DNA of 64,000 bases from Chryseobacterium scophthalmum. GTDB taxonomy: Bacteria > Bacteroidota > Bacteroidia > Flavobacteriales > Weeksellaceae. The notes below the pieces were generated by a model, which made no database searches, was not told the origin of the DNA, and worked only from the letters and a program-made list of their open reading frames with translations. The stretch lies in the NCBI RefSeq assembly GCF_900143185.1, contig NZ_FSRQ01000005.1:1-64000 (forward strand). Reading direction: 5' to 3'. Position 1 is the stretch's first letter. Every line of letters starts with the position of its first letter. Positions 1 to 64,000 of this stretch are shown one piece after another. The position numbers and the translations under genes are program-made.

Positions 1-178
1 ATAAGATAAACAAAGGCGTTTCACTTAGCAAAGAAAGACTAATGGAAAAATAAAGGATTCAAACGTGAAAAAATATTCTTTTATATATTATAAAAAAACA
101 CGTTCCTTAGGAGTGCAGGATTTTGCTTTTATATATTGTTCTGTCTGTGATTTGCTTTTTGGAGGATTTGTGTTTTAG

Positions 179-206
179 GTGGCGCTCCGAAGGAGCTTTG
201 ATTCTA
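179..206 (+). repeat. REP-like palindrome, copy 1
   Basis: The palindrome GCGCTCCGAAGGAGC follows GGTG. The same tip pattern, TCCGWAGGA or TTCCGTAGGAA, recurs at 229-258 and around the RAYT transposase at 49.5-50.2 kb. This suggests a dispersed REP family mobilised by that type of enzyme. Confidence 0.6.
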
Positions 207-228
207 AATTCATATGCTTGACTACAAA

Positions 229-258
229 GGTGGCGCTCCGATGGAGCGCTATCTTTAT
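229..258 (+). repeat. REP-like palindrome, copy 2
   Basis: GGTGGCGCTCCGATGGAGCG is followed by the tail CTATCTTTATTA. It shares stem and orientation with the copy 50 bases upstream. The tail CTATCT is also found after the palindromes next to the RAYT gene at 49.5 kb. Confidence 0.65.
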
Positions 259-471
259 TAGTATTTAATGGAATAGCTCAGTTAATTCAAATGGGGATTA
301 ATATATGTTGTATAAATATGGTGTTATACTTGAAATTTAAACTCTAATCATTAAATAAATCAAAAGTTCTTATTGCAGACTTTCGTTTTAGCCCCGATCG
401 CAGCATTTGTTTGAGCTCATTTTATTTTGAAAAAATAAAATAGCGAGTGCGGAGAGCGGGAAATAGCTCAC

Positions 472-502
472 AAAAAAAATACCTCCGAAAATATTCAGAG
501 GT
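472..502 (-). terminator. terminator after vanZ
   Basis: On the minus strand, ACCTC and GGAGGT arms enclose a loop that contains further short pairing, and they are followed by a run of eight T. It lies 34 bases past the vanZ-like stop codon. Confidence 0.65.
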
Positions 503-535
503 AAAAATATGTTTTTCAAGTTTTTTATAATAGAA

Positions 536-895
536 TCAGAGGAAACGTTTGGCGAGTACTTTATATATATAGTATCCGATTAGGCAGCCAATGGTGTCGG
601 CAACGATATCGAGTGTTTCCATTGATCTGCCGAGTTTCATTTCTTCCTGCAGAATTTCTGTGAGGAATGCATAAATCAACATGATCTGAAAGAAATAAGA
701 AAATCTGATTTTTGGAAAGGCAGCGATAAAGCAAAAACCCAAAGCTGCAAATATGCTTAAGTGCAAAACCTTGTCGATACCGTCGAACATAAAGAAGTAT
801 TCGTGGTTCTCGACACCGGGACGCAAAAGCATATAAGTAAGAAATGCCCAATAAATGGGCAGTATCTTAATAAATATGTTTGAAATTTTATCCAA
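536..895 (-). CDS. VanZ-like family membrane protein
   Basis: This is a small integral membrane protein of about 119 residues with four hydrophobic segments. It carries the VanZ-like signature of a polar 'DKVLHLSIFAALGF' stretch followed by 'EILQE' and a C-terminal 'DIVADTIGCLIGYYIY' helix. The longest frame starts at 982, but that part overlaps the 3' end of gcvH. A TTG at 893-895, eight bases before the gcvH stop, gives a protein starting LDKISNIF and is my preferred start. A further ATG lies at about residue 22. The gene is translationally coupled to gcvH by the short overlap and ends at a terminator. Function is unknown; VanZ-like proteins are membrane proteins named after a teicoplanin resistance determinant. 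The family call is fairly sure, the start is not. Confidence 0.75.
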   Translation of the reverse strand: MDKISNIFIKILPIYWAFLTYMLLRPGVENHEYFFMFDGIDKVLHLSIFAALGFCFIAAFPKIRFSYFFQIMLIYAFLTEILQEEMKLGRSMETLDIVADTIGCLIGYYIYKVLAKRFL

Positions 896-1265
896 TGATT
901 GCTTTATATTCTTCTGCTGAAAGCAATTCTGAATGATCTGCTCCTTCTGCAATTTCAAGCTTAATGATCCATCCGTTTCCATAAGGATCTGTATTTAACA
1001 ATTCTGGCTGATCTTCCAAAGCAGAATTAAATTCTGTAACTTTTCCTGAAATAGGCAAGAATAAATCTGAAACCGTTTTTACAGCTTCTACACTTCCGAA
1101 AACATCTCCTCCATTCACATCATCATCTACTGTATCTACATCTACATAAACGATATCTCCCAACTCTCCTTGCGCAAAGTCTGTGATACCAATTGTAGCA
1201 ACGTTACCTTCGATCTTTACCCACTCGTGGTCTTTAGTGTACTTTAATTCTGACGGTGTATTCAT
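888..1265 (-). CDS. gcvH: glycine cleavage system H protein
   Basis: This is the lipoyl carrier protein of the glycine cleavage complex. It shuttles the aminomethyl group from the P-protein to the T-protein and then passes electrons to the L-protein in the cytoplasm. At 125 residues it has the usual family length. The lipoylation site is Lys63 in the motif SVEAVKTVSD, preceded by the standard 'DHEWVKIEGNVATIGITDFAQ' type N-terminus (residues 12 onward). It lies 336 bases downstream of sprA on the same strand. That spacer contains the sprA terminator, so gcvH probably has its own promoter. No gcvP or gcvT is in the window, which is normal for this group. The identification is very secure. Confidence 0.97.
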   Translation of the reverse strand: MNTPSELKYTKDHEWVKIEGNVATIGITDFAQGELGDIVYVDVDTVDDDVNGGDVFGSVEAVKTVSDLFLPISGKVTEFNSALEDQPELLNTDPYGNGWIIKLEIAEGADHSELLSAEEYKAIIG

Positions 1266-1601
1266 TTTATTTTTTTTATGTTGACAAATTTATTCAAAAT
1301 AGAGATATACTCAAAGAAAATTTTAAACAAGTTACAGGCTTAAACAATTTATCCAGATTATTCTTCTTAGTTTCTATGAGATTTCAATCTAACTTTATTA
1401 AAGATTTTAAACTTTGATAAAGTAGTTAATGATTTTTCAAATTTAAAAAAACAAAAGACACACAATACTGCGCATCTTTTATTCTTATTTAAATTAATTA
1501 TTATTACCTACCAAAGATAATGATTGAAAACTTATCATCCAATAGCTGTGATATAAAAAATCCCTTTCTTTTTACAGAAAAGGATTTTTTATTTGTTTTA
1601 T
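1266..1601. other. intergenic gcvH-sprA spacer
   Basis: These 336 bases without a gene contain the sprA terminator at the right end. The remainder is AT-rich leader DNA of gcvH. I see no clear -7 motif or conserved RNA. Confidence 0.5.
1555..1590 (-). terminator. terminator after sprA
   Basis: On the minus strand, AAATCC-TTTTCTG and its complement form a stem of about 12 pairs around a short loop, followed by T6. It begins 12 bases past the sprA stop codon. Confidence 0.8.
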
Positions 1602-4600
1602 TTATAAACCTCCGGAATCACCAAAAGTGAATGTCGCAGAAATCCCGGCTCTAATTGTTGACAACGGGAAAGCTGTTGAGATTTTATATTTTGAAGTCAT
1701 CTGTTCGTAGAATAATCTCAGATTCAGATTTTCAGAAACATTGTAATCTGCGGAAAGCTTGATGTTCATTAATTTTTGTCCGCCCGTAATTTGAGAATCA
1801 TTCAATAAGATATTCATAATACTTGTCTGACTGTCTCTCAAGGAAATATCGCCACGTATATTTAAATCTGATCCTTTTGCTCTTGCTCCTCTCTGATTAT
1901 TGGTTCCCAAACGGAAGTTTCTTACAATATATCCTAATCTTATAACATATTCTGTGTACGCATCTTCGGTAAGAGAGTGATTAACCAAACCAAGAATCAT
2001 ACTTCTTGTTTTGTTGTACTGCACCCCAAACTGCATATTGTTTCTCATCGTAACATCTACTCCGATCAATGGTGAGAAAGATTCTGTATAACTTACCTGA
2101 GAGAATGTATAAGGATTGATGTAATTATCATTAACATCTCTCTGAGAACTTGTTTTGTCTATTCGGCTGTTGAAGTAATCAATATTTGATTGTACTCCAG
2201 TTGCTGTATACGTTGCAGTATAACTGTGAAGAATGTCAAATTTGGTAAACTGGCCGTTAATGATCGGAATATTTCTAAGACCTGAATAGATAATTCTCCA
2301 GTTCGGAATCGGCAGTCCTGCTTTTTTTGCATTTCCTAAACGCTCAGGATTTTTGCCTTCCATTGCAGCACGGAATGCAGGAATTAAAACATAAGCATTA
2401 GAAATACCGTGTCCTTCTGTATATCCATTCGGATTTAAAACTCCGCCCATTTGTTGTGAAATCAGCTGAGCATTGGCTCTGATCGCATCATAAATCACAG
2501 TACTTTCTTTAAATGATGAGTTTAAAAGAACCACCGTATTAGAATACGATACCATATCACTTGCAAACGTAAGGTTCGGATTTGCATTTCCAAAATCATC
2601 TACATAGTTGAATCCTGTGTGCGAGAAATTTCGGTTATAAGTTTGCAAAACATTAAAACTTATATTAAAATCATTCACCGGAGCAACCTGTAAATCGGCC
2701 CTAAATTCTCGGGTAGACATCTTCATATAAGGGTCAATCATAAATGGTGAATCACTTACCCAGCCTCTTTCCATTGATAATCGTCTGATGTCTGCCTGCG
2801 AACCAAAAAGGAAACCTAAAGAAGGACCACCTAAAGTCTGACCATAACCATATCCGTTTGGAGCAGACAATAAACCTGGAAGTACAGTTCCGTTATTTTC
2901 GGTATAAGTTACATTTAACTGCTTCATAGAAGTAAGTATAAATGCTGCGCTCTGTAAAATAGAAAGCTTGTTTTTAAACTTATATCTTTTGTACGCATAT
3001 CTGTTTTTCTCCCAAGCCTGATTAACTGCATTATTTAATGAATCTTGTTCCTGCTTACGTTTTTGAAGTGTTGTCGACATCCTTTTAAAATAACTAAACT
3101 GCCCAAAGAACTTCGGAAGATCTGCCGTAGCATTCGCCGAAATAACATTGGTGTTCTGCCCTATCGACCCTAAACTTCCTTCAGGACTTGCAAGAAGTGC
3201 CGTAGATCTCGCATTCCAGTTATATGTAAATCCGTAACCTACTTCTGCATCAATAAAATCAAGATACGGAAGATATTGGAATGGCAATTTATAATTTAAC
3301 TGAACTCTGTGATTATACAAAACAGGTCTCCCTGATCTGAACACATTTCCAAAGATTGAAGAATTGTCCATCGTATTTACATCAACCTGATCATTTAATG
3401 TTCTTGTTGCGGAATTGATTTCTAATTTCAACGATTTAGTAAAATTAAATCCTAAACCATATTGCCAACCGAAGTAGAAGTTTCTGTTCTTCAAAGCAGC
3501 AAAATCATCATTAAGATTTCCGCTAAGAATGGCATCAATATTTCTAAATTCTAGTTCGTTATAATTTCTGTCTAATTCAGTTCTGAAAGATAATCTTGTA
3601 GGAACCGGATTGAAATTAAATTCTTTTATCCATCTCAGGTATTTTGTAGATTTTGCCGTATCGCTAATCATTTTATTAAATGGCTTTACTACCCAAGGTT
3701 TGAATGTATAATTGTAATCTAAATATCCTCTGAAATACTGTCTGTAGTTTTTCTTGGTATAAATATCACGGTAATGATCGTCGTTATAAACAGCAGTTAA
3801 TGAAAGGTTTTCTACATCATAAAATTTAGGCTTACTATTTGGTTTTACCCTTTCTTTATGCATGTTGACAACCCCAATACTTCTTTGCTGAGTATACGTT
3901 CTTGCTACTTTTTTAAGTTCTTCCTTGTTTGCAGCTTTACTAAACTCAACATCGGTATCTAAAGGATTGTACTTCGGATCTTCGATGGTTTGAGAATAAG
4001 AATAGTTCACCGGAATTTTCATCCCTGTATTTTCAGGCAAGAATTTATCTACGTTTACTGCGGTATTAATACTAAAAGCCGATTGTGTAGCCTGACTTCT
4101 TTCTGCCGGTTTAGAATCTATATTTCCGAAACCTACAGATGAATAAGAAGCACTCGTATTAACTGTTGCAAAATCTCCCAGGTTGAAATTTAAGCTTGCG
4201 TTTCCTGCATAACCGCCATCGTTTTCAATTTCAGAAAGACGAATTTCGTTTACCCAAAGAACTCTACTAATAGAATTTCCTCCTGATTGCTCGGCATTTC
4301 TTACTCCAATCATAATGGTTGTTACGTTTCCTAAGCTAGGGCGGCCTTTAATATAGATTTTTTTTGATGTATCTCCTCCACCAAATTGAGCATCTTCAAT
4401 TCTTTCCACAAGCTTATTCGGAAAGTTTCTGTCACGTCTTATTTTGGCATCTACAAAATCCTGAATATTAAAATCAACATCATTCTCAAATGGCCAAATA
4501 TCCATTGGTGCAGTTGCACTTTTCGGAGTAATCTTTAGAGAAGATTCATATTCGTAATAGTTATCTGTAGCATCACTACCAAAACGAATGAAAAACTTAG

Positions 4601-7600
4601 TTTCTTCGTCTATTCCGGTTGCACGATTTGTAGGATCTTGTGCATGTACAAAAAGTCTTAATTTTTTGTATCTTCTCATGTCAAGACTTGTATTTTTGAA
4701 TACCCCTCTCGCTTCATTAGCTGCTAAATTAGTAGCTTTTAGATACAATGATGATTCATTTTGTCTTTGTGCTCCTGCATTTCCACTTAGAACTTGTCTG
4801 TCAATTCCCGGAGGAAGTACATAGGGTGGTTGGTTTAAAGCATTCTCTTCAATATTTACACTTCCAACTTCAAAATTGTCTATATTTTGTAACGTTGAGC
4901 CCTCATCAGTTGCAGGATCTGGAACCGTGCCTCCATCTGCATATTTAGCAATATTTTTGCTGTATCTTCTCCAATCCGATCTAATCAAATCCATTGTACC
5001 AAATCTCAAAGTTGAAGTTTGATCAAATCCTGTTAATAATAATCTGGCAAATCTTACATTGTTAAGTATAGCTACACTATTTGGATCATTACCTTTAGCA
5101 ACCGGGATTCTAAATAAATACCATTTTACATCATCCGTTTGCCCATTTTGGAACGTAGCTGTTACCGTTTTCTGATCGATGATATAATTATTTGTTCCTA
5201 ATCCTAAACTTGCCTGATCTAAATTAACAACATATTCATTATAGTTTTCAGTTTGATCCAAATTATAATCTTTATTGATATCTTCTGCATCCGGAGTCTG
5301 TGAAGAAACTTCTAACGAACCGCTTCTTGAATTTCCTTCAGGACCTCTGAAATATTTGTATCGCTGCACGATAGATGCTGCCTGACTTCCTGTAAATTTA
5401 TCTGACAAATAAAATACAAAATCATCAACTGCAGGGTCGGAAAGATTGGTTACTGGATTTACAAAAGTATTACCAAACCTCATCGCCTCTTGGTCTGAGC
5501 TTAATCCATCATATCCTAAATCCTGTGCGGTTCTATCTGCACCTTCACTTGAAAATGCATATAAAATCGGAGGCTGTTTTGGCTGTATTCCCCAGTTGGA
5601 AGTGGTCGTAGTTGATGGACTTCCTCCGGTAGGCAAACCATTTTCGTACTGCATTAAACCATCTTTAAGAACATCTTCAGAGACATTACCTAATTGTAAT
5701 AAAAGTTTAGGATTTGTACCTAAAGTATTTCCGTCTGCATAAGGATCCATCATCCAGAATTCTACAAATTCAATATTCGAATTCACAAAGTTAGTAACAC
5801 TTATCGGACGCATAATTCCAGCCCATCTCTGCTGTGTCGTTTCAGTAGCCGGATTGGCATTGTAAGGTCCCTTTTCCTGAGGAAAATAAGAAATATCAAA
5901 AGTATTGGTAAAAGTCTGCTCTCCCGCTACAAAATCTCTGTTATTAAAAATTTCTGAGAATTGCACCCTTCTTGAAGCATGGTTGGAAACCGATGCAGGA
6001 GTAATTCCCTGTGGAGCTCTACCTCCCACTCCCCAAAATCTCGGGTCAATATTATACCATGTAAGTAAACCTCTTCCATATCCATTCGTCAAATTATCAT
6101 TAGCGCCTGCTCCGGCAAAAAGTGGATTTCCTTGACTTTTCTCTGGTTTAGAAGCCAAGCTCCAAGCGGTAGGTTCTTTTAATGAAATTTTTGAAGTGGT
6201 TTGTTCAAAATCATCAATGTATGATTGATCATTTGTTCCTTTATTAATTCCCGGAATTAAATAGGCACCTTCCATTTTAAAGTTTAAGTTAGAAGGAGCT
6301 TCAGTGTTGATTCCAGGAATTTTATCTGTTAATCTTGTCAGGAATGGCAACTGATTGTTGTACATCATATTCACTCCCGCCATTGTGTTGTTTACAGCTT
6401 CCTGGCCGTAATTTACTTTTTGGGTAAGTGGAGATTCAGAATAATTAACAACAGTTCCACCAAAAATAAAGTTTTCACTGACTCTTCTTTCTAAATTTAA
6501 ACCTAAAAATCTTTTTCTCTGAGTATTGAAAGTCAACTGATTTTCTAATGAAATATTAATCGCCTGACCTGATTGTTTTACCGTTTCATTAATGATGGTA
6601 ACTGTTCCCAACATATAATCTACCGTATAATCAATACCTTCTGTAAGCTGTACTCCATTTGCAGAAACTTTTACAGAACCTTGAGGTACGTTTACGGCAC
6701 CCAAAGAAATTCCTTGCCCTTGAGCTCCTTTATAACGACCTTCCATCGTATATCGTAATGCAAGATTACTTTGGCTTGCCTGCTGTTTCTGTTGCGTATA
6801 AAGATCTGAAAATACATATTGAGGATTACTACTGCCTAAAACCTGCGTCATATAACTTCCGAAAGGCTGTACCTTAGTAAACATAATCCGTCCTTGTTCT
6901 TTTTTGATCGTAATTCCTTCTACAAAATCAAAAACACCATCACCTAAAACTCCATTATTAGACTGTAAGTCGCCATTCACGTTAAGCCTATCCCAGTTGA
7001 AAAGTTTAAGCAAATTGGTACCTTCAACGGAAGTACCGGGTAAGTAATTTACCTTCCCTCCTGTTTTAGCGTCACGATAATATACATTTAAAATAAAACC
7101 GTCTCTGTCTACCTGTGCTGCATCTAAAGAATAAAAGTTCTTCATCATTAGATTCCACATTGGTGAATCAACTCTTGTATTACTGTTTGATCTTAATAAT
7201 TTAGTGACCAAAACCGGACTTTCTTCTGAAAATTCCCCGACTTTGTAAACTTGGTTAGTCCCGTTTACGGTATATGAATATGAAACCGCCAAAAGCTGAT
7301 TGTCATTCAGTTTTTGATTTAACGAGATATATCCTAATTGCGGATGAAAGGTATATTCATTCGCATCCATCCTTCTTGCTTTGGTACTCAAAACAAAATG
7401 TTCCCCATTTTCATAAGGTTGGGCACTTCCTGGAAACGTTTGTCCCTGAAAGTTTGTCAGATAGTTTTTCCCTTGTTCTCTAGGACTTCCAATGGCGTTA
7501 TTAACCTGATTGTATAATCCGTTTTGAGAGTTATCCGGCGTTCCTGAAGCTCCTTCTCCTAAATCTCTGATCCCGATAATACTTTTCTGATAGGCTAAAT

Positions 7601-8660
7601 TTGAATTCCCTTGATCTAAAACCCAAACTTCCATTCTGGAAATACTGATTCTGGAATTGATCTGAGGATAATTAAGCAAAGCATTATCATAACTATTTAA
7701 GAAATATTGTCCGATAAAATAATGCTGGTTATCTTCATAATCTATAGCATTTATTTTAAAGTTATTCATCGTTCCACCACCTTGTACTACGATATTCCTT
7801 GCTTCACCTTGTTGTTGTGAAAGTACCACCGTTCCGAAAGTTTTACCCAACTGAAATTCAGATTTCACCCCAAATAAAGATTCAGAACCACGAATCAGAC
7901 TTGTTGAAAGCGGCATATTCACATTTCCAAACTCAATTCTTTTGATAATTTTGTCTTCACCTCCTGCATTGGGTTTATTTACATCATTCAAACCTTTTGT
8001 CTGAAGATCTTTCCAGGTACCTTTTGACTGCCAAACCAAATTCATTCTGTTCTCAAAAGCAAAACCACTTTGAGTATCATAATTGGCTTTAAGCTGTAAG
8101 TTTTCACCAACCTTTCCAATCAATCCTAACTGAATTCTTTGATCGATATCAAATGTAAAACTCGTTCTGTTTTGTGGTAAAATTAAAGGGTTATCGATTT
8201 TTTGATATAGGCCTCCAAAATCAAATGAAGCATATCCTGAAGGAATAATTTCAATTTTATTGCTTCCGAAAATAGATTCAAAAAGTCGGTTATTAATCGT
8301 TAAAGAAGGGATAAGACCTTTCCTTGCCGCATCAGATTTATCCTTTCTGAACATTAGGTTGTAGCTGTCAGATTTATCTCTATAAAAAGCTTTAGACTGC
8401 TCTGCAAGCATAAACTCTTTATAATCTTCCGGCGACATGGCAACAGGTGGTCCGGTAATTGTATTACCAATCTTAGGATACACGTAGTACATTCCGATTT
8501 TTACATCGTAATATGCTTCATAGTAAGTTGGGTCGGTAACTTCGTAATTCTTTTTTATAGAAACACCTTGCTGATTTTGCACCTGCCCAAAAACATTCAT
8601 TGAGCAGAATAAAAACGACAAGAGTATATAGATGCTGAGAAACTTATTATTTTTCACCAA
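1602..8660 (-). CDS. sprA: T9SS outer-membrane translocon protein SprA (Sov)
   Basis: This is a giant outer-membrane beta-barrel protein of 2352 residues, the channel of the type IX secretion system through which cargo with C-terminal sorting domains is exported. It has an N-terminal signal peptide (residues 1-25, cleaved near NVFGQ). Long Tyr/Asn/Phe-rich beta-strand stretches run to the C-terminus, and motifs typical of SprA_N repeats are present, such as the 'GSESLFGVK' region near residue 260 and 'WVNEIRLSEIEN' near residue 1470. Length agrees with F. johnsoniae SprA (about 2400 residues). It follows ruvA with a 3-base gap and is probably co-transcribed with it. The likely cargo includes the sorting-domain proteins at 27.6 and 33.0 kb. 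SprA is needed for secretion even in non-gliding relatives, so it does not by itself imply gliding. Confidence 0.96.
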   Translation of the reverse strand: MVKNNKFLSIYILLSFLFCSMNVFGQVQNQQGVSIKKNYEVTDPTYYEAYYDVKIGMYYVYPKIGNTITGPPVAMSPEDYKEFMLAEQSKAFYRDKSDSYNLMFRKDKSDAARKGLIPSLTINNRLFESIFGSNKIEIIPSGYASFDFGGLYQKIDNPLILPQNRTSFTFDIDQRIQLGLIGKVGENLQLKANYDTQSGFAFENRMNLVWQSKGTWKDLQTKGLNDVNKPNAGGEDKIIKRIEFGNVNMPLSTSLIRGSESLFGVKSEFQLGKTFGTVVLSQQQGEARNIVVQGGGTMNNFKINAIDYEDNQHYFIGQYFLNSYDNALLNYPQINSRISISRMEVWVLDQGNSNLAYQKSIIGIRDLGEGASGTPDNSQNGLYNQVNNAIGSPREQGKNYLTNFQGQTFPGSAQPYENGEHFVLSTKARRMDANEYTFHPQLGYISLNQKLNDNQLLAVSYSYTVNGTNQVYKVGEFSEESPVLVTKLLRSNSNTRVDSPMWNLMMKNFYSLDAAQVDRDGFILNVYYRDAKTGGKVNYLPGTSVEGTNLLKLFNWDRLNVNGDLQSNNGVLGDGVFDFVEGITIKKEQGRIMFTKVQPFGSYMTQVLGSSNPQYVFSDLYTQQKQQASQSNLALRYTMEGRYKGAQGQGISLGAVNVPQGSVKVSANGVQLTEGIDYTVDYMLGTVTIINETVKQSGQAINISLENQLTFNTQRKRFLGLNLERRVSENFIFGGTVVNYSESPLTQKVNYGQEAVNNTMAGVNMMYNNQLPFLTRLTDKIPGINTEAPSNLNFKMEGAYLIPGINKGTNDQSYIDDFEQTTSKISLKEPTAWSLASKPEKSQGNPLFAGAGANDNLTNGYGRGLLTWYNIDPRFWGVGGRAPQGITPASVSNHASRRVQFSEIFNNRDFVAGEQTFTNTFDISYFPQEKGPYNANPATETTQQRWAGIMRPISVTNFVNSNIEFVEFWMMDPYADGNTLGTNPKLLLQLGNVSEDVLKDGLMQYENGLPTGGSPSTTTTSNWGIQPKQPPILYAFSSEGADRTAQDLGYDGLSSDQEAMRFGNTFVNPVTNLSDPAVDDFVFYLSDKFTGSQAASIVQRYKYFRGPEGNSRSGSLEVSSQTPDAEDINKDYNLDQTENYNEYVVNLDQASLGLGTNNYIIDQKTVTATFQNGQTDDVKWYLFRIPVAKGNDPNSVAILNNVRFARLLLTGFDQTSTLRFGTMDLIRSDWRRYSKNIAKYADGGTVPDPATDEGSTLQNIDNFEVGSVNIEENALNQPPYVLPPGIDRQVLSGNAGAQRQNESSLYLKATNLAANEARGVFKNTSLDMRRYKKLRLFVHAQDPTNRATGIDEETKFFIRFGSDATDNYYEYESSLKITPKSATAPMDIWPFENDVDFNIQDFVDAKIRRDRNFPNKLVERIEDAQFGGGDTSKKIYIKGRPSLGNVTTIMIGVRNAEQSGGNSISRVLWVNEIRLSEIENDGGYAGNASLNFNLGDFATVNTSASYSSVGFGNIDSKPAERSQATQSAFSINTAVNVDKFLPENTGMKIPVNYSYSQTIEDPKYNPLDTDVEFSKAANKEELKKVARTYTQQRSIGVVNMHKERVKPNSKPKFYDVENLSLTAVYNDDHYRDIYTKKNYRQYFRGYLDYNYTFKPWVVKPFNKMISDTAKSTKYLRWIKEFNFNPVPTRLSFRTELDRNYNELEFRNIDAILSGNLNDDFAALKNRNFYFGWQYGLGFNFTKSLKLEINSATRTLNDQVDVNTMDNSSIFGNVFRSGRPVLYNHRVQLNYKLPFQYLPYLDFIDAEVGYGFTYNWNARSTALLASPEGSLGSIGQNTNVISANATADLPKFFGQFSYFKRMSTTLQKRKQEQDSLNNAVNQAWEKNRYAYKRYKFKNKLSILQSAAFILTSMKQLNVTYTENNGTVLPGLLSAPNGYGYGQTLGGPSLGFLFGSQADIRRLSMERGWVSDSPFMIDPYMKMSTREFRADLQVAPVNDFNISFNVLQTYNRNFSHTGFNYVDDFGNANPNLTFASDMVSYSNTVVLLNSSFKESTVIYDAIRANAQLISQQMGGVLNPNGYTEGHGISNAYVLIPAFRAAMEGKNPERLGNAKKAGLPIPNWRIIYSGLRNIPIINGQFTKFDILHSYTATYTATGVQSNIDYFNSRIDKTSSQRDVNDNYINPYTFSQVSYTESFSPLIGVDVTMRNNMQFGVQYNKTRSMILGLVNHSLTEDAYTEYVIRLGYIVRNFRLGTNNQRGARAKGSDLNIRGDISLRDSQTSIMNILLNDSQITGGQKLMNIKLSADYNVSENLNLRLFYEQMTSKYKISTAFPLSTIRAGISATFTFGDSGGL

Positions 8661-8663
8661 ATG

Positions 8664-9248
8664 TTAAATGTTTTTTAAAATTTGTTTTACCAATTCTTCT
8701 ACAGTAATTTCCGGAACTTGTTTCAAAATTCGATCTGCAATTTTCTCACTTGTTCTTTTAGGAATACCTAGAACTTCTAATGCAGATAACGATTCTTCCT
8801 TCACTTTATTATTCTCAAACGAAGAAATATTACCTTCAATATTCCCGAATTTTTGAACCTTATCTTTCAAATCGACAATAATTCTTTCGGCAGTTTTTGC
8901 CCCGATTCCCTTGGCTTTCTGAATCACAGCTCCGTTTCCGGAAAGTATTGCCGATGCAATTTCTTCAAGGCTTAAAGTTGATAATAAAATGAGTGCTGAA
9001 ACTGCACCTACACCGTTTACGCTTATTAAGAGATTAAACATTTCTTTTTCCAAACGGGTATGAAACCCAAAAAGCAGATGCGCATCTTCACGGATGATCT
9101 GCTGAATGAATAAAAATGTTTCTTTATTTAAAGTCAGTCTTTGAGAAGTCATGAGGCTGATTCCGACATAATATCCTACACCATTTACGTTGATTACAGC
9201 GTAAGTTGGGGTAAGCTCCTGAACGATGCCTTGTAAAGAAAATATCAT
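8664..9248 (-). CDS. ruvA: Holliday junction branch migration protein RuvA
   Basis: This is the DNA-binding subunit of the RuvAB branch migrase, which tetramerises on four-way junctions in recombinational repair. At 194 residues it has the usual length. It has an N-terminal OB-fold with 'GIVQELTPTYAVINVNGVGY', two helix-hairpin-helix motifs ('VNGVGAVSALILL' about residue 78 and 'AKGIGAKTAERII' about 113), and a C-terminal three-helix domain that would contact RuvB. It starts a minus-strand run with sprA. The stop lies just upstream of the sprA ATG. A good -7 element lies 20-27 bases upstream of the start codon. Confidence 0.96.
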   Translation of the reverse strand: MIFSLQGIVQELTPTYAVINVNGVGYYVGISLMTSQRLTLNKETFLFIQQIIREDAHLLFGFHTRLEKEMFNLLISVNGVGAVSALILLSTLSLEEIASAILSGNGAVIQKAKGIGAKTAERIIVDLKDKVQKFGNIEGNISSFENNKVKEESLSALEVLGIPKRTSEKIADRILKQVPEITVEELVKQILKNI

Positions 9249-9267
9249 TATTAAATTTTATAACTTC

Positions 9268-9275
9268 CAAATATA
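9268..9275 (-). promoter_or_regulatory. -7 promoter element of ruvA-sprA
   Basis: The minus strand reads TATATTTG, an exact match to the Bacteroidota TAnnTTTG element, 20 bases upstream of the ruvA start codon. I found no well-spaced TTTG (-33) box, so the call rests on the -7 motif alone. Confidence 0.45.
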
Positions 9276-9751
9276 GTAATTTAAACTAAGTAATGTTTTC
9301 ATTTCAAACAAGAATGATTTTTAACTTAATTTTAAATAGCAAATACAATAAAAAGAGCTTTTAAACGAATAAATTCCAAAATAAGTTTTTTCATATTGTA
9401 AATTAAAATTATTTCAATTCTTGTTTTAAATTTTGACGTCCATTTTCTTTCTTAAAATCACTATTTTTTTTCATTAAAATGTTCAAAACTGAGCATTTAA
9501 TTTTCCGAAAAGTTGAAATTATCTAATCTCTCTATCATTTTTGGGGATTTTTATTATTAAGAAATCGATGGTTTTTTAGACAAAGAAAAGTCCCACAATA
9601 AAAAAACACTTGAAATTCTATCGATTCACTCATTCTATAATCTCATTTTGAGACTGAGTCAAAATAATATTGAAAGGTGATTAATCGGTTTCACATATCA
9701 ATAAAGATAGTGTTTGATTTGTAATGAAGCATTTACGTGACAAAAGTCAGG

Positions 9752-9783
9752 TTGATTTTTCCATAAATAATAATTTATATTTA
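9752..9783 (+). promoter_or_regulatory. candidate promoter of the siderophore receptor
   Basis: TTG at 9752 and TATATTTA at 9776 resemble the Bacteroidota -33/-7 pair, with a spacing of 21 bases (19-20 is usual). Transcription would start around 9790, inside the adjacent palindrome. Confidence 0.4.
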
Positions 9784-9788
9784 CCTCA

Positions 9789-9811
9789 TTATTTTTAATT
9801 ATTCTAAATAA
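9789..9811 (+). promoter_or_regulatory. Fur-box-like operator
   Basis: A 23-base site matches an ideal inverted repeat, two 11-base half-sites TTATTTAGAAT around one central base, at all but two positions. The right half, ATTCTAAATAA, is perfect and ends at the receptor start codon. Placement over the predicted transcription start of an iron-uptake gene fits repression by Fur. The exact Fur motif of this genus is not something I can verify. Confidence 0.5.
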
Positions 9812-12043
9812 ATGAAAAAGCGATACGCACTTTCAATTCTTTTATTGGCAACTTTAGCCTCTAATACCTCAGCTCAAAACCTGCAAGACAGTTTAAAAAC
9901 CAAAAATATCAACGAAGTAATTATGGTTTCTTCTCGTTCACCAAAACAAATCAGCGATATTCCGGGAACAGTTTGGGTAATCGGCCAAAAGGAACTTCAG
10001 ACTCAAATTCGAGGTGGAGCCTTATTAAAAGAAGTATTAGGAAATATGATTCCGGGATTTGATTTTGGAAATCAGGGTCGAACAAACTATGCTCAAAACA
10101 TGCGTGGAAGAAATGTTTTGGTAATGATTAACGGGATTTCTATAAGCAGCACAAGAGCAACCAGCCGACAATTTGATGCGATTGATCCTTTTAACATTGA
10201 AAGAATTGAAGTCCTTTCTGGGGCATCTTCTATTTACGGGGGAGATTCTACAGGGGGAATCATCAACATTATTACAAAGAAACCAACGTCCAACAAACTG
10301 GCTTTTGAAACTTCAGTAGGTTTAAAATCAGGTTTTCACAAAGATGATTTAGATAAAAGGATTGCTCAGTCTGTAGAAGGCGGAACCGATAAAGTGAAAT
10401 TCAGATTGGGAGCAGCTTTTACACAAAACGAAGGTGCTTTTGATGCGAATGGTGACCAAATAATCACCGATGTAAAACAGGCAGATTTTCAATATAACAG
10501 ATCGATCGATCTTTTGGGAGGAATTAGTGCTAAACTGGCTCCAAACCAAGACCTGAATGTAGATTTACAATATTACAATTCAAAAGTAAGAAACAAAAAG
10601 TGGCTTTCTTTCGGACAGAATTTTGTTGGGTTCACCACAAAAAACCCTGATTTGATTAACGTTTTAGACGGAGCCGATTCTGATCTTGTTCCAAGAACGG
10701 AACGTTTTATGGCCAACCTCAATTACAATGTGCGAAATATTTGGGGTGGACAAGATTTAATTTTACAAGCTTACGGAAGACGCGAAGAAGTAGATTTCGG
10801 AGCATCGTTTGCAGAAGTTCCGAAACCACCAGCTGGAGTTGTACTTCCGGTTTTTCTTTCATCCGCAAGAGGAAATACGAATGCTTACGGAGCAAAATTG
10901 GTTTTAAATAAAAAATGGAACGCTTTCAATTTCACTTACGGAGTTGATGTGGATCTCGAAAACTTTACAGGTGACCAGGCAATTTTTAATCCACAAAAAA
11001 GTGCAGAATCAGGAGGTTTGGTGAATCAGACCGATGCTTTTGTAGGAAGATATCCCGATACAAAAACATCTGCTCTTTCAGGTTTTATTCAGGCAGATTG
11101 GAATATTACAGAAAAATTAACTTTTTCAGGAGGTGTTCGTCAACAGTTGATCAATGTAAAACTGGATGATTTTGTAGGATTTAAAGAGCAGGTTTATATG
11201 CATTTCGGTTATGGAAATTCTGCAGATGCCGTGAAAGGAGGTAAAAATAATTACGACGTTACTTTATTGAACGCCAGTTTACTGTATAAATTCAATCCTT
11301 CCTGGCAAACCTGGTTAAATTTTTCTCAGGGATTTGCCGTTCCTGATGCTGCAAAATCTTATGGTTTCGGAAAATATCAATTGAACAATAATCATTGGAA
11401 TCTACTCAACAGCATGAATATTGCCGAACAACCTTTAAGCGGAATTAAAACTGATCAGATGGAGCTTGGTTTCAGACACAACAGAACTTCCGAAGAAGGA
11501 CTTTCTGCTCAAGGATCAGTTTTCTACGCACTTTCCAACAAAACTTTGAAGATCGACAATGCAGCTTTCACCATTTCTTTGCTTGATCAAAAATTACGAA
11601 ACTATGGTTTTGAAGGGGCTTTAAGCTACAGATTTGCTCAAGGTTTAGAATTGGGAGGAAACGTTTTATTGATGCAGTCTGAAACAGAAATCGTTGATAA
11701 AGGTTGGCAAAACCAATCGGTTTACACTACAAACCCATCAAAATTTATGGTTTTTTCAGGCTGGAATGCAAAAAGTTTTTCATTAAGGCTACAAATGCAG
11801 AATTCTATGAATTACACCGATCTATCAGATATGAAAATCAATGGATACACCTTATTTGATTTAGTTGGAGATGTGAAATTAAACAAAGGAGTCATCAATT
11901 TTGGAGTACAAAATATTTTCAATAAACAGTACACTACCATTTGGGGGCAACGTTCTGTATTTTTCTACGGAGCACCTCAAAAAGCATTTGCTTATCAGGG
12001 ACGAGGAACTACATTTTCTGTAGGATATACAATAAATTATTAA
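9812..12043 (+). CDS. TonB-dependent siderophore receptor
   Basis: This is an outer-membrane beta-barrel transporter of 743 residues. It has a signal peptide (residues 1-21, ending SNTSAQ). A plug domain (about 35-165) contains the 'RGGALLKEVLGNMIPGFDFG' and 'VLVMINGISIS' type motifs and 'IERIEVLSGASSIYGGDSTGG', and a 22-strand barrel region ends in an aromatic-rich C-terminus (GYTINY). There is no N-terminal carboxypeptidase-like domain, so it is not a SusC-type receptor. As first gene of a siderophore synthesis run with a Fur-like site at its start, it most likely takes up the ferric form of the product of the following genes. Substrate assignment is inferred from context only. Confidence 0.9.
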   Translation: MKKRYALSILLLATLASNTSAQNLQDSLKTKNINEVIMVSSRSPKQISDIPGTVWVIGQKELQTQIRGGALLKEVLGNMIPGFDFGNQGRTNYAQNMRGRNVLVMINGISISSTRATSRQFDAIDPFNIERIEVLSGASSIYGGDSTGGIINIITKKPTSNKLAFETSVGLKSGFHKDDLDKRIAQSVEGGTDKVKFRLGAAFTQNEGAFDANGDQIITDVKQADFQYNRSIDLLGGISAKLAPNQDLNVDLQYYNSKVRNKKWLSFGQNFVGFTTKNPDLINVLDGADSDLVPRTERFMANLNYNVRNIWGGQDLILQAYGRREEVDFGASFAEVPKPPAGVVLPVFLSSARGNTNAYGAKLVLNKKWNAFNFTYGVDVDLENFTGDQAIFNPQKSAESGGLVNQTDAFVGRYPDTKTSALSGFIQADWNITEKLTFSGGVRQQLINVKLDDFVGFKEQVYMHFGYGNSADAVKGGKNNYDVTLLNASLLYKFNPSWQTWLNFSQGFAVPDAAKSYGFGKYQLNNNHWNLLNSMNIAEQPLSGIKTDQMELGFRHNRTSEEGLSAQGSVFYALSNKTLKIDNAAFTISLLDQKLRNYGFEGALSYRFAQGLELGGNVLLMQSETEIVDKGWQNQSVYTTNPSKFMVFSGWNAKSFSLRLQMQNSMNYTDLSDMKINGYTLFDLVGDVKLNKGVINFGVQNIFNKQYTTIWGQRSVFFYGAPQKAFAYQGRGTTFSVGYTINY

Positions 12044-12061
12044 TTATATCTGAAAGTTTTT

Positions 12062-12172
12062 AACCATTAAGATTTTATTAAGATGTTAAGTTTAATTAAG
12101 ATTAAATCATACTGATTTTACATAAGCGAAGCTGCCTTAATATTCTTAACTCCTTAATAAATCTTAATGGTT
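12062..12172. repeat. inverted repeat hairpin, TTAAGA type (copy 1)
   Basis: The left arm begins AACCATTAAGATTTTATTAA and the right arm ends with its near-complement, TTAATAAATCTTAATGGTT. The arms are made of short TTAAGA-like units and enclose about 45 bases. It fills the gap between the receptor and decarboxylase genes. A sister copy sits at 16276-16422 in the same locus. Confidence 0.8.
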
Positions 12173-12235
12173 CAATTAAAAAAAATCCTAGAAATATTAA
12201 TTAAAAAGTAAAAGAAACACCAATTCAAAATTTTT

Positions 12236-13753
12236 ATGAACACAGTTATTACCGAACAATTGGTTTCGGAAAAGGAAAGTCTTTTCCCAAATCTGGAGAA
12301 CTTATTTTGTGATATCAACATTCACGAATATCAAAATGTAATGCAAAAAGCACAGGAAAGTGTCATTGCATTTCTAGAAGACAACTGCCAACCTTTCAGC
12401 GGAGTTTCTCCAAAAGACTTGAGAAAACAATTTGAAAAAATTGATCTCAACAGTTATCCACAAAGTTATGAAGAGGTTTTCGAAGAAGTCAGAACGCTTT
12501 ATACACAACACGCCATTGCTTTTCATCATCCAAAATATGTTGCCCACCTCAATTGTCCGGTAGTTATTCCGGCGGTTGCTGCGGAAATGTTAATAAGTTC
12601 GATCAACTCTTCTCTTGATACTTGGGATCAAAGTGCAGGTGGAACTTTAATGGAGCAAAAACTAATCGAATGGACCTGCAACGAAATCGGTTACGGAAAA
12701 AACTCAGATGGAATTTTTACAAGTGGAGGTTCTCAAAGTAACTTGATGGGAATGCTTTTGGCGAGAGATCATTATTCGATCAAACATTTTAATCACAACA
12801 TTAAAAAAGACGGATTACCCAAAAACGCTCATCGTTTCAGGATCTTTGTTTCGGAAGCAGCCCATTTCAGTATTCAGAAAAGTGCTTCTATTTTAGGATT
12901 GGGCGAACAAGCCGTTATTAAAATTAAAACCGACCGGTCCTTTAAAATGAACAGTATTTTGTTGGAAGATGCCATTCAAAAAGAGATAGAAAACGGAAAT
13001 ATTCCTATCGCCGTAGTTGCAACAGCAGGAACCACAGATTTTGGAAACATTGATCCATTGGTGAATATTTCAGCCATTGCAAAAAAATACGGAATGTGGT
13101 TTCACGTAGATGCAGCTTATGGTTGCGGATTACTTTTAACCGAAAAATACCGCCATTTAATTAATGGAATTGAAAATGCAGATTCTGTAACCGTTGATTA
13201 TCACAAATCCTTCTTTCAGCCTGTAAGCAGCAGCGGATTTTTGGTGAAAGACAGAAACTATTTTACATTAATTACCCATTATGCCGATTATTTGAATCCA
13301 AAAGATCACGATGAAAATGAAATTCCGAATCAGGTTAATAAATCGATTCAGACGACAAGAAGATTCGATGCGTTGAAACTTTGGTTTACTTTAAGAATTA
13401 TCGGAAAAAAAGGTCTCGGAAATTATATTGAAAGAATTATTTCCACAGCAAAAGAAACCGCAATTCTTCTTGAAAATGATCCACATTTTGAATTGTTGAA
13501 CCGTTCTGATATTTCGGCTTTGGTTTTCCGATATTCGGCAAATCCTTTCAAAACTTTTGATCTGAGCAGAATCAATACGTACATCAAATCACAACTTTAT
13601 AAAAACGGAAACGCTCTCGTTGCAGGAACAAAAGTAAACGGACAGTTTTACTTAAAATTTACTATTCTCAATCCTTTAACAACGGTTGAAGACATCAAAT
13701 CAATCTTAATCACAATAAAAAAATACGGAAATGAATACATTGAAGTTAACTAA
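12236..13753 (+). CDS. PLP-dependent group II decarboxylase, probably lysine decarboxylase for siderophore synthesis
   Basis: The protein has 505 residues and a fold type I PLP domain. The cofactor lysine lies in 'VDYHKSFFQP' (about residue 322). The PLP-ring aspartate lies in 'FHVDAAYGCG' (about 293), and 'TSGGSQSNLMGMLLARD' near residue 162 contacts the phosphate. This matches the DesA and diaminobutyrate/glutamate decarboxylase branch. In NIS siderophore clusters this enzyme turns lysine into cadaverine (or an analogous diamine), the substrate of the downstream N-hydroxylase. The gene overlaps the next one by 23 bases, which implies coupled translation. Whether the substrate is lysine, ornithine or 2,4-diaminobutyrate cannot be read from the sequence by eye. 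Confidence 0.85.
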   Translation: MNTVITEQLVSEKESLFPNLENLFCDINIHEYQNVMQKAQESVIAFLEDNCQPFSGVSPKDLRKQFEKIDLNSYPQSYEEVFEEVRTLYTQHAIAFHHPKYVAHLNCPVVIPAVAAEMLISSINSSLDTWDQSAGGTLMEQKLIEWTCNEIGYGKNSDGIFTSGGSQSNLMGMLLARDHYSIKHFNHNIKKDGLPKNAHRFRIFVSEAAHFSIQKSASILGLGEQAVIKIKTDRSFKMNSILLEDAIQKEIENGNIPIAVVATAGTTDFGNIDPLVNISAIAKKYGMWFHVDAAYGCGLLLTEKYRHLINGIENADSVTVDYHKSFFQPVSSSGFLVKDRNYFTLITHYADYLNPKDHDENEIPNQVNKSIQTTRRFDALKLWFTLRIIGKKGLGNYIERIISTAKETAILLENDPHFELLNRSDISALVFRYSANPFKTFDLSRINTYIKSQLYKNGNALVAGTKVNGQFYLKFTILNPLTTVEDIKSILITIKKYGNEYIEVN

Positions 13754-16151
13754 TCAACAATACGCAGAAAAGATCAATTACACGGCTCTCATCAATTGCT
13801 ACATGAGAGAATTTACCAACTGGAGCCGTTATTTGGGAATCCCGAAATATGACATTGCCGTTGCTCAAAACATAAGAAAAACGCCAACAGATCTACACAT
13901 CAGAATCGATTTTTCTTCGATAGGATGTGACGTTTATATTCCTGTTACTTATTTTTCTGAGACAGGAAGACATCTTTTTGATTTTCCGGTTTTGAGAAGA
14001 GTTTTAGAAACAGACGAAGTTTCAGAAATTGACATTTACGGTTTTATGACGCTTATCGCAGAATATTCAAGAGGAATTCACTCAGATATTGATGCTTCTA
14101 CGGTTTTGAAAAGATTAAATAATAGTATTGAAAATCTTACGACTTATTTAGATCATTTAGTTGAAAATAATAAGTCGGTAAATGATTTGGAAATGTCATT
14201 CATCGAGGCTGAACAGTCACTCGTCTTAGGACATATTTTACATCCCGTTCCAAAATCGAAGCAAGGTTTTAACCAGGAAGATTTGTTGAAATATTCTCCG
14301 GAAACTTCAGGACAGTTTCAGTTGTTTTACTTTTTGATCAACCCTGAAAATGTGATTGAAAAAAATGCAGACGGAAAGTTAGTAACTAAAGAATTAGGTG
14401 AAAAAATATATCCGCTTTTAAATTCTGAACATAAAAAATTATGGGATGAGTTTCCGGATTATCAAATTGTTCCGATGCATCCTTGGGAAGCCGAATATTT
14501 GCTGGTTCAGGAAGATGTTCAGATCATGCAGGAGCAGGGAATTTTGTTTGCTTTAGGTCATTATGGAGAATTTTTCACTCCTACTTCATCGGTAAGAACA
14601 GTTTACAGCGAGAACAGTAAATGGATGTATAAATTTTCTCTTCACGTAAAAATTACTAACTCTGAAAGAATTAATCTTTACCCTGAACTTCATCGTGGTC
14701 ACGACATTAGTCAGTTATTAAAAACAGATTGGGGGAAAAATCTACAAAAAGATTATCCTGAGATTGATTTTATGGTTGATCCAGCTTTTATTGCGGTAAA
14801 ATTTAACGATAAAGTCATTAATGGTTTTAATATCAGCATAAGAAGAAATCCGTTTCAGGGTGAAGATAAAACTAAAAATGTAACCCTTTTGGCAGCTCTT
14901 TGTCAGGACGGAATCTTTGGTCAACCTTCAAGATTGCAAAATATTATTGTCAACACCGCAAGAAATCTTGATTTATCTGTAGAACAAGTCGCTTTAGATT
15001 GGTTCAAACAATATCTTCACATCTGTGTAAGACCGATTGTCGGGATTTTGAATAAATATGGTTTAGCATGTGAATTCCACCAGCAAAACGTAATGATAGA
15101 AATTGATAAGAAAGGTTTCCCAGCAAAAATTTATTTCAGAGACAACCAAGGATTTTTCTTTAGAGAAGGCAGAAAAGAATTGGTTTCAAATGCACTTCCG
15201 GGAATTGCCGATGAAAGCCAGTCGATTATTGATGAAGAATCTTTAGCTCCGAAATACACGTATTATTTGGTAACGAATAATATTTTAGGAGTGGTGAATG
15301 CTTTAGGTTGTAACCAATTAGCGGATGAAAGAAAACTGATCGATCTGGTTTATAAATCATTTAAAGAACTTGAAAATGAAGACGAAACAGGATTGGTAGA
15401 TTACATCATCAACAAAAGAAGTTGGTACACGAAAGGAAATTTAATTACAAGTTTACAAAATATCAACGAAGCAGACGAAAATCTTGAATACCCAGCTGTT
15501 TTTCTTGATACACCAAACCCTTTAAACAAATATTTCTTTTCGAATAAATTAATCAAGCCTGAAACTAAAGAGGTCGTTTATTCAAGATATTTTGAAGAAG
15601 AAAATGTAAACATAAGCATTCGTCCTTTCGATATTGAAAATGATTTTGAAATGATTCACGAATGGTTCAATAGGGAACATGCAAAACCTTTCTGGAAAAT
15701 GGATGGTCCGAAAAGAGATTTAGAACTTTGGTTCAGAACTATTCTTCCAAGTGACGAGCAACACAGTTTTATCGGTTACGTAAATGATGTTCCGCAATTC
15801 AGCTTTGAGCCTTATTGGCCGATGCGAGATGTTGTGGGAGCTTATTATGACGCTCATCCTACAGATTATGGAACGCACTTTTTTGTTGCGGAAACTCAGA
15901 AAGATAAAAAGTTTTCTTTCCAATCTTTTCAGGTTGCTTTAGATTATATTTTCATGCTTCCTGAAGTTGGGAAATGTATCGGTGAAGCTTCTGTTGACGC
16001 AGTTCCGACAGATAGAATTATTACAAAATTGGGCTACACTCGTGAAGGTGTGATTGAAATGCCTCATAAAACCGCTTACCTGACTTTCTGTACGCGTGAA
16101 GGATATTGGGAAAAATGCCCGGAAAGTAGACTGGAAGCGAAAAATGTATAA
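13731..16151 (+). CDS. fused NIS siderophore synthetase (IucA/IucC family) and N-hydroxyamine acyltransferase
   Basis: This 806-residue protein has two catalytic parts. Residues 1 to about 610 form an IucA/IucC synthetase with the usual landmarks: 'GHILHPVPKSKQGF' near 165, 'PMHPWEAEYL' near 248, 'TPTSSVRTVYSENSKWMYK' near 285, and 'EFHQQNVMIEI' near 450, followed by the FhuF-like C-lobe. This part would condense carboxylates with hydroxylated amines using ATP. Residues from about 620 to 806 are a GNAT domain of the IucB/AlcB/DesC kind ('ISIRPFDIENDFEMIHEWFN' and 'GKCIGEASVDAVPTDRII'), which would acylate the N-hydroxydiamine. In many bacteria these are two genes, so the fusion is notable. 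The product is likely a desferrioxamine- or bisucaberin-like hydroxamate, by inference only. Confidence 0.9.
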   Translation: MNTLKLTNQQYAEKINYTALINCYMREFTNWSRYLGIPKYDIAVAQNIRKTPTDLHIRIDFSSIGCDVYIPVTYFSETGRHLFDFPVLRRVLETDEVSEIDIYGFMTLIAEYSRGIHSDIDASTVLKRLNNSIENLTTYLDHLVENNKSVNDLEMSFIEAEQSLVLGHILHPVPKSKQGFNQEDLLKYSPETSGQFQLFYFLINPENVIEKNADGKLVTKELGEKIYPLLNSEHKKLWDEFPDYQIVPMHPWEAEYLLVQEDVQIMQEQGILFALGHYGEFFTPTSSVRTVYSENSKWMYKFSLHVKITNSERINLYPELHRGHDISQLLKTDWGKNLQKDYPEIDFMVDPAFIAVKFNDKVINGFNISIRRNPFQGEDKTKNVTLLAALCQDGIFGQPSRLQNIIVNTARNLDLSVEQVALDWFKQYLHICVRPIVGILNKYGLACEFHQQNVMIEIDKKGFPAKIYFRDNQGFFFREGRKELVSNALPGIADESQSIIDEESLAPKYTYYLVTNNILGVVNALGCNQLADERKLIDLVYKSFKELENEDETGLVDYIINKRSWYTKGNLITSLQNINEADENLEYPAVFLDTPNPLNKYFFSNKLIKPETKEVVYSRYFEEENVNISIRPFDIENDFEMIHEWFNREHAKPFWKMDGPKRDLELWFRTILPSDEQHSFIGYVNDVPQFSFEPYWPMRDVVGAYYDAHPTDYGTHFFVAETQKDKKFSFQSFQVALDYIFMLPEVGKCIGEASVDAVPTDRIITKLGYTREGVIEMPHKTAYLTFCTREGYWEKCPESRLEAKNV

Positions 16152-16451
16152 AATATAAACAGCTAGTTTGTTATTGACTACGTCGAATCTTCGATTTCTG
16201 AAAAGAATCTAAACAATATATTTAATTCGAGTTGAGATTCCTACGGAATGACAAATATTGCTTAATTAAAATTTCAACCATTAAGATTTTATTAAGATGT
16301 TAAGATTATTAAGAGATTTCTCCTTCGTCGAAATGACATGCGCACTGTCATTCTGAATGGAGCAAAGCGAAATGAAGAATCTAACTTAAATTCCTTAACT
16401 CCTTAATAGAAACTTAATGGTTCAATAAAATAATTTCAAAAAACAAAAACA
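16152..16451. other. intergenic region inside the siderophore locus, filled with repeats
   Basis: These 300 bases without a gene contain a degenerate palindromic stretch at 16180-16255 (including GAGATTCCTACGGAATGACA), then the TTAAGA-type hairpin copy 2. No promoter motif is evident. Confidence 0.55.
16276..16422. repeat. inverted repeat hairpin, TTAAGA type (copy 2) with central module
   Basis: The arms match copy 1 at 12062-12172: AACCATTAAGATTTTATTAA on the left and CCTTAAT...CTTAATGGTT on the right. The loop carries TGTCATTCTGAATGGAGCAA followed by AGCGAAATGAAGAATCT. This is a reverse-complement relative of the module in the paa spacer hairpins (GAGATTCTTCGCTTTGCTCA). The element therefore appears modular. 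Confidence 0.8.
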
Positions 16452-17765
16452 TTGGAAAACAACAAAATATACGACATCATCGGGATCGGAATTGGTCCTT
16501 TTAATCTTGGATTGGCAGCACTTTTAGAACCTGTGGAATCTATCGATTCACTTTTTTTAGATCAGGCAAAAGGCTTCGATTGGCATCCCGGTTTGATGCT
16601 TGACAATGCTACTTTACAAGTCCCTTTTATGGCAGATTTGGTGACGATGGCAGATCCGAAAAGCAAATATAGCTTTCTGAATTTCTTAAAGGAAACTGAC
16701 CGTTTGTACAAATTTTTCATTAGAGAAGATTTCTTTATTTTAAGAAAAGAATACAATCTGTATTGTCAATGGGCAGCCAATCAATTGGAAAATTGCCTTT
16801 TCGGAAAAAAAGTTGAAAACATTACATTTGACGAAACTCAGAAAATTTATATCATTGAAGTTTTAGATTTAAAAAATAATGATGTCACAAAATATTATAC
16901 AACCAAACTCTCTTTAGGAACAGGAACTCAGCCCAAGTTACCTGAATTTATGAAAGATAAAAACTATCCGAACGTTATTCATACTTCAGAATATTTGAAT
17001 CACAAAGAAGAAATTTTAAATTCAAAATCGGTTTCTATTATCGGTTCCGGGCAAAGTGCTGCTGAAATTTTTCAGCATCTTCTTCCGGAAACAGATGATA
17101 ATTTATTCATGAGTTGGTTTACAAGACCTGACCGTTTTTTCCCGATGGAATATTCGAAACTGACATTGGAATTGACTTCGCCGGAATATGTTGACCATTT
17201 TTATCAGATGCCTTCCAATCAGCGGAAAAATATTTTAGCGAAACAACATCCGCTTTACAAGGGAATTAATTTTGACCTCATCAACGATATTTTTGATACG
17301 ATGTACGAAATGAGTGTTGGAAATGTTCCTCTACATGTAGAATTAAAACCAAGTTGCCAACTGGATAATATTTCTCCTGAAGGAAATTCTTATGTCTTAA
17401 ATTTCACTCATATTCAGGATGAGGCCACTTTCACTCACAATTCAGATTATGTGATCTTGGCAACAGGATATACCTATAACGAACCGAAATTCTTGAAAGG
17501 AATCGAAAATCAAATTCAAAGAAACGAAGATGGTTTGTTTGATGTAAGTCGATATTACACCATCGATAATGAAGAAAACATTTTTGTACAAAATGCAGAG
17601 CTTCACACGCACGGTTTCGTCACTCCGGATTTGGGAATGTGTGCTTACAGAAATGCGATTATCATTAATTCTATCGCCGGAAAAGAAATTTATAAAGTTG
17701 AAAAACGCATTGCCTTTCAGCAATTCAATACATCGAAAGAATGGATCGCAAAACATTCATCTTAA
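16452..17765 (+). CDS. lysine/ornithine N-monooxygenase family protein, diamine N-hydroxylase
   Basis: This 437-residue flavoprotein belongs to the SidA/IucD/PvdA/DesB family, which N-hydroxylates an amine using FAD, NADPH and O2. Seen features are an FAD-binding site 'GIGIGPFNLGLAALLEP' (residues 12-28), the family signature 'LMLDNATLQVPFMADLVTMA' near 49, an NADPH-binding site 'SIIGSGQSAAEIFQHLLPE' near 196, and 'YVILATGYTYNEP' near 333. The start codon is TTG; no in-frame ATG lies upstream in the repeat-rich spacer. It would act on the diamine made by the decarboxylase. The last 25 bases overlap the exporter gene, so the two are co-translated. Confidence 0.9.
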   Translation: MENNKIYDIIGIGIGPFNLGLAALLEPVESIDSLFLDQAKGFDWHPGLMLDNATLQVPFMADLVTMADPKSKYSFLNFLKETDRLYKFFIREDFFILRKEYNLYCQWAANQLENCLFGKKVENITFDETQKIYIIEVLDLKNNDVTKYYTTKLSLGTGTQPKLPEFMKDKNYPNVIHTSEYLNHKEEILNSKSVSIIGSGQSAAEIFQHLLPETDDNLFMSWFTRPDRFFPMEYSKLTLELTSPEYVDHFYQMPSNQRKNILAKQHPLYKGINFDLINDIFDTMYEMSVGNVPLHVELKPSCQLDNISPEGNSYVLNFTHIQDEATFTHNSDYVILATGYTYNEPKFLKGIENQIQRNEDGLFDVSRYYTIDNEENIFVQNAELHTHGFVTPDLGMCAYRNAIIINSIAGKEIYKVEKRIAFQQFNTSKEWIAKHSS

Positions 17766-19084
17766 AAGGTGACTTAAAAAAGGTCATGTGGGAAACTTCA
17801 TGGCCTGCCGTTGCAGCGATCGTTTTATACGGGATCAATAATTTCCTGGACGCTATTTTCGTTGGATATTTAATTAATACAAAAGCTCTTGCTGCCGTAG
17901 GAATGGCTTTTCCGTTGTCGCAAATTGTTTTAGGGTTTGGAAGATTGGTAGGAATTGGCGCAGGTGCAGCAGTAAGTATTTGGATTGGCGAAAACAGACA
18001 GGATAAATTATATAAACTGTTTGGAAGCTTCAATTTTCTATGTATATTTTTCTCATTAATTTGTACAGTTCCGGCTTATATTTTTGCGAATGAACTGATG
18101 GCAATGATGGGTGCAAAAGGAGAGTTACAAGCTATTGCAGTTGAATATTTTCGAGTTACGCTGATTGGAACTATTTTCTGGATCTACGGTTTAGCTTTAA
18201 ATATGTTAATTCGGGCAGAAGGAAAAATGAAAACCGCTGCTGTGATGATTGCAATCGGATTAGTCATCGATATTATTTTAAAACCAATTTTTATTTCAAC
18301 TTTCGGGATGGGCGTTTCCGGCGCAGCTTGGGCAACCAATTGCGGAATGCTGATTTATTCGTTACTTGGATTTTATTATTACGCTAAAGGAAAAAGTTCT
18401 TTCAAGACCAATTGGAAATCGGTTTCTTATCATCCTGAAATTGGAAAAAGGATTTTAAAATTAGGACTTCCCGAAATGATTTTATCCGTAATGGGAGTTG
18501 TACAGAGTATTATTATTTTTAATGCGATTGCTTCTTACGGAACGGAAGATGACATTTCTTTCTTCACCGTTTTGAATCGGTTTTTCCTGTTTTTATTAAC
18601 TCCTTTATTTGGATTGATGCGAGGTTTACAGCCTGTTGTAGGAATTAATTTCGGAGCCGGACAATTTGAAAGAGCAAGGCAATTTTTAAAAACCTATATT
18701 TTAGCAGGAGTTGCGATACTTTCGCCTTTCTTTTTGATGGCAATGATTTTTCCGGAACAATTAATCGGATTAATGCTTCCGGGATATATAGTAAACACAA
18801 GTCAGATTCAGGATTTCAGATTGTTTTTCTCTGTACTTCCGCTATTACCAATTACTGTTTTGGCACTATCCTATTATCCTGCAGTAAACGATAGTAAAAA
18901 AGCAAGTTTCCTTGTTTTTTTACGACAGTTGATTCTTTATATTCCATTAATGCTTATTCTTCCTTATTATTTTGGAGTGAAAAGTATTTATTGGGGAAGC
19001 GCTTTGATAGAAGTAATTGTGGGAGTGACTACGTTTATTATATTAAGGAAAGGTATTGCTAAACCAAAGATGCAACTTACGTAA
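17741..19084 (+). CDS. MATE family efflux transporter, probable siderophore exporter
   Basis: This 447-residue inner-membrane protein has about 12 hydrophobic segments in two related halves. It has MATE-type features near the first helices ('TSWPAVAAIVLYGINNFLDAIFVG') and 'GRLVGIGAGAAVSIWIGENR' near residue 70, and the matching second-half stretch 'RGLQPVVGINFGAGQFERAR' near 297. It overlaps the N-hydroxylase gene and is followed at once by a strong bidirectional terminator, so it closes the siderophore run. Export of the siderophore is inferred from position; MATE proteins also export drugs. Confidence 0.85.
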   Translation: MDRKTFILKGDLKKVMWETSWPAVAAIVLYGINNFLDAIFVGYLINTKALAAVGMAFPLSQIVLGFGRLVGIGAGAAVSIWIGENRQDKLYKLFGSFNFLCIFFSLICTVPAYIFANELMAMMGAKGELQAIAVEYFRVTLIGTIFWIYGLALNMLIRAEGKMKTAAVMIAIGLVIDIILKPIFISTFGMGVSGAAWATNCGMLIYSLLGFYYYAKGKSSFKTNWKSVSYHPEIGKRILKLGLPEMILSVMGVVQSIIIFNAIASYGTEDDISFFTVLNRFFLFLLTPLFGLMRGLQPVVGINFGAGQFERARQFLKTYILAGVAILSPFFLMAMIFPEQLIGLMLPGYIVNTSQIQDFRLFFSVLPLLPITVLALSYYPAVNDSKKASFLVFLRQLILYIPLMLILPYYFGVKSIYWGSALIEVIVGVTTFIILRKGIAKPKMQLT

Positions 19085-19090
19085 AAACAA

Positions 19091-19129
19091 AAGTTGGGCA
19101 GAATTCTACGAATTCTGCCCAACTTTTTA
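19091..19129. terminator. bidirectional terminator between siderophore locus and maeB
   Basis: A perfect 16-base-pair stem, AAGTTGGGCAGAATTC and its complement with a 3-base loop, is followed by T5 on the plus strand and preceded by A-rich DNA. It begins 7 bases after the MATE stop codon. The maeB stop faces it from the other side. Confidence 0.9.
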
Positions 19130-19147
19130 TTGATTTACATTTTTGAT

Positions 19148-19194
19148 GGATAGGATTTTATCCTATCCTTTATTAAGTCGTCCCTTAGGGACTT
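19148..19194. repeat. pair of short palindromes, REP-like
   Basis: GGATAGGATTTTATCCTATCC is one palindrome and AAGTCGTCCCTTAGGGACTT the next, linked by TTTATTA. The link resembles the tail after the palindrome at 229-258, so they may belong to the same broad REP class. Confidence 0.5.
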
Positions 19195-19204
19195 CAATCA
19201 AAAA

Positions 19205-21493
19205 CTATTTTTTAACCTCTCTTCTCTGTGCATCCAAAACTGCAACCGTTGCCAAGTTAACAATCTCATCAACACTTGAACGCATTTGTAAAACGTGAAC
19301 CGGTTGTTTCAGTCCCATCAAGATTGGTCCGATTACTTGCGCAACCTTCATTCCTCTGATAATTTTGTAAGATAAGTTTGCAGATTCTAGATTCGGGAAG
19401 ATGAATGTGTTTGCCGGAGTTGTTCCTAATTTTGAGAACGGATAATCACTTAAATGATCAGAGTTCATTGCAAAATCAGGCTGAATTTCTCCATCCACAA
19501 TCATTTTCGGGAATTTCTCATGAAGAATATTTACTGCTTTCGCCACTTTTTTGGAAGTATCAGAAATGGCAGAAAAGTTTTCGAAACCTAACATTGCAAT
19601 TCTCGGCTCGATAGCGAATGATTTCACGGTGTGTTCTGCCATCTTAGCAATATTCACCAAATCTTCAGCTGTAGGATTTTGGTTGATCGAAGTATCAGCG
19701 AAGAAAATAGGTTTCTTTTCAGATAAGATCATCATCATTGCAGCTACTTTATCAACCCCTTTATCTTTTTCGATAACTTCTAAAACAGGTCTTAAAGTAG
19801 AAACATAATTTTTAGAAAAACCAATAATCAATCCGTCTGTATCACCATGTTTTAGCATCAAAGGACCAAAATAATCTCTCTGGCGAACGTATCTTTTTGC
19901 CTTGTACTCGTTCATCCCTTTTCTCTGACGAAGTTTCCAAAGGGTTTCTCTGTATTTTTTTCTGTTTTCTTTCTGATCGTCGTCACTTGGATCGATAATC
20001 GGAACATCAATGTTGATTCCGAAACGTTCCATTTGCTCTTTCACATATTTTTTGTCTCCTAAAAGAATAGGATGAGCAATTCCTTCTTCATATAAAATCT
20101 GTGCAGCTTTCAGAACATTATATTCTTCAGCATTTCCTAAAGTGATTCTTTTCGGATTAGCTTTTGCACGGTTTTGCATCATTCTTACCAATTTCTCATC
20201 TCTTCCCATTCTGTCGAGAAGCTGAGTTTCGTATTCGTCAAAATCTGCAATAGTTTTTCTTGCAACTCCGCTTTCAATAGCTGCTTTTGCAACTGCGCTT
20301 GATACTTTGGTAATTAATCTGTTATCAAATGGTTTCGGAATAAAATATTCTCTACCAAACTGTAAATTCTTAACGTTATAAGCTAAAATTACGGCTTCAG
20401 GAACCGGTTCTTTAGCCAAATCAGCAATCGCATGAACTGCTGCCAATTTCATTTCTTCATTAATGCCTTTTGCCTGAACATCTAATGCACCACGGAAAAT
20501 ATATGGGAAACCAAGAACATTGTTTACCTGATTAGGATAATCACTTCTTCCCGTCGCCATGATAACGTCTTTTCTTGTAGAAAGCGCCAAATCGTAAGCA
20601 ATTTCAGGATCCGGATTTGCCAATGCAAAAACGATTGGATTTTCGTTCATGCTGCTCAACATTTCTGGTGTCATCACATTTCCTTTAGACAAACCAATGA
20701 AAACATCTGAACCTTTTACTGCATCTTCTAAAGTTTCAAGATCTGTTTGAGCAATGAAATCTAATTTTTCAGGAGTAAGATTTTCTCTTTTATGGTTGAT
20801 AACACCTTTACTGTCGCACATCAATACATTTTCTCTTTTTAAACCAAGAGAAATATAAAGATTGGTACAAGCAATTGCTGCAGCTCCTGCTCCATTTACC
20901 ACCATTTTCACTTCTTCGATATTCTTATTGGCAATCTGAAGAGAGTTGATCAATGCTGCTGCAGAAATAATCGCCGTTCCGTGCTGATCATCGTGCATCA
21001 ACGGAATATCTAATTCTTCTTTTAATTTTTGCTCTATATAAAAAGCTTCCGGAGCTTTGATATCTTCAAGGTTGATTCCTCCAAAAGTTGGAGCAATTCC
21101 TTTTACAATCTGGATAAATTTATCCGGATCTTTTTCGTCGATTTCAATATCAAAAACGTTGATGTCTGCAAAAATCTTAAACAAAAGACCTTTTCCTTCC
21201 ATTACCGGTTTTGAAGCTTCAGCTCCAATGTCTCCCAAACCAAGAACTGCTGTTCCGTTTGAAATAACCGCCACCAAATTTCCTTTTCCTGTATAATCAT
21301 AAACCGTTTCCGGATTTTTTTCAATTTCCAGACAAGGAATAGCCACTCCCGGAGAATATGCCAAAGACAAATCTCTCTGCGATGAGTGTGGCTTTGAAGG
21401 AATTACCTCAATCTTTCCTTTGGGTTCTGCTTTATGATAATCTAACGCTGCCTGACTAAAGTTTTTTTCGTCGCGGTGAGTTTTACTTGACAT
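19205..21493 (-). CDS. maeB: NADP-dependent malic enzyme with phosphotransacetylase-like domain
   Basis: This 762-residue cytoplasmic enzyme decarboxylates malate to pyruvate with reduction of NADP. Residues 1 to about 430 are the malic enzyme module, with 'LAYSPGVAIPCLEI' near 45, 'GDIGAEASKPVMEGKG' near 90, the cofactor-binding 'VNGAGAAAIACTNLYISLG' near 197 and 'FALANPDPEIAYDLALSTRK' near 288. Residues from about 440 to the end are a phosphate acetyl/butyryl transferase-like domain, which in MaeB proteins has a regulatory role. Length matches the E. coli MaeB class (about 760). It sits 15 bases before the BadF-type kinase gene in coordinates, both on the minus strand, so the two may be co-transcribed with the kinase first. 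Confidence 0.95.
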   Translation of the reverse strand: MSSKTHRDEKNFSQAALDYHKAEPKGKIEVIPSKPHSSQRDLSLAYSPGVAIPCLEIEKNPETVYDYTGKGNLVAVISNGTAVLGLGDIGAEASKPVMEGKGLLFKIFADINVFDIEIDEKDPDKFIQIVKGIAPTFGGINLEDIKAPEAFYIEQKLKEELDIPLMHDDQHGTAIISAAALINSLQIANKNIEEVKMVVNGAGAAAIACTNLYISLGLKRENVLMCDSKGVINHKRENLTPEKLDFIAQTDLETLEDAVKGSDVFIGLSKGNVMTPEMLSSMNENPIVFALANPDPEIAYDLALSTRKDVIMATGRSDYPNQVNNVLGFPYIFRGALDVQAKGINEEMKLAAVHAIADLAKEPVPEAVILAYNVKNLQFGREYFIPKPFDNRLITKVSSAVAKAAIESGVARKTIADFDEYETQLLDRMGRDEKLVRMMQNRAKANPKRITLGNAEEYNVLKAAQILYEEGIAHPILLGDKKYVKEQMERFGINIDVPIIDPSDDDQKENRKKYRETLWKLRQRKGMNEYKAKRYVRQRDYFGPLMLKHGDTDGLIIGFSKNYVSTLRPVLEVIEKDKGVDKVAAMMMILSEKKPIFFADTSINQNPTAEDLVNIAKMAEHTVKSFAIEPRIAMLGFENFSAISDTSKKVAKAVNILHEKFPKMIVDGEIQPDFAMNSDHLSDYPFSKLGTTPANTFIFPNLESANLSYKIIRGMKVAQVIGPILMGLKQPVHVLQMRSSVDEIVNLATVAVLDAQRREVKK

Positions 21494-21508
21494 ATAATTT
21501 TCTGTTTT

Positions 21509-22360
21509 TTAAAGTATGTATTTAATGTGGTAATCAACCAAGCTTTCGATTGGTTTCTGTACAATGTGCCCCACATTCAAATTGAGTTCTGACGCTGCAG
21601 AACGTAAAATATTTTCGTAATAATAAGCAATAGAGCCGATAAAATTGATCTCGGCATCCTGAGATTCTTCATACGGAAGAACCTGATAATCGAAAAAGTT
21701 TTTCATCTCTTCCAAAACCATTTCCTGGAAGTAAGGATGATCTTTTCTTTCGACAACAAATTTATTGAAATTGGCTAAGTATGCATTGGGTCTGGTTGTA
21801 TGATACATGTTTTTCAATGCTTCATCAATCGTTAATCCATACATTTCTTTGAACTCAAGATGTAAATCCTGAGGAAGTTTCTGCATAAAGAATCTGCGCA
21901 CCAACTGTTTTCCGATGGCGCTTCCGCTTCCTTCGTCACCCATAAGATAACCTAATGAAGGAAGTTTTATCTTTAAATTTTCTCCGTCAAAATAACATGA
22001 GTTCGAACCCGTTCCCAAAATACAGACAATTGTTGGTTTCCCGTTATAAGCTGCATAAGCTGCTGCATACAAATCTTCTTTTACAATAATCTCTGCATTG
22101 GTAAAAACCTTTCCTACTTCTTCTTCTATTGTCTGGCAATTTTTTCTAACGCCACAACCAGAACCGTAGAAAAAGATTTTGGTAATTGAATTTTTTACAG
22201 ATAATAAGCTGTTATTTTTTTCAATTTCGGGTACAATAAGCTCTTTGCTGATAAAATTGGGGTTGAAACCAATGGTTTCGGTCTTTAAGAAAACATTTTT
22301 GAAGTCATCCAAGATTACCCAGTCAGATTTAGTAGAACCACTATCAACAATAGCAACCAT
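21509..22360 (-). CDS. BadF/BadG/BcrA/BcrD family ATPase, N-acetylglucosamine kinase-like
   Basis: The protein has 283 residues with the ASKHA kinase fold. The phosphate-1 motif is 'IVDSGSTKSDWVI' (residues 4-16), phosphate-2 is 'VCILGTGSNSCYFDG' (near 112), and the adjacent 'GYLMGDEGSGSAIGKQLV' (near 137) is typical of the N-acetylglucosamine kinase branch. A role in amino-sugar phosphorylation, for example in cell-wall recycling, is likely but not proved. It is transcribed towards maeB with a 15-base gap. Confidence 0.8.
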   Translation of the reverse strand: MVAIVDSGSTKSDWVILDDFKNVFLKTETIGFNPNFISKELIVPEIEKNNSLLSVKNSITKIFFYGSGCGVRKNCQTIEEEVGKVFTNAEIIVKEDLYAAAYAAYNGKPTIVCILGTGSNSCYFDGENLKIKLPSLGYLMGDEGSGSAIGKQLVRRFFMQKLPQDLHLEFKEMYGLTIDEALKNMYHTTRPNAYLANFNKFVVERKDHPYFQEMVLEEMKNFFDYQVLPYEESQDAEINFIGSIAYYYENILRSAASELNLNVGHIVQKPIESLVDYHIKYIL

Positions 22361-22446
22361 ATTTCTAATTTTAAGGGGCTAAATTATGAATTTATCTTTA
22401 ATTAGCCCTCAAAAACAGACACAGATACTTCCATTTATGATTAAGT

Positions 22447-22710
22447 TCAGTTTTTGATTTCGCTTTTATTTTGGTTATACTGTATTAGCCAGTCTTCTAT
22501 CTCTTCTTCAAGATAAGTAGCCTGCATTACCATCGCGTTGATAAAATCGTCGGGTACAGGATCGCCATTAGAATTTTCAAGATTCCAAAGATCATCCGAC
22601 ATATTTTCGTACTCTGAGTACACCCTTTTGAAGCGGGTATTTTCTTTTTCCAAAACTTCAATATTTTTTTGTTGAAGCTGAAATTTTCTGTATTTGTTTT
22701 GAGATTTCAT
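22447..22710 (-). CDS. small hypothetical protein, coiled coil
   Basis: The protein has 87 residues starting at MKSQNKYRKF. A longer frame to 22764 exists, but its first 18 residues look like upstream leader. It is charged, with a helical 'LQQKNIEVLEKENTRFKRV' stretch likely to form a coiled coil, followed by an acidic C-terminal helix (EEEIEDWLIQYNQ). No signal peptide or membrane segment is present. I do not recognise a family. It stands alone between two divergently facing units. Confidence 0.6.
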   Translation of the reverse strand: MKSQNKYRKFQLQQKNIEVLEKENTRFKRVYSEYENMSDDLWNLENSNGDPVPDDFINAMVMQATYLEEEIEDWLIQYNQNKSEIKN

Positions 22711-22915
22711 ACAAATATTTAGGTTAAAGTAGTTCGTAAAACTTGTGTAAATTCTTTTCATCATGCATTACAAGATAGAAAGACCATCAACAGAAAAAGT
22801 TGAAAATGAATTTTTTATCAGGTACAGTTTCTTTTGTTCTGAAAATTAAAATTAGAAATTATTTTAACACGAAAAAAAAAATTAACAACTTTTTTCACTG
22901 TTTAACATATAGTTA

Positions 22916-22923
22916 TAAATTTG
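22916..22923 (+). promoter_or_regulatory. -7 promoter element upstream of gtrA
   Basis: TAAATTTG matches TAnnTTTG exactly, 16 bases before the gtrA start codon. The -33 position is a T-run without a clean TTTG. Confidence 0.5.
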
Positions 22924-22939
22924 CGTATTATTAAAATAG

Positions 22940-23398
22940 ATGAGAGCATTACTACTACGCCACAAACAGGTATTATTATTTATTATTGCAGGCGGCCTCA
23001 GTGCGATTGTGGAAATCGGGAGTTTCAAAATCTTCAGTACCTATCTTCCACAAGCCATTTCTCAGGAACAAAATTTTCACGGAATTCATTATCCGTTAAG
23101 TAATATCTTATCGACAAGCTGCGGAATTTTATTTAATTATTTTCTGAGCATCTGGTTTGTTTTTGAGCGTGGAAAGCATTCTAAACGAAAAGAATTTGCT
23201 TACTTTATGGTAGTTTCTTTTATTTCGACCATTTTAAGTTTAAGTTTCTTCCAAATCTTTTATAGTTTTATATTTAAAGATAATATTGATTTAATTTTTT
23301 ATACCTTGAGTCCGGAAATGACGAGTAAGATTGCTGCTATTTTATTGGTTTCTATTCTTAATTATTCTGTAAAGAAAAAAGTAATATTTAACGGTTGA
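22940..23398 (+). CDS. GtrA-like family membrane protein
   Basis: The protein has 152 residues and four hydrophobic segments, with the GtrA landmark 'FIIAGGLSAIVEIGSFKIFS' in the first helix and an Asn-Tyr pair in the third region ('GILFNYFLSIWFVF'). GtrA-like proteins are linked to transfer of lipid-linked sugars across the inner membrane. It precedes an acyltransferase gene with only 3 bases between them, so both probably form one unit involved in envelope lipid or glycan work. Specific substrate unknown. Confidence 0.85.
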   Translation: MRALLLRHKQVLLFIIAGGLSAIVEIGSFKIFSTYLPQAISQEQNFHGIHYPLSNILSTSCGILFNYFLSIWFVFERGKHSKRKEFAYFMVVSFISTILSLSFFQIFYSFIFKDNIDLIFYTLSPEMTSKIAAILLVSILNYSVKKKVIFNG

Positions 23399-23401
23399 TT
23401 T

Positions 23402-24127
23402 GTGACTACAATTTTAAATTACCTCTGGAGATTCTGGCTGATTATATTGGCATTTGTTCTGACTATTATTCTGGGATTACCGGTATACATTCTGTCTTTA
23501 AAGAAAAGCACATTCAAATATGCTCATGTTTTAATAAGAATTTGGTGCTACGGAATGTTTTTCGGAATGGGTTTACGATATAAACTCATTAATCTTACCG
23601 ATAAAAAAATCGACAAAAACACACAATACGTTATCATTTCAAACCATACTTCGATTATGGATATTATGCTCCCCTGCATTTTGTTTCCCAATCATCAGCT
23701 TTGTTATGTTGGAAAAAAAGAATTAGAAAAAATTCCGATTTTCGGAACCATCTACAAAAGAATCTGCGTAATGGTTGACCGAAGCAGCGCCAGAAGCCGT
23801 GCCGATGTCTACAGAAGATGTGCTGAAAAAATGGAGGAAGGCAACAGTATTGTTCTTTTTCCTGAAGGTGGAGTTCCCGATGACACCTCAATTGTTTTAG
23901 ATGAATTTAAAGATGGAGCTTTTACACTTTCTTCGAAACACCACTCTCCTATTGCCGTTTTTACTTTTATAGGTTTGAAGGAAATGTTTCCATTTGATAA
24001 CTCTAAAGGCTATCCCGGAAAAGTAAAAGTATTTTTCAACGATATTCTGGAACCAACAAACTCTCCAAGAGATTTAAAACTGTCAGCTTTTGAGACAATA
24101 AAAAAAACATTAACAGAACACAGTTAA
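23402..24127 (+). CDS. 1-acyl-sn-glycerol-3-phosphate acyltransferase family protein (PlsC-like)
   Basis: This 241-residue membrane-associated acyltransferase starts at GTG (23402), with no in-frame ATG nearby upstream. Motif I, 'NHTSIMDIML' (the NHx4D active site), lies near residue 80, and motif III, 'LFPEGGVPDD', near 158. The N-terminal hydrophobic helix (residues 5-32) anchors it. It would acylate lysophosphatidate or a related acceptor. Family identity is clear; exact acceptor is inferred. Confidence 0.88.
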   Translation: MTTILNYLWRFWLIILAFVLTIILGLPVYILSLKKSTFKYAHVLIRIWCYGMFFGMGLRYKLINLTDKKIDKNTQYVIISNHTSIMDIMLPCILFPNHQLCYVGKKELEKIPIFGTIYKRICVMVDRSSARSRADVYRRCAEKMEEGNSIVLFPEGGVPDDTSIVLDEFKDGAFTLSSKHHSPIAVFTFIGLKEMFPFDNSKGYPGKVKVFFNDILEPTNSPRDLKLSAFETIKKTLTEHS

Positions 24128-24141
24128 TCACATAAAAAATA

Positions 24142-24149
24142 TATATTTG
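24142..24149 (+). promoter_or_regulatory. -7 promoter element upstream of the MFS transporter
   Basis: TATATTTG is an exact match to the Bacteroidota -7 consensus, 26 bases before the start codon. No clear -33 box is present. Confidence 0.45.
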
Positions 24150-24175
24150 TTATTAAGAATCTATTTTTAACAAAT

Positions 24176-25948
24176 ATGTCAAAAACAACTACTCAACCTA
24201 CTAATTACCCCGCACTTTATACACTGATTTTAGTGTTTTTCTTTTGGGGTTTTATTGCAGCAGGAAACAGCATTTTTATTCCTTTCTGTAAAAATTATTT
24301 CTCACTCGATCAGTTCCAGTCGCAGCTTATCGATTTTGCGTTCTATACTGCATACTTTTTGGGAGCATTATTGCTTTTCATATTTAGTACAATCAAAGGT
24401 ATAGATATCATTGGTAAATGGGGCTACAAAAAAAGTATTGTTTACGGTCTCCTCCTCTCCGCAATTGGAGCAGCTATTATGATCGTTGCGGTGAAAGCAA
24501 ATGTTTACTACGGAATGCTAATCGGATTATTCGTTGTAGCACTGGGTTTTTCTATTCAGCAGACTGCAGCCAATCCTTTCGCTGTTTTGTTGGGAGATCC
24601 TAAAACAGGAACAAGCCGACAGAATCTTGCAGGTGGAGTCAACTCTTTTGGTACATCAATCGGACCTATCATTGTAGGTTTAGCTCTTTTCGGAACTACT
24701 GCAACGGTAGATGATGATCAGATTAAACATTTAGCTTTAGACAAAGTAATTTTATTGTATACCGCTGTTGGAGCATTGTTTTTAATTGCTGCCGGAATTT
24801 TTCATTTTTCTAAAAAATTACCTGCCGGAATTTCTACAGAACCCATGGAAAAAGCAGGCAAAGCAAGAAAGAATCTGATTGCAATGACTGTTTTAGTAAT
24901 CCTTTGTTTCATCCCTGTATTTGCAAGTTATAATTCTGATGCTGCTAAAAAGATAGAAACTTTTAATGAGGAAATTACTGTTTTAGAAAACAGCAAAAAA
25001 TCTGAAACCAATGTTGCTACGATAGAAAATATCCAACAAAACATTGACACTAAAAAAGCTGAATTGCTGGAAGTAAAACATCCTTTAGAAAAAACAAGAA
25101 TGTACTATTTAGGTGGTGCTTTATTAGCCGTAGTTCTATGTCTTGTTTATGCAAATACAAGCTCTAAGAAAAATCCGGAAGGATGGGGAGCTATGAAATA
25201 TCCACAACTTGTTTTGGGAATGCTTGCCATTCTTGCTTATGTAGGAGTGGAAGTAGCCATTGGTAGTAATTTGGGTGAACTTTTAAGTTTACCGGAATTT
25301 GGAGGACATCAGTCTTCAGATTTAGCACCTTATATTTCGATGTATTGGGGAAGTTTAATGATCGGAAGATGGACCGGTGCAATTACTGTTTTCAACCTTA
25401 ACAAACAACAACAGATGATTGCCACTATTGTAGTTCCATTTGTTGCCTTTTTGGTGATTATAGGAATTAATGTTATTGCACAGAAAGATATGTCTAATCT
25501 GTATTTTTATGCAATCTGTATCGTTATTCAGGTGATATTATTCTTGGTGAGTAAAAATAAACCGGCTTTAACGCTTATTATTTTTGGTCTTTTTGGTGTT
25601 ATTGCAATGATTGTAGGTTTAATGACCACCGGAAATTTTGCTATTTACGCTTTCTTATCTGGAGGTCTTGCTTGTAGCATTATGTGGCCATCAATTTTTA
25701 CTTTGGCGATTACAGGATTAGGAAAATATACCGCTCAAGGTTCTGCATTTTTGGTAATGATGATTTTGGGAGGTGGAATTATCCCTCCATTACAAGGAAA
25801 ACTTTCTGATATTATCGGAATTCACAGCTCTTATATAATCCCGGTACTTTGCTTTGCTTATATTACCCTATTTGCTTATCTTGCAAAGAAGACCTTAAGC
25901 AAACAAGGAATTGATGTTGACGTTTTAGAATCTGAAGGTGCACATTAA
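24176..25948 (+). CDS. sugar MFS transporter, FucP/GlcP-like
   Basis: This 590-residue major facilitator has 12-14 membrane segments. It has the FucP-type N-terminus '[20 protein letters not shown]' and '[21 protein letters not shown]' near residue 122, which is a hallmark of the fucose/glucose/galactose permease group. It is longer than E. coli FucP (438). An inserted, charged, coiled-coil-like loop at about residues 255-305 ('[16 protein letters not shown]') sits between two helices. The gene overlaps the following DUF3810 gene by 11 bases. Sugar specificity is not visible. Confidence 0.88.
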
Positions 25949-27005
25949 TACTACAAAAACATATAAAAAAAAGAGATTTTGGGCGGGTATTTTACTTGCC
26001 CAATTTCTTTTGTTCTATACTTTTTCAAAACTGCAAATTGTGGTTTCTTTTTTTGAAAAAGTATTTGAATTTCAGAAAAAAATCCATCAGCTATTATTCG
26101 CATGGATTCCTTTTTCATTTGGAGATGTACTGTATATTTTATTGGGAATTTTATTGATTTATTTAATCATCAAACTCTTTAAAAAGAAAACAAGAAGCAA
26201 TGCTGTATTTAAAATATTAATTGTTTTAAATATTACTTATTTCACTTATCAGGTATTTTGGGGAATGCTTTATTTTCAGACACCGATTATCGCAAAACTT
26301 CCAAAAACAGAAGTTACACTGGAAGTAAGAAAAGCATTGGCATTAGAATATCTTGAAAAATCGAAAGCAACCAGAAAGCTCGTTAAAGAAGATAAAAACG
26401 GAGTTTTTGTCATTAAAGATTTAAATGCAATTCAACAAGAAATATTAGATCGACAAAAAACGCTTCCTAATTTTATAAGTCAAAAAGAAAGCACTACAAC
26501 CAATTCATTTAAATCCAGTTTATTTGGAAAAACAATGAGTTTTACAGGTATTTTAGGGTATTACAATCCTTTCACTGCAGAAGCTCAATTCAACGCTGAA
26601 TTGCCATCTTCTTATCTTCCATTCACTCTTTCTCATGAAAGTTCTCATCAATTGGGATTTGCAAGAGAACAGGAAGCAAATTTTGTAGGTTATCTGATTG
26701 GTGTACATTCAAAAAATCCTGAGCTCAGATACAGCACGGAATATTTTACTTTAAAGAGCTTATTAAATTCTATCGTTAATGAAGATGAAAAGTTTGTAAA
26801 AACGGCTTTAGAAAACTATTCTGAAGGAATGAAGAGAGACCGATTGAATGAAAGGAAATTTATAGCAGAACATCAAGGCTATCTGAATGACTTTTTTGGG
26901 TTTACCAATAATCTTTTTCTTAAAAGCAATCAGCAGGAAGGCGCGATTACTTATTCTTATTTCATTGACCTTTTAGTACACTACAAAAGCATCTTTACTC
27001 CATAA
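25938..27005 (+). CDS. DUF3810 domain-containing membrane protein
   Basis: The protein has 355 residues. Two or three N-terminal membrane helices (about 15-120) precede a soluble domain with a zincin-like motif, '[21 protein letters not shown]' (HESSH near residue 233, followed by a Glu 10-12 residues on). This fits DUF3810, a Bacteroidota family thought to be membrane metallopeptidase-like. Activity is not established. Overlap with the MFS gene suggests co-expression. The stop codon is followed by a hairpin whose T-run is on the opposite strand. Confidence 0.82.
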
Positions 27006-27034
27006 AAAAAGAATCGTATCAGGCGATACGATTC
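27004..27034 (-). terminator. hairpin with T-run on the minus strand
   Basis: GAATCGTATC and its perfect complement enclose a 4-base loop, with A7 to the left (T7 on the minus strand). It lies directly after the DUF3810 stop codon. It may block antisense transcription, or end the plus-strand message without a T-run. Confidence 0.55.
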
Positions 27035-27622
27035 TAAAAACACAAATGATGAAAAAAAATTTATTACCTTGACTTGTTCCCTCATTCAAGGCACTGTAAA
27101 AGTACGATTTTTTTTTAAAATTCAAAATATCACCCCACATTTTATTTAAGTTTTATGAAAATTTTATGATTTGAAACTTCTTAAATTTTATTTCTCTCAC
27201 AATTATGATTTACATATACATCATGTACAATCGATTACAAAAGTATTTTAATAAAAAAAGTTTAAAAAAAATAAAAAATAATTTAAAAACAAGTAAATAA
27301 TATTAACGTTTAAATTTTAACTATTTTTCACATAATTCTGTGTTCTTCAATAATGAATTATATTAAAAAAAGATACTAAAGTTAACTTTTCCTGAATCTA
27401 TGTTTCCAAAAGAAACATAATTATCACCCAAAACATATATCATGTAGAAAAAAGGAAAAGAATCTTCTAAAAATTTCACATAAAAAAGACCTAAATTACT
27501 TTAGGTCTAATGGAATATGGCATCGTAAATTTTAATTTTCAATAACAGATTGAAATCAGTCTATTATTAAATTTTGTAAATTATTAATAATTATACAGTT
27601 ACCAATATTATCTATTTTTCAA
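27006..27622. other. AT-rich intergenic region with two hairpins
   Basis: These 617 bases without a gene are very AT-rich (27180-27480 especially). They hold one hairpin at the left edge and a terminator for the minus-strand gene near the right edge. I see no RNA gene or repeat. Confidence 0.55.
27481..27508 (-). terminator. terminator downstream of the T9SS pseudogene
   Basis: AGACCTAAA and its perfect complement around a 4-base loop are followed on the minus strand by a run of T. It lies about 115 bases past the stop codon of the frameshifted secreted protein. Confidence 0.7.
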
Positions 27623-29255
27623 TTATTTTTTAATGAATTTAATTGCTTTTTCCTCTCCCTTTAATTTCAAAATATATTGACCTTTCACAAGCTCGTTTAC
27701 CACAATTTCGCCTGATTTCATTTCACCTGATTTTACCACTTGTCCTACAGCATTATAAATAACAAAATTAGAATTATCAGCGCCATCTAAATGAATAACA
27801 TCAGTAGCAGGGTTTGGATATAATGTAACCGATTTAGTTTTTACAATATCACTCGTTCCTAATGATGCAGCAGGAAGTACAAGACTTTGCGCATAAGTGA
27901 ATGGATTTGCATTAGTACCAGTTTTTTCCTCCTTAAATACAATTACACTTCGGTTATTAAAAGGTTTTAGAACAGTAACATAGCTTTTAGGCCTAGATAA
28001 AGTAGCCATTGGAATATATTGTTGAGGCCATGCAAAGTTTCCATTATCATCCAGCAAAACAGCATTTAAAGACGTTGAAATCGGTGCAGAACCATTTATT
28101 TTCTCTACTACAAAATAAGGTTTTCCATCAACTAAATGTAAGTCACTTGTGTGCATCATAAAGTCAGCTGATATAGGAAAAACCTGCTTTGCGTTGTTAG
28201 TAAAAAGCCTGTTACCAGTAACTTTATCAAACTTCTGTACATATTCTCCCCCACTTCCTTGTGAAGTTCCTGTATAGTTTGCAATTGCCCATATATTTTG
28301 TGAACCAGGAGCAAAAGCCACTTTTATATTTTTCTCAAAGTTTGTTTGGTTTGTATCAAAATCTACTCCATTTACTCCCCAAGGTAAACTACCATCTGAG
28401 TTTACTCTCTGCAAATATGAATCGAATCGGTTATTTTGTCCGCTTGTATAGCCGTAGTAAACATTGTTGCCATCTGAAAACCCAGAGTAAAAACCATTTG
28501 ATACTGTCGTTTGTGTTGTTATTTGAGTAGGTCCGTCTGACCATTGAATATTTCCATTAGAATCTAACTTCTGAGCAAATAAATAACTAATCTGAGACGT
28601 AGCCAATTTGTGGAAAATAATTTCTATTTCATTATTTGCCAACTCATAAATATCAGCAGGAGAAGTTCTTTTGGCAGGGTCATTAGAAACGATGTTCACA
28701 GGATTTGCCCAAACAGGCTGCCCTGCAGGATTATATCTCTGTACCATCATGTGTAATTGGCTATTAGGACTATGACCAACAACAATATCACCATTCGACA
28801 ATGGGCGAATTACAGGAAGAAAACCCTGCCCTATGTTGATCCCATTTGGCCAGACTGAAGTACCTTGCGGATTAATTTTAAATAAATAAATAAATAGGAT
28901 TTCCAGATGTCGTTCCGCTCACTCCTATGTAAACGTTATTAGCTGAATCTACTGCTGTTTTTTCAAATACAGTATAGGTTGCCATAGGAATTGTATTACT
29001 TAGCATAATACCATTAGCTCCTAATTGCTTATTACCATTTTCATCTAAAATCTGAAGCCATAGCTCGTAATTTGCCGGAGCTGCTACTTGCTTCCAATAT
29101 CCGATAAATGTTCTTCCATCATTAGTTATTGTAGAAAATGATGCACCGTTTCCGGAATCAGCTATAAATAAATTTTGGTCTGTATTAGGATTCCATTGTG
29201 CAGATGCTGCAGAAATCATGAATCCTGTACATAATAATGTAATTAATTTTTTCAT
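27623..29255 (-). pseudogene. T9SS-sorted secreted protein, frameshifted at an ATTT repeat (possibly phase-variable)
   Basis: Two minus-strand frames make one protein of about 544 codons. The 5' part (28878-29255) starts MKKLITLLCTGFMISAASAQ, a signal peptide, and ends NPIYLFI at a TAA. The 3' part continues in another frame as KINPQGTSVWPNGINIGQG and on to 27623. It ends with a type A sorting domain (from about 'VTLYPNPATDVIHLDG') and the terminal 'GQYILKLKGEEKAIKFIKK'. The junction is four copies of ATTT. Removing one copy restores the reading ...IYLF-KINPQG.... As sequenced, the secretion signal and the sorting domain are separated, so the product cannot be anchored by T9SS. The frameshift could be a switch, a decayed gene or a sequencing slip. 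The body has repeated delta-60-like beta segments. Function is unknown. Confidence 0.85.
28881..28899 (-). repeat. ATTT tetranucleotide tract at the frameshift
   Basis: On the minus strand ATTT occurs four times in a row within the coding sequence, directly before the premature stop. Three or six copies would put both halves of the gene in one frame. Confidence 0.8.
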
Positions 29256-29400
29256 ATCCTCTATTATTTCTTGTCTGGAACAAAGGAATAAAGTATTCTG
29301 AAAGTACAATTAAAAAACATTACATAGTTACCACCTATACACTAAAAACTGTCCACATACACACCACACACCAAAACGTAAACAATTGAAAAACAAAAAC

Positions 29401-30960
29401 TTAAAAATCATCAAGATATTTAGACAAATCCTCTTTTGTATTGGTAAGATCTAATTTTTTCCGAAGTCTTGTCCGTGAATTCTCTATAGTTTTAGGAGTA
29501 ACATTCAATAAATTTGAAATTTCTTTAGTAGATAATCGAAGTTTCAACATTGCCGCCAACCTTTTATCGTAATTGGTAAGACTCGGATGTCTCTGTTCTA
29601 AATTTTTATAAAAAGATTCATGAATTTGCAGGAAGTGATATTCAAAATCTTCCCAGGTATTTGGTTTTACACTTATTTTAATTTCATTAATAATTTCTGA
29701 AATTTCTTCTGCATGCTGATATTTTGTTTTGAGAGCATTTACCTTTTCCAGAATAGATTTAAAGATAGAATCTACTTTTTGCTGCTCCATTGATTGGTAA
29801 ACAAGGAGCTTTTCTTTCATATGATTATCAAATTCCAATTCTTTTTCTCTCGCTTCAATCAGTTTTTTCTCAAGATTCAGTGCTTCTGTTTTATTTCTAT
29901 AGTTTATTGTATATAAAATACAGATAACAACGATTAATAGAAAAACCACCAATATGACAATGTAAATCAGATTTCTTTTTTCTTGCTTTAAGCTGTTTAA
30001 TTTTTGTTTTAATTCATATTCATGCTGAGCTTTTATTCGCTCTACATTTACCGCTTTCTCCTCGATATTCAGCATATCTCGTATAGAGTCATATTTTTTA
30101 AAGGTATGAGCCGCATTTTTGTAATCATCATTTAGAAGATAAGCATTGTACAGATTATCCAAGTATCTGATATTGCTAAAATCTACAGAGTTTTTTTGAG
30201 TAAAATCACCAGTTTTTTGAGCGTAAAGTAGTGCTTTTACTGGATCTCGACGATTAATATAGAAGCTTGCAAGATTATAATTTACACTATAATTGACTTC
30301 TGGGCTTTTGATATTATTTTTTGCTAAAATATTTTCTGCTTCAAGCAAATAGTCCTCAGATTGGGTGTATTGTTTTTTGCTAAAGAAGAGCTTACCAAGA
30401 TTTGACGTCACAAACGCTTTTAAACTAGGATTATCATAATCTTTAAAAATAACCTCGCATTTTTGAAAATAATATTGAGAAGAATCGTATTTTGACATTG
30501 CGAAATAAGCATTTCCCAAATTATTCAAACCTTTGATCATCCCCTCTTTATCATTTTTCTTTTGATAGAAGCCTAATGTTATTTTATAGTACTTTATAGC
30601 TCTTTGTGGATCATTGAGCTGTGCATAAATGAAAGCGAAAAAACTATTAACCTTTGCCAGTTTCCCAAGATCATTTTTTTCAGTAAATACATTATGAGCT
30701 TGAGTACAATATTCTAATGCCTCATCAAAATGATTGATATCAATATAAATCTGGATAGCTTTAAGGTAAAAATCCTCCAAATCTTTTTCGGAAACAACTT
30801 TTTCTGCCTTTTGAATAAATTGGGTGGTCTTTTCTACGTCTTTATATTTTGTTGCATTTGCAGAATCTATGAAAGCTGCATACTGATTTCTATCTTGCGC
30901 AACACAAAAATTGATAAGATTAAAAAATATAAAAACAAAAAATAACTTTCTTTTCATCAT
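29401..30960 (-). CDS. TPR-repeat membrane protein with C-terminal LuxR-type HTH
   Basis: The protein has 519 residues: a signal peptide or first helix (1-21), then about six tetratricopeptide repeats (roughly 55-290, for example 'GMIKGLNNLGNAYFAMSKYD'). A membrane helix at about 331-352 ('LIYIVILVVFLLIVVICIL') and a coiled coil follow. The C-terminal helix-turn-helix (about 455-510) has 'LAAMLKLRLSTKEISNLLNV' and 'TPKTIENSRTRLRKKL', typical of LuxR/GerE-like recognition helices. This is a Bacteroidota architecture in which a periplasmic TPR sensor controls a cytoplasmic DNA-binding domain. It follows the T9SS pseudogene region and may regulate surface genes. Targets are unknown. A second ATG lies one codon downstream. 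Confidence 0.85.
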   Translation of the reverse strand: MMKRKLFFVFIFFNLINFCVAQDRNQYAAFIDSANATKYKDVEKTTQFIQKAEKVVSEKDLEDFYLKAIQIYIDINHFDEALEYCTQAHNVFTEKNDLGKLAKVNSFFAFIYAQLNDPQRAIKYYKITLGFYQKKNDKEGMIKGLNNLGNAYFAMSKYDSSQYYFQKCEVIFKDYDNPSLKAFVTSNLGKLFFSKKQYTQSEDYLLEAENILAKNNIKSPEVNYSVNYNLASFYINRRDPVKALLYAQKTGDFTQKNSVDFSNIRYLDNLYNAYLLNDDYKNAAHTFKKYDSIRDMLNIEEKAVNVERIKAQHEYELKQKLNSLKQEKRNLIYIVILVVFLLIVVICILYTINYRNKTEALNLEKKLIEAREKELEFDNHMKEKLLVYQSMEQQKVDSIFKSILEKVNALKTKYQHAEEISEIINEIKISVKPNTWEDFEYHFLQIHESFYKNLEQRHPSLTNYDKRLAAMLKLRLSTKEISNLLNVTPKTIENSRTRLRKKLDLTNTKEDLSKYLDDF

Positions 30961-31250
30961 TTATTATAAAAATAATCCCAATTGGGACTGAAATAACTAA
31001 TTCTTATCTAAATTTATAAAATATTTTTTAATCAAAGTCACAAATTGTAGGTTAAAAAAAATTAAGAATATGATCTTCATATTTAATCATATATACCTTC
31101 TTCTCTTACTGGCCTATTAAGCAGAATTTATATTCAAAAAAACAGAGTACGGAAATCTTCTGAGCTATGAAGTTATCAACTACCTTCGAGTATTATTTAC
31201 GGATTGTGCACAAATAAAAAACCGCAATCAATGATTGCGGTTTTTTATTG
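30961..31250. other. intergenic region upstream of the TPR-HTH gene
   Basis: 290 bases without an open frame. A short palindrome CCCAATTGGG lies at 30978-30987, just upstream of the TPR-HTH start. The right end holds the tRNA terminator. Nothing else is recognisable. Confidence 0.5.
31220..31246. terminator. bidirectional terminator after tRNA-Met
   Basis: AACCGCAATCA and its perfect complement form an 11-base-pair stem with a 1-base centre, with A-rich DNA on the left and T6 on the right, so it works in both directions. It is 5 bases past the 3' end of the tRNA. Confidence 0.85.
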
Positions 31251-31324
31251 TAGCGAAGACGGGAATTGAACCCGTGACCTCAGGGTTATGAATCCTGCGC
31301 TCTAACCAACTGAGCTACCTCGCC
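31251..31324 (-). tRNA. tRNA-Met (anticodon CAT)
   Basis: The minus strand folds into a cloverleaf of 74 bases. The acceptor is GGCGAGG with CTTCGCT (G-T pairs at two positions), the D arm is AGCTCAGTTGGTTAGAGC, the anticodon loop is TTCATAA with anticodon CAT, and the T arm is ACGGGTTCAATTCCCGT. The 3' CCA is not encoded. CAT could also be a tRNA-Ile with lysidine. The acceptor is not of the initiator type (no C1-A72 mismatch), so elongator Met or Ile2 is possible. Confidence 0.93.
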
Positions 31325-31368
31325 GTTTTGGTGGTGCAAATATAGAAAATATTTACTAACCTCCAAAA

Positions 31369-32652
31369 TTATTTTAGCTTAAAATATTCTAAAACATCAC
31401 CAACATGATTGGGCTTACTGATAATCTTATTGTTAGCATCCAAAATAAAATACGTTGGTGTTGCATGAATATTATAAATTTCAGCAAAAGAACTGTTCCA
31501 TCCTCTCAATTCTGAATCATTGATCCAAGGAAATGCAGCAATTTTAGTTGTATAAGCATTTTTATCAGTATCCAGCGACATTCCGATTATCTGAATATTT
31601 TTTGCTTGTAAATCTTTGTATTTAGTTAAAAGCTGTGGCAATTCATTTTCACAATGTGAGCATGTTGAAGACCAAAAAACAATCACTTTTTTATCAGCTT
31701 TTACATCGGCAATCGACTTAGCATTGGTATTTACAGCAGAATGAAATTTATAAGCCGGAAAAACAGCTCCAATATCTGTAGCTGCATTAGATTTTAAGGT
31801 TGAAGCCAAACGGTCATTAATCGTACATTTTAAACCTTTTGCCAATGCAAGATATTTCGTTTTAAAATCATTCATGTCATACACATCAAAGATATCAATC
31901 AGCTCAGAAAGCACAGTTTGCCCTCTTGGTGTTTCAACATTTAATTTATTAATCAAAGTATCTACAGAAGCATTGACATTGGTGTTTCCACCCACATTAA
32001 GATAAGACACAAGAATTGGACGTAAAAGAGACGAGCTCTCCAACATATCGCTTGATTTGTCTATAAAATTGACAATCTCTTCCTGGGTAACTTTTTTTGC
32101 AGGGTTATTGGAAAGGAATTTATTATAATTGGTATTATAATAATAAACAAACGGATGCTTCGTCTGATCGATACTACTTGCTCCTGAGAGTTTACCCATC
32201 TCACTGATTAATGCTTTCCCAAACTCTGTATTATCTTTATAATATTCTTTAATCTGAACTAATGCAGGAAGAATGATTTCTTTTTTCTGAGAAGATTCCT
32301 GAATAGCATTCATCAGTTCATTCGATTCATCCTGATAAATTACATTCTGTATTTTATTTGCTTTTGTCTCAAGTTGAATGTTAATATTTTTGTTTTCAGA
32401 AATAAAACTCACAGAATTATTGGTATTAGGAAAATACACTTTCATCATTCCAGAATAATTTTTTGGATATTTGAAAGTCCAGACATTTCCTTTACTTTTT
32501 TCTTTGGTAACAATAATATCTTTAGAACCGTTTAATGTATACAAAACAGCTTCTTGCTCATTAAAATCCGGTTGCGACTGAATATTTACAGAAAACTGCG
32601 CTTTAATAGAAAATGCCAACAGCATTCCTGATAATACAAGTATCTTTTTCAT
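31369..32652 (-). CDS. TlpA-like thioredoxin-family protein
   Basis: The protein has 427 residues with a signal peptide (1-18, ending SIKAQ), so it is periplasmic or membrane-linked. The C-terminal third (about 300-427) is a TlpA/AhpC-TSA thioredoxin fold with active site 'STCSHCENELPQLL' (CxxC near 331-334), and cis-proline region 'HATPTYFILDANN'. The N-terminal 300 residues are of the DUF4369-type seen in Bacteroidota thiol-disulfide reductases and may bind a client or substrate. It could reduce or reshuffle disulfides in exported proteins. It follows two secreted-protein genes on the same strand but is separated from them by a terminator. Confidence 0.85.
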   Translation of the reverse strand: MKKILVLSGMLLAFSIKAQFSVNIQSQPDFNEQEAVLYTLNGSKDIIVTKEKSKGNVWTFKYPKNYSGMMKVYFPNTNNSVSFISENKNINIQLETKANKIQNVIYQDESNELMNAIQESSQKKEIILPALVQIKEYYKDNTEFGKALISEMGKLSGASSIDQTKHPFVYYYNTNYNKFLSNNPAKKVTQEEIVNFIDKSSDMLESSSLLRPILVSYLNVGGNTNVNASVDTLINKLNVETPRGQTVLSELIDIFDVYDMNDFKTKYLALAKGLKCTINDRLASTLKSNAATDIGAVFPAYKFHSAVNTNAKSIADVKADKKVIVFWSSTCSHCENELPQLLTKYKDLQAKNIQIIGMSLDTDKNAYTTKIAAFPWINDSELRGWNSSFAEIYNIHATPTYFILDANNKIISKPNHVGDVLEYFKLK

Positions 32653-32660
32653 AATGTAAA

Positions 32661-32693
32661 AATAAAAAAACTCTCCGACTAATCAGAGAGTTT
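32661..32693 (-). terminator. terminator between small membrane protein and TlpA-like gene
   Basis: AAACTCTC and GAGAGTTT form an 8-base-pair stem with a 10-base loop, followed on the minus strand by T7. It ends the 32958-32714 unit just before the TlpA-like start codon. Confidence 0.75.
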
Positions 32694-32713
32694 CAAATAT
32701 TTTAATATAATTT

Positions 32714-32947
32714 TTATATTTTTTGAGTTTTGTATTTTTTTGCAAAATAAGCAATCCCAATAATTGCAACAATTGCTAATACATACACATACATATCTAT
32801 TGGCGAAGTAGCTTGAGCACCAAAACCATTCCCTTCAACTTGTGGGTCGGGAGGATTATTGGGTCCTACTATTGGTTCCGAACTTTGAGCAAACATAGAT
32901 ATGTAAGAGACAAACAATGCTATTAGTATAATTAATTTGTTTTTCAT
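32714..32947 (-). CDS. small secreted or single-pass membrane protein
   Basis: The protein has 77 residues: a signal peptide (1-21, ending SMFAQ), a Pro/Asn/Gly-rich exposed linker ('VGPNNPPDPQVEGNGFGAQA'), then a C-terminal helix ('MYVYVLAIVAIIGIAYFAKK') and a basic tail. This is a common Bacteroidota pattern of signal peptide, short proline-rich linker and C-terminal helix, often found next to T9SS-sorted proteins. I do not know its function. It lies 10 bases from the end of the preceding sorting-domain gene, so the two are very likely co-transcribed. Confidence 0.7.
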   Translation of the reverse strand: MKNKLIILIALFVSYISMFAQSSEPIVGPNNPPDPQVEGNGFGAQATSPIDMYVYVLAIVAIIGIAYFAKKYKTQKI

Positions 32948-32957
32948 AAATATGTTT

Positions 32958-34985
32958 TTATCTCATTATTTTTGTGTTATACACTTGCCCGTTATCAGCT
33001 TTAATGGTAATCAAATAACCATTATTTATCTGTTTAGGAATATTTAAAGTATGATTAGATGCCGTATTAACTCTTTTTTCAGAATTAATTAATTTACCAC
33101 TCATATCGTAAATGATAATATCAGCATTTTTCCAGGATTTATCAAATATAACTACAAAATTGTTTGAAGATTTTTCATAGGTCACAATTGTACTACTCTT
33201 TTTCGTCAAATCTGAAGTTCCTAAAACAGTTTCAGGTTCTGGCTCTCCATAATATAGACCTGCGACAGATACTGATCCTGCATTTATAACCTGATCCTGA
33301 GACAGCATTACATTGTTTCCATTAATTTTTATCCAAAAGCTTTCACCTGCGCTTAATGCAGATTGGTTTGTCGGAATTAATGCTGCATTCTCTCTAATCT
33401 CAAATTTTAATTTACTTATCGTACTCGAATTAAGTTTTAATGGTATTTTTTTATGTAAAAAGTTTACCTCATTAGCTTCATTAATATACAAATTATATTG
33501 AGAGGCATAAGTAGGATCTTCACCTCCTGTAATATACTCTTCATTCGTATAAATAGCACCGCTTGCAGGTGTATTATTACTATTATACCCTAAATTAGCC
33601 TGTAAAGTGGCAGCCGAACTATAGCCGGTTGTAGCACCATCATGAACAACATAATAAGTTCTATAAATTTCTTTATCTTGATTATCCAAAGCAATAACGC
33701 CTAACTGTTTAACAGTTGATGAAGGATTGTTTTTTGCCGCAGTCACAGAGTAAGAAGTGCTTGCTGTTCTTGCGGTAGATGCAAATCGTCTTAGAGTATT
33801 AAAATTTAAAGTTCTTGAATATAAACCCGGATTAGCTGTTTCAAAAGCAGGATTCAACTTTATATATACAGTACCCATTGGTTTTATTATCAACTTATCT
33901 ACATCTCCAGCCGAAGCTACAGATCCTGAAGAAGTATTACTAAAAGTCACTGTATTCTCAAGTTGTGTACTAGTACCCGTTGTTGAAGAATAACTTATTC
34001 CAGTCTGAGAATATCTTACTCCTTGAACTGGCAGAACATTACCGTCTTTTACAGTTCCTGTTTCCAAAAGCTCAGTTCCAATTCTGCTTAAATCTAGATT
34101 GGTTAAGTAAGGATTTCCGTATTGATAAAGCTCTTTACCATAAGTATCTGTCCATCTTGTATCAAATGGATCATTTAAATATGTATTATATCTTTCACCA
34201 AAAACATTTATATATTGCCCTGAAGAACCATAATTTAATGAATTACCACCAGGTTTACCTCCGTTTGTTAAACTTACAGCATTTGTAGAAGTAGAAGTAT
34301 CAGAATATGGTATCCCTTTTAAAGTAAGCACTGCCGAACCTGCTGGATTAGGAACCCATCCAGTAGTTCCCACTGCAAAATATGTTGTAGGCCCATATAA
34401 CGCTGTTGAATTCCCCGGATCTGTTGATGTAGAAGGATTTACCACTCTCATAACAGTATTGGTATTATCCCAATACGCTAAAGCTGTTGTAGTCCTGTTA
34501 TTCGTGAAGTTAGAACCTTTCAATAAATTTTGAGAAAAAGATAGAACTGTCTTATTAGAAAAAGGCAATGCCATTTGCTGAAAACTGCCTTGATTAGCGT
34601 CCTTATATTCTTTGTCTACAATAGCAGTAATTCTGTCTTGGGATATATTGCTTATATACAATTGACCATATGTGGAATTTACATAACCTGCTGTTGAGGG
34701 ATCATTTAATCGTAAAATAATATTTGCACCATCCGTTCTAGGTCCAGGAGTTACATTTGTATCAATTGTCCTAAAAACATCAGTACCATTTCCACCTACA
34801 ATCATCATATTCCCATGAAGGTCAATGTTGCCATCACCTCTGGTCTGTACTCCTCCACCGTTATACACGAGGGTTCCGTTACTCACATACATTTTAGCCG
34901 TATTGTCTACATGTAGTAGAACTGTCTGCGCCTGAACAGACAAACCAATCGATAAAACACCGAGTGTTAATAAATTTTTTTTCAT
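32958..34985 (-). CDS. T9SS type A sorting domain-containing secreted protein
   Basis: The protein has 675 residues with a signal peptide (1-19, ending SVQAQ). The long Ser/Thr/Asn-rich beta body has no domain I recognise. The C-terminal 75 residues form a type A sorting domain: 'IVTYEKSSNNFVVIFDKS', then 'DIIIYDMSGKLINSEK' and the final strand 'GYLITIKADNGQVYNTKIMR'. It would be exported through SprA, with the domain removed on attachment. It starts a two-gene unit with the small membrane protein. A good -7 element lies about 40 bases upstream of its start codon. Confidence 0.85.
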   Translation of the reverse strand: MKKNLLTLGVLSIGLSVQAQTVLLHVDNTAKMYVSNGTLVYNGGGVQTRGDGNIDLHGNMMIVGGNGTDVFRTIDTNVTPGPRTDGANIILRLNDPSTAGYVNSTYGQLYISNISQDRITAIVDKEYKDANQGSFQQMALPFSNKTVLSFSQNLLKGSNFTNNRTTTALAYWDNTNTVMRVVNPSTSTDPGNSTALYGPTTYFAVGTTGWVPNPAGSAVLTLKGIPYSDTSTSTNAVSLTNGGKPGGNSLNYGSSGQYINVFGERYNTYLNDPFDTRWTDTYGKELYQYGNPYLTNLDLSRIGTELLETGTVKDGNVLPVQGVRYSQTGISYSSTTGTSTQLENTVTFSNTSSGSVASAGDVDKLIIKPMGTVYIKLNPAFETANPGLYSRTLNFNTLRRFASTARTASTSYSVTAAKNNPSSTVKQLGVIALDNQDKEIYRTYYVVHDGATTGYSSAATLQANLGYNSNNTPASGAIYTNEEYITGGEDPTYASQYNLYINEANEVNFLHKKIPLKLNSSTISKLKFEIRENAALIPTNQSALSAGESFWIKINGNNVMLSQDQVINAGSVSVAGLYYGEPEPETVLGTSDLTKKSSTIVTYEKSSNNFVVIFDKSWKNADIIIYDMSGKLINSEKRVNTASNHTLNIPKQINNGYLITIKADNGQVYNTKIMR

Positions 34986-35022
34986 TGTATCTATAGTTTT
35001 TGTGTTAGTACTATATTTAGTA

Positions 35023-35030
35023 CAAAGATA
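35023..35030 (-). promoter_or_regulatory. -7 promoter element of the T9SS protein gene
   Basis: The minus strand reads TATCTTTG, matching TAnnTTTG. It lies 38 bases upstream of the start codon, with a T-rich stretch in the -33 area. Confidence 0.5.
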
Positions 35031-35057
35031 TAATTTTTTTCTAAAAAAAAATTAAAA

Positions 35058-36245
35058 TCACTTAATAATCAAAATATTATCTTTTGTGAGTACAATTTCA
35101 TCATGCTCTCCCACCGTAAACATATAGTCTTCTAGGACTTTTTCTGTAGTTCCACGTAAGCCTCTAGCGCCCAAACCCTTCTCCATAGTTTCGTCAACAA
35201 TCATTTCTATAGCTTCGTCCGTGAATACTAATTTCGTTCCGTCCATCTTAAAAAGTTCCACAAATTGGTTGATAATAGAATTTTTTGGTTCTTTCATGAT
35301 TCTTATCATCGTCTCTTTAGTTAACTTTTCGAGGTAAGTAATAATTGGAAATCTTCCTAAAAGTTCAGGAATTAATCCGAATGAACGAAGATCGATTGCA
35401 TTAATATTTGTTAAAACATATTCATCTTCTTCTACTTTATTGATCTTCTCAGCACTAAAACCAATCGCCTGCTTATTCATTCTTCTTTCAATGATTTCTT
35501 TAATTCCATCAAAAGCACCACCTGCGATAAATAATATATTTTGAGTATTTACCTGAATATATTTTTGATCAGGATGTTTTCTTCCTCCTTGTGGCGGAAC
35601 ATTCACAATACTTCCTTCAAGAAGCTTTAATAAACCTTGCTGTACTCCTTCCCCAGAAACATCTCTTGTTATACTCGGATTATCAGATTTTCTGGCTATT
35701 TTATCAATTTCATCAATAAAAACAATTCCTTTTTCTGCTTTTTCTACATCGTAGTCTGCAACCATCAAAAGTCTTGAAAGAATACTTTCAACATCTTCAC
35801 CTACATACCCTGCTTCGGTTAAAATCGTTGCATCTACAATACAAAAAGGAACATTCAGCTCTTTAGCAATAGTTTTTGCCAAAAGTGTTTTTCCTGTTCC
35901 TGTTTCACCAATCATGATGATGTTTGATTTCTCAAGCTCTACTTCTCTGTTTTCGTCTTTTGCATGCAGCAATCTTTTATAATGATTATATACTGCAATT
36001 GAAAGTTGTTTTTTTGCCTGATCTTGTCCGATCACGTATTGATTTAGAAATTCTTTAATTTCTTTTGGCTTTTTAAGTTCGTCAATAGACTCAGCCGGTG
36101 AAAATCCCGCTGGTGAAACCGTATCTTTTACAATTGAATGCGCCTGCTCAATGCAGTTTTCACAAATAAAACCATTCTGCCCAGAAATCAGCATTTGTAC
36201 TTCATTTCTTTTCTTACCACAGAAAGAACATTGGTTTGAATTCAT
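35058..36245 (-). CDS. clpX: ATP-dependent Clp protease ATP-binding subunit ClpX
   Basis: This 395-residue AAA+ unfoldase feeds proteins to ClpP. The N-terminal zinc-binding domain uses Cys6, Cys9, Cys28 and Cys31. Walker A is 'GETGTGKT' (113-120), Walker B is 'IVFIDEIDKIA' (about 175), the sensor-2 region is 'GARGLRGTTEKVL' (about 365), and the pore loop GYVG is in 'EAGYVGEDVES'. Length is slightly shorter than the E. coli protein (424) but typical of this phylum. It is followed on the same strand by no gene for 70 bases. clpP is not in the window. Confidence 0.97.
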   Translation of the reverse strand: MNSNQCSFCGKKRNEVQMLISGQNGFICENCIEQAHSIVKDTVSPAGFSPAESIDELKKPKEIKEFLNQYVIGQDQAKKQLSIAVYNHYKRLLHAKDENREVELEKSNIIMIGETGTGKTLLAKTIAKELNVPFCIVDATILTEAGYVGEDVESILSRLLMVADYDVEKAEKGIVFIDEIDKIARKSDNPSITRDVSGEGVQQGLLKLLEGSIVNVPPQGGRKHPDQKYIQVNTQNILFIAGGAFDGIKEIIERRMNKQAIGFSAEKINKVEEDEYVLTNINAIDLRSFGLIPELLGRFPIITYLEKLTKETMIRIMKEPKNSIINQFVELFKMDGTKLVFTDEAIEMIVDETMEKGLGARGLRGTTEKVLEDYMFTVGEHDEIVLTKDNILIIK

Positions 36246-36311
36246 CTCTATATAAAGTATATTATTAAAGAAAATCGTAAAAAATTTCTTTTTTACGACC
36301 TTCTATTATTG

Positions 36312-36701
36312 TTAAGAATTAATTATTGAATTTTGAATTTCGGAATATTCTTCCGCAGAAAGTTTCAGTCTTTCGTTTCTGAAATTCATATCCTCCATTT
36401 TATTCAATGGAATCAAATGAATATGAGCATGAGGAACTTCTAGCCCCACAACTGCAACACCCACTCTTATACAAGGGATTGCATTTTTCACTTTTTTGGC
36501 AACTGTTTGTGCAAAAGCCCAAAGATTTTTGTACTCTTCGCTTTCCATATCAAAAATAAGATCTACTTCTTTTTTAGGAATAACCAAAGTGTGACCTTTT
36601 ACCAAAGGCATTGCATCTAAGAATGCTACGAAGTTTTCATCTTCTGCAATTTTATAGGCAGAAATTTCTCCGTTGATGATTTTTGTGAAAATTGAACTCA
36701 T
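36312..36701 (-). CDS. HIT family protein
   Basis: This 129-residue histidine-triad nucleotide hydrolase or transferase has the catalytic motif 'HAHIHLIPL' at residues about 90-98. The N-terminal 'SIFTKIINGEISAYKIAEDE' is typical of the Hint branch, which cleaves nucleoside phosphoramidates. It sits 20 bases after greA on the same strand, so greA and this gene are probably one unit. Confidence 0.92.
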   Translation of the reverse strand: MSSIFTKIINGEISAYKIAEDENFVAFLDAMPLVKGHTLVIPKKEVDLIFDMESEEYKNLWAFAQTVAKKVKNAIPCIRVGVAVVGLEVPHAHIHLIPLNKMEDMNFRNERLKLSAEEYSEIQNSIINS

Positions 36702-36721
36702 ATTTAAAATTTAAATTCAGT

Positions 36722-37192
36722 TTACAAAGTTATGTCTAAAACCTGAAAAGACAATTTATTACCGTTTGGAAGAACAATCTCTGCAGTTTCGCCCACTACT
36801 TTACCTAGTAAACCTTTTGCAATAGGTGTGTTTACAGAAATCTTTCCAGACTTCAAGTCACTTTCATTATCGGGAACCAAAGTGAAAACCTGCTCTTTTT
36901 TCGTATCGTTATTCAAAAGTTTTATTGTTGTAAGAATTGACACTTTAGAAGTATCCAATTGAGTTTCATCAATTATTTTAGAAGTAGTCACAACATCTTT
37001 CAGTTTAGAAATTCTCATTTCCAACATTCCTTGTGCCTCTTTGGCTGCATCATATTCTGCATTTTCAGACAAGTCGCCTTTATCTCTTGCTTCTGCAATC
37101 TGTTGAGTGATTTTTGGTCTCTCAATTTTTTCCAATTGTTCAAGCTCGGCTTTCATTTTATCTAAACCTTCCTTGGTTACATAGCTTGCCAT
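36722..37192 (-). CDS. greA: transcription elongation factor GreA
   Basis: The protein has 156 residues. The N-terminal antiparallel coiled coil (about 1-75) has the acidic tip 'EARDKGDLSENAEYDAAKEA' that enters the RNA polymerase secondary channel to cause transcript cleavage. The C-terminal FKBP-like domain has 'PIAKGLLGKVVGETAEIVLPNG'. Length is typical. The leader contains a terminator-like hairpin 25-55 bases upstream of the start codon (see the regulatory entry), and a -7 element further up. This hints at attenuation of its own transcript. Confidence 0.96.
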   Translation of the reverse strand: MASYVTKEGLDKMKAELEQLEKIERPKITQQIAEARDKGDLSENAEYDAAKEAQGMLEMRISKLKDVVTTSKIIDETQLDTSKVSILTTIKLLNNDTKKEQVFTLVPDNESDLKSGKISVNTPIAKGLLGKVVGETAEIVLPNGNKLSFQVLDITL

Positions 37193-37216
37193 AATATTTT
37201 ATTTTAGTTTTAGTAT

Positions 37217-37247
37217 AAAAAAAATTATCCGACATTTGCCGGACAAT
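37217..37247 (-). promoter_or_regulatory. terminator-like hairpin in the greA leader
   Basis: Reading the minus strand, ATTGTCCG and CGGATAAT (one mismatch) enclose an 8-base loop and are followed by eight T. This is an intrinsic-terminator shape located 25 bases before the greA start codon. There is no minus-strand gene just upstream whose message it could end. It would make a short leader RNA of about 50 bases if transcription starts near 37270. Confidence 0.6.
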
Positions 37248-37276
37248 GTTTTTGTTTATTAATCGTTATTGTTTTA

Positions 37277-37284
37277 CAAATATA
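37277..37284 (-). promoter_or_regulatory. -7 promoter element of greA
   Basis: The minus strand reads TATATTTG, an exact TAnnTTTG match 85 bases upstream of the greA start codon. A TTTG also lies 14 bases upstream, which is shorter than the usual 19-20. The leader it would produce contains the terminator-like hairpin. Confidence 0.5.
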
Positions 37285-37301
37285 TAAAAATTTATATTCA
37301 A

Positions 37302-37760
37302 ATGAAAAAAACTTTTTCAACCCTTACAATTCTCACCTTTCTGATATTCAGTTTTTTAAATATAAATTCTTGCAGCAACCGTGAAGATACCGTAAGTTGT
37401 TTTCCTAATTCTACAATCAATGTAAACTTAAATCTGAACCTTGCTGCTTATAACAATCTTAATTTTGTGGGACAGCCAATTTACATCGACGAACAGCAAT
37501 CTGGAACAAGAGGATTAATTGTTGTGAGAACCGTCGACAATCCGGCTACGTTTAAAGTTTATGATAGAAATGCACCTCATCTTTGTCCTGATACCAACAC
37601 TACTTTAGAAATAAAAAACGGCACCAGTATTTTTTGCCCAAAAGATAATGCAACATGGATTCTAATAACCGGACAGCCAACTGCTGTAGCCAATCTTCCT
37701 CCTAAAACTTATTTTTGGAACTATGACGCCGCAACAAAAAATTTAAGTTTATATAATTAA
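37302..37760 (+). CDS. hypothetical lipoprotein
   Basis: The protein has 152 residues starting MKKTFSTLTI; the longer frame with a TTG at 37269 is unlikely. The signal peptide ends in a lipobox-like 'NINSC' (Cys at residue 24), so it is probably an outer-membrane or periplasmic lipoprotein. The middle contains 'NLNLAAYNNLNFVGQPIYID' and 'RNAPHLCPDTNTTLEIKNG', with two further Cys and a 'CPKDNATWILITG' segment that recalls Rieske-like folds of short Bacteroidota lipoproteins. Such a role is only a guess. It overlaps dtd by one base (TAATG), so they are co-translated. It reads divergently from greA. Confidence 0.75.
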   Translation: MKKTFSTLTILTFLIFSFLNINSCSNREDTVSCFPNSTINVNLNLNLAAYNNLNFVGQPIYIDEQQSGTRGLIVVRTVDNPATFKVYDRNAPHLCPDTNTTLEIKNGTSIFCPKDNATWILITGQPTAVANLPPKTYFWNYDAATKNLSLYN

Positions 37761-38209
37761 TGAAAGCAGTAATACAAAGAGTTTCTGAAGCCTCTGTAAA
37801 AGTAGACGGAAATGTTGTTGGAAAAATAAACACCGGCTTTATGCTTTTGATCGGGATAGACGAAAACGATGAAAAGACAGATGCTGACTGGCTTGTACAG
37901 AAAATATTAAACCTTAGAATTTTTGGTGACGAAAACGACAAACTCAATTTATCTATTAAAGATATTAATGGAGAGATTTTGTGCATCAGTCAATTTACTT
38001 TAATTGCTGATTACAAAAAAGGGAATCGCCCATCATTTATAAAAGCAGCAAAACCTGATAAAGCCATTCCTCTTTTCGAGTATTTTAAGGAAGAACTTTC
38101 CAAATCAGATTTACGAATTGAAAGTGGAATTTTCGGAGCAGATATGAAAGTTTCGTTAACGAACGATGGTCCTGTAACGATTGTAATGGACAGTCTTACA
38201 AAACAATAA
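37760..38209 (+). CDS. dtd: D-aminoacyl-tRNA deacylase
   Basis: The protein has 149 residues. It hydrolyses D-amino acids (and glycine) from mischarged tRNA. The family motifs are 'SQFTLIADYKKGNRPSF' (about residues 77-93) and the cross-subunit Gly-cisPro loop 'NDGPVTIVMDS' (near 134-144). It starts at the overlapping ATG of the lipoprotein stop codon. Confidence 0.96.
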   Translation: MKAVIQRVSEASVKVDGNVVGKINTGFMLLIGIDENDEKTDADWLVQKILNLRIFGDENDKLNLSIKDINGEILCISQFTLIADYKKGNRPSFIKAAKPDKAIPLFEYFKEELSKSDLRIESGIFGADMKVSLTNDGPVTIVMDSLTKQ

Positions 38210-38389
38210 CGATTTTTAGCCGTATATAATCGTCTCTTACTAATGGATTCACATGATCCAATAGAGGAGGTCTATAAAATTCGCAATAAAACCGTAGATA
38301 AACCCATAAAAACACCCGTATAAATACGGATTGTTTAAAAATTAACATTAAAACTTATTTTTTTTTGAATTCATAGTATTTTTTTTATT

Positions 38390-38397
38390 TACCTTTA
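38390..38397 (+). promoter_or_regulatory. candidate -7 promoter element
   Basis: TACCTTTA fits TAnnTTTG with one mismatch. It lies 22 bases before the start codon of the secreted protein, with TTG at 38365-38367. Confidence 0.35.
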
Positions 38398-38418
38398 TGT
38401 AACCAAAACTAAATAACT

Positions 38419-39264
38419 ATGAAAAACTGCTATCTACTTGTAGTCCTTTTTATAATGGGTTACAATATAAATGCACAAGTGGGTATTAATACAAATAATC
38501 CCAAGTCGACATTGCATGTTCAAAAGAGAACCGAGCTCACTTTTCCAGACGGAATTATTCCGCCAAGAATTTCCGGAGATTCCCTCAGACTAAAAGAAGC
38601 AGCTTACACCGCAGCTCAAAATGGAGCGATTGTTTATGTAACAAGTCCAGCAACAACTACAGGCCCCAAAACGAATGGTGTTACAAGTGATGGTTTATTT
38701 ATTTACGATGCCGTTATTAATAATTCAAGTGGAAACCCAGGTCTATGGTTTAAATTACCAACTACAGCAAGTAGCGGTACTACAGGTGACGGAGCATTTT
38801 CCGCAAAATTCACAAGTACCTTAAGTCTTTTAGGACTAGGAGTTGGGGGTGGAATTCTAAATCTGAATATTGGTGGAAGTTCAGGAGGAACTACTACCAT
38901 ACAAGTTCCATCAACAAGTATGAGTAATGGAGTATACACAGTTCCATCAACAGGTTTATACCAAATTAATTTCAGCTATAAAGAAGGAACGGGTGCAAGT
39001 GTTTCTCTACTTACCAATTCAGGAATTATTATTAACAGAACACCTGTCGGCTCTAGTACTGCAACAACTTTAGACTCTAAAGGATTTGGAGGAGTAAGTG
39101 TTCTTGCTGTTCTAACAGTCAGTATAACTCAAACAACAATTAATCACATTTATAGCCTTACTGCAGGAGATAAAATACAGTTTGGAATTAGCAGACAAGG
39201 TATCGCCACTTTGGATCTTGCAAATGCTTCCGAAGCAGATATTTCAATTTACAAAATCAGGTAA
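38419..39264 (+). CDS. secreted protein with C1q/TNF-like beta domain
   Basis: The protein has 281 residues with a signal peptide (1-19, ending NINAQ). Directly after it comes the 'VGINTNNPKSTLHVQ' type segment found at the start of many Bacteroidota structural surface proteins. A Ser/Thr/Gly-rich linker runs to about 130. The rest alternates short beta strands and ends 'LTAGDKIQFGISRQGIATLD' and 'SEADISIYKIR', which fits a C1q-like jelly roll. No T9SS sorting domain is visible. Function is unknown, perhaps surface adhesion. It stands alone between dtd and a convergent lipoprotein gene. Confidence 0.7.
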   Translation: MKNCYLLVVLFIMGYNINAQVGINTNNPKSTLHVQKRTELTFPDGIIPPRISGDSLRLKEAAYTAAQNGAIVYVTSPATTTGPKTNGVTSDGLFIYDAVINNSSGNPGLWFKLPTTASSGTTGDGAFSAKFTSTLSLLGLGVGGGILNLNIGGSSGGTTTIQVPSTSMSNGVYTVPSTGLYQINFSYKEGTGASVSLLTNSGIIINRTPVGSSTATTLDSKGFGGVSVLAVLTVSITQTTINHIYSLTAGDKIQFGISRQGIATLDLANASEADISIYKIR

Positions 39265-39282
39265 CACAAATTCTTTATATGA

Positions 39283-39315
39283 CAAAAGCTTTCTTACAAT
39301 CTAAGAAAGCTTTTG
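39283..39315. terminator. bidirectional terminator between convergent genes
   Basis: CAAAAGCTTTCTTA and its perfect complement form a 14-base-pair stem with a 5-base loop. It lies midway between the stop codons of the 38419 gene (plus) and the 39335 gene (minus). The A4 and T4 of the stem serve both strands. Confidence 0.85.
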
Positions 39316-39334
39316 ATGTTTATGGTAAAAACGT

Positions 39335-39850
39335 TTATCTTACCGGAACGCTGCTAAAGTTTAATGCAACTTTCAGATTCATATCAGAGCTTGTCTGATT
39401 TTTAAGTTCGTAAACCGTTCTTACTGTTAAGCCTGAACTTTTTACTACAGAATCAAGAAAACCTGTATCATTATTTAAATCTAAATTTAAACTTGATGAA
39501 TTGGTGTCAATAGCCGATCTTGAAGCAACTAATTTTTCCCCTGTTCCGTTTGAGGAGATATAGATTTTTATAGATTTCAAAGCGCTTAGATTGCCGCCAC
39601 TTGGTGAAGCTACAGAAATTTTAGCATCTGAAATTCTTACATCTTTAATCTGCGCATTGTTGTTTCCGCCCACCCAAGTCTGCACATTGGATGCAGTGGC
39701 AGTAGAAGAAACTTCTTTATCTGCAGGAACTCCTGTAGATACCAAAACATTGGTTGTATACGGAAATGTATTTTGTACAATCGACTGTACCGCACCACAA
39801 CTCGTCAAAGCGATGGATGATACTATTGCTAATGAAAATATATTTTTCAT
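39335..39850 (-). CDS. hypothetical lipoprotein
   Basis: The protein has 171 residues. The signal peptide ends in 'IALTSC' with Cys19, so it is a likely lipoprotein. The body is a small beta-rich domain with repeated Ser/Asn ('SSTATASNVQTWVGGNNNAQ') and no catalytic motif. I do not recognise a family. It is 43 bases downstream of another lipoprotein gene on the same strand, and the two may be co-expressed. Confidence 0.65.
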   Translation of the reverse strand: MKNIFSLAIVSSIALTSCGAVQSIVQNTFPYTTNVLVSTGVPADKEVSSTATASNVQTWVGGNNNAQIKDVRISDAKISVASPSGGNLSALKSIKIYISSNGTGEKLVASRSAIDTNSSSLNLDLNNDTGFLDSVVKSSGLTVRTVYELKNQTSSDMNLKVALNFSSVPVR

Positions 39851-39893
39851 AATATTAAAATTTGAAAATTACATTTGCATAAACTATACCAAT

Positions 39894-40418
39894 TTATTCT
39901 ATTCTTACAGAAAAACGACCGACATTATCACCTTCTGCCATTAGATTTTTCCCGATGATAAGCCAAACTTCACCTTTACCTGAAATTTTATAAGAAATTT
40001 CTCTTCCAAAAGGTCCGTCGTATTTTCCGTCGGGTGTTTTAATTTGATTAAAACGAATATTCATATTATTATTTTCAGGAATAATGTTCGCTTTCAGTTG
40101 ATCTTTCTTGTAGTTTGCAATTCTCACAACTACTTTTTGAATTTTATCTGTAAATTCACATTCTAAAGTACTTGGAAGTTTTTCGCCATCAACCAATTTT
40201 ACGGTTTCGCCATTTTGCTTGCTTACATTTTCTTCCGATTTTGTATTTACTGATTGTAAGGTGTCATTATTTACTTTCGCATTAGTAGAATCTACTTGTA
40301 AAGCATTTGAAGACTGCTCTGAAACAATCACCGAATCTGCTTTATTTTCCTGTGAAGGAACTGCTTTTTTACATGATACAATCAATAAAAGACCTGCTAA
40401 TAAAACTGAATTTTTCAT
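39894..40418 (-). CDS. hypothetical lipoprotein
   Basis: The protein has 174 residues. Its signal peptide ends 'LIVSC' with Cys16, followed by KKAV, and a low-complexity Ser/Asn/Val linker (about 25-70). The C-terminal half is a beta sandwich-like segment ending 'MAEGDNVGRFSVRIE'. No known motif is seen. It is 6 bases after the end of the DUF4153-type gene, so it is probably in that unit. Confidence 0.65.
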   Translation of the reverse strand: MKNSVLLAGLLLIVSCKKAVPSQENKADSVIVSEQSSNALQVDSTNAKVNNDTLQSVNTKSEENVSKQNGETVKLVDGEKLPSTLECEFTDKIQKVVVRIANYKKDQLKANIIPENNNMNIRFNQIKTPDGKYDGPFGREISYKISGKGEVWLIIGKNLMAEGDNVGRFSVRIE

Positions 40419-40424
40419 AACAAT

Positions 40425-41798
40425 TTATTTTTGAATGGTTTCATAATAAAGGATTTTAGATAAAAACGTTCGCGAAATACCTAACTTAATTTTTTCTAAA
40501 ACCTTTTTTTTAAGGTCAACATCTTTTTTCTCCTCAGCATATTTTAAAAGATATTTTTCATTAAAATTTATTGAGTTGATATGATAATCGACCACAAAAT
40601 CGGAACGTTTCATATTTTGAGAAGTTATGATTCCGCCCCAATTGATAAAACTGCATACTAAAACCATTCCATAAAAACACCAGCTCATCGAGTTGAAAAG
40701 AAATGCGTTTGTTTTTTGAGTCTGAACTTTCACAAAAGTCAACGTCAATCCTATCAAAGATAATATTAGGAAAGCGTAAACGCCCAATCGCTTGTAAGTA
40801 AAGCCTAAATTAACAATATATTCTGTATTTTTTAATATTGCCGAAATTACCAGAACTGCATTCAAAACAATCCAGATTTTTACTAAATTTTTCATTAAAC
40901 CAGCCTTCGGATCAAAGTTGAAATTTGACTTAAAATAAAACATAATCACCAAAATTGCCATTACAATAGACACGATTACCGCGCCTACTCTTTCGTGCGT
41001 TTCTTCAGAAAGCTGGCTCGGTGTTTTTACGGTTTCGTAAAACTGCTCATAATTAAATGTAATTATAAAAAACAGCAGCAAAATATTTAATGAAATGAAA
41101 GAAATCACACCGCTCATTCTTTCGGTGTTCAGGTCTAGAAAAGAATAAGTGGGCTTCTGAATTTTATGCTTATCCTGAAAATCATTATCTAGAATATGGT
41201 TTTGTTTATAAATCATTTTTTCTACATAATAATTCCAATAATTAAAGGCAATAAAAAATCCTAAAACAGAAATACAGAACAATTGCCAAACATTAATTTC
41301 AAGTTGAAAATCAGTAAAAAGCCTGGCAAAATGATCACTTCCCATGGAATAGACTCCAAAAAAAACTGAAATCAAAATTAGAGGAATTCCTACAAAAGCC
41401 AACGTTTTTTGCCAAATTCCAGACATATTTCTTTTCGGAAGCCAATCGTCAAAACTGAAAATTCGGCATATAAATGTAAAGCAATTGACTATAAAAACAG
41501 GAATCAGCAACAAGATTTTCAGACGTTTGTTTTTTGACCGGAAAGAAAGCAGCAAAAGTGAAACGATTAATGCCAGAAACGAGCTAAAATCTGCAAACCA
41601 TGCAAAAGCAATGCTCGACGAAATTCCTGTCGCAAAAAGCAGAAAGAAAGTTTTGCTGCGGTTTCTTTCCGGGGTTTTAATAAGCGTTAAAACTGAGTAC
41701 AAAACGCCTAAAATACCAAGATTAAGACCTACATTTTCGTTATAAAACAAAACAATAAATGCAATGGTGCTAAGAAATATATAGTGATGTGTTTTCAT
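40425..41798 (-). CDS. DUF4153/DUF4173-like membrane protein
   Basis: The protein has 457 residues with about 11 hydrophobic segments. Start chosen at MKTHHYIFLS (41798): the longer frame to 41915 runs through the hexanucleotide repeat upstream and would add a meaningless NLNLNLNL stretch. 'FLDLNTERMSGVISFISLNI' near residue 245 is of the type seen in DUF4153/DUF4173 proteins. Function is unknown. It lies in a run with the Coq4-like gene, the metallophosphoesterase and the transcriptional regulator, a group often seen together in Chryseobacterium-like genomes. Confidence in the family is moderate. Confidence 0.65.
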   Translation of the reverse strand: MKTHHYIFLSTIAFIVLFYNENVGLNLGILGVLYSVLTLIKTPERNRSKTFFLLFATGISSSIAFAWFADFSSFLALIVSLLLLSFRSKNKRLKILLLIPVFIVNCFTFICRIFSFDDWLPKRNMSGIWQKTLAFVGIPLILISVFFGVYSMGSDHFARLFTDFQLEINVWQLFCISVLGFFIAFNYWNYYVEKMIYKQNHILDNDFQDKHKIQKPTYSFLDLNTERMSGVISFISLNILLLFFIITFNYEQFYETVKTPSQLSEETHERVGAVIVSIVMAILVIMFYFKSNFNFDPKAGLMKNLVKIWIVLNAVLVISAILKNTEYIVNLGFTYKRLGVYAFLILSLIGLTLTFVKVQTQKTNAFLFNSMSWCFYGMVLVCSFINWGGIITSQNMKRSDFVVDYHINSINFNEKYLLKYAEEKKDVDLKKKVLEKIKLGISRTFLSKILYYETIQK

Positions 41799-41800
41799 GA

Positions 41801-41842
41801 GTTTAAGATTAAGGTTAAGGTTGAGGTTGAGTCTAAGGTTAA
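41801..41842. repeat. degenerate hexanucleotide repeat array
   Basis: The plus strand carries about seven imperfect units of TTAAGG/TTGAGG type between two minus-strand genes. If read as protein on the minus strand it gives NLNLNLNL, which extends the next gene's frame. It is one-sided, without a complementary partner arm nearby. Confidence 0.65.
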
Positions 41843-42324
41843 TAGAAAACAGGAGTTTCTTTTTGCTTGAAAAAATCCTGAATATTTTCAAAATTCTGCC
41901 ACAATAAAGATTCAAAATCGATGTGGTGAAATGCTCTCATACTTCTTCCTTTTTGGTAAGCATTGCGATACATTTTATGATATTCCGGAAGGATAATGCT
42001 TCCTAAAACAACTGCTGCCAAAAGATGAGCATTGAGCTTTCCGTTTCCAAGAAGCAAAAACTGCATGGCGATTTCGTCTTCGAAATTGGTTCCGCAACCT
42101 GTTAATAAATGATGTACGTCGTGGTTTTCCATTTTAGGAATCATTGTAAAACCATGCTTTTTATAAAATTCACCGAGTTTTCTGCCTAAAGAATCTTTAT
42201 GAAATTCCAGCAATTGTTTTTCATTAAACTGCCATTGTCTTTTTTTCTTTTTGAAATATTTTCTGTAGAGTTTTTGTGTTTTGTCGTAAACGAAAAGGAG
42301 GAATTGTACACGTAATTTTTTCAT
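41839..42324 (-). CDS. COQ4-like protein
   Basis: The protein has 161 residues. The signature 'HDVHHLLTGCGTNFEDEIA' at about residues 68-86 fits the HDxxHx(10-12)E metal-binding pattern of COQ4. A helical C-terminus completes the fold. In eukaryotes COQ4 acts in ubiquinone synthesis. Bacteroidota use menaquinone, so the role here is open. It is 7 bases from the upstream small membrane-protein gene. Confidence 0.7.
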   Translation of the reverse strand: MKKLRVQFLLFVYDKTQKLYRKYFKKKKRQWQFNEKQLLEFHKDSLGRKLGEFYKKHGFTMIPKMENHDVHHLLTGCGTNFEDEIAMQFLLLGNGKLNAHLLAAVVLGSIILPEYHKMYRNAYQKGRSMRAFHHIDFESLLWQNFENIQDFFKQKETPVFY

Positions 42325-42330
42325 AGTTAT

Positions 42331-42621
42331 TTATGTTATTATTAAAAGTATGTAGACAAGAAATAAAATTGGGAAATTGAAAAATAACATAACTGCCGAA
42401 TTTTTAAATTCTATTCTATTTTCTGGAAATACATAATAGAAAACAAAGAGAAACAATATCGAAAAGAGATTTATAATTAAATTGAATGCGGATAAAAACA
42501 ATAAGATATATGCAAGCTCATCCTGTGTTTCAAACACTTTCAATAAAATAATTATAATTCCGATCAACCAACTAATGCCGAAATAAATTAATGCTACATT
42601 ATTTAGTTTAAACTTCTTCAT
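42331..42621 (-). CDS. small membrane protein
   Basis: The protein has 96 residues from MKKFKLNN; ATG at 42621, chosen because the longer frame adds only three residues. It has three hydrophobic helices (about 8-27, 35-55 and 74-96). It overlaps the end of the metallophosphoesterase frame by 14 bases. I see no known family. Confidence 0.6.
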   Translation of the reverse strand: MKKFKLNNVALIYFGISWLIGIIIILLKVFETQDELAYILLFLSAFNLIINLFSILFLFVFYYVFPENRIEFKNSAVMLFFNFPILFLVYILLIIT

Positions 42622-43456
42622 CACGTTCAAGCTTAAAAACCGTTATTTCCGGACGCACCATAAATCTTACCTGATAAGAATGTCCTAAAGCCCGGTTGAT
42701 GTACAACATTCTTCCGTCTTTTAAATCAATTTCTCCGGAAACATATTTTCTGTTTTCCACCGGAAGAATTGGCGTAATCACTCCCGGAATTCTACATTGT
42801 CCACCGTGAGTATGACCACTTAAAATCCAGCCTTGATAACCGTTCCAGACATCTTTGTCGCAAACATCGGGATTATGACAAAGTACAAGATTTGCTTTTT
42901 CAGGATTATAATCTTTCATCACTTTCATCGGATCAAAATTGGGCGACCACAAATCATCAAAACCGATAATATTTAAACCATGAGATTCTGTTTGCTCATT
43001 TTTAAGCATGGTAACCCCATTGTTTTCTAAAATTCGATAAATCTCTTCTGAAGAACCCAAATCTTTCCAGTTTTTTCCGTAATCGTGATTTCCAAGAATT
43101 CCGAAAGTCCCCAGTTTTCCATAAACCGCTTTTGCCATTACTTTTTCTAAATTTTTATGATCTTCTTCCGTACCATGATTCACATAATCTCCGGTGTACA
43201 CCACAAAATCAGGATTGAAATCTTGCGCTTTTTCGAAAGATTCAATCAAAAAATTCTAGTCGAATCTGTTTCCAACGTGTAGATCCGAAATCTGCATCAA
43301 AATTTTTCCTTCTAATTCTTCAGGTAAATTTTTAATGGGAAGTTTCCGTTCTACAAATTCTACCCAAAACGGTTCAATCTGCCAAGAATAGAGAAAAGGT
43401 AAAGCTCCAACTGCTGAAAGCTGTAAAAGTCTTTTTAGAAATTTTTTCCTAGTCAT
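42608..43456 (-). pseudogene. metallophosphoesterase, interrupted by an in-frame amber codon
   Basis: A calcineurin-like phosphoesterase of about 282 codons. It has an N-terminal anchor segment ('LLQLSAVGALPFLYSW') and motif I 'ISDLHVGNRFD' (D-x-H near residue 58). Then come TAG (residue about 67) and, in the same frame, 'NFLIESFEKAQDFNPDFVVY', 'TGDYVNHG' (motif II), 'GILGNHDYG' (motif III), and 'LSGHTHGGQC' (motif V). The frame resumes without a shift, and relatives probably have a Trp or Tyr codon there. A truncated translation from Met at 43249 would lack the first metal-binding Asp/His and so be inactive. It is of the UshA/YkuE-like envelope phosphatase class. Confidence 0.85.
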
Positions 43457-43474
43457 TATTTCAAAAAATCAAAA

Positions 43475-43765
43475 TTAACTTCCGGCAAAAGGTGTCCCGA
43501 AAAGTCCCACTGCAAGCTCTACCCAGGTAAGAATCAGGACAAACAAAACCACAACGCATAAGAGAATTTTATAGGTTCTGTTTTTTACAATCCTACGAAT
43601 CAAATCGATGATAAGAGCTGTACCAAATAAAAGTATTCCTGCAATAAGAAAATCGGAGGAAGACCAACTGAATTCTTTAGAAAATAGATTTCCAAGTACC
43701 GCAACACCCATTATTAGAGCGGGTACAGAATAAATCATTGTTGTTTTTTGTTTTTGTGTCATCAT
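43475..43765 (-). CDS. small membrane protein
   Basis: The protein has 96 residues with three hydrophobic segments (about 10-27, 33-53 and 66-90). It lies upstream of the metallophosphoesterase by 18 bases and downstream of a wHTH gene by 70 bases, on the same strand. No family is recognised. The second Met (43762) could be the start. Confidence 0.6.
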   Translation of the reverse strand: MMTQKQKTTMIYSVPALIMGVAVLGNLFSKEFSWSSSDFLIAGILLFGTALIIDLIRRIVKNRTYKILLCVVVLFVLILTWVELAVGLFGTPFAGS

Positions 43766-43834
43766 ACTATTTTTAATTTTTATTTATATAAAGTACTTTG
43801 TATTTCAAAGTATATTTTCAAAAAAATATAGACT

Positions 43835-44125
43835 TTATCTGCCTATTAATTTTTCTAATGCATCAAGATGTTCGGTAAATGCAATTCTTCCTGATTGCGT
43901 TACACGGTATGAAGTTTTAGGTTTTTTACCTACAAATTCTTTTTTCACCTCAATATAATTGGCTTTTTCTAATGCATTGCTGTGACTTGCCATATTTCCG
44001 TCTGTAATTTCAAGAAGGTTTTTCATTTCAGAAAAATCAACCCAATCGTTAACCATAAGAACGGACATAATGCCCAATCTTACACGGCTTTCGAATTCTT
44101 TGTTGAGTTGACTGATGTTAATCAT
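43835..44125 (-). CDS. winged-helix transcriptional regulator
   Basis: This 96-residue single-domain winged helix begins INISQLNKEFESRVRLGIMS and has 'MASHSNALEKANYIEVKKEF' as the recognition helix and wing region. This resembles the HTH_34 type (MarR-like) regulators often encoded next to a membrane protein that they may control. The likely partner is the membrane-protein gene at 44629, now separated from it by the S23 gene and its repeats. Confidence 0.8.
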   Translation of the reverse strand: MINISQLNKEFESRVRLGIMSVLMVNDWVDFSEMKNLLEITDGNMASHSNALEKANYIEVKKEFVGKKPKTSYRVTQSGRIAFTEHLDALEKLIGR

Positions 44126-44138
44126 AGCTTATAGTATC

Positions 44139-44176
44139 TTAGTTAAACAGTTATTTAGTTATTTAGTTATTTAGTT
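44139..44176. repeat. octamer array at the 3' side of the S23 gene
   Basis: AGTTATTT is repeated three times, flanked by AGTTAAAC and AGTTTTAT. It is complementary (7 of 8 bases per unit) to the (CTAA)n array on the other side of the S23 gene, so the two can pair and enclose the gene. Confidence 0.75.
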
Positions 44177-44554
44177 TTATTTATTTTGGTGATAATTTCT
44201 TATAGTTTTGATGTATCCATTCAATAACTTTCCAATTTCTTCACATGAATTAATAGCGCTTTCAAATGTTATGTTATTTATATAATTAAGGTCTTTTGCT
44301 AAGATTAAATAATACTTTACCTCTTGTAATGATCCTTCAGAATGAGAAATATAATTTAGTTTATTTGGTAAGGTTTTCTTAGTAAATCCTTCTGCAATAT
44401 TAGCTGGAATTGAAACAGCCGCTCGTCTTAATTGGCTTGTCAAAGCATAAGTTTCCTCTTTTGGAAATGCTGAACTTATTCTATAAATCTCCAAAACAAA
44501 TTCATGTGACTTTTGCCAAACAATCAAATCCCTAAATGAAATAATGTTTCCCAT
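44177..44554 (-). CDS. four-helix-bundle S23-type protein
   Basis: The protein has 125 residues, matching the S23 or 'four helix bundle protein' family first seen in 23S rRNA intervening sequences. Landmarks are 'FRDLIVWQKSHEFVLEIYRI' (8-27), 'TSQLRRAAVSIPANIAEGFT' (about 41-60) and 'ESAINSCEEIGKLLNGYIKT' (about 101-120). It is likely cytoplasmic and all-helical. It is here not in an rRNA gene but between the wHTH gene and a membrane-protein gene, and lies between complementary tandem repeats. Function unknown; relatives associated with diversity-generating retroelements (Avd) bind nucleic acid. Confidence 0.9.
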   Translation of the reverse strand: MGNIISFRDLIVWQKSHEFVLEIYRISSAFPKEETYALTSQLRRAAVSIPANIAEGFTKKTLPNKLNYISHSEGSLQEVKYYLILAKDLNYINNITFESAINSCEEIGKLLNGYIKTIRNYHQNK

Positions 44555-44559
44555 AATCT

Positions 44560-45246
<687 letters not shown>

Positions 45247-45348
45247 ATAAAAAGAACTTTGAATTACAAAGTTATGTTTAATTTTCAAATAACAAAACTT
45301 TTATTGAAATATTTTGTTCAAATTCTTAACTTTAAAAAAAAGTATTGT

Positions 45349-46950
45349 ATGGATAAAGAAACTTTGCGCTCAGAAATATTCAGACATTTGGATGGTGTCG
45401 TTACAGCACCTATCGTAGCTTCATTGATGAAAAAAGAAATCATTGCTTTGGTTATCGAGCGACAAAAAATGTCTTTGAACAAACTTTCTGAAGAGTTGAA
45501 AGCCAACGAAGGGTATTTGAATGTTGCGATTCGGGCTTTGGCATCGCAAGGCTTTTTAGATTATGAGGTAGATAACGAGACTGATCGAATCCTATTTTCT
45601 GCTAATAACAAAACTCAGTTTCTGCAAAAATACAGTTTGCTTTACCTTAAAGTAATTTCTTTTTTAAAACATTCTACGGATATTAAAAATCAGATCAACG
45701 AAAATTCATTTATTGAAGAATTTACACGATTGAGCGATTCTGTGAAAGATCATTTTGGAATTCAGCTTTCTGATGATAATGAAGAAAAAGAAATTCAGAA
45801 ACAGATTTTAAAACATATTGAAGGCTGTATCATCGGTCCTGTCATCGTATATCTCGGAATGACAGGAATGTTTCATAAATACTTTATGGAGACTTCATTT
45901 CAGGCGGCAGAGTTTCATAAAAATTCGGAAAATTTTGAAGTGATACTAGACTTCTTGGCTTATTTGGGCTGGTTTAAAAAGACTGGCGACAATTATAAAT
46001 TTACCGAAACCGGAATTTATTTTGCCAAAAGAGCTCCGTCATACGGAGTTACGGTTTCTTACCTTCCGTTGCTCAATAAAATGAATGATCTTTTATTTGG
46101 TGATGCTTCAAAAATAAGAGAAATTTCAGATGGCGAAGACGAAATTCACGTTGACCGTGCAATGAATGTTTGGGGAAGTGGTGGTTCACATTCCAATTAT
46201 TTTAAGGTGGCGAATGATTTTATTATTCAAATTTTCAATCAGCCTATCCATCTTCAGCCGAAAGGTGTTTTAGATATGGGTTGCGGAAATGGTGCTTTTA
46301 TTCAACATATATTCGAAACCATAGAAAGATATACAATTCGTGGGAAAATGCTCGAAGAACATCCTTTGTTTTTGGTAGGTGCAGATTACAATCAAGCTGC
46401 TTTGAAAGTAACAAGAGCCAATCTCATCAACAACGATATTTGGGCAAAAGTAATTTGGGGTGACATTGGAAATCCGAAACAATTAGCCGATGATTTAAAA
46501 GAAAATTATGAAATTGATCTTTCAGATTTACTGAATATCAGAACATTTTTAGATCACAATAGAGTTTGGAAAACTCCGGAAAACAAAAATCCTACAAGAA
46601 TCAGCACTTCAACAGGAGCATTTGCCTACCGAGGAAAAAGACTTCCAAATAATTTGGTGGAAGAAAGCCTGAAAGAACATTTGGAACTATGGCTTCCCTA
46701 CATCAGAAAAAATGGACTTTTAATTATTGAGCTTCACGCTTTAGATTCTAAACTGACAAGCGAAAATTTAGGTAAAACTCCAGCAACAGCGTATGAAGCG
46801 ACGCATGGTTTTTCTGACCAATATATTTTGGAAGTTGATGTTTTTAAAAAGATTTGCATAGAAACAGGATTGCAGATTGATAAAGAACTATTCAGAAAGT
46901 TCCCTAATTCTGAGTTGGCAACGGTTTCAATTAATTTATTGAAAAGCTAA
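45349..46950 (+). CDS. class I SAM-dependent methyltransferase with duplicated N-terminal helical domain
   Basis: The protein has 533 residues starting MDKETLRSE; the longer frame to 45259 lacks coding character. The C-terminal half (about 300-533) is a Rossmann methyltransferase with 'VLDMGCGNGAFIQHIFE' (SAM-binding, near 305). Two related helical modules precede it: 'IFRHLDGVVTAPIVASLMK' at about 7 and 'ILKHIEGCIIGPVIVYLGM' at about 150, each followed by winged-helix-like helices. This resembles O-methyltransferase dimerisation and wHTH domains in tandem. Substrate is unknown; there is no neighbouring biosynthetic gene. Family call is good, specificity is not. Confidence 0.8.
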   Translation: MDKETLRSEIFRHLDGVVTAPIVASLMKKEIIALVIERQKMSLNKLSEELKANEGYLNVAIRALASQGFLDYEVDNETDRILFSANNKTQFLQKYSLLYLKVISFLKHSTDIKNQINENSFIEEFTRLSDSVKDHFGIQLSDDNEEKEIQKQILKHIEGCIIGPVIVYLGMTGMFHKYFMETSFQAAEFHKNSENFEVILDFLAYLGWFKKTGDNYKFTETGIYFAKRAPSYGVTVSYLPLLNKMNDLLFGDASKIREISDGEDEIHVDRAMNVWGSGGSHSNYFKVANDFIIQIFNQPIHLQPKGVLDMGCGNGAFIQHIFETIERYTIRGKMLEEHPLFLVGADYNQAALKVTRANLINNDIWAKVIWGDIGNPKQLADDLKENYEIDLSDLLNIRTFLDHNRVWKTPENKNPTRISTSTGAFAYRGKRLPNNLVEESLKEHLELWLPYIRKNGLLIIELHALDSKLTSENLGKTPATAYEATHGFSDQYILEVDVFKKICIETGLQIDKELFRKFPNSELATVSINLLKS

Positions 46951-47061
46951 ATTTCAATACATCTCACGCAGATTTTTTTGATTAAGCAGATTTCATTTTA
47001 CTGTTTTATATCTGCTAAATTTGCACAATCTGCGAGAAAATAATTATTTAAACGAAAAAAA

Positions 47062-47604
47062 ATGACATTTGAAACGATAGAAACAGAACGTCTCCTAATT
47101 CAAAAACTGGACTCTGAAACAATGAATCAAATTTTTGAATTGAATAATGATGACGAAATCAAGAAAATACTAGGTATCACAACAGATGAAGATTTTGACC
47201 GACAGAAAAAAATCCATCAACAAGGTTATCAATCTTACAATCGAAAAATGTTGAACTTTCAGATTGTAGAAAAGCAAAGCTCAGTAATTATTGGGAATTG
47301 TGGTTTTCATACCTGGAATCCTCAACATCATCGTGCTGAAATTGGTTATGCATTAAATGCTGATGAATTTAAAAACAAAGGTTTTATGAAAGAAGCTGTT
47401 GAAAAAGTGCTTGAGTTTGGCTTTAAAGAAATGCAACTCAACAGAATTGAAGCTTTGATCGATGAAAACAATACCCCTTCAAAAAAACTTTTAGAGCATT
47501 TTGGTTTTACCAGAGAGGGAAACCTTCGTGGTCATTATCTGGTGGATGGAATATTTGAAGATTCAGTATTATATTCTTTATTACAATCTGAATACAAAAA
47601 ATAA
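47062..47604 (+). CDS. GNAT family N-acetyltransferase (RimJ/RimL type)
   Basis: The protein has 180 residues. It has the RimJ/RimL pattern 'IETERLLIQKLDSETMNQ' at the start, the acetyl-CoA binding region 'RAEIGYALNADEFKNKGFM' near 90-108, and 'NRIEALIDENNTPSKKLLEH' near 132. It ends at a terminator shared with the enoyl-CoA hydratase gene on the other strand. Substrate is not known. Confidence 0.9.
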   Translation: MTFETIETERLLIQKLDSETMNQIFELNNDDEIKKILGITTDEDFDRQKKIHQQGYQSYNRKMLNFQIVEKQSSVIIGNCGFHTWNPQHHRAEIGYALNADEFKNKGFMKEAVEKVLEFGFKEMQLNRIEALIDENNTPSKKLLEHFGFTREGNLRGHYLVDGIFEDSVLYSLLQSEYKK

Positions 47605-47634
47605 GCGTTGAAAAATTTCAACGCTCTTTTTTTA
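47604..47634. terminator. terminator between GNAT and enoyl-CoA hydratase genes
   Basis: GCGTTGAAA and its perfect complement form a 9-base-pair stem with a 2-base loop, followed on the plus strand by CTC and T7. The GNAT stop codon abuts it. Confidence 0.85.
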
Positions 47635-48396
47635 TTTTGCTCTTAATCGTTCTTTAATTGCCTCAATATTTTTCTTAGCAGAATCTTCGAGAATTAAACT
47701 TGCACTCATATGAATTCTTGCAGGCATTAATTCATTAAAATGCTCTGTTCCTTCCCAAGAAACTTTTTTAATTAAAGCTAAAGCGTCTTCGCTTCTTGTA
47801 GCCAAAGTGTTTAAGAATTTATCTAATTTAGAATCCATCTCAGCAATGTTTTCAGAAACTGAGTGATAAATATTATGTTGCTCTGCCCAATCTGCCGATC
47901 TGAAATCTGCATCAATTGCCATAGCCGAAAACTGAGATTTTCCGATTTTTCTTTCTACGTAAGGCCCGATTACGAAAGGTCCGATTCCCAAATTAATTTC
48001 AGTTAAAGCTAAAGCAGAATCTTTGGTTGCAAAACAGTAATCTGCACCACAAGCCAATCCTACTCCACCACCGGTAGTTTTCCCCTGAACTCTTACCACT
48101 ACAATTTTTCCGCAATTTCTCATTGCATTTAAAACTTTGGCAAAACCTCCGAAAAATTTGGTAGATGCTTCCAGTTCTTCAATTGCCAAAAGCTCATCAA
48201 AACTTGCACCAGCGCAGAATGCTTTTTCACCCTCACTTTTTACAAGAATTGCTTTTACTTCTTTTTTAGCCCCTTCTTCTAAAATTGTTTCCGCTAATTT
48301 TTCGAGAATTGCTCCAGGAAGAGCATTACTTTTTGCTGTTCCGAAAGTAATTTCGGCAATATTATTTTTAATTTCTGATGTTACAAAATCACTCAT
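47632..48396 (-). CDS. enoyl-CoA hydratase/isomerase family protein
   Basis: The protein has 254 residues with a crotonase fold. The oxyanion-hole segments are 'GEKAFCAGASFDELLAIEEL' (near 54-73) and 'GKTTGGGVGLACGADYCFAT' (near 104-123), followed by 'TEINLGIGPFVIGPYVER'. The usual catalytic Glu pair is not obvious by eye. It is 4-13 kb from the paa run and could serve it, but it has no direct operon link. It stands alone, ending at the terminator. Confidence 0.85.
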   Translation of the reverse strand: MSDFVTSEIKNNIAEITFGTAKSNALPGAILEKLAETILEEGAKKEVKAILVKSEGEKAFCAGASFDELLAIEELEASTKFFGGFAKVLNAMRNCGKIVVVRVQGKTTGGGVGLACGADYCFATKDSALALTEINLGIGPFVIGPYVERKIGKSQFSAMAIDADFRSADWAEQHNIYHSVSENIAEMDSKLDKFLNTLATRSEDALALIKKVSWEGTEHFNELMPARIHMSASLILEDSAKKNIEAIKERLRAK

Positions 48397-48698
48397 TTTT
48401 AGTCTATATTCGATTTATACAAAAGTACTAAATAAAGGACTTTTGAGAAAACTAATGTTCTAATTTTTAGTTCTAAAAATATTTAAATTAAAACTCCATC
48501 AGTAAAAATACCGATTTTTAAATACCGTATTTATACTCTATTTTGCTCTAACCGAAATCCGTTATTTTGTGATAGATAAAAAAGTTATCAAACTAATTCC
48601 CATGAAAGCTTTTATTATGCTATAAGCTTTCAACAAACGATTCTAGGCATAAATGAAATTCCCCGTTATTCGGGGAATTAATTTTTTCAGAAAAAGCT
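48397..48698. other. intergenic region with two hairpins
   Basis: About 300 bases without a gene between the enoyl-CoA hydratase start and the methyltransferase end, both on the minus strand. It holds a hairpin (AATTCCCCG with complement, 48657-48679) plus AAAGCTT-type pairing at 48605-48630. No promoter motif is clear. Confidence 0.5.
48657..48687 (+). terminator. hairpin with T-run on the plus strand
   Basis: AATTCCCCG and its perfect complement enclose a 5-base loop, followed by TTAATTTTTT on the plus strand. The minus strand has only a weak T-run, so for the minus-strand methyltransferase above it is a poor terminator. The direction remains uncertain. Confidence 0.5.
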
Positions 48699-49466
48699 TC
48701 ATTTATTTTTTCCGTAAAGCAGCATTCTTTTAAATGCGTAAATTGCAGGAAATGTTTCAAATTTTTCAGCAATACGCTTTTTATACTCGATGATAAATTT
48801 TTCTTTATTCTCTTCATTCAATCTTTCCAAATACGGAATCAACGCTGAACCCGAAATAAACTGGAATAGTTGTTCTGCATTATCAGCAATAATTGGATAT
48901 ACTTTTATAAAAATATTTAAATCTTTCAATCCGGCATCAAACATCATTTTAGCATATTCATCCAAACTTAAAACCGGAGAAACCCTGTTCCAATGTTGAA
49001 GTTGTGTCTTGTAAGGTTCTTCCGAAGCAAGCTGAAACAAAATTTGATTAAGTATATTCTCTGATTGAATCGGCATTTGAACAGCAAATTGCCCGTTCTC
49101 ACTTAATAAAGAAAGCAGCTTGGAAAATAATTTTTTGTGATCATCGGACCATTGCAAAGCAGCATTGCTAAAAATCAAATCCCATTTTTCTTCTGAATCG
49201 TATAATTCTTCAACCACTGTTTGCTTAAAACTTAAATTTTCATTTTTAAATTCTAAAGATTTCTGAAGCATTTCCGCAGAAGAATCAATTCCTAAAAATT
49301 CAGCATCTTCAAATTTTTCTGAAAGTATATGAGTTTGTTCACCTGTTCCGCAACCAATATCGATTGCTTTCTTGAGATTATCAGACGAAATTAAATTCAT
49401 CAAATCGAAAAAAGGTTGATAACGGATATTTTTAAATTGATTGTAAACTTCAGGATTCCAGGGCAT
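48699..49466 (-). CDS. class I SAM-dependent methyltransferase, trans-aconitate methyltransferase-like
   Basis: The protein has 255 residues. The SAM-binding motif 'AIDIGCGTGEQTHILSEKFE' lies at about 35-54, with 'EFLGIDSSAEMLQKS' next. The N-terminal 'WNPEVYNQFKNIRYQPFFD' is characteristic of the trans-aconitate 2-methyltransferase (Tam) family. A true trans-aconitate substrate is plausible but not shown. It is the gene next to the RAYT element. Confidence 0.82.
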   Translation of the reverse strand: MPWNPEVYNQFKNIRYQPFFDLMNLISSDNLKKAIDIGCGTGEQTHILSEKFEDAEFLGIDSSAEMLQKSLEFKNENLSFKQTVVEELYDSEEKWDLIFSNAALQWSDDHKKLFSKLLSLLSENGQFAVQMPIQSENILNQILFQLASEEPYKTQLQHWNRVSPVLSLDEYAKMMFDAGLKDLNIFIKVYPIIADNAEQLFQFISGSALIPYLERLNEENKEKFIIEYKKRIAEKFETFPAIYAFKRMLLYGKNK

Positions 49467-49491
49467 ATTTTTTATTTTTATTTGGTTGTAA

Positions 49492-49517
49492 GGGCGGATT
49501 CCGTAGGAATCCTATCT
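49492..49517 (+). repeat. RAYT-linked palindrome, downstream copy 2
   Basis: GGGCGGATTCCGTAGGAATC is followed by CTATCT, the REP-type stem and tail. It lies 60 bases downstream of the transposase stop codon. Confidence 0.75.
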
Positions 49518-49541
49518 GTGTAGAAGTGGATGGTGTGATGA

Positions 49542-49567
49542 GGGCGCGTTCCGTAGGAACGCTATCT
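49542..49567 (+). repeat. RAYT-linked palindrome, downstream copy 1
   Basis: GGGCGCGTTCCGTAGGAACG is followed by CTATCT. It lies next to the transposase stop codon and is inverted relative to the copies upstream of the gene. Confidence 0.8.
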
Positions 49568-49574
49568 CTAATTT

Positions 49575-50039
49575 CTAATCGTAAAATTCAAACAAATATT
49601 GTTCCTGAAATTCAATTTCAAAAGCATTTAAAAATTCTATATACTCTTCTTTAAAAGTTTTCTTTTTATGATGTAATTCTTGGTTTAAAATATAATTTAC
49701 AACTTGCTCTTTCTGACTTTTTGCGTAAGAAAATGCACCATAACCTTGTTGCCACCCAAAGTGATTTAGACATAGCTTTTTTTCATTGATAAAATTTGTT
49801 GATTCTGTTTTGACGGTTTTCACCAGATCTGAGATAGTAATTTGTAAATTTTTATAACTAAAAAAGATGTGAACATGATCCGGATTCGCATAAATAGCCA
49901 AAACTTTTTGCCCTTTATTATTGAAAATACCACAAATATATTTTTCAATTTCATCACGAACAGAATTTATAATTTTATTGTCTCTACCTTTTGTGGCAAA
50001 GACAAGTTGAATATAAACTTGTGTGTATGTGTTTGGCAT
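49575..50039 (-). CDS. REP-associated tyrosine transposase (RAYT, IS200-like TnpA)
   Basis: This 154-residue Y1 HUH-type nuclease has the motif 'PDHVHIFFSY' (HUH at about 54-56) and catalytic Tyr in 'YGAFSYAKSQKEQV' (about 98-110). It also shares the general beginning 'TYTQVYIQLVFATKGRDNKI' of Y1 transposases. Flanking palindromes (two on each side, inverted relative to one another) and the shortness of the gene indicate a RAYT rather than an IS200 with ends of its own. Such enzymes cut single-stranded REP hairpins and are usually domesticated rather than active transposases. It sits between two unrelated genes. Confidence 0.85.
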   Translation of the reverse strand: MPNTYTQVYIQLVFATKGRDNKIINSVRDEIEKYICGIFNNKGQKVLAIYANPDHVHIFFSYKNLQITISDLVKTVKTESTNFINEKKLCLNHFGWQQGYGAFSYAKSQKEQVVNYILNQELHHKKKTFKEEYIEFLNAFEIEFQEQYLFEFYD

Positions 50040-50052
50040 TTTTCACTTTTTT

Positions 50053-50076
50053 AGATAGCGTTCCTACGGAACGCCA
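50053..50076 (-). repeat. RAYT-linked palindrome, upstream copy 1
   Basis: This is the reverse complement of the downstream type, with AGATAG leading into CGTTCCTACGGAACG. It lies just upstream of the transposase start codon. Confidence 0.8.
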
Positions 50077-50102
50077 CGTTGCTAACCACTTTGTTTTCTA
50101 CA

Positions 50103-50128
50103 CAGATTGCATTCCTACGGAATGCCTC
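50103..50128 (-). repeat. RAYT-linked palindrome, upstream copy 2
   Basis: CAGATTGCATTCCTACGGAA followed by TGCC is a second inverted copy. A degraded third relative (AATCCCTAAAGAACGACGCT) follows at about 50140-50158. Confidence 0.7.
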
Positions 50129-50197
50129 TTCTGCAATAGAATCCCTAAAGAACGACGCTCGCTTCAAAGAAAATTCTTAGGATTTTAAATCAATAAT

Positions 50198-50887
50198 TTA
50201 TTTGTTCTTTAAAGCTAAAATATACTTATCAATATACAAATCTTTTTCTTTGGATTTGTACTGCTGAATATATCTCGGATGTTCTAAAACGGTCATTTTT
50301 TCAAACAGATGAGCTTCCTGATTTAGTTTTGAAATAAAATCGGCATTCTTTTTCCCTAAAATAAAAACTTCGGAAATATCAAGATTTAAACTGATGTGTT
50401 TTTTCAAAGAATCAATCATAAAATCTTTTACATCATTGAAAAGCTCTTTATCGTCGTAATAATTCGCATTAATCCAGTTTCCTTTTGATTTTCTTACAAT
50501 CGCCAACGGAAATGGAGAATTGATATAAATATCTTTGTAAAATTCATCTGCTCCTCCATAAGCAGCAATCATATCATAAATAAAAACTGAAGAAATTTCA
50601 TGCGTATAAGCAGATTCCATTTTAATTCCGCAGACATTTTCCAATCGTTTTGTATCGGTGAACGGAACTCCGGTAACTCCTGCTCCATGACGACTCGGGT
50701 TAATTCCAATTAAAAATTTTCTTTGATTTGAATCGTTGTAATATTTATGATAAAACTTTTCCATAACAACCATTGTTTCAGGGTTATCTAAATACGGATT
50801 CAAAACCTGAAAATCGTTCGGTAACTTTCCGGAATATTGTAAATTTCTATTAAACTCGATGACTTTATCAGCAAAAGTTGCATTCAT
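50198..50887 (-). CDS. SMUG2-like DNA glycosylase family protein (DUF4918)
   Basis: The protein has 229 residues. It has 'FLIGINPSRHGAGVTGVPFT' (about 57-76), the family's active-site-like segment at the position of the uracil-DNA glycosylase first motif, and 'VLEHPRYIQQY' (about 197-207) at the second. This matches the SMUG2/DUF4918 family of uracil-DNA glycosylase relatives. A role in base-excision repair of deaminated bases is likely. The ATG of the gene overlaps the stop codon of the upstream DUF4241 gene by one base. Confidence 0.8.
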   Translation of the reverse strand: MNATFADKVIEFNRNLQYSGKLPNDFQVLNPYLDNPETMVVMEKFYHKYYNDSNQRKFLIGINPSRHGAGVTGVPFTDTKRLENVCGIKMESAYTHEISSVFIYDMIAAYGGADEFYKDIYINSPFPLAIVRKSKGNWINANYYDDKELFNDVKDFMIDSLKKHISLNLDISEVFILGKKNADFISKLNQEAHLFEKMTVLEHPRYIQQYKSKEKDLYIDKYILALKNK

Positions 50888-51651
50888 TAGTTCAGAAAAA
50901 CAAAATTTTGTGGCTGATCATCTTCGCCTTCCTCATCGTCATCATCACTTAAAGCCAATTCGATATCAATGAACTGAATGTATAAGCCACAGATTTCTCC
51001 ATTTACATCGTAAGCAAAATATACAGGATAAGATCCGTCACCAAAACCGCTTGCAAACATAGGAATGTGATAATTTGTATTTGGAATTGTCCAGTTAATC
51101 CAATCTCCTGCATCTCTTTGATTGTTTGGATTTTCTTTATAGCTCTGAGCAAACAGTTTTGCAAAATAATCATCATAAATATTATCCACATTCAAATCAG
51201 CAATAAATTTATCAAATTCAGGAAGCGCTTCTGCATCTGCAATACTACCTAATCCTGCATCAACATGAAAACCGAAAAAGTCATCTTCTTTTACTCCATC
51301 CAAATTTTCATTTCCAATTAAAGCTTCCTGATAAATAACTGGTTTTTCATTAGTAAATTTCACCTTTACTGCAGCGTATCTATCACCCCAATCTTCAGAT
51401 TTTACAACAGCAATCGTTACTGGAAAATTTCCTTTTGGAGTTTCAATAAAATACGGTTTTTGTTTTGAATTAAGAAAAACCAAAGGATCTCTCACCACAA
51501 CTTTTCCGGAAGGCAACGAAACATTTCCTATTTCCATAACTTCCATTTTTTCACCTGCAATTTCGTCTAACGTGAAGTAAGATTCTAAATCTGTAGGACA
51601 AGTAAGAATATGTTTTGCTTCTGCATATTTCTGCATCCAGTTTTCTTCCAT
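50887..51651 (-). CDS. DUF4241 domain-containing protein
   Basis: The protein has 254 residues. It has the DUF4241 pattern 'TCPTDLESYFTLDEIAGEKM' (about 18-37), 'PLVFLNSKQKPYFIETPKGN' and 'GLGSIADAEALPEFDKFI'. The acidic C-terminus 'SDDDDEEGEDDQ' may act in binding. DUF4241 proteins are often found near toxins or immunity genes in other bacteria, but nothing here shows that role. It overlaps the glycosylase gene (ATG/TAG overlap), so the two are co-translated. Confidence 0.78.
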   Translation of the reverse strand: MEENWMQKYAEAKHILTCPTDLESYFTLDEIAGEKMEVMEIGNVSLPSGKVVVRDPLVFLNSKQKPYFIETPKGNFPVTIAVVKSEDWGDRYAAVKVKFTNEKPVIYQEALIGNENLDGVKEDDFFGFHVDAGLGSIADAEALPEFDKFIADLNVDNIYDDYFAKLFAQSYKENPNNQRDAGDWINWTIPNTNYHIPMFASGFGDGSYPVYFAYDVNGEICGLYIQFIDIELALSDDDDEEGEDDQPQNFVFLN

Positions 51652-51741
51652 GATAAAATATTTTTTGAATTGATTTTAAGTTTGAAAATAATGAATAAAA
51701 ATTAAGGCATGAAATCTGGAATGTGTTTTAACAAAAGATTA

Positions 51742-51776
51742 TAAAAAAACAGTGTAACAAAAATTGCTACACTGTT
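51742..51776 (-). terminator. terminator of the paa run
   Basis: AACAGTGTA and its perfect complement form a 9-base-pair stem with a loop of about 11 bases. It is followed by T7 on the minus strand and lies 29 bases past the paaZ stop codon. It marks the end of the phenylacetate unit. Confidence 0.85.
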
Positions 51777-51804
51777 AAATTGTTTTATTGTTAAATTTAA
51801 AATA

Positions 51805-54294
51805 TTAAATCAATCCAAACTGCTCAAAATGGTGAGTAAAATGCTTCTTATGCATCAACTCCCACATTTCTTTGTTTAATTTTCCGAACACAAAATTCAT
51901 ATGTTCTGCTTGTGGATTTTCTTTATAATAAATAGAGAATCTCTTCAAATTATCTAAGAAAGACTGTTTTGCAGCATCAAGATTTTTATGCTTTAATTCT
52001 AATAAAGTTTCATCTTCAGCCAAGAAAGGTGCAGGGAAATCTTTTGGCATTTTTCTGTGATTATACAGAGAATCTTGCCATTTTTCCAGCTGTTCTTCAG
52101 GAGTGAAACATTTGTCAGCTTCCGGTTCACCTAAACTTACCAAAACGCCATGTTCCAAATGCTCAATCATTTGCTGAGGAGACATTTTCCCCCAAGCTGG
52201 CTGAGTATTTTCAGATAATCCGTTTACAATTTTCTGAACATTTTTAAGATCAATAAAAGGAGAATGTTTAGCCACCAAAGTTAAAATTGTCGCTACGCAA
52301 ACTACCTCTTCTCTTTGGTTCACCACTTCCACCAACCATTTTACAACACCAGAAGGAATATTTCTTCCTTTTACTCCACGGTTGATCTTTTCTTTTGCCG
52401 TTAAATAAACCGTAATCGTGTCTCCTGCATAAACAGGTTTGAAGAAAGAACAGTTTTCTAATCCGTAATTCGCAATTACAGGACCTTTTTTACCAGAAAC
52501 AAATAATCCAGCTGCTGCGGAAAGAATGAAGTATCCGTGAGCAACGGTTTTATCGAAAATAGTTCCTGTTAAACTTGTTGCGTCTGTGTGAGCATAGAAA
52601 TGATCCCAAGAAACATTAGAGAAATTAACGATATCTGCATCAGTAACCGTTCTTCCTGCGGTTTCTAAAGAATCTCCAACTTCAACTTCTTCGAAATATT
52701 TTTGGAAAGGATGTTTGTCAGAATATTTTTTCTCAGCACCTTGCTGATAAACCTTTGTAATTGCAGTCAAAATATCTGGAGAACCTTGAATGGCTGTTTT
52801 CTGAAGAAAGAAATGAAGACCGTTCAAACCGCCCATTTCTTCACCACCACCTGCTCTTCCGGGGCCTCCATGCATCAAAGTAGGAAGTGGAGAACCGTGA
52901 CCTGTACTTTCTTTTGCATTGTCTCTGTTCAACACGAAAATTCTACCGTGCTGAGAAGCCATTTTCCATGAAGTTTCGGCTACAAATTTTTCATCATGAG
53001 AAATGATAGAACCTACCAAACTTCCTTTTCCTCTTTTTGCCAACGTAGCAGCTTCTTCCGCATCTTTGTAAGGCATCAACGTAGAAACCGGTCCAAAAGC
53101 TTCGACATCGTGAGAGATATTTTTCGTGAATGGAGAATCGTTTAAGAACAATTTCGGACTCATAAATGCACCATTTTCATAGTTTGCATCTACCAATTCG
53201 TGTTTTCCGTCATAGACAAGTTCATTTTCAGTTTTTAGAATATCAACTTTTCTTAAAACCTCATCATACTGCTGTTTTCCAACCAAAGAACCCATTCTTG
53301 TTTCTCTGCTTAATGGATTTCCGATTTTTGTCTGATCTAAAGCTTTAGATAAAGCATTCTGAACGTCACCAATTAAGTTTTCAGGAACAATAATTCTTCT
53401 GATTGCCGTACATTTTTGTCCAGCTTTCGTCGTCATTTCTGTACGAACTTCTTTGATGAATAAATCAAATTCAGGAGTTCCCGGTTTTGCATCCAATCCA
53501 AGAATTGAACAGTTCAAAGAATCTGCTTCCATGTTGAAACGAACCGCATTTCCAGCTACAGAAGGTAAAGATTTTAATTTTCTACCTGTATTTGCAGAAC
53601 CTGTAAACAATACAGAATCTCCGTCCTGAACGTAGTCTAAAATATTTCCCGGTTCACCACAAACCAATTGAAGTGCCCCTTCAGGAAGAACACCGCTTTC
53701 GATCATATCCTGAAAAACCGCATTCGTTAAGTAAGAACCAAACGGCGAAGGCTTCACAATTGAAGGAACACCTGCTAACAAAGATGTGGATAACTTTTCT
53801 AACATTCCCCAAACCGGGAAGTTATACGCATTAATTTGTACAGAAACTCCTTCACTAGGCGTTAAAATATGAGCTCCCAAGAAAGTTCCATTCGCAGAAA
53901 TCTTCTGAGTTTCTCCATCTACCCAAAACGGAGTGTTCGGAAGCATTCTTTTCGCCAAACCTGAATAGGTAAAGAAAGTACCAAAACCACCTTCAATATC
54001 TACCCAAGAATCTGCGTGTGTTGCTCCTGTTTTATATGATAATTCGTAATATTTTTTCTTTCTTTCTAAAAGGTAAAGCGCTACTTTTTTCAACATTTCA
54101 CCACGATCGTAGAATGTCATGGATGAAAGGTTTTTGTAACCTACTGTTCTTCCGTAGTCTAAAGCCTGTTCAAAATTCAGTCCTTCAGTATCCGAGACAG
54201 CAACCTGTTCTCCTGTTACAGCGTTGTACAAAGGAATTCCGTTTCCATTTCCTTCGACCCATTCGCCGTAGATATAGTTTTTTAACTTTTCCAT
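51805..54294 (-). CDS. paaZ: PaaZ: oxepin-CoA hydrolase / 3-oxo-5,6-dehydrosuberyl-CoA semialdehyde dehydrogenase with extra C-terminal DUF1569-like domain
   Basis: This 829-residue protein opens the oxepin-CoA ring and oxidises the resulting aldehyde in phenylacetate breakdown. Residues 1-520 are an aldehyde dehydrogenase with catalytic Cys in 'AGQKCTAIRRIIV' (about 295) and 'RFNMEADSLNCSILG' (the Glu region). Residues about 530-680 are an R-specific enoyl-CoA hydratase-like (MaoC) domain with 'SWDHFYAHTDATSLTGTIFD' and 'KTVAHGYFILSA'. E. coli PaaZ ends near 681. Here about 145 more residues follow, beginning 'GKMSPQQMIEHLEHGVLVSL' and ending 'HKKHFTHHFEQFGLI'. The histidine-rich pattern is that of DinB/DUF1569 four-helix domains. 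It is the last paa gene and precedes the terminator. Confidence 0.95.
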   Translation of the reverse strand: MEKLKNYIYGEWVEGNGNGIPLYNAVTGEQVAVSDTEGLNFEQALDYGRTVGYKNLSSMTFYDRGEMLKKVALYLLERKKKYYELSYKTGATHADSWVDIEGGFGTFFTYSGLAKRMLPNTPFWVDGETQKISANGTFLGAHILTPSEGVSVQINAYNFPVWGMLEKLSTSLLAGVPSIVKPSPFGSYLTNAVFQDMIESGVLPEGALQLVCGEPGNILDYVQDGDSVLFTGSANTGRKLKSLPSVAGNAVRFNMEADSLNCSILGLDAKPGTPEFDLFIKEVRTEMTTKAGQKCTAIRRIIVPENLIGDVQNALSKALDQTKIGNPLSRETRMGSLVGKQQYDEVLRKVDILKTENELVYDGKHELVDANYENGAFMSPKLFLNDSPFTKNISHDVEAFGPVSTLMPYKDAEEAATLAKRGKGSLVGSIISHDEKFVAETSWKMASQHGRIFVLNRDNAKESTGHGSPLPTLMHGGPGRAGGGEEMGGLNGLHFFLQKTAIQGSPDILTAITKVYQQGAEKKYSDKHPFQKYFEEVEVGDSLETAGRTVTDADIVNFSNVSWDHFYAHTDATSLTGTIFDKTVAHGYFILSAAAGLFVSGKKGPVIANYGLENCSFFKPVYAGDTITVYLTAKEKINRGVKGRNIPSGVVKWLVEVVNQREEVVCVATILTLVAKHSPFIDLKNVQKIVNGLSENTQPAWGKMSPQQMIEHLEHGVLVSLGEPEADKCFTPEEQLEKWQDSLYNHRKMPKDFPAPFLAEDETLLELKHKNLDAAKQSFLDNLKRFSIYYKENPQAEHMNFVFGKLNKEMWELMHKKHFTHHFEQFGLI

Positions 54295-54315
54295 AAAATA
54301 TTTTATATTTTAATT

Positions 54316-54416
54316 TAACGATGTATCAATCTAGCAGTTTACCAATGAGATGCTTCGAAAATCTCAGTATGACATTATGCAATTGTTAGATTTTTACATT
54401 GGTATATTGTTACATT
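54316..54416. repeat. octamer-array hairpin E1 (paaZ/esterase junction)
   Basis: The left arm is four tandem octamers (TAACGATG, TATCAATC, TAGCAGTT, TACCAATG). The right arm is their inverted counterpart, ending TATATTGTTACATT. The loop holds GAGATGCTTCG followed by CTCAGTATGACA, a relative of the module seen in E3 and E7. It reaches the stop codon of the esterase gene. Confidence 0.85.
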
Positions 54417-55243
54417 TATTTCGGTTCCTGGTACGGAAACAATTTCACTAAACCTTCATACAAACTTCTGTGAAGAATTGTTGCGTGATTGTCTGTTTCC
54501 ATCATTTTATATTCTATCGTCCAGTTTTTCTTGTTTGATTTTTTCAGAACATCATAGAAAGCTTCAGCATCTTTTACCATTACCGGGTGTTCCCCTTTTC
54601 CAACAGAAACATAAACGAATTTTTTAGTATCTGGAATTTTAGCTAACAATTGAGGAGCCTGTTTCAAGAGACTTTGATCATCCCACCATAAACTCGGACT
54701 GATGATAAAATAATTATTAAACATTTCAGGTTTTTTCAACAAAATTTCTGTTGCTAAAAGTCCGCCTAAAGATTGTCCGAATAAATATTTATCAGTTGTC
54801 TTAAACTGACTTTCGATATAAGGTTTTAATTCTTTCTCCAAAAAACTAATGAATTTATCAGAATGTCCTGTTGTAGGATAATCTTTTTGTAAATCTTTTA
54901 AATCCGTATGAAAAGTAAAATCTTTCTTTCGGTCAATATTCGCAATTCCCACCACAATAGTTTCCGGCATCGAATACATTTGATTAAAGAATTGAATCAA
55001 TCCTGTAACGTGAATGAAATCTTCGTTCATACTTCCATCCAAAAGATAGATGATCGGGTAAGATTTTGTTTTGTCGAAATTTTGTGGAAGATAAATGTTC
55101 AGAACTCTATCTTCATTTAAGATCTTAGACTTTATGGTTCTAATTTCTCCAATAGTCAATGGTTTTACATTTTTAGTCTGAGCGAAGGTCAGAGATTGAA
55201 ATGCAAGCAGAATACTGCAGAAAATGAGAAGTTTTTTTAACAT
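54416..55243 (-). CDS. secreted alpha/beta-hydrolase, esterase family
   Basis: The protein has 275 residues with a signal peptide (1-21, ending LTFAQ), so it is exported or periplasmic. The fold is that of the enterochelin esterase/IroE group: 'YPIIYLLDGSMNEDFIHVTG' near 62-81, nucleophile elbow 'FGQSLGGLLATEIL' (Ser at about 157), and a catalytic-His region 'MMETDNHATILH' near 251-262. It lies within the paa run, between paaY and paaZ. It has no obvious place in phenylacetate breakdown, but could supply phenylacetate by cleaving phenylacetyl esters. That is speculation. Confidence 0.82.
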   Translation of the reverse strand: MLKKLLIFCSILLAFQSLTFAQTKNVKPLTIGEIRTIKSKILNEDRVLNIYLPQNFDKTKSYPIIYLLDGSMNEDFIHVTGLIQFFNQMYSMPETIVVGIANIDRKKDFTFHTDLKDLQKDYPTTGHSDKFISFLEKELKPYIESQFKTTDKYLFGQSLGGLLATEILLKKPEMFNNYFIISPSLWWDDQSLLKQAPQLLAKIPDTKKFVYVSVGKGEHPVMVKDAEAFYDVLKKSNKKNWTIEYKMMETDNHATILHRSLYEGLVKLFPYQEPK

Positions 55244-55261
55244 ATTTAAATTTAAAGTGGG

Positions 55262-55855
55262 TTATTTCACATCATCCCAAATGCTGTAATCAACAACTTT
55301 TGTAGGAATCTGCTGAACATATTCTGTAAACGGTTCGCAAGGTAAAATCGCATCTTTTCCTTCTCTTGCCAATTCCTGATAAAGTTTTGTTCCTTCTGTT
55401 TTCCATTTGATCATTTCATCGGAAACATCACGGATAATTTTTGCAGGACTTCCAACAATTAATTTTCTTGCATCACATTTGAAATTCGCAGGAACAAAAG
55501 CCAAAGCACCGATAATGCATTCATCACCGATAACCGCTTTATCCATTACGACAGCATTCATTCCAACCAAACAGTTTCTACCGATATGTCCGGAATGAAT
55601 AATCGCACCGTGACCGATGTGTGCAGATTCTTCCAAAATTGTTTCAATACCCGGAAAAACATGAAGCGTACAGTTTTCCTGAACATTCGCGCCGTCTTTA
55701 ATGATAATTTTACCCCAATCGCCACGAATTACTGCATTGGGACCGATATAAACTTCTTCACCAATCTCTACATTTCCAATAATTACCGCCTGTGGATGAA
55801 TATAAGCAGAAGGTTTGATGATGGGGCGAATACCGTGATATGAGTAAATGTTCAT
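55262..55855 (-). CDS. paaY: PaaY-like hexapeptide-repeat thioesterase / gamma-class carbonic anhydrase family protein
   Basis: The protein has 197 residues with a left-handed beta helix of hexapeptide repeats ('SAYIHPQAVIIGNVEIGEEV', 'GPNAVIRGDWGKIIIKDGAN', 'GHGAIIHSGHIGRNCLVGMN'). The His triplet (about 66, 82 and 87) can bind zinc as in gamma carbonic anhydrases. The C-terminal helix and 'FTEYVQQIPTKVVDYS' tail match PaaY, which removes dead-end CoA thioesters. It lies between paaJ and the esterase gene. Assignment to PaaY rests on similarity and context. Confidence 0.88.
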   Translation of the reverse strand: MNIYSYHGIRPIIKPSAYIHPQAVIIGNVEIGEEVYIGPNAVIRGDWGKIIIKDGANVQENCTLHVFPGIETILEESAHIGHGAIIHSGHIGRNCLVGMNAVVMDKAVIGDECIIGALAFVPANFKCDARKLIVGSPAKIIRDVSDEMIKWKTEGTKLYQELAREGKDAILPCEPFTEYVQQIPTKVVDYSIWDDVK

Positions 55856-55880
55856 AAAATTTTTTGTTAAAAAATTAATG

Positions 55881-55958
55881 TAACAATGTATCAGTTTACC
55901 AATGTAACAATTGAAAACTGCGCGCTAATTGTTACACTGATACATTGTTATATTGGTA
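55881..55958. repeat. octamer-array hairpin E2 (paaY/paaJ junction)
   Basis: The left arm is TAACAATG, TATCAGTT, TACCAATG, TAACAATT. The right arm is the near-perfect inverse. A 14-base loop (GAAAACTGCGCGCT) lacks the central module. This is the most perfect of the eight hairpins. Confidence 0.88.
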
Positions 55959-55972
55959 AATTATTGAAAAAG

Positions 55973-57181
55973 TTATACTTTTTCAATCACCATTGCATAA
56001 CCTTGTCCGACACCGATACAAAGGGTACACAATGCATATTTTTTATTTTGCTTTTGAAGTTCAATAGCTGCAGAACCGATGATTCTCGCACCGGAAACTC
56101 CAAGTGGATGACCAATTGCAATCGCTCCACCGTTTGGATTTATTCTTGAATCGTCATCCTGTAAACCTAAACTTCTTGTTACTGCTAAAGATTGAGCAGC
56201 AAATGCTTCGTTTAGTTCGATTACATCCATATCATCTAATGAAAGATCTAATCTTTTCAATAGCTTCTGAGTTGCTTCAACAGGACCGATTCCCATGATT
56301 CTTGGTTCAACACCGGCAACAGATGAACCTAAAATCTTAGCTTTTGGTTTTAGACCATATTTTTTTACAGCTTCTTCACTTGCAAGAATTAAAGCAGCTG
56401 CTCCGTCATTCATTCCTGAAGCATTTCCTGCTGTTACTGTTCCGCCTTCTTTTCTGAAAGCTGGACGAAGTTTTCCTAATCCCTCCATTGAAGAAGTTGG
56501 CTTGATAAATTCGTCTGTATCGAAGATCTTTGGTTCGCCTTTTCTTTGTGGAATTTCAACTTTCACAATTTCTTCCGCCAATCTTCCGCTTTCTTGAGCT
56601 TTAGTTGCTTTTTGTTGAGACCAAAGCGCAAATTTGTCCTGGTCTTCACGGCTGATGTTGTGCATTTCTGCTAAATTTTCAGCAGTGTCGCCCATCGCAT
56701 CTACGCCATACATTTCTTTCATTTTCGGATTGACAAATCTCCATCCGAAAGTGGTATCAAACATCTGACTATCTCTACCAAAAGCAGTACTAGGTTTTGA
56801 CATCACATAAGGCGAACGCGTCATATGCTCAACTCCACCTGCGATGTAAATTTCACCTTCTCCAGAAGCAATCGAACGGAAAGCATTTGCCACTGCAGAC
56901 ATTCCTGAAGCGCACAATCTGTTTACTGTTTCACCTCCGATCTTATAAGGAAGACCAGCCAATAAAAGTCCCATCCTTGCTACGTTTCTGTTATCTTCAC
57001 CTGCCTGATTAGCACATCCGAAAATAACGTCCTCAATTTCCTCAACAGGAACTTCAGGATTTCTTGCCACAATTTCTTGAATAACAATCGCCGCCAAATC
57101 GTCTGCACGAACTTCTGAAAGTCCTCCAGACAATTTTGAAATGGGTGTTCTTACATAATCTATGATATATACGTTGTTCAT
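55973..57181 (-). CDS. paaJ: 3-oxoadipyl-CoA thiolase (PaaJ)
   Basis: This 402-residue thiolase cleaves 3-oxoadipyl-CoA (and 3-oxo-5,6-dehydrosuberyl-CoA). The N-terminal catalytic Cys is in 'VNRLCASGMSAVANAFRSIA' (near 90), the catalytic His in 'GGAIAIGHPLGVSGARIIG' (near 354), and the second Cys in 'LCTLCIGVGQGYAMVIE' (near 386). Length is standard. The context in the paa run supports PaaJ over other acetyl-CoA acyltransferases. It starts 63 bases after the end of the DUF6624 gene. Confidence 0.94.
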   Translation of the reverse strand: MNNVYIIDYVRTPISKLSGGLSEVRADDLAAIVIQEIVARNPEVPVEEIEDVIFGCANQAGEDNRNVARMGLLLAGLPYKIGGETVNRLCASGMSAVANAFRSIASGEGEIYIAGGVEHMTRSPYVMSKPSTAFGRDSQMFDTTFGWRFVNPKMKEMYGVDAMGDTAENLAEMHNISREDQDKFALWSQQKATKAQESGRLAEEIVKVEIPQRKGEPKIFDTDEFIKPTSSMEGLGKLRPAFRKEGGTVTAGNASGMNDGAAALILASEEAVKKYGLKPKAKILGSSVAGVEPRIMGIGPVEATQKLLKRLDLSLDDMDVIELNEAFAAQSLAVTRSLGLQDDDSRINPNGGAIAIGHPLGVSGARIIGSAAIELQKQNKKYALCTLCIGVGQGYAMVIEKV

Positions 57182-57244
57182 AATTTTTATTTGAAAAATT
57201 TAAGAATGAGAAATTCTGAAAATTACTATATTCTCTTTTTCTAT

Positions 57245-57940
57245 TTATTTGTTTTTATTTCTTATTTCTAAAACCTGTTGTAAAGTATAAGGTTCGTATT
57301 TAAAGTCCTTCCCGAACATTCTTTCAGCATCTTCCTCAATAGTAGAATCAAATCCGGCCTCTTTTCTTCTTTTATTTACATTTTTAAGATCTTTAACAGG
57401 CCATACAAAATTGATAAAAACCTGTTTCCCATCTTTATCCTTTGTCATTTCTCCTTTTCCCTGTGTTCCGTAGATCTGTTCTTTGTTTTCATTCATCAGA
57501 TATCTGTCTTCCATCATCGCAACCCATGTAAAAGGAATTTCTTTCTTTTTTCCAGCTTCCTTAATGAGAGGCAGATATTTTCCAATCTTTGTTGAATGTT
57601 GAATGACATACCATGCCGCCTGATTCGTAGGCTCTCCTACCAATGTTTTGCCTGGGTAGCCATATTGAGAAATAATGTTTTTAATTTTCTGCATATTCAG
57701 GCTGTCGTGTTCCGCAACCAATTGCCAGTTTTTCTTTTCAAACTCTTCTTTATCAATATTCAGATCTTTCAGTAATTTATCCTTTTTTTCTGGAGTTATT
57801 TCGGAGTCAAAAAGCATTCTGTAGCCCTGATCTACTTTCATGATTTCATCGAGTTCTTTTTTCAAAACTTCGTTTACTTTCTGCTGAGCATTCATCAGAA
57901 AAGTTAAAAGCGTGAAAAGCAGTAAAAACATTTTTCTCAT
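57245..57940 (-). CDS. DUF6624-type secreted protein
   Basis: The protein has 231 residues with a signal peptide (1-18, ending LMNAQ). The conserved-looking core is 'ISQYGYPGKTLVGEPTNQAA' (about 90-109), then 'WYVIQHSTKIGKYLPLIKEA' and 'MMEDRYLMNENKEQIYGTQG'. This fits the DUF6624 family, common and scattered in Bacteroidota. No paa role is known; its position between paaI and paaJ may be coincidental. Function unknown. Confidence 0.75.
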   Translation of the reverse strand: MRKMFLLLFTLLTFLMNAQQKVNEVLKKELDEIMKVDQGYRMLFDSEITPEKKDKLLKDLNIDKEEFEKKNWQLVAEHDSLNMQKIKNIISQYGYPGKTLVGEPTNQAAWYVIQHSTKIGKYLPLIKEAGKKKEIPFTWVAMMEDRYLMNENKEQIYGTQGKGEMTKDKDGKQVFINFVWPVKDLKNVNKRRKEAGFDSTIEEDAERMFGKDFKYEPYTLQQVLEIRNKNK

Positions 57941-57967
57941 ATTGTTTAAATTTGATGGTTGGTGCTT

Positions 57968-58381
57968 TTACAAATCGGTTACTTTTTTTCCGATTTTATA
58001 GACTGTTCCGACAAATTTTGCAATCAATTCTTCGTTTTGATTCGTAATTTTAATGTCGTAAACAGCGGTTTTTCTTGTATCGTTTACCAAGATACTTTCT
58101 GCTCTGAAAATATCACCCTCTTTTCCTGCTTTCGTAAAATTGATGATACAGTTCAATGCAACAGCTGCATCTCCGGAATTGTTGGACGAAAATGCCAATG
58201 CAGAATCCGCAAAAGCAAACGTAACGCCTCCGTGAACGGTTTTCAACCCATTAATCATTTCCTTTTTGATGGGCATTTCGAGTAGACAATAATTTTCTTT
58301 TACTTCGATCATCTTGATATTCATCCATTGGGAAAAATAATCCTGATCAAACATATATTCTGCAACCTGTCTTGGATTCAT
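57968..58381 (-). CDS. paaI: PaaI-type acyl-CoA thioesterase
   Basis: The protein has 137 residues with a hot-dog fold. It has 'INGLKTVHGGVTFAFADSAL' (about 43-62; His-Gly-Gly with the downstream Asp as in PaaI), followed by 'VNDTRKTAVYDIKITNQN'. It hydrolyses hydroxyphenylacetyl-CoA and related dead-end esters in the pathway. It follows the small hypothetical gene by 2 bases. Confidence 0.92.
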   Translation of the reverse strand: MNPRQVAEYMFDQDYFSQWMNIKMIEVKENYCLLEMPIKKEMINGLKTVHGGVTFAFADSALAFSSNNSGDAAVALNCIINFTKAGKEGDIFRAESILVNDTRKTAVYDIKITNQNEELIAKFVGTVYKIGKKVTDL

Positions 58382-58383
58382 TT

Positions 58384-58698
58384 TTAATTTCTGCTTGTTA
58401 TTTCTTCATATAATTCGTCCACCAATTTGTCATAAACACTCATGGTTTTACCGAGAATTATCTGCTCGTATGAAAGGTCTTCTGAATTTGATGGATTTTC
58501 AGTTGGATAAGGAGCATTTAAATTTATACCGTCTTCATTGGCAATTCTTTTGATCAGCTCTTTATATTTTTCATTAAATCTACCCAATAACTCAAGCTTT
58601 TCTTTATCATCGTCTATTGAAGAAAGTTCCTGAATTAAATATTCTTTTTCAATGAGAAGCCTTGTTTCTAACTCGGCGCGAAATCCATCTATATCCAT
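58384..58698 (-). CDS. small hypothetical protein
   Basis: The protein has 104 residues, acidic and helical, beginning MDIDGFRAELETRLLIEKEY and containing 'DKEKLELLGRFNEKYKELIK'. No signal or membrane segment. I do not recognise a family. Its tight spacing to paaI (2 bases) implies translation in the same message. It starts just after the E3 hairpin. Confidence 0.6.
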   Translation of the reverse strand: MDIDGFRAELETRLLIEKEYLIQELSSIDDDKEKLELLGRFNEKYKELIKRIANEDGINLNAPYPTENPSNSEDLSYEQIILGKTMSVYDKLVDELYEEITSRN

Positions 58699-58707
58699 TT
58701 TTTAATG

Positions 58708-58806
58708 TAATAATTTAACAATGTAGCAGTTTACCAATTGAGATTCTTCGCTTTGCTCAGAATGACAGACAAATTGCGACATTGTTAGATTGGTATATTG
58801 TTACAT
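58708..58806. repeat. octamer-array hairpin E3 (hypothetical gene/paaH junction)
   Basis: Left arm TAATAATT, TAACAATG, TAGCAGTT, TACCAATT; the right arm is the inverse and overlaps the paaH stop codon (the TAA is part of TAACAATA on the minus strand). The loop is GAGATTCTTCGCTTTGCTCA followed by GAATGACA, the best copy of the central module. Confidence 0.88.
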
Positions 58807-59934
58807 TTTACGAAGTAACGGGCTTTGTCTGTATCTTTCTTCCTGATATTCTTCGTAAAGACTTTGAAGGGTTTCGGAGATCTTTGCATATCCAATTTCT
58901 TTTCCCCAAGCCAATAATCCCTTTGGATAATTCACTCCTTTTTGCATTGCCAATTCTAAATCTTCATCATTCGCAACACCTAATCTTTTTGCTTCAACTG
59001 CTTCATTGATCAACATCGAAATAATTCTTAAAAATATTTGTTGATAAAGAGCTTCATCTTTTTGAGCAACCGGTTTTACAGCATCTTCACTATAATCGTA
59101 GAAACCTTTTCCGGTTTTTCTGCCGTGAAGTTTTGCTTCAGACATTCTTTGCTGAAGGAGAGATGGTTTGTATTTCGGGTCGTAGAAATATTCGTTGTAA
59201 ACCGTTTTTGTTACTGAGAAATTGACATCAACTCCAATTAAATCCATTAATTCAAAAGGGCCCATTTTGAAGTTTCCAATTATTTTCATAGCATCATCAA
59301 CCTGTTCTACAGTGGCGATATTTTCTTCAACAATTCTCAAACCTTCACCATAGTAAGGACGAGCAATTCTGTTAACGATAAATCCTGGAATATCCTTTGC
59401 AATAACTGGAATTTTACCCCAATCTTTCATCAGATTATAGATTTTTTCCGCTAAAGATTTTTCTGTCAGTAAAGATGGAATAACTTCAACTAAAGGCATC
59501 AAAGGAGCCGGATTAAAGAAGTGAATTCCGATGAAACGTTCCGGTTTTTGTAATTCCGCACCAAGAGAGGTGATGGAAATAGAGGATGTATTGGAACCAA
59601 TTACACAGCTTTCAGAAACGTGTTTCTCTAATTCTGTGAAAACCTTGGTTTTAATTTCTTTGTTTTCAATGATAGCTTCGATTACTAATTCGCAATCTTT
59701 GAAGTCTTTCAATTCTGTAGCAATGGAAATGTTAGTTAAAATTTCAGTCATTTTCTCTGCCGAAATTTTTTGTTTATCAACCAATTTGGTTAATGTTTTT
59801 TCCAAACCTACAGTTGCCGTTTCTACTTGTTTTGCATTGGCGTCATAGACCCAAACTTTGCATCCGTTCGTTGCGGCTACTTGTGCGATGCCAATTCCCA
59901 TCGTTCCGGCACCGATAATTCCTACATTCGTCAT
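58801..59934 (-). CDS. paaH: 3-hydroxyacyl-CoA dehydrogenase PaaH
   Basis: This 377-residue enzyme begins MTNVGIIGAGTMGIGIAQVA; a longer frame to 59952 runs through the E4 repeat and is rejected. The NAD-binding GxGxxG is at 8-13, 'IGIHFFNPAPLMPLVEVIPS' with the catalytic His region near 130, and 'IPGFIVNRIARPYYGEGLRI' near 175. The C-terminus contains a second 3HCDH helical domain. It oxidises 3-hydroxyadipyl-CoA. The start codon lies 4 bases from the E4 hairpin and the stop codon is inside E3. Confidence 0.93.
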   Translation of the reverse strand: MTNVGIIGAGTMGIGIAQVAATNGCKVWVYDANAKQVETATVGLEKTLTKLVDKQKISAEKMTEILTNISIATELKDFKDCELVIEAIIENKEIKTKVFTELEKHVSESCVIGSNTSSISITSLGAELQKPERFIGIHFFNPAPLMPLVEVIPSLLTEKSLAEKIYNLMKDWGKIPVIAKDIPGFIVNRIARPYYGEGLRIVEENIATVEQVDDAMKIIGNFKMGPFELMDLIGVDVNFSVTKTVYNEYFYDPKYKPSLLQQRMSEAKLHGRKTGKGFYDYSEDAVKPVAQKDEALYQQIFLRIISMLINEAVEAKRLGVANDEDLELAMQKGVNYPKGLLAWGKEIGYAKISETLQSLYEEYQEERYRQSPLLRKM

Positions 59935-59938
59935 AATG

Positions 59939-60006
59939 TAACAGTGTATCAATGTAACAATGCAACAATCACTGTTAAACTGCTACATTGGTACATTGTT
60001 ATATTA
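59939..60006. repeat. octamer-array hairpin E4 (paaH/paaG junction)
   Basis: Left arm TAACAGTG, TATCAATG, TAACAATG; the right arm is the inverse (TAACAATG, TACCAATG, TAGCAGTT in reading of the minus strand). There is no central module. It leaves only a few bases to the paaH start codon. Confidence 0.85.
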
Positions 60007-60010
60007 ATTC

Positions 60011-60811
60011 TTATTTTCCTTTATAATTAGGTTTTCTTTTTTCTAAAAATGCTTGTACTCCTTCTTTGAAGTCTTCTGTTTCTGCAGCTTCTTGTTGAAG
60101 ATCGCCTTCCAATTCCAATTGTTCTTTCAATGTGTTATCGTAAGAATTGGCGAATGCTTTTTTGGTTAATTTTAAACCAACAGTCGGCATATTGGATACT
60201 TTTTCTAAAATTTCCATTGATTTTGAATTAAATTCTTCTTCAGTGAAAACCTCAGCTACCAAACCATAAGCTTTTGATTCTTCAGCAGACAGTTTTTTTC
60301 CTGTAAATGCTAAGTAATTTGCCAATTGTCTCCCCAATAATTTAGGTAAAAAATATGTACCTCCTGTATCAGGAATTAATCCAATATTTGAAAATGCCTG
60401 AGAGAAATACGCTTTATTATTAGCTAAAACAAAGTCACAAATTAAGGCTAACATTGCTCCAGCTCCTACAGCCGGACCGTTTACCAAAGCAACAACCGGT
60501 TTTCTGCAACGGGTAATTTCAAGCACCAAAGGATTGTAATAATCTGTTACAATTCTTCTGATGATGTCGTTATCATGATGCTCACTACCCTGAACAAATG
60601 CATCATCCAAGTTCTGACCAGAACAAAAAGCTCTTCCTCGCCCTGAAATCGCCACACATCTTACTGTAGGATCATCACTACATTCTTTAATAAAATCTTT
60701 TAAATCTCCCAAAGATGGCTTTGTAAGCGCATTCATCGTTTCAGGCTGATTGAGGTAAGCAATTTTAAGCTTTCCGTCAAAATGTGATTCAATATCAAGT
60801 TGTGTGTACAT
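60011..60811 (-). CDS. paaG: PaaG-type 1,2-epoxyphenylacetyl-CoA isomerase (enoyl-CoA hydratase family)
   Basis: The protein has 266 residues with a crotonase fold. It has the oxyanion-hole pattern 'GRGRAFCSGQNLDDAFVQGS' (near 56-75) and 'GPAVGAGAMLALICDFVLAN' (near 106-125). The catalytic-Asp region is 'SNIGLIPDTGGTYFLPKLLG' (near 137). In the paa run this is the isomerase converting the epoxide to the oxepin. PaaF (2,3-dehydroadipyl-CoA hydratase) is not separately visible, so this protein might do both jobs, or PaaF may be elsewhere. Confidence 0.88.
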   Translation of the reverse strand: MYTQLDIESHFDGKLKIAYLNQPETMNALTKPSLGDLKDFIKECSDDPTVRCVAISGRGRAFCSGQNLDDAFVQGSEHHDNDIIRRIVTDYYNPLVLEITRCRKPVVALVNGPAVGAGAMLALICDFVLANNKAYFSQAFSNIGLIPDTGGTYFLPKLLGRQLANYLAFTGKKLSAEESKAYGLVAEVFTEEEFNSKSMEILEKVSNMPTVGLKLTKKAFANSYDNTLKEQLELEGDLQQEAAETEDFKEGVQAFLEKRKPNYKGK

Positions 60812-60882
60812 AGTTTTTTAATTTAAAGATTAAATTATTTAAAAATTCAAAGATTTAATAATGCACTAATTTAGTCATAATG

Positions 60883-60968
60883 TAGCAATTTACCAGTCTA
60901 ACAATGCAACAATTGTAATGTCATGCTGAATATACTGGTAAACTGTTACATTGTTATATTGCGACATT
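60883..60968. repeat. octamer-array hairpin E5 (paaG/paaD junction)
   Basis: The left arm starts TAGCAATT, TACCAGTC, TAACAATG, CAACAATT. The right arm is the inverse, with TACTGGTA, AACTGTTA, CATTGTTA. A short loop (about 18 bases, ending CATGCTGAATA) may be a degenerate remnant of the module. Confidence 0.82.
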
Positions 60969-60972
60969 AATT

Positions 60973-61452
60973 CTAGTGGCATTTAAAATAATCAAAAGGT
61001 TCTAAACAGTCTAAACATTGATACGAAGCCTTACATAAAGTAGACCCGAATCGGCTGATCTGTTTTGAATTCATCGAACCACAACGTGGACATTTTTTAG
61101 GTTTCCCAATGTGATGTTCGTCGGCTCCTTTTTCGGGAGGTGAAATTCCGTAAACACGAAGTTTTTCTCTCGCTTCATCTGTCAGCCAATCTGTCGTCCA
61201 AATCGGAAACATTTTGGTAACTACTTTCGCATCCCAACCGTTTTCTTTCATCAATTTGATGATGTCTTCTTCAATGGTAAACATAGCGGGACAGGCAGAA
61301 TAAGTCGGCGTAATCGTTACTTCACAAGAATTCTCGCTCGTAATTTTCGCTTCTCTCACAATGCCCAATTCCACAATATTGATTACCGGAATTTCCGGAT
61401 CGGGAACGAGTTCTAATATTTCTAAAGGATTTTTCAATTTCAAATCTAACAA
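60973..61452 (-). CDS. paaD: 1,2-phenylacetyl-CoA epoxidase subunit PaaD
   Basis: The protein has about 159 residues with an MIP18/DUF59 fold ('LELVPDPEIPVINIVELGIV' near 14-33). The C-terminal zinc-binding segment has 'CPRCGSMNSKQISRFGSTLC' and 'YQCLDCLEPFDYFKCH'. PaaD is needed for full epoxidase activity, probably in iron or iron-sulfur handling. The annotated start is TTG at 61450-61452, which lies inside the E6 repeat; another TTG at 61441-61443 is outside it. No ATG is available. Confidence 0.9.
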   Translation of the reverse strand: MLDLKLKNPLEILELVPDPEIPVINIVELGIVREAKITSENSCEVTITPTYSACPAMFTIEEDIIKLMKENGWDAKVVTKMFPIWTTDWLTDEAREKLRVYGISPPEKGADEHHIGKPKKCPRCGSMNSKQISRFGSTLCKASYQCLDCLEPFDYFKCH

Positions 61453-61514
61453 TTTAACAATGTATCAATGTAACAATCATTGCTAGACTGTTAGATTGAT
61501 ATATTGGTACATTT
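61447..61514. repeat. octamer-array hairpin E6 (paaD/paaC junction)
   Basis: Left arm TAACAATT, TAACAATG, TATCAATG, TAACAATC; right arm the inverse after a 5-base loop. No central module. The start region of paaD lies in the foot of this hairpin. Confidence 0.85.
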
Positions 61515-61516
61515 TA

Positions 61517-62266
61517 TTACCAAGTACATCCCGGATATGCTCTCTGCATATATTGCAATTCACAAAGCATAAATCCGAAATATTCTGTATGATATCCTGT
61601 TCTTGATTTTGGTTGCATGAAAGGGTTTGCAGGATATTCTAAACCGAAATCTGTAAAATCTTTTTGTGTAATCGCTAAAAACTCTTCGTAAAGAGCATCT
61701 GCATTTGGAGCAATATTTAAAGCTACCAAATCATCTTCTCCTTCTGTTTTTGCGAATAAACCTTTTGTGTATTCCCAAATATTTTCAATCGCTTTTTCTA
61801 AACGGGATTTACTTTCTTCCGTTCCCTGAGCAAAAATTTTCATCCAAGAAGCAGTATGAGTATAGTGATATCTTACTTCTTTCAAAGACTTCTGAGCAAT
61901 TGCAGAAAGTTCTTCATTTGTAGAATTTGATAATGCTTCATACATCAACTTTTGATACACCGAAAAAACGTAAACTTTTAAAATCGTCTGAGCATAATCT
62001 TCGTTCGGAAGTTCTGTCCAGTGTGCATTTACATATTCGTGTTCGTATCTTAGGAAAGCTAAATCATCTTCGCTTTTTCCGTTGTCAATAACTCTTGAAG
62101 CATAAACGTAAAAATTGTTTGCCTGACCTAGTTCATCCAAAGCAATGTTTGTTAATGCAATATCTTCCTCCAAATAAGGACCTTCACCGCACCACGCAGA
62201 CAAACGCTGTCCCATAATGAAACTGTCGTCTGCAAGTTTTAATAAATAATTATATAATGGGTTCAT
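61517..62266 (-). CDS. paaC: 1,2-phenylacetyl-CoA epoxidase subunit PaaC
   Basis: This 249-residue ferritin-like protein is the non-catalytic partner of PaaA in the epoxidase. It shows the family features 'EDIALTNIALDELGQANNFY' (near 34-53), 'ALSNSTNEELSAIAQKSLKE' and the helix-rich 'FAQGTEESKSRLEKAIENIW'. Length matches. It lies between paaB and paaD with an AT-rich 7-mer hairpin on the paaB side. Confidence 0.93.
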   Translation of the reverse strand: MNPLYNYLLKLADDSFIMGQRLSAWCGEGPYLEEDIALTNIALDELGQANNFYVYASRVIDNGKSEDDLAFLRYEHEYVNAHWTELPNEDYAQTILKVYVFSVYQKLMYEALSNSTNEELSAIAQKSLKEVRYHYTHTASWMKIFAQGTEESKSRLEKAIENIWEYTKGLFAKTEGEDDLVALNIAPNADALYEEFLAITQKDFTDFGLEYPANPFMQPKSRTGYHTEYFGFMLCELQYMQRAYPGCTW

Positions 62267-62271
62267 TTTTA

Positions 62272-62334
62272 TAGAATTTAGAAATTAGAGGTTAGAAATT
62301 AGACTAAATTCTAGAATCTAACTTCTAACTTCTT
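62272..62334. repeat. 7-mer-array hairpin in the paaC/paaB junction
   Basis: TTAGAAA, TTAGAGG, TTAGAAA and TTAGACT on the left are followed by an inverted array (CTAACTTCTAACTTC) on the right. This is the same design as the octamer elements, with another unit. It does not carry the central module. Confidence 0.82.
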
Positions 62335-62336
62335 TA

Positions 62337-62618
62337 TTACATATTTTTTACATCGTTTGGAATGTCGTAGAACGTCGGGTGACGGTACAATTTGTCATCA
62401 GCAGGATCAAAGAAAGCTTCTTTATCAATTCCTTCTGAAGTCACGATATATTTACTTGGAACAACCCAAACTGAAGTTCCTTCTTTTCTTCTTGTATAAA
62501 CGTCTCTTGCATTCTGCAAAGCCATTTCTGCTGTTGGTGCCTGTACAATTCCAACGTGTTTGTGAGATAATCCCGGTTTAGTCTGAATAAACACTTCCCA
62601 CATATCTAAATTTGCCAT
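62337..62618 (-). CDS. paaB: 1,2-phenylacetyl-CoA epoxidase subunit PaaB
   Basis: The protein has 93 residues from MANLDMWEVF (62618), because the longer frame to 62663 is repeat-derived. The conserved core is 'MWEVFIQTKPGLSHKHVGIV' followed by 'APTAEMALQNARDVYTRRKE' and 'GTSVWVVPSKYIV'. PaaB bridges two PaaAC heterodimers in the epoxidase. It follows PaaA after E7 and precedes paaC. Confidence 0.93.
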   Translation of the reverse strand: MANLDMWEVFIQTKPGLSHKHVGIVQAPTAEMALQNARDVYTRRKEGTSVWVVPSKYIVTSEGIDKEAFFDPADDKLYRHPTFYDIPNDVKNM

Positions 62619-62633
62619 AAATAAAATTAAATT

Positions 62634-62731
62634 TAACAATGTATCAATGTACCAGTTTACCAATGAGATGCTTCGACAAGCTCAGCATGACAATGATTGT
62701 TACATTTTTACATTGGTATATTGTTATATTG
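62634..62731. repeat. octamer-array hairpin E7 (paaB/paaA junction)
   Basis: Left arm TAACAATG, TATCAATG, TACCAGTT, TACCAATG; right arm the inverse, overlapping the paaA stop codon, which is the TAA of TAACAATA on the minus strand. The loop carries GAGATGCTTCGACAAGCTCA followed by GCATGACA, a copy of the central module. Confidence 0.88.
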
Positions 62732-63662
62732 AAATTTTTTCTTGTTTTTCTGCAAAAGCTATCGCTGCCTCTTTTACCCAAAGGTTTTCCTGCTGTGCTT
62801 TTACTTTTGTCTGCAATCTTTTCTTATTACAAGGTCCATTTCCTTTTAAGATCTCCATGAACTCATCCCAAGGAAGTTCTCCGAAATCATAATGTTGTCT
62901 TTCCTCGTTCCATTTTAAATCTTTATCCGGGACAGTTAATCCTAAGAATTCAGCCTGAGAAACGGTAACGTCGATAAATCTCTGACGAAGACTGTCGTTA
63001 CTTTCTCTTTTTACTCTGTAATTCATAGAAATTTTTGAGTTTGGTGAACTGTCATCATTTGGACCAAACATCATTAAAGCCGGCCACCAGAAACGATTTA
63101 ACGAAGCCTGAGCCATTTCTTTCTGTTGCTTTGTACCACGACAAAGTGCCATCAAAATCTCGTAACCTTGTCTTTGGTGGAAAGATTCTTCTTTACAGAT
63201 TTTCACCATCGCTCTTGAATAAGGACCGTAAGAATTCCCCATCAACATTACCTGATTCATAATTGCAGCACCATCAACCAACCAGCCGATTGCGCCGATA
63301 TCTGCCCAACTCAATGTCGGATAATTGAAAATACTTGAATATTTCGCTTTTCCTTCTAACATATCGTCGTAGGTAGCATCTCTGTCCGCTCTGATGGTTC
63401 CGTTTCCTAGCGTTTCAGTTGCAGAATACAAGTATAAACCATGACCTGCCTCATCCTGAACTTTAGCCAAAAGAGCCATTTTTCTTCTCAAAGAAGGCGC
63501 TCTGGAAATCCAGTTGGCTTCCGGCAACATTCCGACAATCTCAGAATGCGCGTGCTGTGAAATCTGACGAACCAATAATTTTCTGTAATCATCAGGCATT
63601 ACATCTTTTGGTTCTACTTTATTTTCGTCGTGTACGTATTGTACAAATTTTTCTAAATCCAT
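62724..63662 (-). CDS. paaA: 1,2-phenylacetyl-CoA epoxidase catalytic subunit PaaA
   Basis: The protein has 312 residues with a ferritin-like four-helix core and di-iron site. Its metal-ligand region is '[20 protein letters not shown]' (about 67-86), and '[20 protein letters not shown]' (near 145) has the second E-x2-H. The usual ligands of the BMM-like di-iron fold are therefore visible. It adds the epoxide to phenylacetyl-CoA using electrons from PaaE. Length and neighbours (E, B, C) match the standard paaABCDE order. Confidence 0.95.
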
Positions 63663-63675
63663 AATTTTTCCAATT

Positions 63676-63743
63676 TAACAATGTATCAGTCTAACAATGT
63701 ACCAATGATTGTTACACTGGTAAATTGATATATTGTTACATTA
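63676..63743. repeat. octamer-array hairpin E8 (paaA/paaE junction)
   Basis: Left arm TAACAATG, TATCAGTC, TAACAATG, TACCAATG; right arm the inverse directly after a single base. It is a near-continuous perfect hairpin without central module. Confidence 0.88.
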
Positions 63744-63749
63744 ATTTAA

Positions 63750-64000
63750 TTATACATCATAATTAAGCATCACCACATTCGTTGTCGGGTGACATTGACA
63801 GGTAAGAACGAAGCCTCTGGCTACTTCTTCTTCGGTAAGCGCGTAGTTTTTTTCCATGAAAACTTCTCCTTCGAGAACTTCGGCTTTACACGTACAACAA
63901 ACTCCTCCTTTGCAAGCAAAAGGTACAGGAAGATTGTCTTTCAATGCTTTATCTAAGATACTCTCTTTTTTAGAATTAAGGTGGAACGAATATTCATCAT
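63750..64000 (-). CDS. paaE: 1,2-phenylacetyl-CoA epoxidase reductase PaaE (partial, 3' end)
   Basis: The frame runs off the right edge of the window, so only about 83 C-terminal residues are seen. They form a plant-type 2Fe-2S ferredoxin domain with 'PFACKGGVCCTCKAEV' (Cys-x4-Cys-x2-Cys) and the last Cys in 'VLTCQCHPTT'. This is the domain that in PaaE passes electrons from a flavin domain (outside the window) to PaaA. Position next to paaA confirms the call. Confidence 0.92.
   Translation of the reverse strand, partial: DEYSFHLNSKKESILDKALKDNLPVPFACKGGVCCTCKAEVLEGEVFMEKNYALTEEEVARGFVLTCQCHPTTNVVMLNYDV

Follow-up and report, generated by a model that had tools for sequence, protein, structure and literature searches.

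The window, a stretch of 64,000 nt at the start of the Chryseobacterium scophthalmum contig NZ_FSRQ01000005.1, carried a paa operon on its minus strand (51805–64000). The operon extended from paaZ to paaE, which continued past the window end (from 63750), and included esterase, DUF6624 and hypothetical genes. Gene names were partly taken from a preliminary description of the region, which had reported inverted arrays of 8-nt units at eight gene junctions. Such arrays were present at all eight (54316–63738), each as a pair of inverted arms with four TANCARTN octamers per arm. Arrays of at least three units numbered 17 in the window, compared with none in ten shuffles (first-order Markov); two of the ten shuffled windows had one two-unit run each. 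As had been described, the density of arrays at the paa genes was not matched elsewhere in the window.

Three elements were loopless: E4 between paaH and paaG (59939–60001; arms 59939–59970 and 59970–60001; RNA fold z −5.3), E6 between paaD and paaC (61447–61509; arms 61447–61478 and 61478–61509; z −3.9) and E8 between paaA and paaE (63676–63738; arms 63676–63707 and 63707–63738; z −3.8). Stable RNA folds were also obtained for E2 between paaY and paaJ (55881–55958; arms 55881–55912 and 55927–55958; z −5.2), E3 between a hypothetical gene and paaH (58708–58803; arms 58708–58739 and 58772–58803; z −3.1) and E5 between paaG and paaD (60883–60964; arms 60883–60914 and 60933–60964; z −2.95). E1 between paaZ and the esterase gene (54316–54412; arms 54316–54347 and 54381–54412) and E7 between paaB and paaA (62634–62726; arms 62634–62665 and 62695–62726) folded weakly on the mRNA strand (z −1.1 and −1.75, respectively). 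The expectation that each spacer folds was therefore borne out on this strand for E2–E6 and E8 (z −2.9 to −5.3), but not clearly for the other two. On the plus-strand DNA, z was −2.6 to −6.0 for E2–E6 and −1.7 to −1.9 for E1, E7 and E8. The outer unit of E7 overlapped the end of the paaA open reading frame (62724). REP-like loops were nested inside some elements, including E7, E3 (GAGATTCTTCG..CTCAGAATGACA) and, in degenerate form, E1 (AGATGCTTCG..CTCAGTATGACA).

The arrays filled the eight junctions named in the preliminary description but not every gap of the operon. The paaC/paaB spacer contained a hairpin of another family, with TTAGAA/TTAGAG units (62267–62336; RNA fold z −4.3). All 74 letters of this 74-nt junction were the same in the C. 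scophthalmum genome and genome G017, at an identity of 57% at the adjoining four-fold sites. Octamer arrays were absent from the esterase/paaY (22 nt), paaJ/hypothetical (67 nt), hypothetical/paaI (31 nt) and paaI/hypothetical (6 nt) gaps. A ninth, degraded array of four units, one of them mutated, was located downstream of paaZ (51762–51793).

Units, U tracts and pairing were counted in 88 elements, after 16 of 104 with poor arms had been set aside. Individual bases of the unit had been said to drift. This applied to positions 3 and 8, whereas positions 1, 2, 4, 5 and 7 were nearly fixed; position 6 was A or G. The estimate of about four units per half was accurate, as arms were four units (32 nt) long and an inward fifth unit occurred in none of the 88 elements. 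An outer fifth unit was found on the 5' side in 21 and on the 3' side in 13. By inspection, the ends of the element were AAT[GT]TAnC...GnTAnATT.

At least about 22 further elements lay elsewhere in the genome, of which three had a single recognised arm, giving at least about 30 in all. The octamer element is therefore not a paa-specific feature. It was neither at the level of shuffled sequence nor limited to the operon and strictly conserved in relatives. The pattern occurred in all 36 genomes of the genus that were searched and was patchy in other genera of the family. These data agree with the earlier view of a stem-forming, dispersed element whose presence varies among relatives. Elements occurred in both orientations: 14 of 26 were flipped relative to the plus strand and, in a sample found using one arm as bait, 65 of 88 relative to transcription.

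Nearly all placed elements lay between co-directional genes (104/109); convergent genes flanked two of the 109, and none of 132 elements lay inside an open reading frame. The median spacing was 8 nt from the upstream stop codon and 14 nt to the next start codon. In the 104 co-directional elements, the stop codon was at most 14 nt away in 94, and the start codon 10–16 nt away in 56, with a mode of 11 nt. Insertion into ordinary short spacers, with selection against copies that disturb the start region, could also give such tight placement.

This stop-to-start placement fits the RNA processing or stability signal suggested in the preliminary description, but comparisons of RNA strands and covariation gave it little support. 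On the transcript strand, G·U was not above A·C when all positions were counted, neither in 24 loci of the C. scophthalmum genome (47 versus 48) nor in the 88 elements (113 versus 169), although it was slightly above A·C at the five fixed positions (33 versus 18). The sense strand folded better than the antisense strand in only 94 of 233 junctions. Compensatory pairs were scarce (16), with one-sided breaks numbering 258 and changes to G·U 107. The fixed letters, which lack pair-like drift, point to a constraint on sequence. Strand asymmetry, covariation and sense/antisense folding were thus mostly negative as proof of an RNA function, and comparison of the elements with Rfam 15 gave only miRNA and snoRNA matches far under the gathering score. 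At the variable positions, the two arms matched each other less often than in between-element shuffles (0.356 versus 0.477 before and 0.356 versus 0.407 after orienting the elements; 0.388 versus 0.419, z −3.8, in the larger oriented set of 88). Active mismatching of the arms was considered and rejected, since the gap shrank on orienting and much of it came from pooling two kinds of arm, each present in either orientation.

In other species, the orthologous junction was often occupied by a different hairpin family, mostly also built of 7–8-nt units (such as AATTTGAR, TGTAMAA, TTAGAAR, TCAGATW and RGCTTTT). Families were defined and named in this analysis by eye and word counts. Parsimony on the paa tree required at least 48 family changes over ten junctions, versus 4 changes between long and short spacers; spacers above 300 nt, which were also left out of a folding of the paa junctions, and unassigned families were excluded, and the paaZ/esterase spacer of genome G020 was labelled A by hand. 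Some of these changes may be transfers of alleles that already existed, so the figure of 48 does not give the number of times that families arose. In orthologous junction clusters, compared for pairs with at least 75% flank identity and counting assigned families, more than one named family was present in 16 of 26 clusters, and 14 of 594 distinct spacers were short. The purM/purN junction, read in 30 of the 40 genomes with purN, had an element in every one of the 30, drawn from six families in all, and 25 of 29 spacers folded at z < −2 on at least one strand. Upstream of purM, the flanks of C. scophthalmum and genome G001 were 98.6% identical while their 94-nt spacers were unrelated, each forming a sense-strand hairpin (z −4.4 and −3.8, respectively).

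Within a family, the mean identity of spacers exceeded that of four-fold sites at 5/5 junctions tested. The best match of a spacer usually came from the same junction (71/84 for family A, 36/43 for B and 12/15 for C), and junction-specific alleles were common to distant species. Retention of a hairpin at these junctions has to be read against the background of the genus. Where A junctions had non-A orthologues, 131 of 203 folded with z < −2, and so did 118 of 202 co-directional non-A gaps 60–300 nt long; hairpins are thus common in long gaps, which weakens the retention argument. Flank-identity profiles for recombination tracts gave no trusted difference between same-allele and different-family pairs, because far windows reach neighbouring spacers.

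The anatomy of the element, its co-directional slot and the turnover of families with the long spacer kept led us to hypothesize that the elements are exchangeable intercistronic hairpin cassettes, a reading we hold tentatively and at close to even chances. Each cassette would lie in a polycistronic transcript, in a slot that begins just past a stop codon and ends mostly 10–16 nt before the next start. TANCARTN would be one of several families that substitute for each other from species to species, with the slot remaining filled. The hairpin would probably act at the mRNA level: placed between neighbouring cistrons, it would form a barrier that shields or separates them from nucleases or ribosomes and leaves the start-codon region open. 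Exchange may proceed by homology-assisted segment replacement with occasional copying between junctions. The data suggest that the gap may require a hairpin rather than a particular sequence.

A wider formulation, which is possible but which we regard as doubtful, is that operons of Chryseobacterium and its kin have 'hairpin slots' between stop and start codons, in which a hairpin of about 70–130 nt is selected and its family is swapped wholesale from a cross-species pool of junction alleles. If so, an operon could keep a structural punctuation mark through complete replacement of its sequence, and the mark would be missed by sequence alignment. The shared 7–8-nt grammar would be the trace of a single process that builds and diversifies hairpins, and the question would be how unrelated families share this grammar and replace each other cleanly. 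The alleles of one junction in close relatives, set between near-identical genes, would then be a natural set of hairpins for functional tests.

A serious rival is that the elements are selfish REP- or MITE-like mobile repeats, an explanation that is possible at roughly one chance in three. Several families would each be moved by a putative enzyme recognising imperfect DNA hairpins and insert into AT-rich operon spacers; copies that spare stop and start codons would survive and newcomers displace older ones, with no need for a benefit to the host. Dispersal in both orientations, which gives partial backing to the earlier suggestion of a mobile element, agrees with this, as do strands that are equally stable or more stable in antisense, fixed letters conserved without compensation, nested REP-like loops, a tandem duplicate (locus L186) and short-spacer orthologues (for example at loci L124 and L102). 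No transposase was linked to the elements in the examined loci, however. Loci were fetched for part of the Y1 (RAYT) matches, and octamer doublets lay within 1.5 kb in 3 of the 30 fetched; none were found around the window's own Y1 gene or at 48001–51700. The 14 short-spacer cases, inspected by eye, had no clear target duplication, and short states were rare relative to family changes. Elements also resembled their counterparts in the orthologous gap of other species more closely than those in other gaps of their own genome (medians for family A 0.71 and 0.60, respectively), which speaks against this rival.

Near-invariance of five of the eight letters over many loci, with the variable letters unpaired, would be expected of a DNA array in which a sequence-specific nucleoid or regulatory protein reads tandem TANCARTN and pairing of the arms is incidental. 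We consider this unlikely, as unrelated words occupy the same junctions, which one protein could hardly serve, and the position of the slot, after a stop codon and before a start codon, is a further objection. Hairpins at the ends of cistrons would be expected of intrinsic terminators or attenuators that impose polarity along the operon, but the stems are AT-rich, a U tract is usually missing (TTTTT within 14 nt past the stem in 12 of 88 elements) and the scarcity of convergent gene pairs also makes this very improbable. Least probable of all is neutral slippage, by which short tandem units would arise and invert during replication in tolerant spacers. Pure tandem expansions do exist, such as a run of TAACAATG units in genome G012 (C4), but the grammar shared by all 36 genomes of the genus searched, the four units per arm and the similarity of same-family spacers above four-fold sites are hard to reconcile with such an origin.

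No description of the octamer repeat was found in the open-access PubMed Central literature. According to the accessible text of the sources, REP sequences are dispersed intergenic imperfect palindromes that form hairpins in single-stranded DNA or mRNA and are associated with RAYT transposases, and REPINs are their inverted doublets (PMC3116915, PMC3733652, PMC2817692); a GTAG or CGTC tag lies beside a stem of 5–13 bp (PMC3733652). The octamer elements are likewise dispersed, extragenic, palindromic and multicopy. They differ in that their arms are four degenerate octamers with, by inspection, no GTAG- or CGTC-tagged short stem, in their number of about 30 copies, and in the several unrelated word families common to the same junctions. 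The P6b stem of the Nostoc trnL intron, as far as the available part of its description goes, consists of Class I (TDNGATT) or Class II (NNTGAGT) heptamers (PMC4476775). It resembles the present case as a hairpin of degenerate short units in which the word of the whole stem is replaced and the structure kept, but it concerns one site in a group I intron rather than many operon junctions across a genus with more families. Dimorphic microdiversity loci, for which the excerpted source proposes homology-assisted illegitimate recombination (PMC2884548), are similar in that one short variable segment takes the place of another and the flanking sequence is conserved. In the present case, the alternative segments are usually both hairpins made of short tandem words, they sit between a stop and a start codon, and different species carry the same alleles. 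The TAACTGA heptamers of Beggiatoaceae are, like the octamers, short words repeated in tandem shortly before start codons, with a proposed post-transcriptional role (PMC4679880), but in the portion available they are direct repeats of one word, with one indirect repeat mentioned, and unpaired. A model for the function proposed here is the protective intercistronic mRNA hairpin of malE-malF, as outlined in the consulted part of PMC5927463, which is also a stem-loop between co-transcribed genes.

The paa operon, delimited by gene calls and domains, lies on the minus strand from position 51805 to beyond 64000. The inverted octamer arrays of the preliminary description were present at eight junctions (paaZ–esterase, paaY–paaJ, hypothetical–paaH, paaH–paaG, paaG–paaD, paaD–paaC, paaB–paaA and paaA–paaE), each holding a pair of inverted arms, with four TANCARTN octamers per arm. 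Arrays of ≥3 units occurred 17 times in the 64 kb and 0 times in ten Markov shuffles. The layout was recurrent: AAT[GT], four units, a loop of 0 to ~50 nt, four inverted units and nATT. Several loops enclosed a separate palindrome (GAGATTCTTCG..CTCAGAATGACA), whose pattern was found at 9 places in the C. scophthalmum genome with ≤2 mismatches, compared with 0 for the reversed control. The claim that every spacer can fold into a stem held in part: the mRNA-strand fold was clearly non-random at six of the eight junctions and weak at paaZ–esterase and paaB–paaA.

The three-unit pattern matched the C. scophthalmum genome 60 + 59 times, compared with 9 + 5 times for the reversed pattern. This genome-wide search, of the kind proposed earlier, yielded at least ~30 elements when matches were read in context. 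Matches were present in 36/36 same-genus genomes and, outside the family but within the order, in 2/23; a sample of the family gave 20/20 same-genus and 59/128 other genomes. A stricter pattern retrieved 96 stretches (92 Chryseobacterium, 3 Elizabethkingia, 1 Kaistella) from a genome collection that may omit records near the genome studied here. Some pattern matches were pure TAACAATG tandem expansions (G012 C4:141205-141315, G009 C3:310480-310526; genome and contig), perhaps slippage products.

Other structured features were seen in the window. An IS200/IS605-like Y1 transposase gene (49575-50039, minus strand) was flanked on both sides (49467-49574 and 50040-50197) by palindromes (AGATAGCGTTCCTACGGAACGC and similar sequences) built around a GTAGGAA core. 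In one relative (G001), a full-length Y1 match lay ~1 kb outside the fetched paa region, and weak partial matches lay beside those of G004 and G007. On the plus strand, positions 386-467 matched the Rfam family Flavo-1 at a score close to but below the gathering threshold (35.9 versus 42 bits). The strong hairpins between convergent genes at 19085-19204 (z = −5.6) are probably a bidirectional terminator.

Placement was assessed in 80 of the 96 stricter-pattern loci, with ORFs and starts called mechanically. None of the 132 distinct elements lay inside an ORF. Genes flanked 109 elements on both sides, the other 23 being at locus edges, and were co-directional in 104 cases, divergent in 3 and convergent in 2. 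Co-directional elements were a median of 8 nt from the upstream stop (≤14 nt in 94/104) and 14 nt from the downstream start (10–16 nt in 56/104, long in some). Gaps of 60–400 nt were co-directional in 94/97 cases with an element, compared with 207/247 without. In C. scophthalmum the flanking genes (20 proteins looked up, names inferred from Pfam) were ordinary: purM-purN-purH, indole-glycerol-phosphate synthase, ftsZ, AAA-DUF58 and fatty-acid/ACP genes, the last presumably flexirubin-like. Its exceptions to co-directionality were one element between divergent genes (L035) and two overlapping short, doubtful ORFs (L032, L046).

A PaaC match was present in 21 relatives within the genus, and the same paa junctions were compared in 20 of them (G021 was left out). 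Content differed between species: octamer hairpins (family A) in some, and hairpins of families B (AATTTGAR), C (TGTAMAA), D (RGCTTTT), E, F or G (TTAGAAR) in others. Over ten junctions, a tree of seven paa genes required at least 48 family changes, compared with 4 changes between long and short spacers. The paaC–paaB junction held six families and one short spacer in 21 genomes, and paaB–paaA was A in 14 and B in 6. At paaZ–esterase, each of the 13 genomes whose spacer was usable had A. Two further junctions, esterase–paaY and paaI–hypothetical, had short spacers in most genomes. At paaB–paaA, fold z was < −2 on the antisense strand in 20/20 genomes and on the sense strand in 14/20. At six junctions C. 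scophthalmum had A and its sisters G018 and G001 both had B; at paaC–paaB it had G and they had B, and all three had A at paaZ–esterase, as though the hairpin family of the operon had changed in concert. Mixed spacers apparently combining A and B units occurred at paaJ–paaI of G017 and purM–purN of G026 (L103).

At purM–purN (purN present in 40/40 genomes; 30 loci taken, families assigned by reading) there were 15 A spacers, 5 E-like, 5 with a long palindrome alone, 2 G, 2 B and 1 C, and no empty spacer among the 30. One A spacer was followed by the long palindrome and one had an extra stretch before purN. The longer palindrome, starting AG(G/A)AGCTT(A/G)ATCCCGCTTTCCGC, replaced the octamer hairpin at L099, L100, L119, L125 and L127, and followed it in series in G009 (L105). 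Of the 30 spacers, 29 were of a length that could be folded; z was < −2 on the sense strand in 23 and on at least one strand in 25, and neither strand reached this in G009, G023, G024 and G027. Orthologous junctions formed 26 clusters with 594 distinct spacers in total (377 A, 203 other, 14 short), and 16 of the clusters contained more than one named family. A z < −2 on one strand was found for 131/203 non-A spacers, and for 198/290 background co-directional gaps of 60–300 nt in the 80 loci, or 118/202 without A. Hairpins are thus common in the long gaps of this genus, and the non-A orthologues (65%) exceeded the background (58%) only slightly.

Upstream of purM, C. scophthalmum and G001 were 98.6% identical right up to the spacer. 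There, one carried an A hairpin and the other an equally long hairpin of E type, with sense-strand z of −4.4 and −3.8 (−5.9 in G018); the G024 spacer was 26 nt. Since the C. scophthalmum spacer lies 199 nt downstream of the preceding ORF and is accompanied by a TAAATTTG word, which resembles the Bacteroidetes promoter, it could represent a 5' leader and not a junction within an operon. Alleles were junction-specific: the best match was the same junction in another species for 71/84 A, 36/43 B and 12/15 C elements. The paaB–paaA B allele of G018 was 97% identical to that of the distant G007, and at paaC–paaB C. scophthalmum and G017 were identical (74/74 letters). Same-family spacers were more alike than adjacent four-fold sites at 5/5 junctions tested of the ten (mean identity 0.65–0.81 versus 0.50–0.64, pairs not being independent), so the spacers must be under constraint or else be swapped as very short pieces.

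The placement of the elements favours action on the transcript, whereas direct tests at the RNA level were mostly negative. No overall G.U excess was found on the transcript strand; at the five fixed positions of the octamer, however, G.U numbered 33 and A.C 18. Compensatory changes between arms were few, and the antisense strand folded slightly better than the sense strand. The octamer arms were of two types, each in either orientation. The 3' flank of the stem was A-rich (49% A, 39% T) rather than a U tract. On this balance we tentatively put the octamer hairpin as an mRNA barrier between cistrons at just short of an even chance, and regard a selfish palindromic repeat, REP-like in kind, as a less likely but serious rival.

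Searches of the open PubMed Central literature returned no published description of the TANCARTN octamer repeat. REP/REPIN elements are the nearest kind. The octamer elements differ from them in lacking the GTAG or CGTC tag and, in the loci examined, a linked transposase. The nearest precedent for the swaps is the Nostoc trnL P6b stem (PMC4476775), in which one heptamer word supplants another and the stem is kept. Microdiversity in other bacteria (PMC2884548) consists of segment replacement between conserved flanks.
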